From the IMG/VR virus record IMGVR_UViG_3300009506_000047, positions 1-50,832 of that record: a stretch of 50,832 nucleotides of DNA; one strand, 5' to 3'. How positions within the stretch are numbered: position 1 is the stretch's first letter; each line of letters opens with the position of its first letter. Positions 1 through 50,832 of the stretch are shown here, piece by piece. The position numbers and the translations under genes are program-made. The notes below the pieces were generated by a model. The model saw nothing but the letters and a program-made list of their open reading frames with translations, was not told the DNA's origin and searched no databases. This DNA comes from a virus.

Positions 1-144
1 CCATCATATATTATCTTTCGCGCTTTCATTTTATACCTCCGGGCCTATCTTGGCCCTTAATATTATTGCATTTACCTGAACGACCCTACCATCTGCGTAT
101 TCAAGTTCTCTGATTTCCCCTTTGCCCAATAACTTAACAATATC
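1..144. repeat. Left copy of 144-bp terminal direct repeat
   Basis: Identical to 50689..50832. It means the sequence is circular, or a circularly permuted or directly repeated linear genome, with a unit length of 50,688 bp. The repeat falls inside small unknown genes, far from the terminases, so an arbitrary assembly breakpoint is more likely than a true packaging terminus. Reads crossing the join would settle it. Confidence 0.97.
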
Positions 145-225
145 ATCAAGTGTTAAGTCAATTCTCTTTTCAATTATATGCTCATGTTCCAGATATTTTG
201 AATCTGGATTGAATGATGTTTTCAT
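31..225 (-). CDS. Hypothetical protein, 64 aa
   Basis: I do not recognise this 64-residue protein. It is mixed-charge, with no membrane segment or cysteine pair. It starts with ATG and overlaps the end of the preceding gene by 4 nt, so it belongs to the same small operon. Its last codons form a GGGCC/GGCCC hairpin (41..56) directly followed by GGAGG, which can serve as ribosome site for what lies downstream. The gene crosses the terminal repeat and so reappears truncated at the right end. Confidence 0.7.
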   Translation of the reverse strand: MKTSFNPDSKYLEHEHIIEKRIDLTLDDIVKLLGKGEIRELEYADGRVVQVNAIILRAKIGPEV

Positions 226-455
226 AACTCACCCCGTTTTGCCATTTCCAGTTCCCGTTGGTCTTTATATGGCCAATACGGCTCATCAGTAAATTCAAAT
301 CCATGTGTGGAAATTTGCCCATCAATTAATGCTTGGATTGTATCCACAATAACACCCTCTCCTGGTTTTGCTGTTTGCAATTCCCGGAAATTTTTTGCTC
401 TCTTACTTCGTATCAATCGCCAATCAACCCCGGTTTTAATACTGTCTTTTGCCAT
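222..455 (-). CDS. Hypothetical protein, 77 aa
   Basis: A charged 77-residue protein of unknown role, starting MAKDSIK and ending in an aspartate/glutamate/lysine-rich tail. A strong Shine-Dalgarno (AGGAGACGAAGG) lies just upstream of the ATG. Before that is a perfect GGGGCCGG/CCGGCCCC hairpin and a short A-rich tract. The same leader layout is found in front of the gene at 47580..47774, whose protein also begins with MA[KR]D. The stop overlaps the next gene by 4 nt. Confidence 0.7.
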   Translation of the reverse strand: MAKDSIKTGVDWRLIRSKRAKNFRELQTAKPGEGVIVDTIQALIDGQISTHGFEFTDEPYWPYKDQRELEMAKRGEL

Positions 456-475
456 CCTTCGTCTCCTGCTAATAT

Positions 476-499
476 GGGGCCGGAATCCACGCCGGCCCC
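476..499 (-). promoter_or_regulatory. GC-rich leader hairpin
   Basis: GGGGCCGG and CCGGCCCC arms with an 8-nt loop, lying about 20 nt upstream of the ATG at 455. On the minus strand it is preceded by CCAAAAATTAAC and followed by ATATT then AGGAGA. It could stabilise the 5' end of a processed transcript or control ribosome access. On the plus strand the same element looks like an intrinsic terminator (hairpin plus TTTTT), but no plus gene precedes it. Confidence 0.6.
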
Positions 500-611
500 G
501 TTAATTTTTGGTTATACCCGACAAATCCTCCTTTCGTTCAGGTTCATCCCGCACCTAACAGCAACTTATAGTATAAATTATCACCCCCTTTCAGGCGGCG
601 TATCGTTGCCG

Positions 612-719
612 CTACCCACACTTCATTATGATCGCAATTAATATTGCAATAACTAAATAAATAATGCTACCGAATAAACAGCCGTTGATAAGCCCCCTCG
701 CCGCGTCTAGCTCACCCAT
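612..719 (-). CDS. Small membrane protein, 35 aa
   Basis: A 35-residue peptide beginning MGELDAARG, followed by one hydrophobic helix (about residues 11-31, rich in I, L, A) and a short basic tail ending KCG. It has a good ribosome site (AAGGGGGATCATAAA) and overlaps the preceding gene by 13 nt in another frame. It could be a holin-like or inner-membrane accessory peptide, but nothing specific identifies it. Between its stop and the gene at 455 (about 150 nt) I see only the leader hairpin and a possible SD without a convincing reading frame. Confidence 0.5.
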   Translation of the reverse strand: MGELDAARGLINGCLFGSIIYLVIAILIAIIMKCG

Positions 720-1045
720 TTTATGATCCCCCTTCTCTGTAGCCAGTTCCAATGGCGGAGACTCATTGAGCGTTGCTTGTGACCCCCAAATTGATACCAG
801 TCTAGCGGCGTCTGTTTTGATACCCTGCTGTCATACCACTTTAAATTTTCTGCTATCTGCTCTGCTGATGGCGTATCCTCACGCGACACTAGGACTATTT
901 TATTAAAGATAGTTTCCAAGTCTGGTTTAGTTTGGAGAAATGTTTTAACCGCTTCCCCAAGTCCTATTGGATAACTGTCATATTGGTTGTATGTTACCTT
1001 TGTTATGCCATTCTTATAAAACCCATAAGCCCCTCCTGTTCCCAT
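707..1045 (-). CDS. Phage protein of the MGTxG...YDSYP type, 112 aa
   Basis: The N-terminus (MGTGGAYGF, then KVTYNQYDSYPIGLG) matches the style of a hypothetical protein common in phages, which as I recall starts MGTRG and carries a YDSYP motif and a later DWY...Q motif. Here the DWY motif (about residue 81) is followed by an unrelated tail of about 30 residues. In the -1 frame after the G5 run near position 789 the reading continues open into the next small gene. The protein may therefore be a shortened or frame-disturbed family member. Function unknown. Ribosome site AAGGAGATTTTATT. Confidence 0.65.
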   Translation of the reverse strand: MGTGGAYGFYKNGITKVTYNQYDSYPIGLGEAVKTFLQTKPDLETIFNKIVLVSREDTPSAEQIAENLKWYDSRVSKQTPLDWYQFGGHKQRSMSLRHWNWLQRRGIIKWVS

Positions 1046-1265
1046 AATAAAATCTCCTTACAATGTTATTAATATGGGCAGGCGTTCCCTCTGCTGGTGG
1101 TCTGCCTGCCCTTTGCCCATAAAATAACTGTAAACATCTCCTATGTTGAATTACCCGCGTTTATTGCACGGCTTTGCATCCCTCTGATGCTCACCGGCAC
1201 AGCCGGGCTTTGCGCCTGGCTTCACGCTTTATTCATTAGACTTCATGATGCTTTCCCTTTCCCAC
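1046..1265 (-). other. Structured intergenic leader
   Basis: This 220-bp gap has no convincing gene, only very short frames such as a GTG-started 24-codon one. It holds a chain of small hairpins: CCGGC/GCCGG and GCATC/GATGC around 1165-1200, and an 8-bp GGGCAGGC/GCCTGCCC stem at 1076..1111 close to the ribosome site of the next gene. It may be a structured leader RNA. No promoter of consensus quality was seen. Confidence 0.4.
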
Positions 1266-1475
1266 TTATTTGTGGTCTTGCTCATAGCCATAGGCTACGT
1301 CATGAGCTATGGCAAGAGCTATGTGAAAACTATAGCTTAATTGTAGACCAAATTTCTTACAAGCGTTTTCGTATAGGTCTATTTGGTTGACCTCACCATG
1401 CTCATTGACATAGGTTTCCGGGGAGCGTTCAAGCTCCCCGGACATCCATTCCTGTATTCTCTGGAATTTGTTCAT
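1266..1475 (-). CDS. Hypothetical protein, 69 aa
   Basis: Unknown 69-residue protein starting MNKFQRIQEWMSGELERSPE. I chose the ATG at 1475 because it makes an ATGA overlap with the stop of the preceding gene, which suggests translational coupling. An upstream frame is open but lies wholly inside the neighbour. A perfect 10-bp hairpin (TCCGGGGAGC / GCTCCCCGGA, 1417..1442) sits about 33 nt after the start codon and encodes SGELERSPE. Confidence 0.65.
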   Translation of the reverse strand: MNKFQRIQEWMSGELERSPETYVNEHGEVNQIDLYENACKKFGLQLSYSFHIALAIAHDVAYGYEQDHK

Positions 1476-1978
1476 TTTGTCACCACAAATCTTTTCCATG
1501 TTCCATCCATGAAGCCCCAATTTATTCTATCCAGACCTATTGTCGCGGTATGGTTGGGGTTTTCCATATTTACCATATCGGCACATTGTCTGCCCAGATA
1601 TTCCCGAATGTCCAAGACTTTGAACACTTCCGTAATTTGTGTTTGAGATTCGGCGTGATAATATGAATTGACCAACATATCGCTTATTTTGATTGCCTGC
1701 TTTTTAGTGTCATTTATCTTCGCGGCTTCATCCCTTATCATTGGAGCCACAAAGTCTATAGCTTCCTGAACCGTATCACCATTGAAGCCCCTATCCCATA
1801 CCTGACCATTGCTGTATTCAGCAAAATATCTGATCTTGCCCAAATCAAGGTCAAGAAAGTCATATACTTTGACTTCAAATCTGAAAAATGCCTCATCAGC
1901 TTGCAGTGCTTCCTCTATCTCAGATTCGGTTAGCCCTAACTCATCCGACCATTCAATTGCTATTTGTTCCCTTGTCAT
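1472..1978 (-). CDS. Hypothetical protein, 168 aa
   Basis: A soluble, acidic 168-residue protein of unknown role. The N-terminal third (EWSDELGLTESEIEEALQ) looks helical. There are no obvious motifs, signal peptide or metal-binding residues. It follows a hairpin with a UUCG loop and a GGGATCAGGG ribosome site. The 3' end overlaps the next gene through ATGA. Confidence 0.7.
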   Translation of the reverse strand: MTREQIAIEWSDELGLTESEIEEALQADEAFFRFEVKVYDFLDLDLGKIRYFAEYSNGQVWDRGFNGDTVQEAIDFVAPMIRDEAAKINDTKKQAIKISDMLVNSYYHAESQTQITEVFKVLDIREYLGRQCADMVNMENPNHTATIGLDRINWGFMDGTWKRFVVTK

Positions 1979-1997
1979 TTCCCTGATCCCTCGATTT

Positions 1998-2015
1998 GGC
2001 GGCCCGAAGGCCGCC
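1998..2015 (-). promoter_or_regulatory. Leader hairpin with C(UUCG)G tetraloop
   Basis: On the minus strand GGCGGCC-TTCG-GGCCGCC is a 7-bp stem closed by the exceptionally stable UUCG tetraloop. It sits about 20 nt before the start of the 168-residue gene and directly after the stop of the gene at 2026. No U-tract follows, so it is more likely an RNA-stability or translation element than a terminator. Confidence 0.6.
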
Positions 2016-2025
2016 GACTATATCA

Positions 2026-2307
2026 TTAGATGCCCTTAATGCCACTAGGTCTTGTATAATCAAATACATCAGCTTTTTCACAATCATTTATTTCATGTGT
2101 TAGCAAATCGCTTTGGCCATCATGAAAGATTGTCAACATATTCAATCTGACTAATCCAACCGGCGTTACTTGCATTCCCATACTACCGCTACAATATTTC
2201 ATCCCTAATGTTTTAGCCTTATTTCTAATAGCATTGATTTCGGGATTTCTACCTTCATACGATACCTGAATTGTATTTCTACTAACTGTGATTCCTGTTA
2301 CTGCCAT
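2026..2307 (-). CDS. Hypothetical protein, 93 aa, XRE-regulated
   Basis: A 93-residue protein starting MAVTGITVSRNTIQV, unrecognised. The frame is open further upstream, but that part overlaps the promoter at 2354..2382. The ATG at 2307 has a proper SD (AGGAGACAAGGAA), so I place the start there. Its promoter carries the same operator as the promoters of the XRE gene and of the gene at 3722..3949, so it is probably repressed by the XRE protein. Confidence 0.7.
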   Translation of the reverse strand: MAVTGITVSRNTIQVSYEGRNPEINAIRNKAKTLGMKYCSGSMGMQVTPVGLVRLNMLTIFHDGQSDLLTHEINDCEKADVFDYTRPSGIKGI

Positions 2308-2353
2308 TTCCTTGTCTCCTGTAAGTTTTCCATCTCCCCCGCCTCTAGTATTA

Positions 2354-2382
2354 ATTATATCATAGTGTGACATCTATGTCAA
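2354..2382 (-). promoter_or_regulatory. Sigma70 promoter with XRE operator (copy 1)
   Basis: TTGACA and TATAAT, both perfect, are separated by 17 bp. The spacer contains the operator-like sequence TAGATGTCACACTA. It is part of a 41-bp block (2349..2389) identical to 3990..4030. Confidence 0.85.
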
Positions 2383-2433
2383 GGAAAAAGTAAAGAAAAA
2401 GCGACATTTATGCCGCCAAAATAGCAAAATTTT

Positions 2434-2622
2434 TTAGACTAAAATTGAGGGATGCGTATCAAGGGCATGAGCTATCTTTTCCAGAGTATTCATTGTGATG
2501 TTCTTAGTCTCACCCTTCATTATTCTGATGATATGCCTTCGTGATATTCCTGATATTGCTTCCAATTGTACCTGCGTCATTTCCTTTTCGTCCATTAGTT
2601 TTTTGAGTCGTTCAATATTCAT
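2434..2622 (-). CDS. XRE/Cro-family repressor, 62 aa
   Basis: A single helix-turn-helix domain makes up the whole protein. The motif TQVQLEAISGISRRHIIRIM (about residues 16-35) matches the Cro/C1 type, with the usual NTLEKIAHALD helix behind it. Minimal Cro-like repressors have this length. Start: ATG with SD CGGAGGTGATTAT. Its own promoter (2641..2669) has a perfect 13-bp dyad between -35 and -10, and two nearby promoters carry variants. Autoregulation and control of the flanking small genes are therefore likely. Whether it decides lysogeny is unclear, since no integrase is present. Confidence 0.85.
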   Translation of the reverse strand: MNIERLKKLMDEKEMTQVQLEAISGISRRHIIRIMKGETKNITMNTLEKIAHALDTHPSILV

Positions 2623-2640
2623 ATAATCACCTCCGCTTAT

Positions 2641-2669
2641 ATTATACCATAGTGTGACACTAATGGCAA
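2641..2669 (-). promoter_or_regulatory. Promoter of XRE gene with 13-bp operator
   Basis: TTGCCA-17 bp-TATAAT. The spacer holds TAGTGTCACACTA, a perfect odd dyad (2650..2662). Transcription would start about 10-15 nt before the Shine-Dalgarno, so the leader is very short. Confidence 0.8.
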
Positions 2670-2672
2670 TAA

Positions 2673-2921
2673 CTATTCATCCAATACTTCCACCCACCAT
2701 TCTTGCAGCCTATAACCCTCGCCAACCTGTTCCATGCCCCTGAACCGCATCCCATCTGCCGAAATGCTCAGCAATGTGGGGCTATGCAGTATTTGATTAT
2801 TCTCACCAAGTAAGTATAATGTTGGCGTGATACTATTATAATCCAAATCCCCGCAATAGCCTACAGGATGTTGGACTTTAATCCCTTTGGCAGATAGTAG
2901 TTTGTATATAGTTACTTGCAT
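2673..2921 (-). CDS. Hypothetical protein, 82 aa
   Basis: Unrecognised soluble protein starting MQVTIYKLLSAKGIKVQHP and ending EWWVEVLDE, with predicted mostly beta character. It is the last gene of a three-gene set (31, 34 and 82 residues) whose stops and starts nearly touch. A function cannot be assigned. Confidence 0.65.
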   Translation of the reverse strand: MQVTIYKLLSAKGIKVQHPVGYCGDLDYNSITPTLYLLGENNQILHSPTLLSISADGMRFRGMEQVGEGYRLQEWWVEVLDE

Positions 2922-2922
2922 A

Positions 2923-3027
2923 TCAACAATTCCGTAACACTATCACCAATAGTGTTATCCAGAAAGCTAAACTGATTATTGTACCATTAATGAAGCCTTT
3001 TATCGGAGTTAGTGGGTCATCTTCCAT
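2923..3027 (-). CDS. Small membrane peptide, 34 aa
   Basis: MEDDPLTPIKGF is followed by a single hydrophobic helix of about 18 residues and a tail RNC. The ribosome site AGGGGGCGATTAG overlaps the stop of the upstream peptide (TAG immediately followed by ATG). The N-out or N-in orientation cannot be told. It might be a membrane-active accessory such as a superinfection or lysis peptide, but this is speculation. Confidence 0.5.
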   Translation of the reverse strand: MEDDPLTPIKGFINGTIISLAFWITLLVIVLRNC

Positions 3028-3123
3028 CTAATCGCCCCCTATAATAAGTATGCAATCCAGAGCCTTTGCTATATAATCCACATATACTCCAACTGCCTTT
3101 GTCACCTCGTCAATATCCCTCAT
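3028..3123 (-). CDS. Hypothetical peptide, 31 aa
   Basis: Thirty-one residues, MRDIDEVTKAVGVYVDYIAKALDC..., amphipathic and possibly helical. It has an AAGGAAAG ribosome site. Its TAG stop touches the ATG of the next small membrane peptide, which supports both as real genes of one operon. Function unknown. Confidence 0.45.
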   Translation of the reverse strand: MRDIDEVTKAVGVYVDYIAKALDCILIIGGD

Positions 3124-3210
3124 GGCTTTCCTTATAGCCTGGGATTTATAAGTATAGAAGCCGTGTCAAGGTTCACTTGCCGGGTAGTATTTATCCCCTC
3201 ATTGTGGCCA

Positions 3211-3252
3211 TAAAAAAGGCGAAAAAGAGACCTTTCTTGCTCCTTTTCGCCT
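3211..3252 (-). terminator. Intrinsic terminator, minus strand
   Basis: The stem AGGCGAAAA (one mismatch) GAG pairs with CTC TTTTCGCCT and is followed by TTTTTT on the minus strand. It ends transcription coming from the RHH gene. Confidence 0.8.
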
Positions 3253-3280
3253 ATCAGTACGAAAATATTTGATTTTAATT

Positions 3281-3310
3281 TTGACAAATGTAAAACATAT
3301 TTGCTATAAT
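3281..3310 (+). promoter_or_regulatory. Plus-strand sigma70 promoter
   Basis: TTGACA-18 bp-TATAAT, both boxes perfect, on the strand opposite to all genes. It reads towards the 3' end of the RHH gene. No plus-strand reading frame follows, only a terminator-like hairpin about 75 bp on. Confidence 0.75.
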
Positions 3311-3316
3311 ACATAT

Positions 3317-3407
3317 TGCAATCCAAGTGATTGTAAAATTGAATTTAAACCCGCGCTCAAAAATGGGTTAAATTTTTGACTTGAGCCTAGTTCAAGCTAG
3401 GCTTTTG
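3317..3407 (+). ncRNA. Candidate small RNA antisense to RHH 3' region
   Basis: Defined by the plus-strand promoter at 3281..3310 and the intrinsic terminator at 3384..3407. The transcript would be about 90 nt and has no usable frame (its only ATG is followed by GGT TAA). It lies opposite the 3' untranslated part of the RHH mRNA, between that gene's stop and its terminator. A role as antisense regulator, or as a decoy that blocks read-through, is inferred only from position. Confidence 0.55.
3384..3407 (+). terminator. Intrinsic terminator, plus strand
   Basis: AGCCTAG-TTCAAG-CTAGGCT followed by TTTTG. It stops plus-strand transcription 5 nt before the stop codon of the convergent RHH gene. 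Confidence 0.65.
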
Positions 3408-3411
3408 TCGT

Positions 3412-3582
3412 TTAAACGGACTTTATTCTTTTTTCAATGTCCCGCGCCTTAATACCTTCGCGTTCAAAAAGTAATCGAATCCCCTGACGTATCAAATCGC
3501 TTTTATTCTTATATCCTCGTTTCTCTGAAAGAATTTTTAATCCTTCGACTTCAAATTTTCCTAAGCTCAGACCGGTTATCAT
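3412..3582 (-). CDS. Ribbon-helix-helix (CopG/Arc-like) regulator, 56 aa
   Basis: The 56-residue protein starts with a probable beta strand (MITGLSLGKFEVEG), followed by two helices around a turn: LKILSEKRGY, then NKSDLIRQGIRLLFEREG. This is the classic layout of Arc/CopG DNA-binding dimers. It has a strong ribosome site (AAAGGAGTTATTAA) and its own consensus promoter at 3612..3640. An ACGTGCATA/TATGCACGT inverted pair overlaps and flanks that promoter, so it may repress itself. A convergent small-RNA promoter faces its 3' end. Confidence 0.75.
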   Translation of the reverse strand: MITGLSLGKFEVEGLKILSEKRGYKNKSDLIRQGIRLLFEREGIKARDIEKRIKSV

Positions 3583-3611
3583 TTAATAACTCCTTTCAAT
3601 CATTGATATAT

Positions 3612-3640
3612 ATTATAAATGTAGGACGTGCATAAGTCAA
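3612..3640 (-). promoter_or_regulatory. Promoter of RHH gene
   Basis: TTGACT-17 bp-TATAAT. The spacer contains TATGCACGT (3626..3634 in inverted form). A matching inverted copy lies at 3685..3693, upstream of the -35 box. The pair is a candidate operator for the RHH protein. Confidence 0.8.
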
Positions 3641-3721
3641 GAAAAATGCTGGTGCTTAGGTCATATAGATTTTTGTGTGAAAGATATGCACGTTAGAAAC
3701 CTGTATCTCTATATCGTCTCC

Positions 3722-3949
3722 TTACCCCTCTATAATGGTGAATAACTTCTCATATACCTCTTCAGGACTGTTACTATCAAGTGAATTTGGTGCTTGATAG
3801 TCGCCTTTATAGCCCGTGAAATTAAAATGATATATCCCCCATCTACCGCGCCGCTTCTCAACTATATTGGGATTAGCTTTAATAAAATCATCTAACAGCA
3901 TTTCGTGATGATAATTGATTCCAGATAAATCTAATTGCCCTTGTTTCAT
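3722..3949 (-). CDS. Hypothetical protein, 75 aa, XRE-regulated
   Basis: Unrecognised 75-residue protein starting MKQGQLDLSGINYHHEM, with a basic patch KRRGRWG in the middle and an acidic C-terminus. It is transcribed from the promoter at 3995..4023, which carries the XRE-type operator. Ribosome site AAGGAGATAGGAA. Between its stop and the RHH promoter (about 80 nt) nothing coding is seen. Confidence 0.7.
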   Translation of the reverse strand: MKQGQLDLSGINYHHEMLLDDFIKANPNIVEKRRGRWGIYHFNFTGYKGDYQAPNSLDSNSPEEVYEKLFTIIEG

Positions 3950-3989
3950 TTCCTATCTCCTTGTATTAGATGCTTGTTTCTTGTTACAT

Positions 3990-4030
3990 TATTAATTATA
4001 TCATAGTGTGACATCTATGTCAAGGAAAAA
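3990..4030 (-). promoter_or_regulatory. Promoter-operator block (copy 2)
   Basis: Forty-one bases identical to 2349..2389. Contains TTGACA (4018..4023), a 17-bp spacer with the TAGATGTCACACTA operator, and TATAAT (3995..4000). Drives the 75-residue gene. Confidence 0.85.
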
Positions 4031-4073
4031 TATTACATATATTAGAAAAAAATAGGCTTAAGCCAAAAAATAA

Positions 4074-4226
4074 TTATTTTTTATACATACAGGGATATAC
4101 CGGGTCTTTGGCTCTACATATAGTCATATCGTCAAATCTATAGATGCACCCGGCGGTGCATGGCGGGTAGTATTTCACTTTTGGATTGAAGCAGTCAAGG
4201 ATTTTTCGAATGTGATAGAGGAACAT
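4074..4226 (-). CDS. Cysteine-rich peptide, 50 aa
   Basis: MFLYHIRKILDCF... has five cysteines in 50 residues (about positions 12, 23, 27, 37, 46) and several tyrosines and prolines. That composition suggests a disulphide or metal-stabilised mini-protein. It follows a 9-bp hairpin (4237..4282) as several other genes here do, but no clear Shine-Dalgarno is visible, which lowers confidence. It would fill the otherwise empty stretch between 3950 and 4290. Confidence 0.4.
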   Translation of the reverse strand: MFLYHIRKILDCFNPKVKYYPPCTAGCIYRFDDMTICRAKDPVYPCMYKK

Positions 4227-4236
4227 AGATAAATAA

Positions 4237-4282
4237 GCCGCCGGAATATTTATTAGTTACAGCAGGGAGGGTGTCCGGCGGC
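4237..4282 (-). promoter_or_regulatory. Intergenic hairpin GCCGCCGGA
   Basis: A 9-bp perfect stem (GCCGCCGGA/TCCGGCGGC) directly after the stop of the gene at 4291 and followed by TTATTTAT. It could act as a weak terminator, or as a leader hairpin for the small cysteine-rich gene. Confidence 0.5.
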
Positions 4283-4290
4283 ATGGGCTA

Positions 4291-4593
4291 TTATGGCTTC
4301 TTAATAAGTATATCAATTTTCGCGGAATTTGTAGCGACACAGGACTTCAAATCATTTATATCCTTTGAGTTTTGGATTATAAAATCCATTTGCTTTTCTA
4401 CAAGTTGACTGGATGCCTTCAAAACAGCAACCTCAATTTTGTTGTCCATAGCTTCAATCTGTTTTTGCATGGCAATGATTTTGCCGGCAAGTCCAATAAT
4501 TGTACTGAAAATCAAAATTACTACCCAGGGCAGTATCTTTTCTCGAACCCAACCGGTAATATCTTCATATACTTGTCTCATTTCTCTAACCAT
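4291..4593 (-). CDS. One-TM coiled-coil membrane protein, holin-like candidate, 100 aa
   Basis: The N-terminus (MVREMRQVYEDITGWVREK) is followed by one hydrophobic helix (about residues 20-44, ILPWVVILIFSTIIGLAG). The rest is a long amphipathic helix with heptad character up to the basic end. I place the start at the ATG at 4593 behind GGGGAGTTGGACA; a TTG start 15 nt upstream is less likely. Its place at the end of the tail/spike cluster is where many phages put a holin, and one-TM holins with a coiled C-terminal region exist. A spanin-like or structural role remains possible. Confidence 0.55.
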   Translation of the reverse strand: MVREMRQVYEDITGWVREKILPWVVILIFSTIIGLAGKIIAMQKQIEAMDNKIEVAVLKASSQLVEKQMDFIIQNSKDINDLKSCVATNSAKIDILIKKP

Positions 4594-4681
4594 TGTCCAA
4601 CTCCCCAAAAAAAATTAAGAAAAGTTTTTAAACTATTGACAAAAACTGTCATAGGCTTTTCATAAGTTTTTTTTAAGGAAC

Positions 4682-6184
4682 TTATTCGCTGATTTTCTCT
4701 TTTATCACTTCCAATACTCTTTTGACTATATTGTTTATATCATATTTATCCTCTCCAGCCGCAGGGTAATAGGTATCATATAAAATTTGTAATCCATCAA
4801 CCAGAATTTCCTTATTATTTGGCTGACTATATAAACCGAAAATGCAATCACAATATGCCGCTTTTTTGTTGAGGTTAAATATATAAGAATATTGTTTCCA
4901 TTCCTGCGTTGCCACCACATATTGATTATCAAAATAATCAGTATTGTTGCCATAGTAGCGCAGACCCACGAACGCCACAGTGGGAACATCAGATTTGACC
5001 CAGAAACTAAGAATTATTCTTTTATTATTATCTGCAAGCAAATGAAAATCTTTTTCAAGGCGATACGATAAGCCGATGGTTTCACCTTTGGATTTTATTC
5101 TTGCAGATAAAGAGTCGAATCTGGCATCCTTATCTTGCTTTATCTGCCCATCACCGAACTGATTTAAAGCAATGGGCAACCCTTTTTCCCATACTTCCAA
5201 ATTTCCAGCAATAATGTTTTGTTTTTGCTTATTTTTGATCGGTGCTTTCTGTTGTCCTGAATTGCCCCAAATCCTGTCTATTTTGCCCTGTGGCGATATA
5301 TCCGGCTCCCTGGCATACATTACCCCATCCAGAGAAAGATATGAGCTTGCATCGCCACGCAACCCCCCTATATAACTATTCACAATATCGACTTGCCGGC
5401 AATTCATAACGGCTATATTCTCACTCATAGTTAAGCCACTGATTTTCACCATATTACAACCGGTTATATCTATGTCATTCCCCGGAGCTTCAATATGTAG
5501 CCCGGTCAATTCAACGGCTCCCACATGCCCCTTGATAACGATTGCTTTTTTCCTATTCCCTTCACAAATGCAATCCCGGACAATCATGCCGCCTTCGCCT
5601 TTTCGCTCTTCACTATAAATACCTGTGTCAAGGCATGAACGGAATTCACTGTTGATAATATGATTTGCATTATTGCCAACAATATCGGAAATGGCATATA
5701 TTCCAAATTGTGGCATTGGCGCGTTATTTGACCAGTATTGAGTATTGGTATAGCATCCATCTATTGTCATCCTCAGACAGCCATTCAGGAATATTCCTTT
5801 ATTCCCGCCTCGTAAGCCTACCCGGATTAATTTCATTCCCCCGCAGAAATTCAGAGTCAATAAATTGCCAGTTCCCGATAGATTGCAAAGCGTCAAATCT
5901 TTGACATAGCACCATTCAAAAATGCCTTCCCGCTTTTCAGGATTATATACAATCATATCAAATCCATTTCCCTGAATCACTGAGCCAGTTCCTTCCCCCC
6001 GAAAGGAAACCGGCTTAGTAATTTTCAGGGTAGCATTCAGGGTATATGTACCAACAGGGAAATATAGTTCGCCCTTGTACGGGCAGGCATCATAAGCTGC
6101 CTGGATGGATGGATAGTCCTGCACATTCAAGGCATAGCATGATATTGCAATCAAAAATAAGCTGATTATAAACATACCTCTCAT
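4682..6184 (-). CDS. Exported parallel beta-helix protein (depolymerase-like)
   Basis: Five hundred residues. The N-terminus is a typical signal peptide (MRGMF, hydrophobic core to about residue 15, possible cleavage after CYA at 18). Next comes a Pectate-lyase-3 style start (SIQAAYDAC...GELYFPVGTY) and a right-handed parallel beta-helix to about residue 310. A jelly-roll or carbohydrate-binding-like domain follows (about 325-470), ending in a short charged tail. Phage tail spikes share this fold and usually lack signal peptides. Export through the host Sec system would make it a periplasmic, surface or released glycan-degrading or binding enzyme. Active-site residues cannot be identified by eye. 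It follows the tail spike gene by 12 nt. Confidence 0.7.
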   Translation of the reverse strand: MRGMFIISLFLIAISCYALNVQDYPSIQAAYDACPYKGELYFPVGTYTLNATLKITKPVSFRGEGTGSVIQGNGFDMIVYNPEKREGIFEWCYVKDLTLCNLSGTGNLLTLNFCGGMKLIRVGLRGGNKGIFLNGCLRMTIDGCYTNTQYWSNNAPMPQFGIYAISDIVGNNANHIINSEFRSCLDTGIYSEERKGEGGMIVRDCICEGNRKKAIVIKGHVGAVELTGLHIEAPGNDIDITGCNMVKISGLTMSENIAVMNCRQVDIVNSYIGGLRGDASSYLSLDGVMYAREPDISPQGKIDRIWGNSGQQKAPIKNKQKQNIIAGNLEVWEKGLPIALNQFGDGQIKQDKDARFDSLSARIKSKGETIGLSYRLEKDFHLLADNNKRIILSFWVKSDVPTVAFVGLRYYGNNTDYFDNQYVVATQEWKQYSYIFNLNKKAAYCDCIFGLYSQPNNKEILVDGLQILYDTYYPAAGEDKYDINNIVKRVLEVIKEKISE

Positions 6185-6196
6185 AAGAATCCCCCT

Positions 6197-9100
6197 TTAT
6201 GGCGTATTCGTCATATCCAACCAACTGCCATCATAGAGATAAAGAATATGGTTTGTTGAGTCATATACAAGGGGAACGCGGCCTGTTTTGGTCGTTGGCG
6301 TTCCTGTAGGCGTTCCTGCACATGACGGAATATATAAAAAACCATCTGTGGCATCAGTAGCTATAGCGGCAGTACCTATAGCTACATTACCCAAATAATC
6401 TATATCCATTCGCTGAGTCAATACCGTTGGGGCCGCGTCTGTTCCTGTCCAAAAAGAAAGATTGGCCGGCACTCTGGTCGTGGCTATCGTGCCTCCACTA
6501 ATACCTTTTATTGCGGCTCCTGTGACATATCCTCCCGCGCCGGAATATCCACGAAATAACAAATTACCCAACTCATCACCGGTAGTTATTACAGTTGGTG
6601 AAGCTATCGTCCCTCTGGTCTTTTGCAAGTGAATTATTGTGGCTACAGTATCGGCACTGGCATGTTGTATGATCACTTCATTGCCTGACGGGGTAATACT
6701 TAAATCGCCATTACTATCAGTTTGAAAATCAGTATAGACACTTCCATCAGTATATGTCAATCTTAATTGTGGATTGCTGGCATCCAATACATCCAATCTT
6801 CTATCCGGGCCTGTCGTCCCTATGCCTACTTTGCTATTTGAATCTATCGTGAATTGCGTTGTTGCTGCCAATTTAATAGCGAAATTAAACGCGCCTGATG
6901 ATTGAGCATAGCATATCCCATAGCTTCCATCTGAATCGTCAAGAAAAAATGCAAGTCGGCGATTATTCCCGCCTTCAAAATTTTGTAACTGCAAGCCTAT
7001 AGCATCATCATTTGTTGTAGTTGAGATGAGATGCTTGACATCCAAATCGCTACTATCGCCGCCAAAATAGGGCATTGATATATTGCTTCCTGCGCCAATA
7101 TGCAAGATGCTATCCGGGGCTGTATTGTTTATACCCACCTTCCCCGTTTTATCAATTCGCATTCTTTCCGTCAAGACAGTCGGCGCTGCATCCGTTCCTG
7201 TCCAAAAACTCAAATGTGCTGGCACCCTGGTTGTCGCTATTGTCCCCTCGCTGATGCCCTTTATCGCCGCTCCTGTAACATATCCATCCGCACCAGAATA
7301 GCCGCGAAACAGCAGATTCCCTAACTCATCACCGGTTGTTATCACTGTAGGCGCGGTTATCGTTCCTCTGGTTTTTTGCATATCAATTTCTGCTGCTACC
7401 GCATCAGCACTTACCTGTTGTGAAATCAAACCGCGTGGGGTTGTTGAGCCAGTATTTATTCCCCATATCTCTGATGATTTTATTGCCGTTAAATCCCATA
7501 GCCAGATGTCATCAAGATAACATGATGCCGCTGTTTCTGCGGCCGAGAAATAAAAGCGTACTCTTGCTGTGGTTGTTGTACCCACATTTGATGATGGGAT
7601 TAAAATTAGTTTTTCGGTCCATGATGTTGTTGTGCCTAACGCTGTCGTTACATTTGTCCCGCCGGGTAAATACATTAAAGCGGTCGCCTGCGTTCCTGTA
7701 ATATGTTTGTGCTTGACGCTCAAGAGATAATCATGCCCAGGGATAAGTGGGACATCCGCGCTAAAACCATGACTGGCGGCGGCTACAACCGCCATTTTTA
7801 CGGCATAAATACCGGAATACTTTTCAGTATCTGAACAACCTGTGCCAGTCTGCTCGATAGTGCAGTCATCATCTCCGTAGATATTCCAATCATCAGCCAA
7901 CGTCCCGTTGATCCAGCGCTCAAAACCGCCATTTTTAATTAAATTATGCGCTGGCATACTGTCGGATAAGTTGAATCTAGTATCTACAGGGGCAGCAATA
8001 ACCGTTAACGGTTGCTTATACCCATTGGTAAAATTCTCGCTAATTTCATAATGCTCAACATACGTGCCAAACGCTGGCCCTATCAAAGTAATATTTCCCG
8101 AATTATCATGAACATACCAACCCACCCGATAAGGCGTACTATGGATAGAATTCTCGATTTCACAGGAGATGAATATATGCTCTGTAGAAGTTGTGCTTGC
8201 GCTTCCAATTTCAAACCCTGGATCGCAATTATAGACACCAGTATTCAGGAATACGTTCTTATTACCGCTTTCCAATACGATGCCTTGATACCAGGGCGGC
8301 CCTGCTCCGCTATATTGCCCATAAGCCGTAATATTCTGAAATACATTCCCTGAACTATCGACCAAATGAATAATAATTCCGTCAATGTCATATAGATATA
8401 AATCTTTGAATGTTGAAACACCGACTGTATCTAAATATATCGCCGGCCCGGCGTCTATATTTTCAATGTATAATCGCTCCAACTCACACGCCCTACAGTC
8501 TTGCGTTCCCGGTAGCATTGAGATGGCTGTATCTGCCAGATTGTTTCCATCTATTACCATATCGGCAATCCTGGCCCCATATTCCTGCGTTATTGTAATC
8601 ATAGTCATGCTGGCAGTGCCTGCCAGTAGAGTAGTAGCACCGACATCAGCATCTGAGAATCGCTTCATTCCGGCCCCGATGAGGTGTATATTGACATTAG
8701 CGGGTAAATCAAGCCCCGTATCGATTTTGAATTTACCAGCAGGAAATAATACAATACCACCGCCAGCGGCCTCAGCGGCATCAATCGCTGCTTGTATGGC
8801 TGCGTAAGAATCGCTTACACCTGTATCGTCTACAGTACCATAGGCGAAAATATTAAACACCTGACCGCCGGCATCGGCAACTGGCAAAAGCACCCTATCC
8901 CCTGTTGGAGTTATGGTCAAATTTCCGTCAGAATCTGTTTCAAAATCAGTATAGACAGAATTATCAGTATATGTTGCCCGTATTTGTGCTACTGATGTAT
9001 TAATTATGTCTAAAGGACGCCGGGGAGTATTCGATAAAATACCCACATAACCCGTTGAATCTTGCACAAAAATGCCAGTGTCGCCATCCTCCACAAGAAA

Positions 9101-9286
9101 CAACCCAGAGCTGCTTCTGGCACTTATCTTATCACCTAGAATGGCATTGCCGCTTCCTATGTCCCAATCTGCCGATAGCTCCACTGATCCATCTGAATGT
9201 ATGCGTAATTGCTGATCTGTTGCCATTGCATTCCAATCAGCCGAAAGCACCGGGTCGCCCGGTGCTTTCCCCGTAGTCCAAGCCAT
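6197..9286 (-). CDS. Tail spike/fibre, 1029 aa, beta-helix with repeats
   Basis: The N-terminal segment (residues 1-90, starting MAWTTGKAPGD) probably attaches to the tail. A pectate-lyase-superfamily start lies at about 145-205 (FNIFAYGTVDDTGVSDSYAA...), with a beta-helix to about 430. A carbohydrate-binding-like beta sandwich follows at about 447-600 (NLIKNGGFERW). The C-terminal half has two repeated fibre modules: 626-719 resembles 877-970, and 92-133 resembles 831-873. This is the most likely receptor-binding or polysaccharide-degrading virion protein. It is the first of two beta-helix plus sandwich proteins in a row. A perfect 12-bp hairpin (9243..9269) begins 17 nt after the start codon. 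Confidence 0.8.
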   Translation of the reverse strand: MAWTTGKAPGDPVLSADWNAMATDQQLRIHSDGSVELSADWDIGSGNAILGDKISARSSSGLFLVEDGDTGIFVQDSTGYVGILSNTPRRPLDIINTSVAQIRATYTDNSVYTDFETDSDGNLTITPTGDRVLLPVADAGGQVFNIFAYGTVDDTGVSDSYAAIQAAIDAAEAAGGGIVLFPAGKFKIDTGLDLPANVNIHLIGAGMKRFSDADVGATTLLAGTASMTMITITQEYGARIADMVIDGNNLADTAISMLPGTQDCRACELERLYIENIDAGPAIYLDTVGVSTFKDLYLYDIDGIIIHLVDSSGNVFQNITAYGQYSGAGPPWYQGIVLESGNKNVFLNTGVYNCDPGFEIGSASTTSTEHIFISCEIENSIHSTPYRVGWYVHDNSGNITLIGPAFGTYVEHYEISENFTNGYKQPLTVIAAPVDTRFNLSDSMPAHNLIKNGGFERWINGTLADDWNIYGDDDCTIEQTGTGCSDTEKYSGIYAVKMAVVAAASHGFSADVPLIPGHDYLLSVKHKHITGTQATALMYLPGGTNVTTALGTTTSWTEKLILIPSSNVGTTTTARVRFYFSAAETAASCYLDDIWLWDLTAIKSSEIWGINTGSTTPRGLISQQVSADAVAAEIDMQKTRGTITAPTVITTGDELGNLLFRGYSGADGYVTGAAIKGISEGTIATTRVPAHLSFWTGTDAAPTVLTERMRIDKTGKVGINNTAPDSILHIGAGSNISMPYFGGDSSDLDVKHLISTTTNDDAIGLQLQNFEGGNNRRLAFFLDDSDGSYGICYAQSSGAFNFAIKLAATTQFTIDSNSKVGIGTTGPDRRLDVLDASNPQLRLTYTDGSVYTDFQTDSNGDLSITPSGNEVIIQHASADTVATIIHLQKTRGTIASPTVITTGDELGNLLFRGYSGAGGYVTGAAIKGISGGTIATTRVPANLSFWTGTDAAPTVLTQRMDIDYLGNVAIGTAAIATDATDGFLYIPSCAGTPTGTPTTKTGRVPLVYDSTNHILYLYDGSWLDMTNTP
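9243..9269 (-). promoter_or_regulatory. Start-proximal coding hairpin
   Basis: GAAAGCACCGGG-CGA-CCCGGTGCTTTC, a perfect 12-bp stem with a 3-nt loop inside codons 6-15 of the spike gene. It is well placed to slow or gate ribosome loading on this mRNA. Confidence 0.55.
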
Positions 9287-9296
9287 AATATATCAC

Positions 9297-10313
9297 CTAT
9301 CTTTTTAATTCCAGTGTTCCCATATTCTGGATCGTATCCTTTTCAAGAGGATTCCACTTATGCTTTTTGGGGGCATATATACGCTGTCTTAATAGCCACT
9401 CTTTCATTAGTGGCGGATGTTCTATATTGTTGACTCTGATAATTGATTCTTCTTTCATCTCATCCATAATCGGGTTTTTTAACTGCCATCCCGGTTTATG
9501 CTGAACCGGCCCCCAAAAATCTACCAAATCACCATCCAAGTTTATTTTATAATCATCCAGAGATTCATAAGTACCATATAAAAGTCCCCAGAAATAATGC
9601 CATATCAATTTCATCTCCCACTTACGAGGGATGCTATACCATGAATAATGATGCACATAGATACTATCCCTCGATTTTATGTCTTGTATAATGTTGTCAG
9701 GATTGCAAAGAAAATTATCCGCCTGTATAGAATGGCCGCCATTGACTGTAATATAGCCAGCGCCATCGGACATGCCAGGCTTAGAGCCATAATATTTTGC
9801 GCCAGTCGCTGGATTGGTATTCTGTCGTTCTATTCTTGACTGGATCGGTATGCCATGGGTAATGTCGCCATTATTCAAGCTGAAACGCTCCTTCGTCCAG
9901 CCAGCACTTGACATTTTGAAGTGGGGACCATTAAACCAGTTGATTACCCCGGCCGCTATAATATTCGTCCTTGCTGGCCAGCTATCTTTAAGCATCTTAA
10001 TTTTCGGGTAATCCTCCGGCCGTATAATTTCGTCAGCATCCATTTGCAATAAAATATCAGACTGGCATTTACTTCGGGCCAACGCCTTAGTCGCTCCATC
10101 TATCGCAGGATTATTCAAGTCCAATTCTATTAGATGAACCTTTACCTTGCCGTCAATATCTGATAAGGCTTCATAAGTACCGTCCTTGAATCGCGGATCT
10201 GTCACCACGTGAAATTCATCAACCACTGGCAAGCATGACTTGATACTTTCTACAAAGGGAAGGTCAAAATCCACCCCCCTTAAAACATATCCATAAGCCC
10301 CTATCGTTTTCAT
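9297..10313 (-). CDS. Glycosyltransferase, GT2-like, 338 aa
   Basis: The N-terminal Rossmann-like half contains VDEFHVVTDPRF and then DILLQMDADEIIRPEDYPK, the hydrophobic-DxD pattern (DAD) used by GT-A transferases to bind a metal and nucleotide sugar. A tryptophan and tyrosine-rich C-terminal half follows. It is probably cytoplasmic. It is the last gene of a six-gene glycan cassette whose members overlap or nearly touch, and it directly precedes the tail spike gene. Donor and acceptor are unknown. ATG with SD AAAGGAGGCAAA. Confidence 0.75.
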   Translation of the reverse strand: MKTIGAYGYVLRGVDFDLPFVESIKSCLPVVDEFHVVTDPRFKDGTYEALSDIDGKVKVHLIELDLNNPAIDGATKALARSKCQSDILLQMDADEIIRPEDYPKIKMLKDSWPARTNIIAAGVINWFNGPHFKMSSAGWTKERFSLNNGDITHGIPIQSRIERQNTNPATGAKYYGSKPGMSDGAGYITVNGGHSIQADNFLCNPDNIIQDIKSRDSIYVHHYSWYSIPRKWEMKLIWHYFWGLLYGTYESLDDYKINLDGDLVDFWGPVQHKPGWQLKNPIMDEMKEESIIRVNNIEHPPLMKEWLLRQRIYAPKKHKWNPLEKDTIQNMGTLELKR

Positions 10314-10326
10314 TTTGCCTCCTTTT

Positions 10327-11292
10327 TTAATTTATCCCCAAATCGCGGCAATGATAAATATCTTCTGACAATAGCATCTCCATGATGATTGGATTTAGCG
10401 ACATCCCCATAATATCTCCGCCGCAATATCCTCGCTTGAAGCGGAGAAAGTACCATAACGATTTCTTCTGTAACCAGTTACGCTTTTCTGTATATTTAAA
10501 TAATTTAGATGGATGATAGATATAGAAAAACGTCCAGAACCATTTACTGATTGCCCTGTCTTCTTCATCTGAATATTGCACCATCCATTTAATGAAAGCT
10601 TCTGTTAAATCGCCATTTATCAGGCGTGATAATATTGCCTTGCTTCGCCTGATATTATTCCCCCTACAGTGATCCATTAGTTCTTGCGCTTCTGGTAATG
10701 TATAGCCTTGTCCCTCTGGATTAATGTAGCCATGAATGCAATCATTGATAATGAATCCATCGGTAGTCTTTATATGTAAATATGGGTACGGTGTCCTAAT
10801 AGTATTCCAGCCACCATTCACAAAGCCCCTATGCGGCGTCCCTGACATCTTGGTGCCTACTATATTCTTGAATAGCCAATCTTTATAGAATCTTTCTTTG
10901 CCTTCTTGCGTATGCTTGATAAAATCATCTACCGATTCCATGAGATGACCGTCAATATATGGCAAGCATGGAATACTAACTCTGTTATGAATGCCAAATG
11001 TTAATTCTGGTAAATGTTCCAATAAAGCAATGGAGGGAATTTCATCATCATCTTGCAATAGAATCCACTCATCTTTTTTGGCTCTATTTAGTAAAAAGTT
11101 ATCCTGCGCCGAATAGTCTTCATCCCATTTCCGATAATAATACTCTACGCCATAAGAGCGGCATATATCTTTGGTATTATCATCCGATCCGCCATCACAA
11201 ACCCGGATATTATCCACATAAGGCTTGGCCGCGTTAATTAATGTCAGCAATTCTTTTGCTCTGTTTTGTGTTATCACGTGAAGACTAATCAT
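10327..11292 (-). CDS. Family 2 glycosyltransferase, 321 aa
   Basis: Opens MISLHVITQNRAKELLTLIN, continues with VCDGGSDDNTKDICRSYG, and has DEWILLQDDDEIPS as the DxD metal site (about residues 75-88). This is the usual GT2 catalytic core in about the first 110 residues. The remainder is a large aromatic-rich acceptor region. Cytoplasmic, no membrane helices. Overlaps the methyltransferase gene by 8 nt, so the two are translated together. Confidence 0.85.
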   Translation of the reverse strand: MISLHVITQNRAKELLTLINAAKPYVDNIRVCDGGSDDNTKDICRSYGVEYYYRKWDEDYSAQDNFLLNRAKKDEWILLQDDDEIPSIALLEHLPELTFGIHNRVSIPCLPYIDGHLMESVDDFIKHTQEGKERFYKDWLFKNIVGTKMSGTPHRGFVNGGWNTIRTPYPYLHIKTTDGFIINDCIHGYINPEGQGYTLPEAQELMDHCRGNNIRRSKAILSRLINGDLTEAFIKWMVQYSDEEDRAISKWFWTFFYIYHPSKLFKYTEKRNWLQKKSLWYFLRFKRGYCGGDIMGMSLNPIIMEMLLSEDIYHCRDLGIN

Positions 11293-12034
11293 CTGGCCAT
11301 TCCTTTATTTTGCGGAAAATATAGCTACTGCGCTTATATTCCATCAATTCGAATCCAAAATCCGCTATCCGCGCAACCCACCATGCCGCAGTCCCGGCAC
11401 TCCCTCTACCATCACAATAAAATGGGGTGAATTCAGTTTTATGCGGCATCTCCTGTGGGAAACTATTGATTGAATTAAAAGTCATCTCGTTTATCATATA
11501 GAACAATCCAGCCGGAGCAAGGGCATCATATATTGCCTCAAAGATTCTATCCTGCTTCCACCACGAATTGTGCTGGATAACAGTATGGGAATAGACTATA
11601 TCCAAAGGACATTCATCAAGCTCATTGACTCTACTAGCTGACAAAACATAAAATTTATTCTCTGGCATCCGCTCTTTACATACTGCTATAGCTCCGGGCG
11701 CATGATCTATGCCGATTATATCCAAATTCATGTTGAAATGCTTTGACATAGCATTCCAGATCATACAGAGTCTACCACCGCCACAGCCAAGTTCTGCGAT
11801 CTTACCATTCTCAATGATATTATAACGTTTACATAGTTCATATAATTCTGCAATAGTTGACATATTGCCTGTGTCGCTATTCTCAAATCCTGCTTTCGGA
11901 TTTAATTTGGCTTGCTCTGTTGTTGCTCTCGTAGTATCATTTAACAGAACGTCAGACTGGTTCCAGTATTCCGGCTTATCCTGGATTTCATCATGTATAG
12001 GTATATGGCTGATTAGTTCTTTAGAGATTTGCAT
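11285..12034 (-). CDS. SAM-dependent class I methyltransferase, 249 aa
   Basis: Motif I is IAELGCGGGRLCMIW (about residues 79-93), motif II acid is IIGIDHAPGAIAVC, and motif IV region is CPLDIVYSHTVIQH. Motif post-I spacing is normal. This is a class I Rossmann methyltransferase of the type found in O-antigen and glycan clusters, where it caps or modifies sugars. Substrate cannot be read from sequence. Overlaps both neighbours (14 and 8 nt). Confidence 0.8.
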   Translation of the reverse strand: MQISKELISHIPIHDEIQDKPEYWNQSDVLLNDTTRATTEQAKLNPKAGFENSDTGNMSTIAELYELCKRYNIIENGKIAELGCGGGRLCMIWNAMSKHFNMNLDIIGIDHAPGAIAVCKERMPENKFYVLSASRVNELDECPLDIVYSHTVIQHNSWWKQDRIFEAIYDALAPAGLFYMINEMTFNSINSFPQEMPHKTEFTPFYCDGRGSAGTAAWWVARIADFGFELMEYKRSSYIFRKIKEWPDD

Positions 12035-12908
12035 TATCGCACCTTATCAATTCATTATATTGGGGTACCTTATCAAAAGCATTATAATCCCATTTTTTGT
12101 TTAGATATTCCTGACTTTCTATCGGATTCTGGTAAATTGAATTATTTCTATCATCATGCTCAATATGGTAGCTTATTATATCGCCAATACAGACAAGCGA
12201 TAAGCCGTTTTTTAGGCAAATCATCCCATACTCTGGTGCATTATATGCCCATCCGGTTACGTTATTATCCCACCTGGCAATCATTGCATTTTTATTTGTA
12301 ATCCAGATATTTCCATCGAAATGTATTGTCCAACCTTTAATTGGTTGTGGATCATTATAATAGGATGGATTATAAAAATATTCTCTTAATTCAAATCTTT
12401 GTCCAGTTGCTATGAATTTATCCGGGTCGCATTCCCCCATAAATCCAGCAATATCGTGGCGCCCTTCCCGGATATTTACCATATCAAATAAAGTCTTGCC
12501 ATTAACAAGGCCGCGCTTAATAATATGCGGCAATGGAAGCCTGTAATTAATATGCGATAATACCATATTTTCATATTGAGCCACCAGATTAGCACATCTT
12601 TCACAATAATCGTTATCGGCAATAATATCCACCGCGCCAAAGCAGATAAGTTCCTGGCTAGAATGATTTAATCCAATATTAAAAGCCTCGTGTAGTCGCA
12701 TTCGTTTTGGCAAATGTTGAAAATAATAATATTCTGTTTTATATTTCTGAGCCAATGCCCTGTGTTGTTTTGCCAATTCAGGATCAGACCCATCATCTAC
12801 TATAATGATTTGCTCAGGAACATGAGTCTGACTCTTAAGAAAATCAAGAACCATTTCTAAATGTTCCGGCCTATTCCATGTTGCTATTATATATGATATT
12901 GTCGGCAT
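12021..12908 (-). CDS. Family 2 glycosyltransferase, 295 aa
   Basis: The GT2 signature is at the N-terminus: PTISYIIATWNRPEHLEMVL, then QIIIVDDGSDPELAK. The acceptor half has a conserved-looking WDNNVTGWAYNAPEYGM segment typical of galactosyl- or N-acetylgalactosaminyl-type enzymes, though specificity is a guess. I chose the ATG at 12908; an in-frame TTG 18 nt upstream is less likely. The gene starts inside the 3' end of the epimerase gene (38-nt overlap). Confidence 0.85.
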   Translation of the reverse strand: MPTISYIIATWNRPEHLEMVLDFLKSQTHVPEQIIIVDDGSDPELAKQHRALAQKYKTEYYYFQHLPKRMRLHEAFNIGLNHSSQELICFGAVDIIADNDYCERCANLVAQYENMVLSHINYRLPLPHIIKRGLVNGKTLFDMVNIREGRHDIAGFMGECDPDKFIATGQRFELREYFYNPSYYNDPQPIKGWTIHFDGNIWITNKNAMIARWDNNVTGWAYNAPEYGMICLKNGLSLVCIGDIISYHIEHDDRNNSIYQNPIESQEYLNKKWDYNAFDKVPQYNELIRCDNANL

Positions 12909-13797
12909 TTTGCTTGAATGAATCAATTACTCGATTCACTCCCTCACTTAATGAAATCTTAGGATTTACCCCCAATAGATTTATCATCTTTGAAATATCA
13001 GGAATTTTTTTTAATGTCATTTTTCCAGGTAATGGTTTAAATATAGCATAATCAAGATAATTGACGCCCATCTTGTCGCCAATTATTTTGGCAAGCTGTT
13101 CAGTTTCAGTATATTCAGTCATTCCGATATTTATGATATCAAAGTTACTTAGATATATGGCTTTTTCCATTGCAATAACACCATCGTCAAGATTCATCCA
13201 GCATCTGCCGCTATTCTTGTGAATAATTATTGCCTGCCTTTTATACAAAGATTCAGCAAATCTGATTAAAGCTGATCTATGTTCCCCCCTATCTTCACTC
13301 TCATGATACATCATGAATAATCGCAGAATAATTGCGTCCAATCCATTGTTGATCTCATATCTAATTATTTGCTCAGCCAAATATTTAGATAACCCATAGC
13401 GATTATTAGGCATCGGAATCGTGGTGTCTTCGTTCATAATGCAATCTTGATTACCATATACTTCCGAAGTAGAGGCAAACAACAATTTAGCATCATACAT
13501 TTTGCATAGTTCTATAATATTATATGTTCCGGCTATATTTGTAGTGATGGCCAATGTTCCACTTTTTTCACATAATATTCTACTCACCTGGCCTGCCAAC
13601 AGGAAAACCACATCCGGTCGAGTTATCCAAAAGACCTTTGCTAAATCAATTGGAATATTAATATCTGCCTGAATGTAGTCAAAATCATCTTTCGCCTTAA
13701 TATCGGACTTATATATAATATGTCCCTTTTGCGCTAGATAAGGACATAAAACTCTGCCGACATTACCTTCCGATCCTATAACTAATATTTTAGTCAT
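12871..13797 (-). CDS. NAD-dependent sugar epimerase/dehydratase, 308 aa
   Basis: Extended short-chain dehydrogenase fold. The nucleotide-binding motif GSEGNVG is at residues 8-14. The catalytic triad region has STSEVYG (about 109-115) and the YGLSK motif (Tyr/Lys, about 133-137). The family interconverts NDP-sugars (for example UDP-glucose to UDP-galactose, or later steps of deoxysugar synthesis). Here it would supply a donor for the adjacent transferases. Its ATG overlaps the end of a broken small gene (ATGACTAA). Confidence 0.85.
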   Translation of the reverse strand: MTKILVIGSEGNVGRVLCPYLAQKGHIIYKSDIKAKDDFDYIQADINIPIDLAKVFWITRPDVVFLLAGQVSRILCEKSGTLAITTNIAGTYNIIELCKMYDAKLLFASTSEVYGNQDCIMNEDTTIPMPNNRYGLSKYLAEQIIRYEINNGLDAIILRLFMMYHESEDRGEHRSALIRFAESLYKRQAIIIHKNSGRCWMNLDDGVIAMEKAIYLSNFDIINIGMTEYTETEQLAKIIGDKMGVNYLDYAIFKPLPGKMTLKKIPDISKMINLLGVNPKISLSEGVNRVIDSFKQNADNIIYNSNME

Positions 13798-13886
13798 CTA
13801 TTCCCTCATAATCCTCATTCGTTCCCTGTATCAGATATACCCTCTTGTTTCCGAATTGCCCAATCACATATCCATCTTCCCTGATA
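13790..13886 (-). pseudogene. Second half of split small zinc-ribbon-like gene
   Basis: In the +1 frame relative to the preceding 32-residue gene, an open stretch reads AISIREDGYVIGQFGN followed by KRVYLIQGTNEDYEGIDD and then stops. It has no start codon near its beginning. Its stop overlaps the epimerase start exactly as real genes here do, suggesting it is coding. It joins naturally to the ICPKC end of the upstream frame, so one inserted or missing base, or recoding near CCCAAAA, would restore a protein of about 70 residues. Confidence 0.45.
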
Positions 13887-13985
13887 CTAATTGCATTTTG
13901 GGCATATTACTATGTCATCATTATCCAATAAATATTGTTTAAGTGAATGAGTGGTTAAAAATTGAATCAATTCTGGTGTAATCAT
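13887..13985 (-). CDS. Small CPKC protein, 32 aa (first half of split gene)
   Basis: MITPELIQFLTTHSLKQYLL...IVICPKCN. It starts with an ATGA overlap to the GT9 gene and has a GGAGACATT ribosome site. The C-terminal CPKC looks like the first knuckle of a zinc ribbon cut short by a TAG stop. See the neighbouring fragment at 13790..13886 for the probable continuation. Confidence 0.5.
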   Translation of the reverse strand: MITPELIQFLTTHSLKQYLLDNDDIVICPKCN

Positions 13986-15214
13986 AATGTCTCCTTTATT
14001 CTATCCATAACCATATCCGCCGTTATCCGCTTCATACAAATAAGCCGGTCTTTCTGGGTATCACAACAATCTAGTTGCCAGTCCCAACAAGGCGCGCATA
14101 AAGCCTGCCCTTCAATCGGATAGGTATTTTGGTAATATTTACTGTGCGCCCAGGCTCCAGTGGAACCAAAGAGCGGAAATACTTTGAGATTCTCAAGTCT
14201 AGCTCCAATATGCAACGCCGAGGTATCCACACACACAAGTATATGAGCCAATCCCAATATGGCTATATATTCCCGGATGTTTGTTTTGCAGGACAGGTTT
14301 ATAACGCCTCTGGGGGCTTTCATATAGGCATCTTTGGTATCTGTTGACATATATATGACTTTGTATCCGTCTTTTATAAATTTTTTGGCTAATTTATTCC
14401 AGTAAAACCATTGTCGGGGCTTGCCATTTGAATTCAATTGCAATACTGCTATGCGCTTATCAAAATTCCATTCTATCAGTTTTCTTGCCTGTATTATCTC
14501 CTCTGACGAGATCTGTAATTGCCTAATGGGGACCTCTGGAATATATTTCTCAGTCGCTTCATCATATGTTGATTTTATCTTGACCCCTAGCAAGTCAGCA
14601 AAGTTATCAGCTCTAGGCTTGATATATGCTATTTCTCCGAAGTCCACCTGATTTATCATGTTATAGACCTCAGTATATTGCCTTGCTACTATCGGAAGTG
14701 GCACTATTCCCTTCTTTGCATCATGTTCATATTTGGTATATAGAATCCTATTGACTAATCCCTGTTGACCGCAGAATAAGCTCGCAGCCTGGGGACTGGT
14801 CAAATAGGCTATATATTTATCAGGGAATTGTTGCCGATATTCCTCAAGCGCAAACCATGACATGAGGACATCGCCCAGGCCCTTGAACCGCGCAAAGAGA
14901 ACTTGTATTTGTCCTTCCTGTGGGTATTCATTTGGCAATCCCCAAAGCCCCCCGGTCTGGACTGCAATACCCTGCACTCGCTCCTTATGTTTATATGATT
15001 TATCTGTACCGATAGGATTATTCTCAGCATCAAAAACAATAATATCATGGTTTGTATGTATGTTTGACATTAATTCTCGCGGAACATGCCATACAATCAT
15101 CCCGGGACGTAATTGGGAGAATCGTCTTGCTCGTCCCTGATAATCATGGATTTCCTTGATTCGGTTTGTTTTGCCTTCGTAAACTATTGAAATCATTTTA
15201 ATATGTCTGCTCAT
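13982..15214 (-). CDS. Family 9 glycosyltransferase (heptosyltransferase-like), 410 aa
   Basis: An N-terminal extension of about 100 residues precedes the family core. The core opens with IQVLFARFKGLGDVLMSWFA, the loop that in heptosyltransferases contacts the acceptor. It ends with the sugar-nucleotide motif LVCVDTSALHIGARLENLKV then FPLFGST (about 340-365). A cysteine cluster (CAPCW...DCC) follows. GT9 enzymes add heptose or related sugars to lipopolysaccharide inner core; a different acceptor is possible in a phage. An alternative ATG lies 18 nt downstream. Overlaps the previous gene by 17 nt. First gene of the glycan cassette. Confidence 0.85.
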   Translation of the reverse strand: MSRHIKMISIVYEGKTNRIKEIHDYQGRARRFSQLRPGMIVWHVPRELMSNIHTNHDIIVFDAENNPIGTDKSYKHKERVQGIAVQTGGLWGLPNEYPQEGQIQVLFARFKGLGDVLMSWFALEEYRQQFPDKYIAYLTSPQAASLFCGQQGLVNRILYTKYEHDAKKGIVPLPIVARQYTEVYNMINQVDFGEIAYIKPRADNFADLLGVKIKSTYDEATEKYIPEVPIRQLQISSEEIIQARKLIEWNFDKRIAVLQLNSNGKPRQWFYWNKLAKKFIKDGYKVIYMSTDTKDAYMKAPRGVINLSCKTNIREYIAILGLAHILVCVDTSALHIGARLENLKVFPLFGSTGAWAHSKYYQNTYPIEGQALCAPCWDWQLDCCDTQKDRLICMKRITADMVMDRIKETL

Positions 15215-15629
15215 CCATCATTGCTGTTGAGGGTAAAAACCCACTGCCAAATAAAATATAAGCAATAGCAATACGCCAATCATTTCCTCCAGACCAAGCA
15301 TGATATTGAATTCTACATCCATAGCCTGTTTCTGAATCATAAGGCACTATATCTCCGTTATCATCTACCTGAATACGACAATCTACATAATAACAACGTG
15401 TACCGTATTCCGCTTCGCTATCAAAAGCGCAATATATCCATGACAAACCGGATACTATAGGAAAATCTACATCTATACCAACATATTGGTCATCCGGCCA
15501 ATCATGTGATGTTCCGGTATCCGTTACATTTTCAATCCAGACTCTTCCAGTATATGCTATGTTGATATGATGCGCGAATGGATCCCGGATATGCGATTCT
15601 AAATCTGTAGCTTGTCTTATATCTCTCAT
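15198..15629 (-). CDS. Hypothetical tail-associated protein, 143 aa
   Basis: I do not recognise the family. The sequence is rich in aspartate, tyrosine and tryptophan, lacks membrane helices, and ends with a glycine-rich segment and MMDEQTY. Overlaps the end of the baseplate hub gene by 4 nt, so it is probably a virion protein of the tail tip or a chaperone for it. Sits at the border between tail genes and the glycan cassette. Confidence 0.65.
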   Translation of the reverse strand: MRDIRQATDLESHIRDPFAHHINIAYTGRVWIENVTDTGTSHDWPDDQYVGIDVDFPIVSGLSWIYCAFDSEAEYGTRCYYVDCRIQVDDNGDIVPYDSETGYGCRIQYHAWSGGNDWRIAIAYILFGSGFLPSTAMMDEQTY

Positions 15630-16864
15630 GATGCTAATTCAAAAGCCGCTGGCTTCCTTCCTACAATATTAGTTGTTCCTTCTGCTGGATTAAGTATTAT
15701 TGATTCACACACAAACGTTTCATCTGATAGCTCTGTTTTGCCCTCTGTGACAGTAAAGAGTCGGCCTGGACGCACTATATACCCAATTGCGGTAGTCTTT
15801 GTCCTAATGAGCATATTAGGCACATTTATAATGCTGATAATATCACTGGCAAATTGTGTTGCGCTGGCATCGCTTCCGTCATTATCATGCCATATTGAAC
15901 GGGAATCGAATAATCTGTCCCTATTGCCATAATTATCGTAGCTTCCAGCCGATACCCCGGCATTTGTCCATTTTCCATTCATCCATTGGAAACGGGAATT
16001 GACCGTCACTTTATTATATAATTTATCGGCATCAATTTCCATTGCAAAATCAAGCATATTAGAATGATCCAATGTGGCGTAATCGGCTTCAAAATCATGT
16101 TTTAGATGAAAGTGAAGCCTTCCAAGTTCATCAATGCCTATATATAGATTAGAATAATCCGCTATTTGCGCTAAGATGTCCCGTATCGTTCCCCCAGATT
16201 CGGAAAAACTCAAGGAATATCCTAAATTATCACAATCCACCCAAGCAGTTGCCCATGAAGCATAATCTATATCTGGATTCCCTGGGGCTGCCAGGCCATC
16301 CAATGTTGAATAAGCTGTAATTGTATTCCATATCAAATCAAGTGGATTCTGCCGCCTAAATGCGGACCAGTCTGATTCGCTATATGATGAATATACTGCA
16401 CTTCGATTGTGCGGCTTGCCTACTGGATTATCCTGCGTCCCTACTCTAGTATTTAACAATTCCGTTAATTTGTCAACTAAATATAGCGTTACCGTATCAT
16501 TGGAAAATATTACTTTCCTCACAATACCAGTATATAACAATTGGGAATCATCAGCCCCGGCAAGAGAACAATATAGGGAGACTATCGAGGAAAAAGCATC
16601 TTCCTGATCAACTGCATCCCGGAAAATTGACCAATCTGAGCTATCATGCACAACTAATGTCGCGGAGCCGGGTTGTAATAAGGTGGGGATATTGATTGAG
16701 TCAACACGAATTAAATCACTTTTTGTGGAGCCTTCAAAAGTATAATAAAGATCAAAGGTCACATGCGAACTACTCAGAGTATCTATATAATCATCTGAGC
16801 CTGTTTCATCAAATAATAGAGTATCAAAGACACCAAAATCAAATCCATATCCAGTAAATGGCAT
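15626..16864 (-). CDS. Baseplate hub-like tail protein, 412 aa
   Basis: After an N-terminal tail-tube-like beta domain, the middle carries the pattern of gpD/gp27-type hub proteins (ILAQIADYSNLYIGIDELGRLHFH, then LDFAMEIDADKLYNKVTVNSR, about 225-300). The C-terminal domain has GRLFTVTEGKTELSDETFVCESI. Such proteins form the ring that closes the tail tube and holds the spikes. Located directly after tape measure and a short tail protein, which is the usual order. Confidence 0.65.
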   Translation of the reverse strand: MPFTGYGFDFGVFDTLLFDETGSDDYIDTLSSSHVTFDLYYTFEGSTKSDLIRVDSINIPTLLQPGSATLVVHDSSDWSIFRDAVDQEDAFSSIVSLYCSLAGADDSQLLYTGIVRKVIFSNDTVTLYLVDKLTELLNTRVGTQDNPVGKPHNRSAVYSSYSESDWSAFRRQNPLDLIWNTITAYSTLDGLAAPGNPDIDYASWATAWVDCDNLGYSLSFSESGGTIRDILAQIADYSNLYIGIDELGRLHFHLKHDFEADYATLDHSNMLDFAMEIDADKLYNKVTVNSRFQWMNGKWTNAGVSAGSYDNYGNRDRLFDSRSIWHDNDGSDASATQFASDIISIINVPNMLIRTKTTAIGYIVRPGRLFTVTEGKTELSDETFVCESIILNPAEGTTNIVGRKPAAFELAS

Positions 16865-16865
16865 C

Positions 16866-17234
16866 TTATGTCTCCTGTATAATTAAAGTACCTTCATATT
16901 TGGTAATCCATCCCGTGCCAAACATCATATTGAGTGGAGCTTGTTCATTCATTAATATAACTGATTTGGTTACACCCGGAGAATTAACTAAATCAGGAGT
17001 AAATGTCAAAGTATAGCCAGCCTTCCACCAAGCATCAACAAAGACCGAATCGGCATAGGCGACATTATTTACCGGCACTTCCCATCTAAGCTTGGTAGAC
17101 CAGTCATAAGTATAGATAGTCCCATCCATAGCTATATGTCTAGCACGATTATATGCAGTAGGTATAATAAAACCCTCTCTTGGTGAAAAGTCTACTGAAT
17201 TACCTCCATATGTTAATCGCATATAATCTGCCAT
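16866..17234 (-). CDS. Minor tail protein (distal-tail-like), 122 aa
   Basis: A compact beta-rich protein with RLTYGGNSVDFSPREGFIIP near the start and GTGWITKYEGTLIIQE at the end. It lies between tape measure and hub, the place of distal tail proteins in siphoviruses. Assignment rests mainly on position. Ribosome site TAGGTGAATT. Confidence 0.55.
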   Translation of the reverse strand: MADYMRLTYGGNSVDFSPREGFIIPTAYNRARHIAMDGTIYTYDWSTKLRWEVPVNNVAYADSVFVDAWWKAGYTLTFTPDLVNSPGVTKSVILMNEQAPLNMMFGTGWITKYEGTLIIQET

Positions 17235-17241
17235 AATTCAC

Positions 17242-19803
17242 CTACATAGTATAACCTGATGCCCTAGCCTCATTTAATGCTGGCAACAATTTAGTTTTAA
17301 TAAATTGACTGACTTCCTTTTCTCCTACTCTGGAAAGGTCGGCATAAGGCAAGGTAATATTTAGATTCTGTATATTTAGCCCTCCGCCACCCCGGATTTC
17401 AACTGGCACTTTACCGCTCTTCAATGGAATCACAGCCTCATCACTTTGTCCCTCGCCTATCATGGCAAGTGTCGGTTGCTTATATATCCCACCCCCGGCA
17501 AGTCGTGGAATCTTAAAACCGCCTTTGGCTATGCCACCATCAGCAAAAGCCGGGCCTAATTGAGCGACATCGAATAATCCTGCAAGCCCAAGTCCGGCCG
17601 CAGGATTGGCAACCCCAATTAGTTGCACCAAACTGCGAATGGCTTTTGACAATATCACATCTCTGATTAAGCTTTCCATTAATCGCTTAAATATCCCTTT
17701 GATTGAATCAGCAAAACTCCTAAAAGCATTTTCACTATCAGACAAACCATCAATCCACAAAGATACAAAATCATCTGAAACAGAATATAAAGAACTACTC
17801 AATGTTGATAGGGTTTCTGTAAATGCCTTTCCCCACTCTTTCGTTGTGCTTATAAGCTCATCCATGTCTGCATTAGCTTGATTTATCACCTTAAAGGTCT
17901 CGTTCCATTGATAAAGCCCGGTATTCATGCCCTTATCATTGCGTGGGATACCGCCCTTATCGGTTGCCCCTGTCAATCCTTTCCATATTGCATCAATTCC
18001 AGCTTTCTGTTTTTTGGCATCGGCTATGCGATCTTCGCGTTGCTTTCGACGCTCATTTTTCTCTCTGGTATAGGCATCTTGAAAAGCCCTGGATTGCTCA
18101 TCAAAGCTGGCAATAGCAAACCGATATTGTTCCTGCAAGCCCTCCTTAAATATCTTTAACTTTTTATCCTTTACATCCTTTTCTTGCTTGATTAAATCCT
18201 CTCCCTGCTTTTTGTAGGAAGCCGTCAAGTCATTAATCATTTCTTTATATGCCGCTTGCAATTCGACCTGTATAGCTTTTTTGCGTTCTGCTGTCGTTTC
18301 AGCATCGGCTAATTCTGCTTCCAGAGCTTCTTTAGTTGCCCTATATGTTTCCTGTATTGTTTTCTGCTCTCTGGCGTAATCACTGCCAGGCATACCCATT
18401 ATATTCGCCATTCTCAATCTGGATTGAGCGGATAATATATCTATAATGCCCTTTAGGTTAGATTTGTATTCATTAACGCTGTTGATATTTTCCGGTGTTG
18501 GCGGCCCGAAAACTTCACCTATTGCACCAGTTTTACCAATTAGACTCTGATATTCCTTATTAAGTAATAATAAGACATCATCTAATTTTCTATTATTAGT
18601 TAAATTTAATCCTGTCAGTTCATTTAAGCGTTTAAGATTGATACCCAAATCACCAAGTGATAAATTGGCTTTTTCAAATCCGGTGACCTGTGTGGGAAAC
18701 ATCCCTAACGCTTCTTTTAAATTATTTATGCGTTCCTTATCAACTTTTTCAATGATAATCTTCATATTTATTGGCTTGGATGCGGCATCGGCTATGCGTT
18801 TAATAGCAAATGTCAATGAAACAGCCGCCAATATTGCCGCCCCAATTGGTGTAGCTACTAGCCATGAAAGAGAAGAGCCAAGAACAGCAATCCCGGCCTT
18901 TACTTTGGATATTATTGCCGCTAGTCCTGCCAGCCCTGCAATTATTCCCGCAGTAGCGCCAATGCCAGCCGTTCCCCATGCTATCCATGATTTTGTTGTA
19001 TCTGATAAACTTTTGACTTTTTCTGTAATATCCGCCAAATCATTCAATATTTTAGCAAAAGTTGGCAAAAGTACATCGCCCAGTGTCGCCTTTAACTGGT
19101 ATAATGAATCATTAAAATTATCAATGGCATTTTGTGTGCCACCTGTGACGCGCGATTGTTTGGCTAACTGATCAGTCACTTTGGCGATTAACTGACTGGC
19201 GGTTACTCCACTTTTCGCTAAATCTTCCACAGGTGTATTATCGAATGCCAAAGCGATATATTTTCTAAGTGATGGCATGGATTCAGATATTTGTCGGATG
19301 TCCTGTCCCCAACCACTTGCCTTACCTCTTATCTGCGTTAATTGGACGATTACCCGCTCAAGCTCAGAACGTCCACCGCCGAATTTGACAATCTCATTTC
19401 CCCACTCCCGCATTATGCGCTTAGATTCTGCGAAACTAAAATTCAATGCTTGCAGGGAAGTTGCACCTTTTACCAATTCGGGAAGCCCTAAGCCCGGCAT
19501 CTTGGCAAGCTCAATCAATTCCTTGAATTGCCTGTTGGCTTCTTGCGTACTACCTGTTACAGCAATAAGGCTGAGTTTCATCTTTTCAATAGAGCCTGCC
19601 GCTCCGATAAATGACTTAGTTAATAAGCTCGCACCGGCGGCAACTGCACCAGAAAAAGCGGCAATGGCTAATCTGCCTGATTCTTTAGCACGCTTCTCTA
19701 TATTATCAAAGTGCTTGTCTAGACTTGAACGCATCTGATTTAGATTGCGCTGTAAGTCCTTTAGTTCTAGCTTGACTGTGACAAAGGCTTCTGCAAGTTC
19801 CAT
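17242..19803 (-). CDS. Tape measure protein, 853 aa
   Basis: Starts with a coiled coil (LKDLQRNLNQMRSSLDKHFD), then a hydrophobic segment and the TMP N-terminal domain (about 60-240, including RQISESMPSLRKYIALAFDN). A membrane-like helical region lies at about 265-335. Long charged coils follow (about 455-620), then a glycine-rich C-terminal part (FADGGIAKGGFKIPRLAGGG). By the usual rule of about 0.15 nm per residue the tail would be near 130 nm. It follows the tail chaperone genes directly (TAG then ATG). Confidence 0.9.
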   Translation of the reverse strand: MELAEAFVTVKLELKDLQRNLNQMRSSLDKHFDNIEKRAKESGRLAIAAFSGAVAAGASLLTKSFIGAAGSIEKMKLSLIAVTGSTQEANRQFKELIELAKMPGLGLPELVKGATSLQALNFSFAESKRIMREWGNEIVKFGGGRSELERVIVQLTQIRGKASGWGQDIRQISESMPSLRKYIALAFDNTPVEDLAKSGVTASQLIAKVTDQLAKQSRVTGGTQNAIDNFNDSLYQLKATLGDVLLPTFAKILNDLADITEKVKSLSDTTKSWIAWGTAGIGATAGIIAGLAGLAAIISKVKAGIAVLGSSLSWLVATPIGAAILAAVSLTFAIKRIADAASKPINMKIIIEKVDKERINNLKEALGMFPTQVTGFEKANLSLGDLGINLKRLNELTGLNLTNNRKLDDVLLLLNKEYQSLIGKTGAIGEVFGPPTPENINSVNEYKSNLKGIIDILSAQSRLRMANIMGMPGSDYAREQKTIQETYRATKEALEAELADAETTAERKKAIQVELQAAYKEMINDLTASYKKQGEDLIKQEKDVKDKKLKIFKEGLQEQYRFAIASFDEQSRAFQDAYTREKNERRKQREDRIADAKKQKAGIDAIWKGLTGATDKGGIPRNDKGMNTGLYQWNETFKVINQANADMDELISTTKEWGKAFTETLSTLSSSLYSVSDDFVSLWIDGLSDSENAFRSFADSIKGIFKRLMESLIRDVILSKAIRSLVQLIGVANPAAGLGLAGLFDVAQLGPAFADGGIAKGGFKIPRLAGGGIYKQPTLAMIGEGQSDEAVIPLKSGKVPVEIRGGGGLNIQNLNITLPYADLSRVGEKEVSQFIKTKLLPALNEARASGYTM

Positions 19804-20052
19804 CTATTTCATCCCTCTTGGCATCTTTAGCCCATATTTTTTAGCTTCTTCTAATAGGTCTTGATTGTTGGATGATCTTGATTCTGAGCTACCATTAAAA
19901 AGTTTTTCAATCTCAGGTATCGCCTTGATGTCATTGAGATATTGCTCTAAAGTCATTTGTCTGATCTCCCTTTTGCCATACCCATAATAGCGTCTTAAAA
20001 GAGGGAAGCCAAACTTGAAATCTATGGGCTTCCCTCTTGTGGCAGAATGGGA
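19804..20052 (-). CDS. Frameshift extension of tail assembly chaperone (gpGT-like)
   Basis: Eighty-two codons in the -1 frame relative to the short chaperone. The join gives ...QTANP then SHSATRGKPIDFKFGFPLL and RRYYGYGKREIRQMTLEQYL, ending PRGMK just before the tape measure ATG. Fused product would be 211 residues. It has an internal ATG but, as in lambda gpG/gpGT, synthesis through -1 slippage is expected. The long form is thought to bind both tail tube and tape measure during assembly. Confidence 0.75.
   Translation of the reverse strand, partial: SHSATRGKPIDFKFGFPLLRRYYGYGKREIRQMTLEQYLNDIKAIPEIEKLFNGSSESRSSNNQDLLEEAKKYGLKMPRGMK
19999..20038 (-). promoter_or_regulatory. Stem-loop stimulating -1 frameshift
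   Basis: A perfect 12-bp stem (AAGAGGGAAGCC / GGCTTCCCTCTT) with a 16-nt loop, starting about 13 nt downstream of the slippery heptamer. The short chaperone's stop codon lies in the loop. Confidence 0.75.
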
Positions 20053-20438
20053 GGGTTTGCGGTCTGGTCAACTCCCGGCATCAATGCGGTAAATCGCTCT
20101 ATCATACCATCCATACTTAAAACTGCTTTAATATCATCCGGCGTTAAATCTTTATTAACATCCAAGCAGCGCCGCAGCATGAAAGCTATGCCAGCAGGCT
20201 TTTGTAACTCTTCAAATATCTTTTCGTATGAAATATCTTCATTCATTATCTGATTTATCATATCCTTCCGCTCCTGCGGTTCAAGACTTTTGAGTATTTC
20301 AGACAATGACTTAAGTTTCTGATGCCTCAATACTTCGGTATATTCACCTAAATCATCAATGATGATTTTTCGCATCCTAAGTGTTTTACCATTTATTTCA
20401 ATGATTCTATCTGTACCTATTGCTTCGCTTGCCCCCAT
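20022..20438 (-). CDS. Tail assembly chaperone, short form (gpG-like), 138 aa
   Basis: Beta-rich N-terminus (IIEINGKTLRMRKIIIDDLGEY) followed by helices (LEPQERKDMINQIMNEDISY..., LRRCLDVNKDLTPDDI), typical of the domain of gpG-type chaperones. It lies between tail tube and tape measure. Codons 127-129 (GCA AAC CCT) contain the X XXY YYZ slippery site AAACCCT at 20052..20058, so a fraction of ribosomes should continue into the -1 frame extension. Confidence 0.75.
   Translation of the reverse strand: MGASEAIGTDRIIEINGKTLRMRKIIIDDLGEYTEVLRHQKLKSLSEILKSLEPQERKDMINQIMNEDISYEKIFEELQKPAGIAFMLRRCLDVNKDLTPDDIKAVLSMDGMIERFTALMPGVDQTANPPILPQEGSP
20052..20058 (-). promoter_or_regulatory. Slippery heptamer A AAC CCT
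   Basis: Fits the X XXY YYZ rule in the frame of the short chaperone, 22 codons-worth of sequence upstream of the open -1 frame's conserved-looking part and 13-15 nt before a strong stem. Confidence 0.7.
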
Positions 20439-20464
20439 TTTATAGCTCCTTTTTTTATTTTATT

Positions 20465-21127
20465 CTACCATGCAATTGATTGAGTCTGAGTTTGCAATGG
20501 CCCAATACCGGTAAAAGTAATAGTCTCCTCAACTATTCCGTCAATTGGCACGCTGGTGCTTATTCCAGATACATAAGCGGGGCCTTCCAAAAAATAGGCG
20601 TTTGTCACATCGGGACTGGCATCATACCTGACGAAAAACCGCACCCAAACAACAGTTCCGAAATCATCATCTGGTGTTGTATCATCTGTTAGGTAATGGC
20701 GATCTGCTGTCGCTGTCCATGCCTTAATGCCTGCGATAAACGTTCTATAGCCGGCATCGCTGAAATCTGTCACATCCAGCATATCAACACCATTATCCAA
20801 TGTCCAATTATGAAAGCCTGCTATTTCGGTCCCAGGGCGTTTTTCATATACCCAGACTTTATCGCCTGCGGCTTCGGCAGTCAGTGAATCGCCGGCATCT
20901 AGTGTAAGCGTTCCATCAGCCCGGCTCGCAACGGTATAATCTCCATCATTAGATGTTGAGCCATAGACCGTAATCTCGGTGCTATCAGTAAAGCCATTTG
21001 CAAGCGTAAAGCCACTTGCAGTATCGGTAATCGTATCAGGATTACTATCTACAAAGGCAATAGTTAAGCCATAATTCAAAGCACCGGCTTTATATATAGC
21101 CCCTGTCGTTCCATTGAGTTCAGCCAT
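20465..21127 (-). CDS. Major tail tube protein B with inserted domain, 220 aa
   Basis: Shares with the upstream 121-residue protein the segments VDMLDxTDFxDxGYRTF and the C-terminal VSGIS...DGIVE...FTG pattern. It differs by an insertion at about residues 26-95 (VDSNPDTITDTASGF ... GDKVWVYEKR), a beta-rich module seen in other phage tail and head proteins. Probably a tube paralogue or a decorated tube variant. Ribosome site is close upstream of ATG. Confidence 0.75.
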   Translation of the reverse strand: MAELNGTTGAIYKAGALNYGLTIAFVDSNPDTITDTASGFTLANGFTDSTEITVYGSTSNDGDYTVASRADGTLTLDAGDSLTAEAAGDKVWVYEKRPGTEIAGFHNWTLDNGVDMLDVTDFSDAGYRTFIAGIKAWTATADRHYLTDDTTPDDDFGTVVWVRFFVRYDASPDVTNAYFLEGPAYVSGISTSVPIDGIVEETITFTGIGPLQTQTQSIAW

Positions 21128-21140
21128 TCAGATCACCGCC

Positions 21141-21506
21141 TTATGGTGTTGTATCTATAGTGATAGTCCCTGAGAATGTAAATGACGCAGTACATTCTAC
21201 TATACCATCAACGGCTGTGCTATAACTTATTCCACTTAGAAAAGCAGTACCGTTTAAGCCTAATCCAGTAGTAACCAATAGCGTCAATGTCGCACTGTCG
21301 CCCAATGCCGCTGTATTAGCGACATCCCAGTTATAGGTCACTGTTGCAGTGCCGCCTTTTAAGCCACCCTTAAAAGTTCTATATCCGCCATCGCCAAAAT
21401 CAGTAATATCAAGCATATCAACAGAAATATCGGATGTCCACTGCTTCGCGCTTGTCTGGAAATTTGTAAATGTTATTGATCCGCCATATCCTGCAAGTTC
21501 TGCCAT
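21141..21506 (-). CDS. Major tail tube protein A, 121 aa
   Basis: Compact beta protein starting MAELAGYGGSITFTNF, with DMLDITDFGDGGYRTFKGGL and DGIVECTASFTFSGTI. The size and position (after the tail terminator and before the chaperone) fit a minimal tail tube subunit. It is followed by a longer paralogue, so the tail may contain two kinds of tube subunits. Confidence 0.75.
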   Translation of the reverse strand: MAELAGYGGSITFTNFQTSAKQWTSDISVDMLDITDFGDGGYRTFKGGLKGGTATVTYNWDVANTAALGDSATLTLLVTTGLGLNGTAFLSGISYSTAVDGIVECTASFTFSGTITIDTTP

Positions 21507-21519
21507 TTTCTTTCACCTC

Positions 21520-21903
21520 TTAAACGGCTTTCATAATCTCATATTCTATTATGAACATGAAAGCCTCGTCTGTTTCATCCGGCAGTAATCGCTCCATACG
21601 CCGGATCATTTTATACTTCTTTGAGTCATCATCTGTTATCGTTGCATTGTCAAAAACTACTATAAATTTATCGTGAATATCATTAGCTTCCGCTGTATCA
21701 TCAGCAAAAATGCTGAATTGAAAGAAGCAATGGTCATAAGCCCAGTCAAAAGTAAAATCTGGCCTGCTACCCACTAGCGTAACTACACAATATGGCATAT
21801 CCGCTCTTGGCGGTGCTTTCGTGCTATATATCCTCGGTAGTGCCGCCTTAAGCGTTGCATTGGCGTTCCAGAGCGTCTTAATGCCTTCGAATATATCGGT
21901 CAT
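21520..21903 (-). CDS. Tail terminator-like protein, 127 aa
   Basis: LWNANATLKAALPRIYSTKAPPRADMPYCVV followed by a beta core (FFQFSIFADDTAEANDIHDK) resembles the DUF3168/tail-completion family that caps the tail tube. Overlaps the gp10-like gene by 4 nt and precedes the tube genes, the standard order. Confidence 0.7.
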   Translation of the reverse strand: MTDIFEGIKTLWNANATLKAALPRIYSTKAPPRADMPYCVVTLVGSRPDFTFDWAYDHCFFQFSIFADDTAEANDIHDKFIVVFDNATITDDDSKKYKMIRRMERLLPDETDEAFMFIIEYEIMKAV

Positions 21904-22256
21904 GCCCTATTCCTCACAAAATCTTCTACCATTGACTCGAAGCTGGCTTCTTGCGCTGTCCCGCCCTTATACCCGATAACGCCATACAAAGCGGGCCTGA
22001 GATATGGCCTAGGGGACATTTTCCGCGTCCCAAGCTCCACATAAGGAGCATATTTAACATTGGTTCCAACTCTACCAACTATGTTTTTGTCGTTTATCTC
22101 GACTTCGGTTGTTATGCTTCGCCTCAATTGCCCTGTATCTACAGGTACAATCATCTTTGCCCCTCGCTCAACCAGATAGCATATTTTCTGAACATGCTGA
22201 AAGCCGGACTTCTCGGCGGCTGTCATTAATTCCTTATCATTCCATTTCTTTATCAT
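21900..22256 (-). CDS. HK97 gp10-like head-tail protein, 118 aa
   Basis: Contains the family hallmarks VPVDTGQLRRSI, VGTNVKYAPYVELGTRKMSPRPYLRPAL. HK97 gp10 family members act at the head-tail joint or in tail completion. Overlaps both neighbours by 4 nt. Confidence 0.85.
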   Translation of the reverse strand: MIKKWNDKELMTAAEKSGFQHVQKICYLVERGAKMIVPVDTGQLRRSITTEVEINDKNIVGRVGTNVKYAPYVELGTRKMSPRPYLRPALYGVIGYKGGTAQEASFESMVEDFVRNRA

Positions 22257-22597
22257 TCAGCATCAATTATCCTTAGATAAACTTCGTAATGATGATTGCC
22301 TATCAAATCATGTTTTTCAACGCCTATGATATTATAATTGTCTGATGCAATCTGAATTCTGTTTGGCTCTATCAATTTAGCTCTTTCGGAACTGGTCAAA
22401 GCATTATAATCAATGAATAAAATATATTTCCCGAAAGCAGTATCTTTGCCATCTGCCTGACGTTCAGAACGTGTTACTGATTGAAAAACACCCTTAAAGG
22501 TCTTTATTGTTGTCCATGAATTGGAAACATCCATACCATCACCGATTGATGTAGATAATTCCTGTAGCTTGCAAGTTGTTTTATTGCCATATACCAT
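22253..22597 (-). CDS. Head closure/adaptor protein, 114 aa
   Basis: A small beta-barrel-type protein with FKGVFQSVTRSERQADGKD and a hydrophobic beta C-terminus (HHYEVYLRIID). Size, order and composition fit the SPP1 gp16-like stopper that closes the connector. Start overlaps the previous stop (TAATG). Confidence 0.65.
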   Translation of the reverse strand: MVYGNKTTCKLQELSTSIGDGMDVSNSWTTIKTFKGVFQSVTRSERQADGKDTAFGKYILFIDYNALTSSERAKLIEPNRIQIASDNYNIIGVEKHDLIGNHHYEVYLRIIDAE

Positions 22598-23442
22598 TAT
22601 AATCTTACCTTATGATATTTACTATATATCTGATCAAATCCATCAACTACAACAGTATCACCATAGGTAACTGATGTTTGCCCAGTTCGATATGATTTAA
22701 TTCCTGTTACTCCTGTCTGCTTCTTATTCCATGCAACCTCAACCATCTCGTTAATCAAACCTTGCAATTCATAAGGCATATTGGAGCTTGAATATCCCGC
22801 AGTATATTTTATTGCTATGTTTTTATGACCTTTAGGAAAGCCGGGAGCATAGAAAATATAGCCTTCGCCCTCTTTCTCATAAACAATATAATCCTCAAAG
22901 GGTTCGTTAATCATTGGCAGGTAATCATAGCTTGCGGCGGTTCCATCCCATGAACCGACAAAATAATTCTGAACTTTGATTAAATTGGCTGATAAATAGC
23001 TGGCATAGTCAGTATCATATAGTTCTGCTGACCAACCATTGCCCAGAGCATTTATAGCCGCCACAAGAGACGTCAAGGTGGTATATGTCGCCAATGCTAA
23101 TGCTGACGACCCAGCATAAGACCCACCGGAAACAGTCAAGGTCATATTGGTATCGTCAATAGTTATATAAGCATTATTGGCATCTGTGGCAGTATTTTTT
23201 ATTTTGATAGCGTCTGTCTTAGTGCCGAGATATGCCACTGCCGTTATTGGCATCTGTGGCAAATATAAATGACATCCACCGGTTCCATCATAAGTTTCCC
23301 AATATGATGTTGACTCAAATTCCCGGTCAAAGGTACTTTTGACAAATGCCTCCGCTCTTTGGTGCATTAGTTTCAAGACCGCATCGTCATTATCGCCCTC
23401 GATTCCCAGAAATCCTTTTAATGTGTAAAAATCAAGTATCAT
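22597..23442 (-). CDS. Head-tail connector (gp6-like) with insert, 281 aa
   Basis: The ends match connector proteins: N-terminal DFYTLKGFLGIEGDNDDAVLKLMHQRAEAFVKS and C-terminal IAIKYTAGYSSSNMPYELQGLINEMVEVAWNK. Between them lies a 120-residue beta-rich insertion (about 75-195). A normal gp6 is about 110 residues, so this is an enlarged version, perhaps with a surface-exposed domain on the neck. Confidence 0.7.
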   Translation of the reverse strand: MILDFYTLKGFLGIEGDNDDAVLKLMHQRAEAFVKSTFDREFESTSYWETYDGTGGCHLYLPQMPITAVAYLGTKTDAIKIKNTATDANNAYITIDDTNMTLTVSGGSYAGSSALALATYTTLTSLVAAINALGNGWSAELYDTDYASYLSANLIKVQNYFVGSWDGTAASYDYLPMINEPFEDYIVYEKEGEGYIFYAPGFPKGHKNIAIKYTAGYSSSNMPYELQGLINEMVEVAWNKKQTGVTGIKSYRTGQTSVTYGDTVVVDGFDQIYSKYHKVRL

Positions 23443-23739
23443 TTAGACCACCTTAAAGGCTCTTTCAAAAGGTAAAACTTCTGTTCCGATTGTCACCAAG
23501 AAAAGTACGTAATAAGTATTGCAAGCCACAAATCCAGCTACTGATGTATCCACAAGACCATATATATCAGGACTCGCGGTTGAATTATCGGCAATGGTCG
23601 CTGATGCTGACGCCTGAACCGATGTATCGCTAGAATCAAATACCTGAAAAGTAGCGGAAGTCACTGTCACAGTCCCGCCATCCCTTTCGTTTACCGTTAT
23701 CCATATATTTTCTTTACCATTTTTAATGATGGTTTCCAT
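23443..23739 (-). CDS. Ig-like virion accessory protein, 98 aa
   Basis: Short all-beta protein (WITVNERDGGTVTVTSATFQV, ending LPFERAFKVV) without motifs. Position between fibre gene and connector suggests a neck or head accessory. Start overlaps the upstream stop (TAATG). Confidence 0.55.
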   Translation of the reverse strand: METIIKNGKENIWITVNERDGGTVTVTSATFQVFDSSDTSVQASASATIADNSTASPDIYGLVDTSVAGFVACNTYYVLFLVTIGTEVLPFERAFKVV

Positions 23740-23987
23740 TATTCTATCCTATATTTGGAATCCAAAGGTGAAATATTATGTTTAGAATTTACAGATGAAA
23801 TACTATATTTAGAAATGAGCGATTGTATTTCGTAAAATAGCCCTGTTGCTGCTTCTGAAATAGTTATTCCCGTATATTGCCAAACACTAGCAGGGCGGGG
23901 TATAGTGCCAGAGGGAATAATGGCACTATACCCAGGGAACATCAGTCGAGTGGTAGAAGCTCTTTTTTGGGCTGTATCAATTGCCAT
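23739..23987 (-). CDS. Hypothetical protein, 82 aa, with SKYxIS repeats
   Basis: Starts MAIDTAQKRASTTRLMFPGY, a beginning that is frequent in small phage structural-cluster proteins, and ends with three near repeats (SKYSISSVN, SKHNISPLD, SKYRIE). Function unknown; the repeats may be a flexible tail. Confidence 0.6.
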   Translation of the reverse strand: MAIDTAQKRASTTRLMFPGYSAIIPSGTIPRPASVWQYTGITISEAATGLFYEIQSLISKYSISSVNSKHNISPLDSKYRIE

Positions 23988-23989
23988 GT

Positions 23990-26182
23990 CTATGCTCCTG
24001 TCCCAAATTCGCCACGAGTATAAGTCGTCCCATCATCTGATTGCGTTGCCTTTTGGTCTATCGTATCACCTGCATCATTATATATATTAATGACTGATGA
24101 TGTTGTTGTTGATTTATTCCGCATAAATTTATATAGATAACCAATCTTGGCGGCTAATGATGCGGTTGCCGCTGGCGCACCCTGGCCCGGTTCGGCGAAT
24201 GTATCGGTATTCAATACGTCTAAGACTTGAGCATTGACATCAGCGGCAGATAAATTATTCAATGCCGCTATATTGGTAATAATTGAATCTATAAGTAAAT
24301 CCAATCTTCCACCATCAGTCCAGTCGCCTTGCAATTCATTGGTATCGGCTAAAATAGCATCAATGAGCAAATCCAATCGCCCACCATTGACCAAATCAGT
24401 TTGCAATTCATTAGTATCACCCAATATCGCATCTATTAATAGGTCAAGTCGGCCGCCATCTGCTAATTCTTGCTGTATTTCATCCGTATCCCCAACTATG
24501 GCAGCTAATTGGGTGCTATTAGAATCCATTTCTGCCCTTATCTGTCCTACTGTCGGAGCAGTCGTTCCAGGAGCGGTAACGAAGATTTTCACGCCGTCAC
24601 CGGCCTGAATTGTAAAGTCCGGGGCTGAATCAATAGTAACTGTCTTGGTTGCTCCTGTATATGTTGCTACTACTCTAATACTTGGATAATCTGAATTACT
24701 GGCATCATATAGAACTACTGCTTGGTCAACATAGGCATCGTCCTGATCTGAACCTGCTGTCAACGTAAATGATGTTTGGCTGTTTATACTTGCTATTGTG
24801 GTATCATCCAATACATTTGGATTTGTTCCCCCGGATGGGGCTTGTTCAAGCGCATTAGCAGTATATCTCGAAACGCCTCCATCATTTTCAACTAATTCAT
24901 TTAATAAGGCATCCGCTACGCCTGGTTTGCTTGCTGGATCATAAGTAACTGCAAATATATGGTCAAGATGATTCGCTTCAATGGCATCCTGCACTTCTGA
25001 CTGAATCTCAGCATCCCAGGCAGCGTTATATGGAACTGCTGTCAAACCTGCCCCGGCTGCGCCGATTTCTGTTGTATCAATTACGATAGCATCTACTATT
25101 CCATCTATCGTATCAAGCTTCCCTTCATTGGTGTCACCTTGTGCAGTAAGTTCATCCAAGATTAAATCGGTTCTGCCGCCGTCTGCAAGCTCCTGTTGCA
25201 GTTCATCAGTATCCCCAACAATTGCCGCCAATTGCGTTGAATTGGCATCCATTTCAGTTCTAACATCGGCTGCTGAATGGGTGCTAAATCCAGTTGCCGT
25301 TAGACATTGCGGTAAGCTATCAGTATCTTTAACAAATCCCGTTCCCTTTATATCAGTCAAATGATTCTCTAAAGTCGTCCCGGTATCTACTAATATAGCG
25401 TCAATATCATCGTCTTTGTCTGTCTGGTCTGAGCTACCCATAATATAATTTGTCGGCAATTTATCAGAAATCGTATCAAGAATTGATGCTCCGTTTTCCT
25501 CCATCTCAGCTTGAATCTCTGCGGCTGTAGGAACGGCATCTATCTGGTCGCTTAATGTTTCTAATGTATCACCATCTGCGCCAACTCTGGCTATTTGCGT
25601 AGCCCCTGAATCTGCGCTGGCTATTGGAAAAGCGGTAGTCTCATCATATTTTGCTGATGTTATGGCATCGTTAGCCAGGACTACACCATCAGTCCCGGTA
25701 TCGGCTAAAATCGCAGTCACATTTGAAGCCATTGTATCGGCATCAAGTCCGCCAGCATCAGAAATAACTAATCCTCCTGCGGCATCTGCGGCGGCATTTG
25801 GCAATGCTGTCAAGCCTGCCCTTACAGAATCATAAGGGTTCATATCTATTAAGGCTATATAGCAACCTATCACTATCATTCCCGTTACTGCTCCACCAAC
25901 CATAACACCATTGCATCCTGTAGCAACTGCGGCATCCGGCAAGTCCAACCTGTAATATCCATCGCCAATATGCTCAATTCCGCCATCTGAATGTGCAGAA
26001 TCAAGAGCCGCTAAAGCCGCTTCGGTAATAGATGTTTTGGTTGCAGCTTCTCTACGATACCATAAGTCTATTCCAGACGTGTCATAGTCAACTCCTGTTT
26101 CGGGTGTGCCATCTGTACTATCTATTATTCTTATGACAACTGACTGATCAGTTGAATTCTTCACTATATCCCGCATACTCAT
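23990..26182 (-). CDS. Repeat-rich fibre-like virion protein, 730 aa
   Basis: N-terminal domain (1-120) is compact and includes GYYRLDLPDAA. The long middle is built of acidic helical repeats: residues 310-345 (TQLAAIVGDTDELQQELADG) recur at 551-586, and DTNELQ...GGRLDLLIDAIL recurs at 587-610 and 611-636. A beta module lies at about 455-540. The C-terminus has a short coiled region. Such proteins probably form trimeric head or neck fibres. Overlaps the beta-helix gene by 4 nt. Confidence 0.65.
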   Translation of the reverse strand: MSMRDIVKNSTDQSVVIRIIDSTDGTPETGVDYDTSGIDLWYRREAATKTSITEAALAALDSAHSDGGIEHIGDGYYRLDLPDAAVATGCNGVMVGGAVTGMIVIGCYIALIDMNPYDSVRAGLTALPNAAADAAGGLVISDAGGLDADTMASNVTAILADTGTDGVVLANDAITSAKYDETTAFPIASADSGATQIARVGADGDTLETLSDQIDAVPTAAEIQAEMEENGASILDTISDKLPTNYIMGSSDQTDKDDDIDAILVDTGTTLENHLTDIKGTGFVKDTDSLPQCLTATGFSTHSAADVRTEMDANSTQLAAIVGDTDELQQELADGGRTDLILDELTAQGDTNEGKLDTIDGIVDAIVIDTTEIGAAGAGLTAVPYNAAWDAEIQSEVQDAIEANHLDHIFAVTYDPASKPGVADALLNELVENDGGVSRYTANALEQAPSGGTNPNVLDDTTIASINSQTSFTLTAGSDQDDAYVDQAVVLYDASNSDYPSIRVVATYTGATKTVTIDSAPDFTIQAGDGVKIFVTAPGTTAPTVGQIRAEMDSNSTQLAAIVGDTDEIQQELADGGRLDLLIDAILGDTNELQTDLVNGGRLDLLIDAILADTNELQGDWTDGGRLDLLIDSIITNIAALNNLSAADVNAQVLDVLNTDTFAEPGQGAPAATASLAAKIGYLYKFMRNKSTTTSSVINIYNDAGDTIDQKATQSDDGTTYTRGEFGTGA
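24275..24532 (-). repeat. Intragenic 72-78 bp repeats
   Basis: Encode residues 551-636 of the fibre-like protein, three tandem units ending GGRLDLLIDxI. A fourth diverged copy lies at 25148..25255. Confidence 0.7.
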
Positions 26183-27195
26183 AAAATAGCACCCCCGTTA
26201 AAATGGTCATGTTGTAGCATAACTATAGGCATCGCAATTCCGCCACCGGCCGCAACATATTCATGCGCTCCCATATCGTATGTACTTCTAGCCGTTCCAA
26301 ATATGTCATCCGAATATAATCCAGAACTCGGATCATCTGTTCCGGCATCTATGGCGTCAGAATCGGAAGCAATAGTAAAATCCTCGCTTCCTCCGGTAGT
26401 TGATACAAAGCTAGGATCATTGCCACCCGTTCCCGAATCAAGGGAATTTGCGCCAGGAGCGGTGGCATCCTCAGACATATTGTAATCACCATTTACTGAT
26501 CCATTAAAATCATTATTTCCACTCGCATATACTATCGTATTGTAGCAGGTAGGAGATTGCGTGATCTGGCTAATCCCATCAGTGCTACAATTATATACAG
26601 TACAATTATAAATATCGCAAGTAAACGAATATCTATAGGAATATACTCCTGTAGTGCAGTTATAGATTACTGTGTCCCATATTTGATAGTCAATCTGATA
26701 GCCATTTCCACCCGCCAAATATATTCCAGTTGACTGATTATCTACATGACATATTATACAATCTTCTATAGTTATATTCCCTATAGTGGTCGAAAAAGAT
26801 AAAGCTAAATTTAATACAGACGCCGCGCCTGACGCCGCATCTGTCGCCATCTGCAAGCCTTGTAGTTTACCATATTCTGAACCACTGGACACACTTATTA
26901 CGTTCTTGCCGCCGGTACTTCGATTTTGAAGTAAATATATTCCACCTCCGAACCTTAATGGGGATGTAGAAATCCTGTCAGCTTCATCCACCCGAATAGC
27001 CCAGTAACTATCAGCATCAGTTGCCCAGCCAGAAATAGTACACAGATTAAGATTGCCACTTTCTTCAATGCTTCCTTTTACCCTTGCAACTTCGGCATTC
27101 CCGGCTCTTATATCGCCATTTCGAGCATCTTCCCACAGGACAAGAGTTGGATAATCGTTAGCCCCGCCATTTATATCTTTGATTGTTTCTGCCAT
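26179..27195 (-). CDS. Parallel beta-helix virion protein, 338 aa
   Basis: Repeating turns such as NITIEDCIICHVDNQSTGIYL, NCTTGVYSYRYSF and DIYNCTVYNCSTDGI form a right-handed beta helix. It closes with the frequent motif DIFGTARSTYDMGAHEYVA. No signal peptide. Likely a head-associated or neck spike. The start overlaps the preceding gene by 25 nt. Confidence 0.7.
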   Translation of the reverse strand: MAETIKDINGGANDYPTLVLWEDARNGDIRAGNAEVARVKGSIEESGNLNLCTISGWATDADSYWAIRVDEADRISTSPLRFGGGIYLLQNRSTGGKNVISVSSGSEYGKLQGLQMATDAASGAASVLNLALSFSTTIGNITIEDCIICHVDNQSTGIYLAGGNGYQIDYQIWDTVIYNCTTGVYSYRYSFTCDIYNCTVYNCSTDGISQITQSPTCYNTIVYASGNNDFNGSVNGDYNMSEDATAPGANSLDSGTGGNDPSFVSTTGGSEDFTIASDSDAIDAGTDDPSSGLYSDDIFGTARSTYDMGAHEYVAAGGGIAMPIVMLQHDHFNGGAIL

Positions 27196-27722
27196 TCTTC
27201 GAGCAGGGTTTTCCCTGTCTCCTTGTTAATTATATGACTTGCTATATCATCAAATTGATATGCTGTCTTGAAATCATTTACTGATGATATATCAACGTTT
27301 AGCTCCAAACTTGTTTGATAAGACGATACCTGCGCTCTGCTTGGCTTCTTGCCGGCAATATCGGTCTTAGCATAATCCATAATTGCCGGCTTAATAGCGC
27401 ATTTTGCGGCCCTATTGGTTTCAATTATCTGCCTTTTCGGATTGTCCAAACTCGGCACATTAGCAAAATCAAGATAATAAATTCGTTTTGTTACTATTTC
27501 TTCATCTTTGTCTAATTTAGAGGATGTCATTAAAGTTGCCAATTTATCTTCATCAATATGAGATGTGTCAATCTTTAGAGCGTGATAGACTTTATCGCCC
27601 TCCCGGCCAAATGTAGTTATATTGTCCGGGAAGCATTGGATAATATCACCATGCTTTGACTGACGACTTGCACATTCAATACTATCAGGATCATTCTGCC
27701 CTATTTTTACGGCTAATATCAT
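27171..27722 (-). CDS. Hypothetical protein, 183 aa, paralogue 2
   Basis: Starts MILAVKIGQNDPDS and aligns along its full length with the adjacent 183-residue protein: TTFGxxGDK, ISSVNDF and a KxTLxxE end in common. Function unknown. Overlaps its paralogue by 4 nt. Confidence 0.65.
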   Translation of the reverse strand: MILAVKIGQNDPDSIECASRQSKHGDIIQCFPDNITTFGREGDKVYHALKIDTSHIDEDKLATLMTSSKLDKDEEIVTKRIYYLDFANVPSLDNPKRQIIETNRAAKCAIKPAIMDYAKTDIAGKKPSRAQVSSYQTSLELNVDISSVNDFKTAYQFDDIASHIINKETGKTLLEEWQKQSKI

Positions 27723-28270
27723 AGTCCTAACTCCTGCGCCAGTGTCATTTTGCTTGCCTTATTGATTGTAACCTTCGCCACATCCGCTAAAGTTACAAAT
27801 CTATTAAAATCATTCACAGAAGAAATATCAAAAGATTTTTCCCGTAGAGTCTGATATGCCGAAACCAATTCAGGAGAAGGGGCATCATGATTGCTCACTG
27901 AATATTCCGATATATAGGTATACACATCAGGTTTTATGTTCGACTTGATATATTCTCCCTGCACCAAAATATCCTTCTCATGTTGGCTCAACCATGGCGC
28001 CAATGAAACATCTACATAATAAAGGCGTTCTGCGATTATTTCTTCTCCATCCATCCAGGGTATTACCAACTTATCAATCAAATCATCCACTTCCTCAGCA
28101 GACATTTCCGATACGTCAACAGGAATAGCAAAATACTGTTTATCGCCTTGAGTACCGAAAGTTGTGACATTTTGCTTGAATATCGTCACAATATCCGCAC
28201 TGTGAGTAAGTTTATGATACTTTGTATAAGTTTGTGGTTCATTTGTCCCTATTTTTACAGCAATAACCAT
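27719..28270 (-). CDS. Hypothetical protein, 183 aa, paralogue 1
   Basis: Starts MVIAVKIGTNEPQT. Shares with the next gene the positions KIGxN, DIxxxF, NxTTFGxxGDK, VSAYQT and DISSVNDF. Both have exactly 183 residues, so they arose by tandem duplication and then diverged. Location in the structural cluster suggests a virion role. SD AAGGGGGT. Confidence 0.65.
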   Translation of the reverse strand: MVIAVKIGTNEPQTYTKYHKLTHSADIVTIFKQNVTTFGTQGDKQYFAIPVDVSEMSAEEVDDLIDKLVIPWMDGEEIIAERLYYVDVSLAPWLSQHEKDILVQGEYIKSNIKPDVYTYISEYSVSNHDAPSPELVSAYQTLREKSFDISSVNDFNRFVTLADVAKVTINKASKMTLAQELGL

Positions 28271-28284
28271 TTCGATTGACCCCC

Positions 28285-28701
28285 TTATTTTGTCCCGACC
28301 CTAATTGCAGGATTCACCGCCGGAATGTAAACACAAGCGCAATAGTCGCTTGGTTCACTCCACTCGCCATATATATCTTCAATTTTGCCCCTGATTCTTA
28401 CTTGGAAAACTCTTGCAACAAAATAACCTTGCTGTACCAAAGGAACATCTATCTCAAAAAAAACTTTCCGACTTTCGTCAATTTGAGATTCAAAAACTTG
28501 AACGCCAAACCTTGCATAAACTATAGGCTGTCCAACGATTCCAGCCACAATCTCTTGGCTTACGATAGGAATGTCAAGCCATTGCGGTTGAGAATTGGGG
28601 ACATAATCCGCAATTTGGCATTCATATACTGGCAAAATATCAAGAATATCTTGCGCCATCGCTGTCAACGGTATTAATAGGAAAAATAAAAGAACTATCA
28701 T
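28285..28701 (-). CDS. Exported protein, 138 aa
   Basis: A clear signal peptide (MIVLLFFLLIPLTAMAQ, cleavage after AMA) followed by a beta-rich domain with paired cysteines (ECQ, CAC). It resembles a fibronectin-III-like or chaperone-like exported domain but no family is recognised. Unusual inside a head gene cluster. It might be a superinfection-exclusion or host-envelope protein. Starts with an ATGA overlap. Confidence 0.6.
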   Translation of the reverse strand: MIVLLFFLLIPLTAMAQDILDILPVYECQIADYVPNSQPQWLDIPIVSQEIVAGIVGQPIVYARFGVQVFESQIDESRKVFFEIDVPLVQQGYFVARVFQVRIRGKIEDIYGEWSEPSDYCACVYIPAVNPAIRVGTK

Positions 28702-29048
28702 TTTATCTGTCCTTGAGCGAAAATCTGTACTGCTCCGGCTCCGCTTGCATCCACTGTCAAGGCGGTGGCGGCGGCAAGGATAATCGGCCTGGTAAACTGG
28801 AATATTGCCTGGCCGCCTGTCGTAGTAAATGTTATCGGCCCCAATATGACAGCGGTGACGGCTCCTGTAGTTTCCCCTGCTCCGATTGTAACTGTAATCG
28901 CTGAGGCACTATTAATATATATCTGTTCCAGATAAATGCTCTTTCCTGCTGTAGCCGCTACAAGCTCTTCGCAACCTGATAAATCGGAAGAAGTAGCGTT
29001 TACAGCAAACCCCAATCCACTGGTCAATGATGTTGCTGTTATTGCCAT
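28698..29048 (-). CDS. Decoration-like head protein, 116 aa
   Basis: Small, alanine, threonine and glycine-rich, all-beta protein starting MAITATSLTSGLGFAVNA. Composition resembles head decoration proteins. Leader contains a GGGGCCGG/CCGGCCCC hairpin (29066..29115) and an AAAGGTGATAAT ribosome site. Confidence 0.55.
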   Translation of the reverse strand: MAITATSLTSGLGFAVNATSSDLSGCEELVAATAGKSIYLEQIYINSASAITVTIGAGETTGAVTAVILGPITFTTTGGQAIFQFTRPIILAAATALTVDASGAGAVQIFAQGQIK

Positions 29049-29065
29049 ATTATCACCTTTTTAGA

Positions 29066-29115
29066 GGGGCCGGTAAAAGGGGGACAAATTAACTGTCATG
29101 GGCAAACCCGGCCCC
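29066..29115 (-). promoter_or_regulatory. GC-rich leader hairpin
   Basis: GGGGCCGG and CCGGCCCC arms separated by 34 nt, upstream of the ribosome site of the decoration-like gene. Same arms as at 476..499. Confidence 0.55.
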
Positions 29116-29119
29116 ATAA

Positions 29120-29563
29120 TTATTTTGCCTCATTTGGTAGCGATTCCTCTTCCTCAATTATCTCTATTGCAGAATCAAGAGATAACAACATAGAAACTGT
29201 CATCTCTTCCGGGAGTTCATTGACATTTATTGTGATTTTATCAAATTCTATAGCAATATCGGTGTTTCCCAGTTCTGATATTGCTATATTATATTCAAGT
29301 ATCTTTTCATCTGGAATTTTCACGCGATTATTGGCTTCCTTGATAGGATTGCCATCATTATCTTTCTCGCAAAATTCCAGAAGTATATCATCCCTATTTT
29401 TCAAATATGAGGCATATTCAACCTCGAACTTCTTGGAGAATCTATATGCCCAATATTTCAGCTTCCTGTTCCTGGCTGGATCAACTGATAAAGCATTCAG
29501 TTCCACCAATTTATTCAATGTCGAAAACATTGCCGGTAATTCTCTAGCCTTTAACGAAATCAT
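29120..29563 (-). CDS. Hypothetical protein, 147 aa
   Basis: A charged, helical protein starting MISLKARELPAMFSTLNKL, with YRFSKKFEVEYASYL and a glutamate-rich tail (EIIEEEES). Looks soluble. It may be a scaffold, tail-tip helper or regulator; no family recognised. Ribosome site AAGGGGAACAAA. Confidence 0.65.
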   Translation of the reverse strand: MISLKARELPAMFSTLNKLVELNALSVDPARNRKLKYWAYRFSKKFEVEYASYLKNRDDILLEFCEKDNDGNPIKEANNRVKIPDEKILEYNIAISELGNTDIAIEFDKITINVNELPEEMTVSMLLSLDSAIEIIEEEESLPNEAK

Positions 29564-29585
29564 TTTGTTCCCCTTTTATTTTCGT

Positions 29586-30677
29586 TTATGATGTTGCTGT
29601 GCAACAGGCAATCCAATATGCGGTTCCACCAACATCAATTTTTAGTCCTCTATTTGGCGTACCGCTGAATGTTGTCTCCCATTGCGTAGTATTCAATCCA
29701 ACAAACTCGAAAACAATATCCATATCATTTGTGTGTCCTGAACCGTCAACAATAAATCTATGAATAGACGCTTTTGTAGTTCCGCTCAATCCAGATGAGG
29801 CACCATCAAAATATACTTCGGATTGGCCACCGGCATAAGTTCCTGCTGATTGTTCCTGATTCGGCACGTGTAAAGTTGACCTAACACCAACACCTAAACC
29901 GGTAATACTTCCGGTAGTACCGAATGATAGTGATATATGCGCTCCATGAGCAGTTCCGGCAGCAACATTAGATATAGTTGTAAAGCTCCTCAGGGATTCG
30001 CCGCCACCACCTGCACCGGTAAGATATAGACGGTTATAAATTCCTCTATTATCCCCGGACGTTGCCCCATTATCAAAATACAATTTGATGAATGTCATAT
30101 CTGCCGTATCTTCGGTGACAGGGCTTCCTGACGTGCCGGCCTTTATAATGCCACCATCAGTATTGCCAGCTAATACGGTTGCGCTAGAGAAATCCAGGCG
30201 TGAATCGCCGGCAACAACTAATGAGCTTGCCGAAGCGTCAAAAGTAAAGTAATCCGCGCCATTAGCCGCATTTCCATAAATCTTCATATCGAATGATTTT
30301 TGTGTCGCGGCCGAATCTCCTATCTCCAACAATGTATCATCGGCGCTGCAAGTCCAGAGCCAGTTTGTACCATCCCATGTCATCTGGACATCGCCAGCTA
30401 AAGCAGCTCCGGTTCCAAAATTCAGATAATCACTATCTTTTAACTGTATATCCATTCCACTGGTAAACACACCGGCTAATCCAGCATCGAATTGAATATA
30501 ATTACTCCCAGAAAAAACTTTGAAATCGACATCCTGACCAGTATTTCCGATAATGACCGCCGATGTAGTTTGCGTCATTATATCGCCGGTAATATCTCTG
30601 CCAACTGCCGTTTCATAATAATATCTTTTACCCAGATCGGAAATGGTATCAATTGATATTGCATGTATATTTGCCAT
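29586..30677 (-). CDS. Fibre/head structural protein, 363 aa
   Basis: Beta-rich, serine/glycine/threonine-rich protein. It contains repeating short modules of the type VDFKVFSGSNYIQFDA, MDIQLKDSDYLNFG and FDMKIYGNA that are common in large virion proteins of metagenomic phages. Last residues WIACCTATS. Probably a head fibre or decoration protein; exact role unknown. Confidence 0.6.
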   Translation of the reverse strand: MANIHAISIDTISDLGKRYYYETAVGRDITGDIMTQTTSAVIIGNTGQDVDFKVFSGSNYIQFDAGLAGVFTSGMDIQLKDSDYLNFGTGAALAGDVQMTWDGTNWLWTCSADDTLLEIGDSAATQKSFDMKIYGNAANGADYFTFDASASSLVVAGDSRLDFSSATVLAGNTDGGIIKAGTSGSPVTEDTADMTFIKLYFDNGATSGDNRGIYNRLYLTGAGGGGESLRSFTTISNVAAGTAHGAHISLSFGTTGSITGLGVGVRSTLHVPNQEQSAGTYAGGQSEVYFDGASSGLSGTTKASIHRFIVDGSGHTNDMDIVFEFVGLNTTQWETTFSGTPNRGLKIDVGGTAYWIACCTATS

Positions 30678-30745
30678 TGCTAACCTCCACTTGCGCCTAT
30701 ATCCTTACAAAACACGCTCAAGATAACTTGATACCATGCAGAAGG

Positions 30746-30916
30746 TTATTTATTTGCATAATTTGTCATCATTTTGTTATGATATTTTTTAATCTGCTTT
30801 GGGATATACTTTTCGGCAATTTCCTGCCTCAGTAAATCCAGGGCATCCAAAGTGGAAGTTTCTACAATGTCCCCCTGTTTCCAACCCTCATAGTCTTGTA
30901 AAAACTTTATCCTCAT
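30746..30916 (-). CDS. Hypothetical protein, 56 aa
   Basis: MRIKFLQDYEGWKQGDIVET... with a helical basic C-terminus. The N-terminal strand pattern (xIKFLxDYxGxxxGDIVExx) resembles small phage head-cluster proteins. Starts with an ATGA overlap to the 57-residue gene, so both are real. Confidence 0.6.
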   Translation of the reverse strand: MRIKFLQDYEGWKQGDIVETSTLDALDLLRQEIAEKYIPKQIKKYHNKMMTNYANK

Positions 30917-31086
30917 TTGGATTCCTTATCAGTGATCCACCTGGCCACTTTGCGATCAACTAAATCCTGAGCGGTTGCCGGGAACATTCCCAGAAAACCG
31001 CCCACCGGTTTAATGTCGCCTTTTTTGCCCCAGAAGTTATCCTCAAGGAGCTTGATTTTTTTGTCTATTTCTAAAACGTTTTGCAT
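30913..31086 (-). CDS. Hypothetical protein, 57 aa
   Basis: MQNVLEIDKKIKLLEDNFWG with a glycine/proline centre and the end ARWITDKESK. Good ribosome site AAAGGGGGATAAT. Follows the 135-residue head protein and precedes the 56-residue gene. Role unknown. Confidence 0.6.
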   Translation of the reverse strand: MQNVLEIDKKIKLLEDNFWGKKGDIKPVGGFLGMFPATAQDLVDRKVARWITDKESK

Positions 31087-31106
31087 ATTATCCCCCTTTA
31101 ATTCGC

Positions 31107-31514
31107 TTAGTTCGGATTTATGCTTCCATGAATATACGCAGGCACATAGGCAAGAAGGGCAGTGATATTATCTCCATTTTGATTTGTAGTTATATCAACT
31201 CCCACAAAATACTTGTCATTATCTAAATCCAAATCTGTGATCTCAAAGTTAATGCAACCCACAGAAGTGCTGGCACCGGTCAGGGTCAATGTTTTGCCTG
31301 AAACATCAGCCTTTCCAGTTCCAGAGGCATCGGAAGCACAAGTCAATTGACATACTGCTGTTTTTGCTGAGGTTAATTTTGCCTGGACTATAACAGTTCC
31401 ATATCTTTGTCCAAGCATGGTCACATATACATCAGAGCTTGTCTCCGCAGCGGTGGCTACATCATCAGGATATGTCAACGACTGGAATTTGATTCTCTCA
31501 CCTATAACTATCAT
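31107..31514 (-). CDS. Head decoration-like protein, 135 aa
   Basis: All-beta protein starting MIVIGERIKFQSLTYPD, with repeating hydrophobic strands and ending YIHGSINPN. Directly follows the major capsid gene, the usual place of decoration proteins. A perfect 12-bp hairpin lies between the two. Confidence 0.6.
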   Translation of the reverse strand: MIVIGERIKFQSLTYPDDVATAAETSSDVYVTMLGQRYGTVIVQAKLTSAKTAVCQLTCASDASGTGKADVSGKTLTLTGASTSVGCINFEITDLDLDNDKYFVGVDITTNQNGDNITALLAYVPAYIHGSINPN

Positions 31515-31534
31515 TTTACATTACTCCTTATATA

Positions 31535-31562
31535 TACTCATGGGCAATAATGCCCATGAGTA
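31535..31562 (-). promoter_or_regulatory. Perfect hairpin after capsid gene
   Basis: TACTCATGGGCA-TTAT-TGCCCATGAGTA, 12-bp stem and 4-nt loop, just before the SD of the decoration-like gene. Could protect the 3' end of capsid mRNA or tune expression ratios. Confidence 0.65.
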
Positions 31563-31574
31563 GAATTTAATAAA

Positions 31575-32846
31575 TTATGAACGTGTCGCCAATCTGACAA
31601 CAGGGCTTAATGTATCGCCATATCTTGGTGTCATCGCTGTGCGCCATGCAAATTGAGCATCCCATTCAAATATGAACCTGAATGAGGTTTGGGCAGTATC
31701 AAAATGGAAATGAATACTGGTATCCATCTTCGCCGATTGTCCCTGTCCCTGAGGAACTAAGACAACATTTTCACCCCAATCAATATACATGATGTCGCCA
31801 ATAGTACCCAACGCCTGGCAAAATCTAGTTTCAATTCTTGGCCCGGTTCCCATTGCTTCATCAAGAGTAATTCTATCTCCACCGCCTCCTATAAGCATTG
31901 ATAGCTGCCTGAGTTGTGGAATGACCGTCTGATTATACATCCATATCGCATTTGTTCTACGGTGCATCCTGGCATCCATCTTTATAATATTATAATAGTT
32001 GACAGTAGCAGCTTGCTGATTTGTTTCAGCAGATACCGAAATACCGCAAGGTGCAGTTACGGCTCCTATGGGATGGGCTTCGCCTGTTCCATTGATTAGC
32101 AAATCTTCTATACGATACGCAAGGGCATTGCCCATTATTCGTTCAACGAATGGGCCAACAGACATGGGGCTATGTTGCATCATAGGATATGAAACATGAG
32201 TCATGGCTGATTGGGCTTTCAATTCCCATTTCATCTGCTCAAAAACTGGACGAGTGTCAGTAGCAGTTCCATTCTCTCCGATGTCCTCAAAATATACGCC
32301 ACCATAATATTGACCAGAGCTTTCGCTATATCCACCCATCGCCGGAATTACCAGAGTATTGCCCCCGGAAATAGGTATGATAGTACAACGGTTTATAACT
32401 TCCGTTATACTGCCAACACGATCCCATACTTCGGTTCTGAATTGTTCTGGCATAAGATTACCGCCATATTGCGGCGTCCCTTCTACCAGTCCAGTTCCTG
32501 CCGTTTTGGATTGCGCTTCGGATATTTTTATAAGCTTTTCATATCTTGGTGTCACTACGCTATTTCTTGCTCGCTGAACTTCATCATTTAGCACTTCCCC
32601 AAGATTCTTATATCCACATGATGGATCATCACCCTTTTCGTCATCTACGGCGCCAAGGGGTTTAGGATTTGCCGGCGTTTCTAATGCCTTGAGCGATTCC
32701 TCAAGATTTGCCATCTTTTCCTCAAGTACAGTGACTTTGGCTCCATATCCATCCGCTTTTTCTTTGATTATTGCTTCCAATTCGGTCTTGAGATTAGCCA
32801 CTCCCTCAGTTATTCGCTTTAGAATTTCTTCCTGTTCTGGTGTCAT
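31575..32846 (-). CDS. Major capsid protein, HK97 fold, 423 aa
   Basis: Residues 1-60 form a coiled coil (delta-domain-like scaffold, removed by the protease). The HK97 core follows from about residue 100 (MPEQFRTEVWDRVGSITEVIN, ISGGNTLVIPAMGGY), with the E-loop and P-domain helix in the middle and DAQFAWRTAMTPRYG near the end. Order protease-capsid supports it. SD GGAGATCACAGC. Confidence 0.9.
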   Translation of the reverse strand: MTPEQEEILKRITEGVANLKTELEAIIKEKADGYGAKVTVLEEKMANLEESLKALETPANPKPLGAVDDEKGDDPSCGYKNLGEVLNDEVQRARNSVVTPRYEKLIKISEAQSKTAGTGLVEGTPQYGGNLMPEQFRTEVWDRVGSITEVINRCTIIPISGGNTLVIPAMGGYSESSGQYYGGVYFEDIGENGTATDTRPVFEQMKWELKAQSAMTHVSYPMMQHSPMSVGPFVERIMGNALAYRIEDLLINGTGEAHPIGAVTAPCGISVSAETNQQAATVNYYNIIKMDARMHRRTNAIWMYNQTVIPQLRQLSMLIGGGGDRITLDEAMGTGPRIETRFCQALGTIGDIMYIDWGENVVLVPQGQGQSAKMDTSIHFHFDTAQTSFRFIFEWDAQFAWRTAMTPRYGDTLSPVVRLATRS

Positions 32847-32936
32847 TGCTGTGATCTCCTACTTAATTTTGTATGTCCTCTCATTTCCAGCCTAACACCT
32901 CTAAAGTATCTCCAGCTTGATTGGACATTTTGTTTG

Positions 32937-34247
32937 TTATTTACCGAAAACAGACCTCCTGCTTTCAGCAAACAGGTCTAAAATGTCTCCCTTTTCCTTT
33001 TGTCCAAAAGCCCTCGCGATGGCTTCCGGTGTCAAAACTTTCTCTATTTCCTCATCCTCTTCAATATATCTCTGCGCTTCCAATTCTGATAAACGCTTCC
33101 TAAGCTGTCCTAATTCTTTGTCTATCCGGGTAATATCATCTATAGATGCTGTAATAATCGCGATATCATCCAATTCTCTGAATTCTGGCGGTTCTTTGTC
33201 GAAGGCCTGATAATGGCGTTTAAGGTGATTATATACACCTCGTCTATCTGATGCTGGAATGTCAACTCCGCCCCTAGCCCCTAATAATGCGCCCATAGCA
33301 GAGCTAACACCATTCCATACTGCCTTTAGACCTTCCGAATGATGATGCGGAAGTTTATAACTTGATTTCACATCTGGATTTTCTGAATCATACCACGTGC
33401 AAATCTTTTTTAGTGTTGCTGTATCTGATTTGGCTATTTCAGCAGGGCCGTCCCATGAATCGCCTTCCGGGGCTTTACCGTAGTCATGATATGGGATTAC
33501 TGATTTTATTTCAGGCTCTTTGATGGTATATGATTCTCTTTCTGTTTCCTCCATCATACCTTTACTAATCATAAGCTGGACAGCATCCTGATTAGCGGGT
33601 ATTTTTACATCTGAATATTCCAATAATTTCCATTTTACATAGAACCGTTTTGGTTCAGGAATGCCCGCTATATCTTCCCCTGTCTCTGCTGCTAAACGTC
33701 TTTTCCATGCCAGCAAGGTATCTTTCCATTCATCCTCATCCCTATCCCGCAGCGTTTTGATAGGAATAAACCCTATTGAATATCCAAGCGGCCATTTTGC
33801 CTTTCGATATTGAAATATCTTCTCCCCGAATTCATTGATTTCTTTTGGAGCATATTCGGTTGCCGCCCTAATTTCTACTGGCTTCTTTCCCGGATATTGC
33901 TTTAGCCATTGATTTCGGGCATGGGGCAATTCGTAAGTTGTCCCACTAAATAGGCCGCCACCATAATCATGTGAAAACAAAACGACCGCATTTTTACGAT
34001 AATCGCTATCATCCATACCCTGTGGAAGTACGACATCACCGTCCCGATCTATGGAATGGCTTGATATTCTACCAATTATAACTCTGGTAGCGTCCTGCAC
34101 TTCAATTACTTCCGCTGCATCGGATTTTCGTATAAAATCTGCATCGTCATCAAATTCTTTCGCGAGCATTTCCCCATAATCCGGGAAAGCTTTGATTATG
34201 GCATCTTTTATCTCACCAAATTTTAATTCTTGCGTTGCAATGTTCAT
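32937..34247 (-). CDS. Prohead protease with C-terminal domain, 436 aa
   Basis: The U35/S78 herpesvirus-like protease core spans about 45-235: catalytic His in VVLFSHDYGGG (H93), Ser in KWPLGYSIGF (S157). The second domain at about 250-345 contains KICTWYDSENPDVKSSYKLP, a HHH stretch, GARGGVDIP and RRGVYNHLKRHY. A coiled coil ends the protein. The extra domain occurs fused to other phage head proteins and may be scaffold-like. Matures the capsid. Confidence 0.85.
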   Translation of the reverse strand: MNIATQELKFGEIKDAIIKAFPDYGEMLAKEFDDDADFIRKSDAAEVIEVQDATRVIIGRISSHSIDRDGDVVLPQGMDDSDYRKNAVVLFSHDYGGGLFSGTTYELPHARNQWLKQYPGKKPVEIRAATEYAPKEINEFGEKIFQYRKAKWPLGYSIGFIPIKTLRDRDEDEWKDTLLAWKRRLAAETGEDIAGIPEPKRFYVKWKLLEYSDVKIPANQDAVQLMISKGMMEETERESYTIKEPEIKSVIPYHDYGKAPEGDSWDGPAEIAKSDTATLKKICTWYDSENPDVKSSYKLPHHHSEGLKAVWNGVSSAMGALLGARGGVDIPASDRRGVYNHLKRHYQAFDKEPPEFRELDDIAIITASIDDITRIDKELGQLRKRLSELEAQRYIEEDEEIEKVLTPEAIARAFGQKEKGDILDLFAESRRSVFGK

Positions 34248-34262
34248 TTTTCCAACCTCTAA

Positions 34263-34312
34263 AAAGCCCTCCGGTCAGACGGTATAATTTTCTCTCTTGA
34301 CCGGGGGGCTTT
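34263..34312 (-). terminator. Terminator-like 15-bp hairpin before protease gene
   Basis: AAAGCCCCCCGGTCA pairs with TGACCGGAGGGCTTT (one G-U), followed by TT. It lies only about 15 nt before the protease start. It may partly terminate transcription between minor head protein and protease, or act as a leader hairpin. The remaining gap up to 34425 holds no gene. Confidence 0.6.
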
Positions 34313-34424
34313 CTATTCAATTGTTGTGCCGGGTCTCATACCTGGCTTCGGCAGGTTCTTTAGACCTTACCGCATATTTTTAGATATTGACTTGAATAAA
34401 TCCCATCCTATTTTATTGCTCGTT

Positions 34425-35255
34425 TCATTCTTCCTCGACTACAGGATAAATAGAACATCTGCATGAAATAATTTCTTCCGGTGGTCCATCGGGATCGCCC
34501 GGATATTTTAAGTTATTACTGAATCTTGCTTCCAGCGGTACTTCTTGACCATCCAATGCTCTATGAGAATCTCTTACTTTACTGTCATGAGAGGACAACC
34601 AACCTTTTCTTATCACCACTCCCGACTGACGATAGCCCTCAAATGAGCCATAATTATAAGCTCCACCTGTTTCCGTTCGGGCTATCATATCAGCCCGCCA
34701 TGTGCGGGCTTCATCAAATACTTGTTTAACTCTCCCCCTGAGCTCTGGTATTGATTCACCGTCAATCGTTCCCTGTCGTAGTTCCTGCCGTAGCCTATCC
34801 AATGTTGTCTGATTAACTTCCTGAGCAAACTTAAATTTTTTCTTGTCAATGAATTCCTGAACGCGTGGATTGCTAACATTGAATGAGATACCAACAATAA
34901 CAGAATTAAGTCCTCTTTGCCCGGCATCGCCAATTATTCCGGGGAGCATTAACTGACCAAATTCTTCAAATATTAAATTCCATTTTGCACTATCAAAAAG
35001 CAAATCATCCACAGCTTTATGAATGACTGTCCAATGTACGCCCTTGAGATTATCAGGATAAAAAGGTAGCAAGAAATAATCTATATTGGCATTGACTTCT
35101 TTCTCCTGGTCATTAAATCGTGTCTCAAGCCCCTTTTTCCATTTCGGCGTATATGATGCCATGTGTCTATCGGCTTCCCGCCATCGCTCCAAACGAGAAA
35201 GCTTGATGATTTCTTGGGCTAGATATGTGACTTCATAATTCGTTAGAATTGGCAT
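34425..35255 (-). CDS. Minor head protein (Mu gpF/SPP1 gp7-like), 276 aa
   Basis: C-terminal Mu-F homology domain: FDEARTWRADMIARTETGGAYNYG, GWLSSHDSKVRDSHRALDGQ and the closing PPEEIISCRCSIYPV. N-terminal half is helical. Found between portal and protease as usual. Minor head proteins of this type are thought to be ejected or to link head DNA with portal. Confidence 0.85.
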   Translation of the reverse strand: MPILTNYEVTYLAQEIIKLSRLERWREADRHMASYTPKWKKGLETRFNDQEKEVNANIDYFLLPFYPDNLKGVHWTVIHKAVDDLLFDSAKWNLIFEEFGQLMLPGIIGDAGQRGLNSVIVGISFNVSNPRVQEFIDKKKFKFAQEVNQTTLDRLRQELRQGTIDGESIPELRGRVKQVFDEARTWRADMIARTETGGAYNYGSFEGYRQSGVVIRKGWLSSHDSKVRDSHRALDGQEVPLEARFSNNLKYPGDPDGPPEEIISCRCSIYPVVEEE

Positions 35256-35266
35256 AATTCATATCG

Positions 35267-35329
35267 TTATAATTGTTGGTCTAACTCATTGCTTAATTGT
35301 ATTATTTCCTTATCTGTCAATATTCCCAT
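35267..35329 (-). CDS. Possible peptide, 20 aa
   Basis: MGILTDKEIIQLSNELDQQL begins in a TGATG overlap with the portal stop and ends 11 nt before the minor head gene. No strong ribosome site, so it depends on coupling if real. Confidence 0.3.
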   Translation of the reverse strand: MGILTDKEIIQLSNELDQQL

Positions 35330-36768
35330 CACTTACTTAGCATCCTTTGGGTTATATTTTTAATATTTTGGTCGGCATCCGATAATAGTTCCTTTTTTCT
35401 CTCCATTATCTCATCAATCATCATTTGCGCGGTTGGATTAGGTCTAGCTGTTCCAAGTGGCATTCGGTTCCCGTCTGCCATCAATTCATCAGCATATGGA
35501 TTAATCGATGGGTCAATATTTTGTTCTTCTCGTGCTTCATTTACACTTGTAATACCATATTGCATATTGACACGCCGCTTATTTAATGCCATGGTTTCAT
35601 CTTCTGGCACTATATTCTTGACTGCGAAAAAGTAACCCTCAGTGTTCTCAAATAACGGCAATAGGGATTGAGTCAATTCAGATGCGATACGATTCATAAC
35701 CCTGGGGGCAACTGTATCACGCATAAATTGCATATCCTGTCTATCAGCTACAGCCCTATTGGACACATCGTCAAGCTTGCTCACAGGAACCCCATGGGCA
35801 TTAGCGATTGATTTTTTCGCCAATTGCCATGTCGTTTCAATCTGTAATTCATCAGGCGACCATCCAAGTTTAGTTATCTCTATTTCGCCCTGCCCAAATG
35901 CTGTTTTTCCTCTTGACTTGATTTGATTATATAGGTCGCTCCATCCCTTTTTGAATGTCTCAAACTGCGTTGGATTCATCTGAGCATTTTTGAGGTTTAC
36001 AAACATCGGAGGAATGCCTATATTTTCCATTGTGGTATTCATCATACCAACCACCGCCCTTTGAACATTCGCCCACCCTGAGCAGGAATATGTATTTCCG
36101 CATCCTAGTTTAGTGGACCAGGGCCCCATGTCCCAAAAATGGATGATTTCTTTCGCTGGATATTTTATCTCATTGCCTTTATCATCTTTTTTATTTGTAA
36201 CATATAAGGTGGGTTTTCCCATATCGTCAAGCTCTATATCCTTGATAACATTTGGCATAATCACTCTAATATATGCCGGTTTCTGAGTTTTTTCATTTGG
36301 AGTAAGATGCCAGTAATGATCTCCTGTAAGTTCTATATGAGTAGTTATCATTGTCATAGCATTGCCAATCGTCATGCCAGCATCAATTTCATCAAATAAC
36401 CTTAATGCGGGACTTGATATAACTTCTTCTATTTCGATAGCTTTTGCTATGCGCCGAATATGTGGAAAGCTATCAAGCCATTCACGATAATCTTTGTCTA
36501 TCGTTTTGGAGCGCATCCCATTATTTTTCTTTTCTCTGAAAAGTTGTAATTCAAGGTTGGATACTGGCCCGGCAATTGACTGAATGGCATCATGGACAGA
36601 ATGGAAATATAAATCCAGCAGCTTTGATTTTTCATTCCATTTGACTTCACCTGACTGCATTGTAGCATAAATCAATTGAAGCCAGCCTTCCCATGAAGTA
36701 TGACTTGGAATATCTGGCGACTTAGTTATAAAAAATCTACCAATTTTATTGAGTATGCCTTCATTCAT
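35329..36768 (-). CDS. Portal protein, 479 aa
   Basis: HK97-type portal: helical N-terminus, the wing segment SGEVKWNEKSKLLDLYFHSVHDAI, and the core ELTGDHYWHLTPNEKTQKPAYIRV. The stem-clip region has GIPPMFVNLKNAQMNPTQFE and the crown has GVPVSKLDDVSNRAVADRQDMQFMRDTV. Forms the dodecameric DNA gate. Own promoter at 36805..36832, between it and terL. Confidence 0.9.
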   Translation of the reverse strand: MNEGILNKIGRFFITKSPDIPSHTSWEGWLQLIYATMQSGEVKWNEKSKLLDLYFHSVHDAIQSIAGPVSNLELQLFREKKNNGMRSKTIDKDYREWLDSFPHIRRIAKAIEIEEVISSPALRLFDEIDAGMTIGNAMTMITTHIELTGDHYWHLTPNEKTQKPAYIRVIMPNVIKDIELDDMGKPTLYVTNKKDDKGNEIKYPAKEIIHFWDMGPWSTKLGCGNTYSCSGWANVQRAVVGMMNTTMENIGIPPMFVNLKNAQMNPTQFETFKKGWSDLYNQIKSRGKTAFGQGEIEITKLGWSPDELQIETTWQLAKKSIANAHGVPVSKLDDVSNRAVADRQDMQFMRDTVAPRVMNRIASELTQSLLPLFENTEGYFFAVKNIVPEDETMALNKRRVNMQYGITSVNEAREEQNIDPSINPYADELMADGNRMPLGTARPNPTAQMMIDEIMERKKELLSDADQNIKNITQRMLSK

Positions 36769-36804
36769 TTATATCACCGGTAAATAAAATTTATGGCTAA
36801 TATT

Positions 36805-36832
36805 ATTATACTTAATTGACAGGATTTGTCAA
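36805..36832 (-). promoter_or_regulatory. Promoter before portal gene
   Basis: TTGACA-16 bp-TATAAT. TTGACA and TGTCAA form an inverted pair with a 5-bp gap at the -35 region, a possible operator. Likely drives the head and tail genes. Confidence 0.8.
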
Positions 36833-36840
36833 GATATTTA

Positions 36841-38046
36841 TTATAATACCCCCAATATTGATGGTATGTTAGCTCCCGAATGTGTAAATAATCCATAGCG
36901 CGTTGCGTCACAACCATCATCATTAAATTTGACAGGCACTTCTCTGTCAAGTATATTTCCATCTCTATCTGTTTTCCATTTATAGCCTTTAATACTTTTC
37001 TGTGTTTTAACGCTATTTTCATGAATATGTAATTTATATGCCATCACAGCCCGGATTCCTTCGATAACACTTCCCTGCCCTTTATTAGCTGGCAATATCA
37101 AATATCCAGATTGTTTTATCTCTTCTATTGCTGCTGGCTGCGCTGAATCACCATAAATCAAATATTCTCTCAATCGCGGCTCTTTGTCCATTTCTATAAT
37201 AAGCATAGGCGTTGTTAGATGCTGCTCATATATCACTTCCCTGACATAGACATCCATTTCCCTGATTCCCAATTCAATCAACGCTGTATAATGCTGAAAA
37301 CCAAAATCCAACCCGTAGATAATCTCGTCAAAGTTTTGCGGCCAGTCTTCATCTTTGATAATATCCCAATTGTTGTATATAAGCCCGGTTGGTGTTGCCC
37401 ATATACCCTTGCTATAAATAAGAAAATAGGCATAATCTTGCTCTTCAAGTCCTTCGATTGTTTTGATATATTCCGGGGTATTGAATGGATTATCTTTGTA
37501 TGTGGAATGATGGACTGCTGTGTCATCAGGCGGGTTCTCAGTTATCCCCTTGAAAAAGCTATTTTCATCGTCAGGATTGAAAGTAAAGAATAACTGATTA
37601 ATGCCATAAGGGTTATCGCCTCGGCATCTCAAATCAAGCTGTAAATAATCATGATATGAGATTTGTGTTGCTTCTTCGCACCAAATATAATTGATCCGCT
37701 CTATGGATTTTAGTTTATTGACATCATCTAATGGAACAAACAGCATCTTTGCGCCATTTGGAAATGTCAATGTTAATGATGATAGATTGGTTTGGTAGGG
37801 TAGTTCGAGGGAATCCAGTAAATCAAGCATCAGTTGCCAGCAAGAATCACGTAACGCCGGCCTGGTGGTTCTGGTAATTAAAAAGCGGCTATTTGGTTCT
37901 TGAAAGGCTTTATTAAGTAAGAGAAATATGGCGACTTCCCATGACTTACCTGAGCCAGCCCCGCCATAGATTAAATTCTTTCTTGCTTGAGTTTTAAGCA
38001 AGAATTTACCTATTTTCTTATTCCTCTTGATCCGTTTCGTCAACAT
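36841..38046 (-). CDS. terL: Terminase large subunit, 401 aa
   Basis: ATPase: Walker A GGAGSGKS at 28-35, Walker B YIWCEEA at 120-126. Nuclease acids: YGLDFGF (D247), YGDSAQ (D300), and DDGCDATRYG (D380). Resembles the PBSX/T4-type large subunits that package by headful cutting or related schemes. Starts inside the terS 3' end (29-nt overlap). Confidence 0.92.
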   Translation of the reverse strand: MLTKRIKRNKKIGKFLLKTQARKNLIYGGAGSGKSWEVAIFLLLNKAFQEPNSRFLITRTTRPALRDSCWQLMLDLLDSLELPYQTNLSSLTLTFPNGAKMLFVPLDDVNKLKSIERINYIWCEEATQISYHDYLQLDLRCRGDNPYGINQLFFTFNPDDENSFFKGITENPPDDTAVHHSTYKDNPFNTPEYIKTIEGLEEQDYAYFLIYSKGIWATPTGLIYNNWDIIKDEDWPQNFDEIIYGLDFGFQHYTALIELGIREMDVYVREVIYEQHLTTPMLIIEMDKEPRLREYLIYGDSAQPAAIEEIKQSGYLILPANKGQGSVIEGIRAVMAYKLHIHENSVKTQKSIKGYKWKTDRDGNILDREVPVKFNDDGCDATRYGLFTHSGANIPSILGVL

Positions 38047-38428
38047 ATTCGCTTATTATCGTAATCCCGCCGCTATGCTTCATATCAATTTGCTCTTTAG
38101 GCTTCATTCCTGACCTGTCAAGCGTGTCCTTTACGGCATCAAGCTTTACCCTATCATCATTCGTAGCTTGTCTGATAAGTCCTTGTAATTGCACAATGGC
38201 ATCAGACCTTATTCTATCCAGCCTGAGCCTATCTATGGCTTCCTGTTCATCCATACGGCGTTTGATTTCTGCCTGTACCTTAACATTCCTAAACAGCCGG
38301 CTTGCGGCACTCCACCCAGATGCGTCAGTATTGGCCGTATATCCAGCATCCCGGTATGCACCTACTAAGGTCTTACCGGATAGCACACCCTCGATAAATA
38401 ATCTCTGTTGTTGAGATAAATCAGCCAT
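38018..38428 (-). CDS. terS: Terminase small subunit, 136 aa
   Basis: Helix-turn-helix N-terminal region (LSQQQRLFIEGVLSGKTLVGAYRDAGY) followed by the oligomerisation helices with KRRMDEQEAIDRLRLDRIRSD, typical of Terminase_2 proteins. I use the ATG at 38428 (MADLSQ), since the upstream open part overlaps the preceding gene. Would bind a pac or cos site; the iteron array at 38658 is the nearest candidate. Confidence 0.8.
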   Translation of the reverse strand: MADLSQQQRLFIEGVLSGKTLVGAYRDAGYTANTDASGWSAASRLFRNVKVQAEIKRRMDEQEAIDRLRLDRIRSDAIVQLQGLIRQATNDDRVKLDAVKDTLDRSGMKPKEQIDMKHSGGITIISEYVDETDQEE

Positions 38429-38429
38429 C

Positions 38430-38639
38430 TCAATATCCCATTTCCAGATTAGGATTCCTGTCCTCCGCCACAATTGAGCTATCCTCTAATTTGCTGGCAG
38501 GCTCAATAACTACCGTTGGTTGAAGCATAGTAATAGCTTTCTGTATCTGGAATTCCAGAGCTAATACCCTATGCTTGATTGCCAGCACATCTGATAATGC
38601 CTCACCTAAAAGCTGAATCGCTTCGTTGTTTGTATTCAT
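38430..38639 (-). CDS. Small coiled-coil protein, 69 aa, paralogue A
   Basis: MNTNNEAIQLLGEALSDVLA ... KHRVLALEFQIQKAITML then a conserved tail ending NPNLEMGY. Nearly the same protein is encoded at 40914..41126. The helix with leucine heptads suggests dimerisation. It lies directly upstream of terS and downstream of the iteron array. Confidence 0.7.
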   Translation of the reverse strand: MNTNNEAIQLLGEALSDVLAIKHRVLALEFQIQKAITMLQPTVVIEPASKLEDSSIVAEDRNPNLEMGY

Positions 38640-38657
38640 TGAAAATTTCCTTTATCG

Positions 38658-38788
38658 GTTACGATTTCGTAACTTGGATAAGTACCACTTTCAGAACTTG
38701 GATAAATATTTTCAAGTATCGCTTTCGGAACTTACCAAGTTACGATTTCAGAACCTATTCCTTGATTATCAAGTATCACTTTCGGAAC
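38658..38788. repeat. Five 16-bp iterons in intergenic region
   Basis: Copies at 38658, 38682, 38716, 38739 and 38773 (plus strand) follow GTWNCRMTTTCDGAAC. The first is a perfect dyad (GTTACGATTTCGTAAC). Start-to-start distances are 24, 34, 23, 34. They occupy the gap between the winged-helix gene and the terminase operon. Candidate protein-binding array: packaging site, origin or operator. Confidence 0.85.
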
Positions 38789-38799
38789 TACTTTAATTA

Positions 38800-39159
38800 T
38801 TAATTGCCAGTAAGGGGCCTATCTTTATCATGCAACCATAACCAATCTAAATTAGCTTTATATTGATTTGGCTTATTACATAAACGTCCATGATTTATTT
38901 CAATAAAACCACCGGCGGCAAGTTCCTCAATACATTTTTTAATCATTTCTCGCCTATATCCTGTAATCTCAATTATTTGAGAATATGTGAATATGAAGCT
39001 CTTTTGTTCTTCACCCCCACGTTTCCATTCAGTCATCAAGACAATATAAAGCCATCTAGCATGGACTGATAATTGATTCAATTCTTTTGATCTTATTGTT
39101 CGTCTTGGAAGCATCAAATATGCCTCAACATTACTTTTGCGTTCTTTCTTGCGTGCCAT
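38800..39159 (-). CDS. Winged-helix DNA-binding protein, 119 aa
   Basis: Basic N-terminus (MARKKERKSN), then a helix-turn-helix/winged-helix core: LNQLSVHARWLYIVLMTEW, FIFTYSQIIEITGYRREMIKKCIEELAAGGFIEI. This resembles the N-terminal domain of phage replication initiators and of small regulators. It ends just before the five iterons, so it may bind them. Leader contains a GGGCCA/TGGCCC hairpin and an AGAGGTGAG ribosome site. Confidence 0.7.
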   Translation of the reverse strand: MARKKERKSNVEAYLMLPRRTIRSKELNQLSVHARWLYIVLMTEWKRGGEEQKSFIFTYSQIIEITGYRREMIKKCIEELAAGGFIEINHGRLCNKPNQYKANLDWLWLHDKDRPLTGN

Positions 39160-39278
39160 TTCTCACCTCTACAGATAGGTGGGCCAAGGTCTGTAGTCGG
39201 GCTGGCTGGACCCCCCTGGCCCGAAGCCACTTTTCATTTATGAGTCAATTAACCATATTATCATGCTTGTCTCCTTGT
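39160..39278 (-). other. Leader gap with hairpin
   Basis: Contains a GGGCCA/TGGCCC stem (39181..39222) and only very short open frames (8 and 22 codons). The 22-codon one lacks a good ribosome site, so I do not call a gene. Confidence 0.4.
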
Positions 39279-39812
39279 TTATTGGAGCGGCCGGGTCGGT
39301 TCTGCCCCGCCTGTTATAGACTGGTCGTCTAATCCCGTCTGCTTCGGCGGCCGCTTCTTGCCTTTATACATGCCAATTCCAAGTTCGTCTATTCTGCTAT
39401 ATGGTATTTCTGGAACGGTCAACCTACTGCGCCACATTGGGTCTAGGAAGTAAATATATCGGATTTGATAGCCTTCTAGTGGTTTAAAGCCTGCCTCTAC
39501 AAATGGACGCATAGTTGAGCCGCCATTAGTGCCAACGGCATATCCTATTGCGCCAATACCGGGTCTGTCAGACCCGGTATGAATAATATTTCTGCCCTTC
39601 GTTTGGCTAAATCTTGTCACCAAACGAAGGGCAGACGCTTGTTCGTTTTTTGATCTATGATCCGTCAAGCTCATTCTGTCTATTCCAGAATGAGCTTCGT
39701 CAGGTGCAATCCATATCTGGTCATTCTCTTTAATGCCTGTTAATACAAACCCCGATGCCCTGTATATAATGCCATCTCCGCATCGAGTAGATCTGCAAAA
39801 GATATAACCCAT
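39279..39812 (-). CDS. Mom-like DNA-modification protein, C-terminal part
   Basis: Continues the Mom-like protein in the -1 frame. The family-like part starts at [15 protein letters not shown] (just after position 39791), then IKENDQIW, a variable middle, [22 protein letters not shown] and [20 protein letters not shown]. The apparent ATG (MGYIFCR) is a chance start inside the upstream half and lacks a ribosome site, so this part probably needs recoding, or the gene is broken. The variable middle coincides with three perfect palindromes. Confidence 0.7.
39556..39696. repeat. Cluster of three perfect inverted repeats in mom-like gene
   Basis: IR1 39556..39580: ATACCGGGTCTG / CAGACCCGGTAT with one central base. 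IR2 39592..39634: CTGCCCTTCGTTTGG / CCAAACGAAGGGCAG, 13-nt loop. IR3 39668..39696: AGCTCATTCTG / CAGAATGAGCT, 7-nt loop. All arms are fully complementary. Confidence 0.9.
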
Positions 39813-40138
39813 TTAATATGTGGATAATATTTTCTCAATAATCGCATTGATATTGAAATAGCTCTACTTTCGCCATTTCTTGGTAGCCAGTCAGCCAATG
39901 CCATGCGATTCAGTTCAATAAATTCATTCCATTTAGTTCCTGATACTAACGGCATAATCTTTCTTTTATCCAATGACGGCCCAAACTGTAAAGCCCCGCC
40001 ACATTGCCCATCTAAAAATACGCCAAAATGAATTTGACTATTATTAACCACTTTCCCACTATAATGCAATTTCCTGATAATTTCCCGCGCATCTTTAGAC
40101 GATATAGGCTTTATGATTATATCCTTAGCTGATGCCAT
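39740..40138 (-). CDS. Mom-like DNA-modification protein, N-terminal part
   Basis: Residues 1-116 ([81 protein letters not shown]) match the Mom family, a GNAT-like group that in phage Mu gives modified adenines which protect DNA from host nucleases. After SFAD the frame runs into an unrelated tail and stops, while the family continues with a CGDG motif that is present here in the -1 frame. Fused length would be 286 residues. Overlaps the ParB-like gene. Confidence 0.75.
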
Positions 40139-40736
40139 TGAACGTCTCCGCTATTCTGGCAAGCGCATTGCCGTTGCTGTTATCATTCCCGGTATCAATA
40201 AAGTATCCCATATCTTTAGCTTTCTCTAATGCCTTTTTAACTTCCTCAGCTTGGTCATCTGACAGCGTGAAGGTCATCTGTTGAAATGGTGCGCGGTCGC
40301 CTGATGGCAAAGTCGGGAAGCCAGCCTCGTCAACATCCCATCTATCTGGCAAATTATCAAACCCCACGTCTTTGATGTCAATATCAAACGCCTGTAATTC
40401 TGCCAGCTCAACCTGTAGCAAGTCAGTGTCCCAGGCAGATTCATTAGATTTATTATCCAGTATCCTCAATGCCTTCGCCTGAGCGTCTGTCAAGTCTTCC
40501 CGATAGACAACAGGGACGGTATCCTCTCCAAGTTGTTTAGCGGCTTCCACGCGGCAATGACCAATGATGAGGGTATATTCCTTGTCAACGCATAGCGGCT
40601 GAGTCCAGCCAAAGTCCAGCAGAGATTGCTTGACCAAATCTATTTGGCTCTGCGGGTGTATCTTTGGATTCGTCTTGTATGGCTTTATCTGCGATATTTG
40701 TATGTCTTTAGCATCCAGATGCCTTGGTATCATCAT
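40125..40736 (-). CDS. ParB-like nuclease-domain protein, 203 aa
   Basis: ParB N-terminal fold: [54 protein letters not shown] (the GHxRxxA box) and [26 protein letters not shown]. Such domains in phages often accompany DNA-modification genes and may direct sequence-specific binding. Two adjacent ATGs; the second (40733) has the better SD spacing. 14-nt overlap with mom-like gene. Confidence 0.8.
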
Positions 40737-40917
40737 TCCCTCTTACATATTCAGCTATTTCACCGACTATCTCTTTATATGCCTGTTCCAATACAGATGT
40801 ATCCAGCCCTTCTGGAATATCTTCATCATCTGCTATATTATGTTCATCATAGAATAACTCGAGCAGTTCCAGATAGGTATCAATTTTGTTTGCTATTTCA
40901 AGTCTGCGTTCAATCAT
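40708..40917 (-). CDS. Hypothetical acidic protein, 69 aa
   Basis: MIERRLEIANKIDTYLELLELFYDEHNIAD..., strongly acidic and helical. Starts with an ATGA overlap with paralogue B and ends within the ParB-like gene start. Possibly a partner or inhibitor of a nucleic-acid binding neighbour; not recognised. Confidence 0.6.
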   Translation of the reverse strand: MIERRLEIANKIDTYLELLELFYDEHNIADDEDIPEGLDTSVLEQAYKEIVGEIAEYVRGNDDTKASGC

Positions 40918-41126
40918 TTATACCCCATTTCCAGATTGATGTTACTATCTTCTGCCATAATTGACTTGCCATCCGACTTGCTTGCATATTCAACAATAAC
41001 CTCCGGTTCAAGCATCGCGATTGCCTTTTGTATCTGAAATTCCAGTGCCATGATGCGACATTTCATTGCCATTATATCAGATAGCGCCTCGCCAAGTATT
41101 TGAGTAACTTCATTTTGTGAATTCAT
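40914..41126 (-). CDS. Small coiled-coil protein, 70 aa, paralogue B
   Basis: MNSQNEVTQILGEALSDIMA ... ALEFQIQKAIAML and an end NINLEMGYK. Very similar to the 69-residue protein before terS. Its ATG directly follows the stop of the 40-residue membrane peptide. Confidence 0.7.
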   Translation of the reverse strand: MNSQNEVTQILGEALSDIMAMKCRIMALEFQIQKAIAMLEPEVIVEYASKSDGKSIMAEDSNINLEMGYK

Positions 41127-41249
41127 TTAATATGCCCTCACGATTAGAATAACGCCAGCGATAAACAAAATAAGGATGATAGCAGCAATAAGGCAGCTCT
41201 TCCAGAATAAATTTGCAAAGGCATCAGAAACGCGTTGTATGATTTTCAT
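41127..41249 (-). CDS. Small membrane protein, 40 aa (possible holin)
   Basis: MKIIQRVSDAFANLFWKSC followed by a hydrophobic helix (about residues 20-37, LIAAIILILFIAGVILIV) and RAY. ATGA overlap with the previous gene and TAA-ATG contact with the next make it convincing. One TM with a basic amphipathic N-terminus fits a pinholin-like or lysis-accessory peptide, but the early-gene location argues against a late holin. Confidence 0.6.
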   Translation of the reverse strand: MKIIQRVSDAFANLFWKSCLIAAIILILFIAGVILIVRAY

Positions 41250-41437
41250 ATCAAGCCCTTCTTCCGCCATACTGACGCACATCCTGCGACAAAGTCTAGA
41301 AATCCCCGGAAATATTCATGAGTTTGTGAACCTGTATCGGCTAGACTGTATAGCGTAGAATCACTCACCCACATACTAAGTATGGCCGAATGATTCAGGA
41401 TTTTATCTATCGTTTCTCTTTGGTTCAACTTTGACAA
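41246..41437 (-). CDS. Hypothetical protein, 63 aa
   Basis: Probably begins at the TTG at 41437 behind GAGGACATTGAAAT. Sequence includes ILNHSAILSMWVSDSTLYSLADTG and a basic end WRKKGLI. Starts inside the upstream gene (35-nt overlap). Unknown function. Confidence 0.5.
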   Translation of the reverse strand: MSKLNQRETIDKILNHSAILSMWVSDSTLYSLADTGSQTHEYFRGFLDFVAGCASVWRKKGLI

Positions 41438-41579
41438 ATTTCAATGTCCTCAATTCCCTAACTCTATCAATCTCATCTATCTGTAAATCGAAGCCTTGCC
41501 GCGTCATAAATGCCTTATATGCGGCCTCGAATTTGCGGTCAATATGCTTGCTGGAATAGGTTAGTTTAACTTCGTTCAT
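41403..41579 (-). CDS. Hypothetical protein, 58 aa
   Basis: MNEVKLTYSSKHIDRKFEAA followed by helical basic sequence ending VEPKRNDR. ATGA overlap with the preceding gene. No domain recognised. Confidence 0.55.
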   Translation of the reverse strand: MNEVKLTYSSKHIDRKFEAAYKAFMTRQGFDLQIDEIDRVRELRTLKFVKVEPKRNDR

Positions 41580-41815
41580 TTCTGTGCCTCCTGGACCATC
41601 TGCTGCACTTCCTGAATGATAATCTCAATGCCTTTGCGGATGCCCTTGACAGCCTCTTCCATTGCGTCATAATCCAACTTGATATTGATTAGCATACCGG
41701 CATAGGTAAAAGAAAGCTCAACATATTCTTTTGCTCCATGCGCCTCAATGGTAGGTATGCCTGAGGCGATAATTTGTTCTACCAATTTATCCAATGATTT
41801 AATATTCATAGCCAA
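41576..41815 (-). CDS. Hypothetical protein, 79 aa
   Basis: MAMNIKSLDKLVEQIIASGI, a beta hairpin (YVELSFTYAGMLINIKL) and a long helix (IEIIIQEVQQMVQEAQK). Soluble, unrecognised. Overlaps the upstream gene by 10 nt. Confidence 0.6.
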   Translation of the reverse strand: MAMNIKSLDKLVEQIIASGIPTIEAHGAKEYVELSFTYAGMLINIKLDYDAMEEAVKGIRKGIEIIIQEVQQMVQEAQK

Positions 41816-42033
41816 TCCCCTTTTACTTTATCTAATTCTACCAATATTTCCCTGCTTGACCTACGTTCCATATTTGTGACATCCATAGTCCGCATAATAA
41901 CATAGCGACTATTTGCACACTTCCATGATACCCGGCAACCTTCTGATTCCATGCGCCTGAATATATCTGTAAGCTCAGACTTATATAACGGCTTGGTAAT
42001 CGGTATTGTTTTGATATTTTCCTGTATTGCCAT
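41806..42033 (-). CDS. Hypothetical protein, 75 aa
   Basis: Starts MAIQENIKTIPITKPLYKSE. The centre FRRMESEGCRVSWKCANSRYVIM suggests a small alpha/beta nucleic-acid binding fold, but this is only impression. ATG at 42033 preferred over an upstream GTG. Confidence 0.55.
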   Translation of the reverse strand: MAIQENIKTIPITKPLYKSELTDIFRRMESEGCRVSWKCANSRYVIMRTMDVTNMERRSSREILVELDKVKGDWL

Positions 42034-42112
42034 TAATTTTACCCGCCTTGCCAAACTTGCCACGCCTGGCTTGCTTGCGCTTTTTTATTTTTGGCTTAGG
42101 TTTCTTTTTCAT
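41981..42112 (-). CDS. Very basic peptide, 43 aa
   Basis: MKKKPKPKIKKRKQARRGKF and then a polar tail. About 40 percent lysine plus arginine in the first half suggests nucleic-acid binding. It overlaps the start of the 75-residue gene by 53 nt in another frame, and its ribosome site (GGGGTTC) is weak. Confidence 0.45.
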   Translation of the reverse strand: MKKKPKPKIKKRKQARRGKFGKAGKINGNTGKYQNNTDYQAVI

Positions 42113-42131
42113 TTATAGAACCCCGAATCGT

Positions 42132-42605
42132 TTAATCCCGTTCATCTATTGCCTCGGCAGAAATGCCAGCTATTTTGATAAGAGCGGCTTTATAAGATTT
42201 CATTTTCGCAGTCGTATCCGTATTCTCATTCCACAATGTGGCATATCGGAGTTTGAGGTCATCTAATGATTTTTGTAGCTCAGCATCCGGGATTGCTGTT
42301 GACTTTTGTGGTTCCGCCTTCTCTTCTGCCAATAATGGTGTATCATGCTTTTCACCAAGCATATAATAGCCATGCGCCTCAATCTCATTGTCTATTAGTT
42401 TCCAGAATTTGTCAAATGCAATCCTATCATTAGTAATTAAATGTCGCCACTCTGGATTAACTTTTGCAGCTATTTCTGAATACATAGCAGATAAATTTAT
42501 TCCTTTTTCCCTTAATTCTACTGTTGTAAAATCATGCGGAACGGAAAGAAACGGCTGTAAATTATTTTCTCTCAATACTTCCACTGTCGCTTCGGCTATT
42601 GTCAT
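42132..42605 (-). CDS. Hypothetical protein, 157 aa
   Basis: Helical soluble protein: MTIAEATVEVLRENNLQPFL, PEWRHLITNDRIAFDKFWKL and a coiled C-terminal part (ELQKSLDDLKLRYATLWNEN). I prefer the ATG at 42605, which has the better spacing to AGGGG, over one 6 nt upstream. Driven by the promoter at 42673..42700. Confidence 0.6.
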   Translation of the reverse strand: MTIAEATVEVLRENNLQPFLSVPHDFTTVELREKGINLSAMYSEIAAKVNPEWRHLITNDRIAFDKFWKLIDNEIEAHGYYMLGEKHDTPLLAEEKAEPQKSTAIPDAELQKSLDDLKLRYATLWNENTDTTAKMKSYKAALIKIAGISAEAIDERD

Positions 42606-42672
42606 GGTCATTCCCCTTTTTATTAATGCAGGCTATACCCCCCGGCGAGGGTCTAATACAAGGTACATTTAT

Positions 42673-42700
42673 ATTATATAACTTTTTTCTATTTTGTCAA
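42673..42700 (-). promoter_or_regulatory. Strong sigma70 promoter
   Basis: TTGACA-16 bp-TATAAT, both boxes perfect. Lies in the gap before the 157-residue gene and reads towards the small-gene, mom-like and winged-helix block. Confidence 0.85.
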
Positions 42701-42756
42701 TAAGTTTTTCTAGGCACTACCTTAAAAATGTTTACCATAATTTCATTTGGTATCAT
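42697..42756 (-). CDS. Doubtful peptide, 19 aa
   Basis: MIPNEIMVNIFKVVPRKTY starts with an ATGA overlap to the DUF488 gene but runs into the -35 box of the next promoter. Real only if coupled translation occurs. Confidence 0.25.
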   Translation of the reverse strand: MIPNEIMVNIFKVVPRKTY

Positions 42757-43265
42757 AAATGCACCACCTTCCAATCATCGCCCAATATTTCAGCCAACTT
42801 GTCTGCCAGAATAGACCTATGACATTTCGCATGGTCTATCTCAGCACAAAGTAAACATGTTGGTTTACCTATAGCGAATATGTCATCAATAGAAATATTG
42901 ATCTGTTCCCTATTTCGGTGCAGGAATCTTTTATACTGTTGTGGCCAGTCATTCCTAAAATAGTTCCCATAAAATGACCAATGCTCATAGCCAATGCCAT
43001 GCTCATTCAATAATTTCTGAATAGGCTCGCCTGGCCTATATTGATATAATCTTGCCCCGCTATCATGTCGCCGGACGTCAATAATAAATCTTACTCCTGC
43101 ATCTTTGAGAATCTTTATCAACTCGTCAGGCTTCCTATTGCCGTACCCGATTGTATATAGCTTATCATCTGTCATAAAGCCCGCATCCTGAGCCAGGTTT
43201 AAATCCTCAATATCTGCCCTATCATTTATTTGTCCTATGCCGATATTATTAACTTTACCTTTCAT
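42753..43265 (-). CDS. DUF488 family protein, 170 aa
   Basis: The family core starts at KLYTIGYGNRKPDELIKILK, continues IDVRRHDSG, YRPGEPIQKLLNEHGIGYEHW and ends TCLLCAEIDHAKCHRSILADKL, with the CxxC...CHR residues typical of DUF488. Biochemical role unknown; such genes are scattered among bacteria and phages. First about 33 residues are an extra N-terminal part. Confidence 0.85.
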   Translation of the reverse strand: MKGKVNNIGIGQINDRADIEDLNLAQDAGFMTDDKLYTIGYGNRKPDELIKILKDAGVRFIIDVRRHDSGARLYQYRPGEPIQKLLNEHGIGYEHWSFYGNYFRNDWPQQYKRFLHRNREQINISIDDIFAIGKPTCLLCAEIDHAKCHRSILADKLAEILGDDWKVVHL

Positions 43266-43280
43266 CTAATCACCATCCTT
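43263..43280 (-). repeat. Gene-junction box, copy 1
   Basis: AAGGATGGTGATTAGATG: encodes KDGD-stop of one gene, provides its SD-like AAGGA and starts the next. Exact copies at 43524..43541 and 43806..43823. Confidence 0.85.
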
Positions 43281-43526
43281 TATCCGCTCCGGCCACAACC
43301 CAAATGCCTTCAATTTGGGCATCGCCCATCTCTGGGCATCTAGGATTGACATATCAAGTAATTCTGCCAACTTGCCTATACTTATATTGCCATTGGCATA
43401 TTCCTTGAAGTATTCCTCTTGTTTGTCAGCATCAGCCCATAGTAAATCTGCTGCACTAACTTGATAAAATCCCGCCATGGTATCCCTTAACTTATTGGCG
43501 ACTTTTTCCGACATTTCGACTTTCAT
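43266..43526 (-). CDS. UPF0175-like small protein, 86 aa
   Basis: MKVEMSEKVANKLRDTMAGF ... EEYFKEYANGNISIGKLAELLDMSILDAQRW resembles UPF0175 proteins, some of which are antitoxin or regulator components with a helix-turn-helix-like NGxISxGKxAELLxMS box. No partner toxin is evident. Ends with KDGD. Confidence 0.65.
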   Translation of the reverse strand: MKVEMSEKVANKLRDTMAGFYQVSAADLLWADADKQEEYFKEYANGNISIGKLAELLDMSILDAQRWAMPKLKAFGLWPERIKDGD

Positions 43527-43541
43527 CTAATCACCATCCTT
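43524..43541 (-). repeat. Gene-junction box, copy 2
   Basis: Same 18 bases as 43263..43280, again encoding KDGD-stop and the next ATG. Confidence 0.85.
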
Positions 43542-43808
43542 GTATTCACATTTCAAAAGATATGCCAGCATCCCTTTGATAAGTCCTTCTTGTACTTTAT
43601 CCCTATCAATCTTCATTTGTTTGGCTGTATAGCGCATCACTTCCCGGCCGCAATATTCAGCGATAAAGCACCATGCCTTTTCACAATCACATTCTTTTGA
43701 GTCCGCCCCATGCTCGCACATAGTTGCCTCGTAGCCAAAGTAGAACTTATGATGTCCTGCGGATGCTCCGGCATAGTCACTGGCATGATAAAAGTCAACT
43801 TTTGCCAT
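43527..43808 (-). CDS. Cysteine-containing hypothetical protein, 93 aa
   Basis: MAKVDFYHASDYAGASAGHH ... ATMCEHGADSKECDCEKAWC shows four clustered cysteines and a histidine that could bind metal. Then a helical tail ending KDGD. Function unknown. Confidence 0.65.
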   Translation of the reverse strand: MAKVDFYHASDYAGASAGHHKFYFGYEATMCEHGADSKECDCEKAWCFIAEYCGREVMRYTAKQMKIDRDKVQEGLIKGMLAYLLKCEYKDGD

Positions 43809-43823
43809 CTAATCACCATCCTT
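43806..43823 (-). repeat. Gene-junction box, copy 3
   Basis: Same 18 bases, here lying after a TAA stop instead of encoding KDGD. Confidence 0.8.
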
Positions 43824-44011
43824 TACACTCCGCACCAATCAGCCAATTCGCGGATCGCCATCTCATATTCCTCAGCCGTCAGGTTAAACTTTTCCAGAAT
43901 AGACCTACCTATTCTATACTCATTCATCCCTGTGCCTATCTTCCACTTGCGGAACAGCCCCCGCCAGTCATCCCGTTGAAGTTGCTGTAGTTCAAATAGT
44001 TTATCGGTCAT
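43823..44011 (-). CDS. Hypothetical protein, 62 aa
   Basis: Starts MTDKLFELQQLQRDDWRGLF at 44011 behind AAGGAGACAACCA, inside the end of the HNH gene. Helical, with NEYRIGRSILEKFNLTAEEY. No family recognised. Confidence 0.6.
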   Translation of the reverse strand: MTDKLFELQQLQRDDWRGLFRKWKIGTGMNEYRIGRSILEKFNLTAEEYEMAIRELADWCGV

Positions 44012-44492
44012 TGGTTGTCTCCTTATCGTGGAATTTTGCGTGACAATTGGCGCACAACACAATCAAATCTCCTGCTAATTCCTGCCCCAATCGCCCATAC
44101 GTCCTGTGGTGAGTGTGAAGCTCACCATCTTTATTACATAGCTGACAACGGTTGCCAGCCCATTGTTTGGCTTTTACTGATAGCTCTTTCCAATGGTCTG
44201 ATTGAAGATACTCTTGGTAGCTGCCATAACCTGCAAAAGAAGGTTTCTCTTTGAATTCATTAATTGCTTTTTTAGCATCCTCGATAAATCCAGCCAATCT
44301 GCAATTTTCACCACCAGGGTCGCATAGACTAGAGCCAGATTCATCAGCACATCTGGAATTTGTGCCAGCCTTTATCAAATATGGGCAACTATCCAGGCAT
44401 ATAACCCCTATCCCCTCTATTAAGCCACCACTTTTATGAATATCACTTTCTCTGCAAGTTATTTGCACCGTGTTATATGTCCATCTGCTCAT
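44001..44492 (-). CDS. HNH endonuclease, 163 aa
   Basis: C-terminal HNH domain: NRCQLC...ELHTHHRTYGRLGQE and LIVLCANCHAKFHDK, i.e. CxxC, HHxxY and CxxCHxxxH. The N-terminal part has additional cysteine clusters (CLDSCPYL, SLCDPGGENC), possibly a second zinc site. May cut DNA during packaging, or be a stand-alone homing-type enzyme. Located behind the primase-helicase. Confidence 0.85.
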   Translation of the reverse strand: MSRWTYNTVQITCRESDIHKSGGLIEGIGVICLDSCPYLIKAGTNSRCADESGSSLCDPGGENCRLAGFIEDAKKAINEFKEKPSFAGYGSYQEYLQSDHWKELSVKAKQWAGNRCQLCNKDGELHTHHRTYGRLGQELAGDLIVLCANCHAKFHDKETTNDR

Positions 44493-44496
44493 TTTC

Positions 44497-46299
44497 TCAC
44501 CTCACTGTAGGCACTAGCCTTGCGCTAGTTTGTAAGAACATTAAATCCTCATATTCCCCGACATTATAACCATGTGATGCCTTTAATAAATATAGCTTCC
44601 TAAACTGTTTTTCCTCTTCTTCTTTTGCCAGGCCGAGAATAATTCTGGCATCAGCATCAATAATTCCTGAATCTCTGGCAAAACCAAGCCTAACTTCACC
44701 GTTCATGCCCTGCCTACTGTATTGCACAAGTCCCAAGACAGCTACATCTTTTTCTTTGGCAAATTTAACAATATCATTTGATACTTTGGACATCTTGACG
44801 TAAGGATCCCCCTTCTCCTGCACCAGACCAATATAATCTATAATGACCAGTCCGATTTGTTCCGGGCATTGTTCATATATTCTAACTATTTCATCAACTG
44901 GAACCGGGCCAGAGTCCACGCAAAAGATTTTATTATATGGCTTTGTTTTTAGTTTGTTGACCAAATACTCAGCATCATTCTTTCTGTAGGCATCCTCTAC
45001 TTCAAAAGGCGATATGATATTTAACATGCTCAACATTCTGAAATAAAGCCGCATAGGAGACATCTCCAATGAAATCATCAAAGAACCAATCCCTTGTTGC
45101 TCAATTAAATTTAATTGGATGCTCTGTGCTAATGCAGTCTTGCCTACACCAGTAAATGCTTGAATATATGCCACCTCTCCGGGACCCAAGCCCCCAGAAT
45201 TCTTATCTATTTTAGGATAACCAAACTTTATTCGCCGCTTGTCCATATCCTTGATATAGTCTGCGGCTACTTTATGAGCATGTTCCCATGTCATAAACTC
45301 GTAATCTCGTTTTTGCAAGTCTTTATATTTGTAAATATCAGCTACTGTTTTAATGATTTTATCTTTTGGGTACTTAGGATCACTTTGTAGCGGTGGTGTA
45401 TTATTCAAATCCCATGCTAAAAAAATCTCAAGAGCTATATCTTGCGGAATTCCTTTGGATTTAAGGTAGCCAATTAGCCTAGTTAGCGATGGAGTCCGTT
45501 CTCCTACCCCTAAGCCACCGGATATAAGTTTTGATACCCATTTATCTTCATCCGACAATATTCGGGTTTCTTCTGTTGGCTCTGGTCTTGATACCAGTTT
45601 GACCATATCGGCTAATTTACCGAAGTATTCATCCGGGTAAATCTTCCGGTCAATATCTAACCGCATCTCTTTTGCCAGCCATTTAATATCATTGACATTT
45701 TTACATAAAAGGATTTCATCCGGTGTCAATTCAATTTTATAAAGCCCTTCGCCTCTATGCTTTGTATTCGATAATCTAAATAGTCTCACCTTGTCATATA
45801 ATGATATATCTGTAATGGTGTCACCTGATAACTCTCTGGCCAATTCTTTAGACTGCAAATTAAATTTTCCAGATGGCACAAGACCGAAAAGTTCCGTTGG
45901 TACACCAATATGAAAACCTTTTTCCCCTGAGAAATAACACCTTATCAATTCATCAATGTTGAGCTCAAATATCAACATCAACCTATTGAGTATATCCTGT
46001 GCTTTCTGGAGCGACTTTTCCAATTCCTTTTCATCTGAGTCTATATCCAGCCAGATAAAGTCGCTGTATAAATCCCCGTCATATCCTTCTACTGTTCGCT
46101 TATCGTATTTCTTTGGTGCTTCGATATTGACGTATTTATGGAATTCCTCAGTGAATCTAAAATGGCTACGATAACACTCGAATCTATTGGATTTGTCAAT
46201 TATCCCGTTAATTTCAGAAAGTTTAACGACCCTATCTCTTGGTGCTTTCCCCAATCCACCAGTAACCAATTCGCAATATTCAAACTCAGAATACTTCAT
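44497..46299 (-). CDS. Primase-helicase fusion, 600 aa
   Basis: N-terminal archaeo-eukaryotic-type primase: WLDIDSDE (85-89) metal acids, SGEKGFHIGV (124-133), and RLFRLSNTKH (173-181). A PriCT-like segment follows (about 260-305). The C-terminal half is a RecA-fold DnaB/Twinkle-type helicase with Walker A AFTGVGKT (381-388), Walker B VIIDYIG (485-491) and motif LVQYSRQG. The gene directly follows the O-like initiator with a 4-nt overlap, so one operon supplies origin recognition, priming and unwinding. Confidence 0.85.
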   Translation of the reverse strand: MKYSEFEYCELVTGGLGKAPRDRVVKLSEINGIIDKSNRFECYRSHFRFTEEFHKYVNIEAPKKYDKRTVEGYDGDLYSDFIWLDIDSDEKELEKSLQKAQDILNRLMLIFELNIDELIRCYFSGEKGFHIGVPTELFGLVPSGKFNLQSKELARELSGDTITDISLYDKVRLFRLSNTKHRGEGLYKIELTPDEILLCKNVNDIKWLAKEMRLDIDRKIYPDEYFGKLADMVKLVSRPEPTEETRILSDEDKWVSKLISGGLGVGERTPSLTRLIGYLKSKGIPQDIALEIFLAWDLNNTPPLQSDPKYPKDKIIKTVADIYKYKDLQKRDYEFMTWEHAHKVAADYIKDMDKRRIKFGYPKIDKNSGGLGPGEVAYIQAFTGVGKTALAQSIQLNLIEQQGIGSLMISLEMSPMRLYFRMLSMLNIISPFEVEDAYRKNDAEYLVNKLKTKPYNKIFCVDSGPVPVDEIVRIYEQCPEQIGLVIIDYIGLVQEKGDPYVKMSKVSNDIVKFAKEKDVAVLGLVQYSRQGMNGEVRLGFARDSGIIDADARIILGLAKEEEEKQFRKLYLLKASHGYNVGEYEDLMFLQTSARLVPTVR

Positions 46300-47420
46300 G
46301 ATGTCACCTCGCCCTTTTTAGTAAATATATCTTTTTGTTCAATCCAAAATTGGGCGTTATGCCCGACATCCTCAGCGAATTTATCATCATACTCATTGAA
46401 GTATTCCAAGATTATATTAATATTTTTTAACGCTATGACAGGTGAAGCATTATCTAAATAGCCCTGCTCAAACTGTAGCTTCCAAACTTTTGTTTGACTA
46501 ACAGCATCTTTATACTTGCGCTCTTCATTGGTTAGTTGTTTTTCGGCAGGCTTTTCTGTGCCATTAATTCCCCATGATGGATTCTCTGCCCATTTGACAA
46601 CACGATTCATAATATCATCTGCACTTTTCGGCTTCGGGTCTAATATATCAGGCATCCTATCAATGGCTTCCAGAAGCCTGTTGACATCACCAATAACCTC
46701 AAGTGCTTTTCTTATAGCAGTATGACTTGGCGGTTGCGTTGTATGGCAAGAGTATTTGTTCAGAATAGCACCACCGATCCGCGTTGCAAAGTTTGTGTAT
46801 GTGGCCACCTGTTCCTTGACTTCTTCATTATCAACAACGGCAACTTCCTTGCTGTCTGTAGTTGTTTTTATATTGTTTTTAATACTGTCTTTAGGCGACG
46901 GCAAACCTTCATCATCATTGGGTTTAGACCCTGCATAGTATCCCTGTGGGTAATACGATAGTATCCCTGTGGGGGATACATTGGTATCCCTGTGGGGGAT
47001 ACATAGTATATCTGTAGGTAATAAAGTATCCCTACCAGTTATACTCTTTGTGTTGTCATTTGCAAGATTAAAAGCAAGTAATTCTTTAGCGGATTTGGCA
47101 TCATAACCCAAGACCGGGGGGATCCTCCATTCATCATAATTTTTGTTCAACATGAAGGTTTTCATATCTTCATTCAGATGAATAACCCTGGCTGTATGTA
47201 ATTGATGGAGATAATATTTGATTTTTGGCTGAGGAATTCCAGCAATACATAAATCATTCCAATATCTTAAAGTAACTGCTTTCTTATTGCAACCATAAGA
47301 ATATCGGATTATAAATTGGATGATTCTTTGCTGTGGTTCCGAAAAGTCTGTGGAGTAAAGAGCTTCTAATAATTCATCAGCTACTTTGGTATAGCCGTTT
47401 TCAATTTGGACATTTGCCAT
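46296..47420 (-). CDS. O-like replication initiator, 374 aa
   Basis: N-terminus MANVQIENGYTKVADELLEA then QRIIQFIIRYSYGCNKKAVT is the winged-helix domain of lambda O-type initiators. The middle contains LPTDILCIPHRDTNVSPTGI, encoded by the iterons, and a polar linker. The C-terminal half (about 215-374) has a helicase-loading type domain with WKLQFEQGYLD. The ATG at 47420 has GGAGGTATTAAA; open sequence upstream is leader. Binds the iterons and recruits the primase-helicase. Promoter at 47541..47569. Confidence 0.85.
   Translation of the reverse strand: MANVQIENGYTKVADELLEALYSTDFSEPQQRIIQFIIRYSYGCNKKAVTLRYWNDLCIAGIPQPKIKYYLHQLHTARVIHLNEDMKTFMLNKNYDEWRIPPVLGYDAKSAKELLAFNLANDNTKSITGRDTLLPTDILCIPHRDTNVSPTGILSYYPQGYYAGSKPNDDEGLPSPKDSIKNNIKTTTDSKEVAVVDNEEVKEQVATYTNFATRIGGAILNKYSCHTTQPPSHTAIRKALEVIGDVNRLLEAIDRMPDILDPKPKSADDIMNRVVKWAENPSWGINGTEKPAEKQLTNEERKYKDAVSQTKVWKLQFEQGYLDNASPVIALKNINIILEYFNEYDDKFAEDVGHNAQFWIEQKDIFTKKGEVTS
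46938..47036. repeat. Replication origin iterons inside O-like gene
   Basis: Four 19-bp copies of GTATCCCCCACAGGGATAC type (46938, 46961, 46984, 47006) and a half copy at 47026, spaced 23, 23, 22 and 20 bp. Each full copy is a dyad GTATCCC-5-GGGATAC. An A/T-rich stretch lies on one side (about 46850-46890), as in lambda ori. Confidence 0.85.
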
Positions 47421-47448
47421 TTTAATACCTCCATCTTTGTGTATGGGG

Positions 47449-47493
47449 GCCGGGTGGTCACAAAGTCGGGTAATGGTGAACCCACCACCCGGC
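47449..47493 (-). promoter_or_regulatory. Leader hairpin of O-like gene
   Basis: GCCGGGTGGT and ACCACCCGGC, perfect 10-bp stem with a 25-nt loop, between promoter and ribosome site of the initiator gene. Confidence 0.65.
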
Positions 47494-47540
47494 AAAAGTT
47501 ATGTTCTGTAGTGATGCAGGTCATGACTCCTGCACTGTTA

Positions 47541-47569
47541 ATTATAGCATAAAAGGGGCGTAAAGTCAA
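47541..47569 (-). promoter_or_regulatory. Promoter of replication operon
   Basis: TTGACT-17 bp-TATAAT. Reads into the O-like gene with a leader of about 110 nt containing a strong hairpin. Confidence 0.85.
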
Positions 47570-47579
47570 TGGTTATGCG

Positions 47580-47774
47580 CTATAAGTAAAAATTTACAAC
47601 CAAAATATAATGATTGAAAGTTATAAATACTCCCAAGACCCTATTGAATATTATCTTAAAAGTATATTTCCCTTTACTCCTGGCCGCCAAAATGCGGAAT
47701 TTTGGTATTCGGTATTCAAACCCCTGCATTCTTCCCCACATATCCATTGATTTACACCGTATATCTCTTGCCAT
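47580..47774 (-). CDS. Small membrane-like protein, 64 aa
   Basis: MARDIRCKSMDMWGRMQGFE, then a basic stretch and a hydrophobic C-terminal segment (IIFNRVLGVFITFNHYILVVN). SD AAAGGAGATATT. Leader duplicates that of the gene at 222..455. Confidence 0.6.
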   Translation of the reverse strand: MARDIRCKSMDMWGRMQGFEYRIPKFRILAARSKGKYTFKIIFNRVLGVFITFNHYILVVNFYL

Positions 47775-47794
47775 AATATCTCCTTTGTGAATAT

Positions 47795-47835
47795 GGGGCC
47801 GGCTCACAGATAAATGCAAACACCCAGCCAGCCCC
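47795..47835 (-). promoter_or_regulatory. GC-rich leader hairpin, copy of 476..499 type
   Basis: GGGGC.GGCT pairs with AGCC.GCCCC (one mismatch), preceded on the minus strand by CCAAAAAATTAAC and followed by ATATT and AAAGGAGA. A second hairpin GGATTCC/GGAATCC lies at 47853..47873. No gene is called in 47836..47940. Confidence 0.6.
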
Positions 47836-47940
47836 GTTGTTAATTTTTTGGAGGATTCCCGCATCAGGAATCCATAGGCTTGCCAGACCATTGAGCATTA
47901 TCGCGGCGTTCACCTCCCTGCGCCTGCAAGAGCCATACAA

Positions 47941-48765
47941 TCAGGCGCGTAATTTATTTCGAGATAAAGTTAATATAATATGAGCATCCTCGCCAGAATG
48001 AAGTCGCCAAACATTACCATCAAAGCTAGGAACTATGCCCATTTTCCATAAATCAACTGCTGGCTGAAATGGATATATACCGTCTTCATGCTCAATATAT
48101 TTCCATCTCTGTATATTCGGAAATAACGAACCGAAGTAGGCCCAAACGGAATCCCTAACGGAATCCCCAACGGAATCCCTAACGGAAGCCCAAACGGAAG
48201 CCCCAACGGAATCCCAAACGGAATCCCTAACGGAAGCCCCAACGGAATCCCCAACGGAATCCCAAACGGAAGCCCAAACGGAATCCCAAACGGAAGCCCA
48301 AACGGAAGCCCAAACGGAATCCCCAACGGAAGCCCCAACGGAAGCCCAAACGGAAGCCCCAACGGAAGCCCATCGTTTCAATAATTCAAGAACTAAAGAT
48401 TTATTGAATTCTACATCTTGTTGAAATGGGTGGATTGGATTGATTGCTTCCGAATATTTCCATCCAAACGCAGTATCTAAATCAATTATTTCCTCTATGA
48501 CAGTCAATGATTTGAATCCGTCTTTAGTGTCACTTGTAATGACAGGGCGTCCAGATACAACATAAGCACTAACTGGAATTTTAGTATTTCCTTGAAAGCA
48601 ATCATTTATATTTTTGCTGGCATGTATTACACCAGAGGAACATAACCCCAATGACTTATCATATTCAGGACATACTATTCTCCTGCCTATGTTATCGCGA
48701 TAGTTAATCGTGTGGCCAGTATAAAAATCCCACCCGTCAGGGTGGGCTAACTTGTAATATTTCAT
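47941..48765 (-). CDS. Phage protein with 19 tetrapeptide repeats, 274 aa
   Basis: N-terminal domain (1-125) resembles a small phage domain (DUF7666-like by eye): GHTINYRDNIGRRIVCP, SGVIHASKNINDCF, VIEEIIDLDTAFGWKYSEA. Residues 133-208 are 19 uninterrupted units of [A/D]SV[G/W/R]. C-terminal domain 209-274 starts AYFGSLFPNI and ends VPSFDGNVWRLHSGEDAHI. Probably cytoplasmic. A 7-bp hairpin with U tract lies at codons 7-13. Biological role unknown. Confidence 0.75.
   Translation of the reverse strand: MKYYKLAHPDGWDFYTGHTINYRDNIGRRIVCPEYDKSLGLCSSGVIHASKNINDCFQGNTKIPVSAYVVSGRPVITSDTKDGFKSLTVIEEIIDLDTAFGWKYSEAINPIHPFQQDVEFNKSLVLELLKRWASVGASVWASVGASVGDSVWASVWASVWDSVWASVWDSVGDSVGASVRDSVWDSVGASVWASVRDSVGDSVRDSVWAYFGSLFPNIQRWKYIEHEDGIYPFQPAVDLWKMGIVPSFDGNVWRLHSGEDAHIILTLSRNKLRA
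48142..48369 (-). repeat. 12-bp tandem repeat, 19 copies
   Basis: Unit G(C/A)T TCC GTT (T/G/A)GG, no interruption. Only two positions vary between units: base 2 of codon 1 and base 1 of codon 4. Because the unit is a multiple of three, several frames stay open. Confidence 0.95.
48729..48746 (-). promoter_or_regulatory. Start-proximal hairpin with U tract
   Basis: CCCACCC-TGAC-GGGTGGG followed by ATTTTTAT, inside codons 7-15 of the tetrapeptide-repeat gene. Looks like an intrinsic terminator placed within coding sequence, possibly an attenuator. Confidence 0.5.
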
Positions 48766-48798
48766 CTCTTACAATCTCCTTCCATACAATCAGGCGCA

Positions 48799-49068
48799 TT
48801 AATCCTCTATCCTGATGTGCAGATATTTAGCAAAATTAAGCAGATATCTTTCCTGCCATTTCATCAGGTGCAGATTTGTGTTATATAAATCAAGTATCTT
48901 CCCGTAAGCGGCGTAATCGCCCTGCGATAGACGGGCTTCATTTGCGCTTGCAATATATTCGCTTATAATAATACGCGATTGCTCTATTTCCTTTCTGCAC
49001 TGCCCTATATTTTTCCTAACTATTATTAGCTCTTTCTGCAACCATTGTTCCATTTCTTTTCTTGTCAT
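48799..49068 (-). CDS. Coiled-coil protein, 89 aa
   Basis: MTRKEMEQWLQKELIIVRKN ... CRKEIEQSRIIISEYIASAN is mostly helix with heptads. ATGA overlap with the 94-residue gene. Function unknown; size is like small recombination or replication helpers. Confidence 0.65.
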   Translation of the reverse strand: MTRKEMEQWLQKELIIVRKNIGQCRKEIEQSRIIISEYIASANEARLSQGDYAAYGKILDLYNTNLHLMKWQERYLLNFAKYLHIRIED

Positions 49069-49349
49069 TTTATACAATCCCCCTTTTCACAAAATCCAGC
49101 GATTGCTTTCGCTGGCATATTGATTATCACAATGTCAAGTCCAGGACTTTCCAACTTCGCCTCGCATGTGCGGCACTTTCGTTTCTTGCCATTACCTCTG
49201 GTAACTGCATCGTATCGCGCACCGCATAGGGCTTGATATGCCCCGTCAATCGCGTTGAAATAATGCTGGACTGTGGAATACTTATAATAATCAAATGTAT
49301 TTGTATTTCTATTTGTAATAAGTTGTTTCCCTATTGCCCATTTAGCCAT
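49065..49349 (-). CDS. CxxC-containing protein, 94 aa
   Basis: MAKWAIGKQLITNRNTNTFD, FNAIDGAYQALCGARYDAVT and KKRKCRTCEAKL; together with two late cysteines (GFCEKGDCIK) it may hold a zinc ion. Unknown role. Two bases after the stop of the 56-residue gene. Confidence 0.65.
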   Translation of the reverse strand: MAKWAIGKQLITNRNTNTFDYYKYSTVQHYFNAIDGAYQALCGARYDAVTRGNGKKRKCRTCEAKLESPGLDIVIINMPAKAIAGFCEKGDCIK

Positions 49350-49351
49350 AT

Positions 49352-49522
49352 TTATCTCCTCTCATTAGCGAAATCCAATAATTTTTGACGTTTTTTAGCT
49401 TCTTTTTTGAGTTTGCGTTCACGCTTCCATCTTTCATAGTTTGATAATTGAAGCCATGCTTGAATGTCATCCTGATAGCTGCGCCACGACTTTTCTGCTG
49501 TAGAATTTTTTTCTTCAATCAT
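49352..49522 (-). CDS. Basic hypothetical protein, 56 aa
   Basis: MIEEKNSTAEKSWRSYQDDI then a lysine/arginine-rich helix (RWKRERKLKKEAKKRQKLL). SD AAAGGAAAATTGAT. Possibly nucleic-acid binding. The upstream gap to 49725 contains a hairpin TTGGTAT/ATACCAA (49558..49577), a GGGGG/CCCCC hairpin (49598..49616) and no gene. Confidence 0.6.
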   Translation of the reverse strand: MIEEKNSTAEKSWRSYQDDIQAWLQLSNYERWKRERKLKKEAKKRQKLLDFANERR

Positions 49523-49725
49523 ATCAATTTTCCTTTCATATTCGCCCTGTATTGATTTTGGTATATAAGCATACCAAGCAGGGCAAAAGAATTTAACAGG
49601 GGGCTATTTACCCCCTAGATTTTGATGTGAGAATACCGGCAGGGGTGAAATTTATGTATATCATGGGAAACAAAAACAGGATAGTCTCCTTTCTGGTGTT
49701 CAGCCTGCCGGCGAGAATTATCAAT

Positions 49726-50616
49726 TTATTCCACCGGTTGCATCTTAAAGTTACTAATCGCCCCGATAAATGCTTCTTTAGATTTATCATCTGCTACCCA
49801 TTTAGCCGATTCGCTCTGTACCCATTTCCAATCCTTGCCAAGCGATTGAATGTAGTCCAGAACATCGTTATATTTGAAACCGATGGCTTTTGCTATAGAC
49901 TCAACTAGCTCCTTATATTCCATGTCTGGTAGTTTATTGAGCTTAGCGATGCCTTTTTGTAGTTGCGTTGCTGTCAAATCCTTCATCGATTCGACTTTAA
50001 AATATGTGGTCATAACACCCTTTAAGCCATCGTGGTCGTATCCCTTTTGCGCCCCCACAGCATGTATCTGTTTTATTAGTTTTTCAAGTTTAGGGTCAAC
50101 TTTATCCTGTGGTTGCTTCTTTTCATCCAACTTGTCTTTTATCTCTTTGCTGGATGGATTTCCGCTTGACTTGTCTGTGGCGGCATTTCCGTCAGTATCA
50201 TCCTCGCCAGACACGCCCAGTAACGCCTGGATCGTGTATCGTTGCATATATGTTATCGCTATGCCTACGCGCTGTAATTCATTGGTAGTTTCATTTCCTG
50301 ACTTTGATATAGTAGCCGGCGGCGGGATTATCTCAACCTTGCTTGATATAAACTGATCAGATTCGTGGAACAGCTTTACTGTCATCATAGTGACTCCATT
50401 CTCCACATCAAAAGTCGGAATTATTACCAGCCCGTTTTTTGCTAGAGGTTCTCTGGTAGCTTCCAGAATATCTTCCAGCGTTACATATTTATTTCTGAAT
50501 AACGCGTTCTCCGCTGTCTTGTGGATGGATGGATATTCCAGCTTCGCCTTCGCCAGAGCTCTTATCAATTCCCCTACCTTTTCGGATTGAGTTTGTTTCA
50601 TCTGAAAATCATTCAT
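49726..50616 (-). CDS. erf: Erf-like single-strand annealing protein, 296 aa
   Basis: The ERF domain spans about 8-150: ALAKAKLEYPSIHKTAENAL, LEATREPLAKNGLVIIPTF, and the signature QRVGIAITYMQRYTIQALLG with GEDDTDGN. A variable linker and a helical C-terminal domain (LEKLIKQIHAVGAQKGYDHD...) follow. Anneals homologous strands for recombination or circularisation. Start ATGA-like overlap with the CxxC peptide. Confidence 0.88.
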   Translation of the reverse strand: MNDFQMKQTQSEKVGELIRALAKAKLEYPSIHKTAENALFRNKYVTLEDILEATREPLAKNGLVIIPTFDVENGVTMMTVKLFHESDQFISSKVEIIPPPATISKSGNETTNELQRVGIAITYMQRYTIQALLGVSGEDDTDGNAATDKSSGNPSSKEIKDKLDEKKQPQDKVDPKLEKLIKQIHAVGAQKGYDHDGLKGVMTTYFKVESMKDLTATQLQKGIAKLNKLPDMEYKELVESIAKAIGFKYNDVLDYIQSLGKDWKWVQSESAKWVADDKSKEAFIGAISNFKMQPVE

Positions 50617-50692
50617 TTTTACTACACCTCATATATATTTCGTTTCCACAATCATCACAAACATCAACTAGCTTCCCATTTTTATATGCCAT
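50609..50692 (-). CDS. Tiny CxxC peptide, 27 aa
   Basis: MAYKNGKLVDVCDDCGNEIY ... RCSKNE: CDDC plus a later cysteine, like a zinc knuckle. An ATG one codon upstream gives 28 residues. Its stop overlaps the erf start (ATGAATGA), which supports translation. It crosses the circular join, and its ribosome site is weak. Confidence 0.5.
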   Translation of the reverse strand: MAYKNGKLVDVCDDCGNEIYMRCSKNE

Positions 50693-50832
50693 CATATATT
50701 ATCTTTCGCGCTTTCATTTTATACCTCCGGGCCTATCTTGGCCCTTAATATTATTGCATTTACCTGAACGACCCTACCATCTGCGTATTCAAGTTCTCTG
50801 ATTTCCCCTTTGCCCAATAACTTAACAATATC
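50689..50832. repeat. Right copy of 144-bp terminal direct repeat
   Basis: Identical to 1..144. Offset of 50,688 bases gives the unit genome length. Confidence 0.97.

Follow-up and report, generated by a model that had tools for sequence, protein, structure and literature searches.

Gene content of the cassette and its flanks

The window, a stretch of 50,832 nt, stems from a bacterial virus known only from environmental DNA (IMG/VR record IMGVR_UViG_3300009506_000047). A glycan cassette is located at 9297-15214 on the minus strand, with all genes co-directional and mostly translationally coupled, and is flanked by a hub-like tail protein on one side and a tail spike on the other. It encodes a GT9-type glycosyltransferase, an SDR NDP-sugar epimerase/dehydratase, three GT2-type glycosyltransferases and a SAM-dependent methyltransferase. 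The six open reading frames claimed in the original prediction are all present at this place and on this strand, and its family assignments agree with Pfam, in the case of the GT2-like product of 9297-10313 only below the curated cut-off. The features of the region are as follows.

21520-21903, minus strand: tail terminator
21141-21506, minus strand: tail tube, 13 nt from the tail terminator; the junction (within 21141-21903) is empty
17242-19803: tape measure (PF20155)
15626-16864, minus strand: hub/baseplate-like tail protein (PF24032 YQBQ, E 0.0018, below cut-off)
15198-15629, minus strand: protein of 143 aa between hub and cassette, ending inside the GT9 start
13982-15214, minus strand: GT9-type glycosyltransferase, 410 aa (PF01075, E 1.9e-8)
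13797-13990, minus strand: short ORF of about 64 codons without assigned role (read from the sequence)
12871-13797, minus strand: extended SDR NDP-sugar epimerase/dehydratase, 308 aa (PF01370, E 5.3e-32)
12021-12926, minus strand: GT2 glycosyltransferase (PF00535, E 6e-13; DDGS motif)
11285-12034, minus strand: class I SAM-dependent methyltransferase, 249 aa (PF13847, E 5e-11; ELGCGGG motif)
10327-11292, minus strand: GT2 glycosyltransferase, 321 aa (PF00535, E 2.4e-11; DDDE motif)
9297-10313, minus strand: GT2-like glycosyltransferase, 338 aa (PF00535, 21.0 of 23.3 bits, below cut-off)
6197-9286, minus strand: tail spike/fibre, right-handed beta-helix (PF12708, E 8e-10; PF13229 Beta_helix, 6e-7)
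4682-6184, minus strand: beta-helix/CBM-like protein (PF12708, 0.0021, and CBM_4_9, 0.0027, both below cut-off)

The genes had been described as packed with overlapping starts and stops. Overlaps were confirmed between the upstream gene and the GT9 gene (17 nt), between the epimerase and the first GT2 gene (56 nt) and at the two following junctions (14 nt and 8 nt), but there are also two short gaps of 13 nt and 10 nt, with Shine-Dalgarno-like AAAGGAGG and AGGTGAT, and a small gene had been overlooked. The latter, the ORF of about 64 codons, fills the interval between the GT9 and epimerase genes (13798-13981), overlaps the former via ATGA and the start of the latter via ATGACTAA, and is missing from the ORF list because a single frameshift near 13,940 breaks it. 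The first GT2 gene is annotated with a TTG start; the ATG at 12908 is likelier (295 aa) and would reduce the overlap with the epimerase gene to 38 nt.

The GT9-type protein consists of an additional N-terminal region of approximately 100 aa, the GT9 core with a GLGDV motif and a Cys-rich C-terminus (CAPC...C...C). It passes the Pfam gathering score for the GT9 fold family PF01075 (34.4 versus 22 bits). Its best relation in NCBIfam is to LPS heptosyltransferases II and I, both far below the equivalog cut-offs (39.8 of 134.6 bits for TIGR02195, 24.2 of 185.3 bits for the other NCBIfam model). GT9 enzymes are classically LPS heptosyltransferases and can work as peripheral membrane enzymes on the LPS core. 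The epimerase carries the nucleotide-binding motif GSEGNVG (Rossmann GxxGxxG) and the catalytic motif YGLSK (YxxxK) of extended SDR NDP-sugar enzymes; it matches PHROG 540, nucleotide-sugar epimerase (E 5.4e-50), its best PDB match is a UDP-glucose 4-epimerase (4zrm), and it reaches no NCBIfam equivalog cut-off. The GT2-like protein encoded at 9297-10313 contains a DADE motif and shares 23.5% identity over 234 aa with L106:11969-12892, a Pfam-confirmed GT2 of another phage. Structure predictions made without alignments were of low confidence (mean pLDDT 33.7 for the GT9 and 29.1 for this weak GT2).

Among the flanking proteins, the hub-like protein shares 26% identity over 356 aa (E 1e-29) with a collinear protein of a related phage, G009 (L102:15133-16821), while the 143-aa protein gave no family match in Pfam or PHROG scans. 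Two beta-helix carbohydrate-active proteins had been predicted next to the cassette. For the spike the beta-helix is borne out by Pfam, and its identity by PHROG (tail fiber 2.8e-24, tail spike 1.6e-9), but the second protein has matches below cut-off only and looks secreted: its N-terminus is hydrophobic and signal-peptide-like (2.13 KD), and export is more probable for it than cytoplasmic assembly into the virion. The make-one, break-another glycan strategy hinted at in the original prediction gains nothing directly from these matches, which point to no particular substrate for either protein. The spike gene also carries a duplicated 299-nt segment at its C-terminal end.

Cassettes in related phages

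Relatives were collected with a TerL profile and are distant. A co-directional glycan cassette was found in the morphogenesis region of 10 out of 31 distinct TerL-related records larger than 20 kb (G009, G016, G025, G011, G007, G030, G020 and G002-G004, all from IMG/VR); G020 and G021, 99.99% identical over 13.9 kb, were counted once. Since contigs selected via TerL are biased towards the structural region, this count denotes presence there, not enrichment. The cassettes resemble that of the window in consisting of co-directional soluble transferases and methyltransferases, in several cases with sugar-nucleotide enzymes, within the morphogenesis region. They differ in content, with GT4, GT11, MptE-like, UDP-glucose dehydrogenase-like, deacetylase, sulfotransferase and cupin proteins and no GT9, and in location. 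Five further kinds of junction are occupied: before TerS, TerL/portal, capsid/adaptor, adaptor/gp10-like and tail terminator/tail tube. The placement exactly between hub and spike, emphasized in the original prediction, is thus correct for this virus, but it is not a special site among its relatives. Homologous cassettes in G007 and G030 (TerL/portal) and in G020 (before TerS) show that one cassette type can occupy more than one site. Radical-SAM enzymes are encoded in G009 and G030.

The comparison with related genomes that had been proposed as a check for cassette swapping revealed unlike enzyme sets at differing junctions, and a reciprocal pair of sites. The best syntenic relative, G009, is collinear with the window from TerL to the hub and harbors a different, five-gene glycan cassette between tail terminator and tail tube. 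The corresponding genes abut in the window (29% identity of the tail terminator to L102:5776-6252, 38% of the tail tube to L102:10645-11043; the G009 counterparts are assigned by PHROG to tail terminator and major tail protein), and G009 has no cassette after the hub.

No near relative of the cassette was found. Single-protein scans of viral contigs yielded no close relatives of the GT9, hub, methyltransferase or epimerase proteins, and G009 was the sole match for the small tail protein. None of the 32 TerL-related records searched contains the GT9, neither this protein nor the third GT2 had a tblastn match in the phage collection, and a scan of bacterial genomes gave no match to GT9 or TerL. 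The nearest named phage by TerL, THSA-485A (40%), lacks annotated glycan genes as well as any match to PF00535.

Candidate functions of the cassette

Mycobacteriophage Corndog (cluster O) encodes an O-methyltransferase, two glycosyltransferases and a GlcNAc-transferase-like protein between portal and capsid protease, which were found in infected cells (PMC4351075). For its gp38, an essential role in the glycosylation of the capsid is described, and glycosylated proteins are listed for Che8, Corndog and Myrna (PMC12363180, citing Freeman 2023). By gene content and placement, gp35-gp38 are similar to the cassette of the window: in both, methyltransferase and glycosyltransferase genes lie on the same strand inside a virion structural operon, and the window enzymes are soluble, as judged by hydropathy, without membrane machinery for lipid-linked sugars. 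The two sets differ in position (portal/protease versus hub/spike), in the GT9 and SDR epimerase, neither of which is reported for Corndog, and in the host, which is Mycobacterium for Corndog. Virion glycosylation has, to our knowledge, been proven in only a few phages.

The cassette is best explained as a late-expressed, self-contained set of cytosolic enzymes that would attach glycans to at least one protein of the phage's own virion, a reading to which we assign a probability of about 0.56. This is favored by the late-operon position, the soluble enzymes, the lack of a flippase, polyprenyl transferase or integral-membrane transferase in the cassette, the recurrence in related morphogenesis regions and the Corndog precedent. 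Judged from co-orientation and coupling, the cassette would be transcribed together with the tail genes. The SDR enzyme, by its family, may start from a host precursor and form or convert a nucleotide sugar, and one transferase might attach the first sugar to an acceptor in the cytosol. This acceptor would most plausibly be a subunit of the tail or capsid that is not yet assembled or is just being assembled. The remaining transferases could extend it to a short oligosaccharide, and the methyltransferase might cap or alter the sugar, or act on the protein. Such enzymes and NDP-sugars are present in the cytosol, the compartment in which virions assemble. Decoration of this kind might shield the particle or alter its adsorption or stability. 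The classical role of GT9 in LPS synthesis, which fits an envelope target, counts against virion glycosylation, as do the frameshifted small gene within the cassette and the bias in placement that arises because contigs found via TerL center on structural genes.

The main alternative, which we regard as unlikely, is remodelling of the host envelope, in which sugars on the LPS core, capsule precursors or teichoic acids would be added or changed at a late stage of infection, which would keep progeny from being trapped on debris or close the cell to superinfection. The distant similarity of the GT9 core to LPS heptosyltransferases would fit, and the adjoining spike and the secreted-looking beta-helix/CBM protein could act on surface glycans. 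Modification of the host capsule was also proposed by the authors describing a glycosyltransferase between portal and capsid genes of Gratiaviridae (PMC8008677), which speaks against a virion target. That phage family and Cellulophaga phage phi18:1, where gp41 is a glycosyltransferase (PMC11946311), likewise have the enzyme in the structural module, but a single transferase in place of a multi-enzyme cassette. Envelope remodelling is opposed by the comparison with the serotype-conversion operon gtrABC of P22, which is also a phage glycosyltransferase operon beside a tail-spike gene. In P22, the operon runs opposite to the spike gene, has its own promoter and adjoins attP, and all three Gtr proteins have TM-like segments, compared with none in the window cassette and 1 of 74 cassette proteins from 11 phages (by hydropathy). 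Neither a GtrA flippase, a GtrB polyprenyl glucosyltransferase nor an integral-membrane Gtr protein was found above threshold with Pfam and PHROG; the cassette contains no undecaprenyl-linked Gtr-type machinery, and polymerase and ligase are likewise missing from the block. Enzymes produced along with the tail proteins would come into action late. The proteins examined include no identified integrase, which makes serotype conversion of a lysogen less likely. The original prediction had left virion proteins and host surface side by side; the comparative evidence favors the former.

It is quite improbable that the cassette represents host sugar genes carried along as a passenger island, without a selected role and partly decaying. 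The frameshifted small ORF and the lower GC content of the epimerase and first GT2 genes (34-36%, other genes' mean 41%) would be in line with this, but none of the six enzymes is disrupted, their catalytic motifs are present, the genes are tightly coupled and comparable cassettes turn up again in related phages. The frameshift could stem from an error in assembly, as a split is seen in the Mom gene too. Glycosylation of phage DNA bases as an evasion of restriction was rejected as very improbable: DNA-glycosylating transferases are encoded by phages (Pyle 2024, as cited in PMC12619734), but no enzyme for hydroxymethylated-base synthesis or DNA glycosylation was found among the proteins scanned (not every small ORF among them), a separate Mom-type DNA modification gene lies beside a ParB-like gene and well away from the cassette, and the cassette itself sits among tail genes.

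Under virion glycosylation, the cassette would be an exchangeable module; in related phages, other junctions of the morphogenesis region are occupied by unlike sets of enzymes. The different cassettes at other points of the assembly line in distant relatives suggest that these viruses may decorate their own particles with swappable sugars. If the cassettes modify virions, coat glycosylation would be widespread and exchangeable among uncultivated siphovirus-like phages and would affect adsorption, immune recognition and the stability of particles. Concrete testable pairs are provided by the window and G009 with their reciprocal insertion sites. Only tentatively, it is proposed that mobile glycosylation modules jump between morphogenesis-region junctions of TerL-related phages and change content, allowing fast exchange of the virion glycotype. 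If true, this would be a protein-coat counterpart to tail-fibre swapping and, given the radical-SAM enzymes in two of the relatives, would perhaps extend to other virion-protein modifications.

The cassette of the window and its enzymes

The window, an IMG/VR virus record, comprises 50,832 bases, and its ends are classed as linear. The main genes are located on the minus strand with the replication block at the right, followed by TerL, portal, Mu-F-like and protease-like proteins, capsid, connectors, tail and, leftmost, the spike. The six sugar-related enzymes are all present where the original prediction placed them:

15626–16864, hub-like gene
9297–15214, minus strand, cassette (GT9, SDR-type epimerase, three GT2-type transferases, methyltransferase)
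6197–9286, tail spike gene

In line with the predicted tight packing, neighbours overlap or lie at most 13 nt apart, GT9 and epimerase excepted, which are separated by 184 nt. This gap contains an ORF of approximately 64 codons, overlapping both neighbouring genes and interrupted by a single frameshift, for which an assembly error is a real possibility, since the Mom-type gene of the window is also split. The epimerase and first GT2 genes have a GC content of 34–36% (mean of the other genes 41%).

Five of the six enzymes exceeded the Pfam cut-off. The sixth (9297–10313), GT2-like and just under the cut-off, contains a DADE motif and is distantly related to a GT2 encoded by another phage. In the GT9, about 100 additional N-terminal residues precede the GLGDV motif, and the C-terminus is Cys-rich. 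This enzyme reached 39.8 of 134.6 bits with LPS heptosyltransferase models, a distant likeness only, which does not justify the name heptosyltransferase. The SDR enzyme retains the nucleotide-binding and YxxxK motifs, but matched no substrate-specific model at its cut-off. The methyltransferase is class I SAM-dependent.

Cassette positions in related viruses

A profile built from six TerL sequences retrieved over 500 relatives, and the best 80 of these were retained. GT2 domains were searched in 32 records >20 kb (31 distinct, G020 and G021 being nearly identical; G002–G004 taken from an earlier single-sequence TerL scan), a set biased towards the structural region and containing many fragments. 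Matches were found in nine records (eight distinct). G003 and G004 encode transferase-like proteins homologous to those of G002, G004 with GT11, GT4 and methyltransferase domains. No close relatives of the cassette and hub proteins were found in the viral contigs scanned, nor of the GT9 in the genome contigs scanned.

In each of the ten distinct cassette-bearing records, the block falls within the morphogenesis region and is read in the same direction as TerL. Six kinds of junction are occupied, including that of the window.

Junctions occupied by cassettes in the window and related IMG/VR records
Before TerS: G020
TerL/portal: G007, G030
Capsid/head-tail adaptor: G016, G025, G002, G004, G003 (block towards the contig end)
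Adaptor/gp10-like: G011
Tail terminator/tail tube: G009
Hub/spike: window

Since a cassette homologous to that of G020 is found in G007 and G030 at a different junction, cassettes are suggested to move between junctions; possibly, rearranged structural genes account for this difference instead. One transferase-like cassette protein of G020 (L106:13037–14968, homologue of L100:11393–12268) is split by an intein-like region with LAGLIDADG and intein splicing domains.

G009 provides the best comparison, being collinear with the window from TerL through the hub, portal and Mu-F included. Identities are 44% for TerL, 59% for the protease (112 aa), 33% for the capsid, 33–47% for the connectors, 29% for the terminator, 38% for the tube, 42% for a small tail protein and 26% for the hub. 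Its cassette (GT2, methyltransferase, GT4-like, UDP-glucose-dehydrogenase-like, GT4) separates tail terminator and tail tube, genes only 13 nt apart in the window. Downstream of its hub, tail-side and radical-SAM-like genes were found, but no transferase, so that both phages share one operon plan with unlike cassettes at different junctions.

Two adjacent tail-tube-like proteins of the window (20465–21127 and 21141–21506, the longer with an inserted domain) each resemble the single tube of G009. Two tail-side proteins of G009 (L109:13363–16994) contain many GYDS/STYNS-like repeats. Next to them come a radical-SAM protein (PF04055, E 6.7e-6, sub-cut-off) and another protein, which has CxxxCxxC and Cys-rich C-terminal motifs. 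The G030 cassette also includes a radical-SAM/SPASM protein (L104:11911–12705). These radical-SAM proteins might possibly modify tail proteins.

Possible targets of the cassette

By a simple hydropathy test, a TM-like segment was present in one of 74 cassette proteins from 11 phages and in none of the six window enzymes, in contrast to all three Gtr proteins of P22, and no flippase or membrane polymerase was recognisable in any cassette among the families scanned. Such enzymes are consistent with sugar transfer in the cytosol, with nucleotide sugars as donors and soluble proteins or other soluble molecules as acceptors. Virion assembly takes place in the cytosol. The structural operon of mycobacteriophage Corndog holds a methyltransferase and three transferases detected in infected cells (PMC4351075), and gp38 is described as essential to capsid glycosylation (PMC12363180). 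Corndog is a tested precedent for virion-glycosylation genes in a structural operon, and its genes are the closest known kind, from which the window differs by the GT9 and SDR set, the tail junction and the apparent exchange across junctions in relatives. The original interpretation is partly supported. Of its two targets, virions or the host surface, virion modification is favoured, as an inference from co-location in this phage, while modification of the host envelope, as proposed for Gratiaviridae (PMC8008677), is possible. Glycosylation of phage DNA is unlikely, because the proteins scanned included no partner enzyme for base modification and the phage has a separate Mom-type gene. The latter (39279–40138) occupies two overlapping frames, by frameshift or assembly error, and adjoins a ParB-like gene (40125–40736).

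Spike, beta-helix and repeat proteins

Of the two neighbours predicted to be carbohydrate-active beta-helix proteins, the first is a credible beta-helix tail spike, whereas the carbohydrate domains of the second (4682–6184) are all sub-threshold. As its N-terminus is also signal-peptide-like, the second is more likely to be exported. Neither protein gave an assignable substrate, and the originally hinted strategy of making one glycan while breaking another stays hypothetical. Proteins with such starts, one matching PF12708, also occur in the spike region of G002. Signal-peptide-like N-termini within the structural region (window 4682–6184 and 28285–28701; G002 L012:4589–10234), including those of beta-helix proteins adjoining spikes, are unusual for virion proteins. 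The C-terminal part of the spike contains a 299-nt direct repeat (copies 73% identical, 753 nt apart) resembling cyanophage tail-fibre regions. A further protein (47941–48765), without a Pfam match, contains many SVWASVGDSV-type repeats and has a homologue in G030 (L081:3662–4453; 53% identity over 168 aa).
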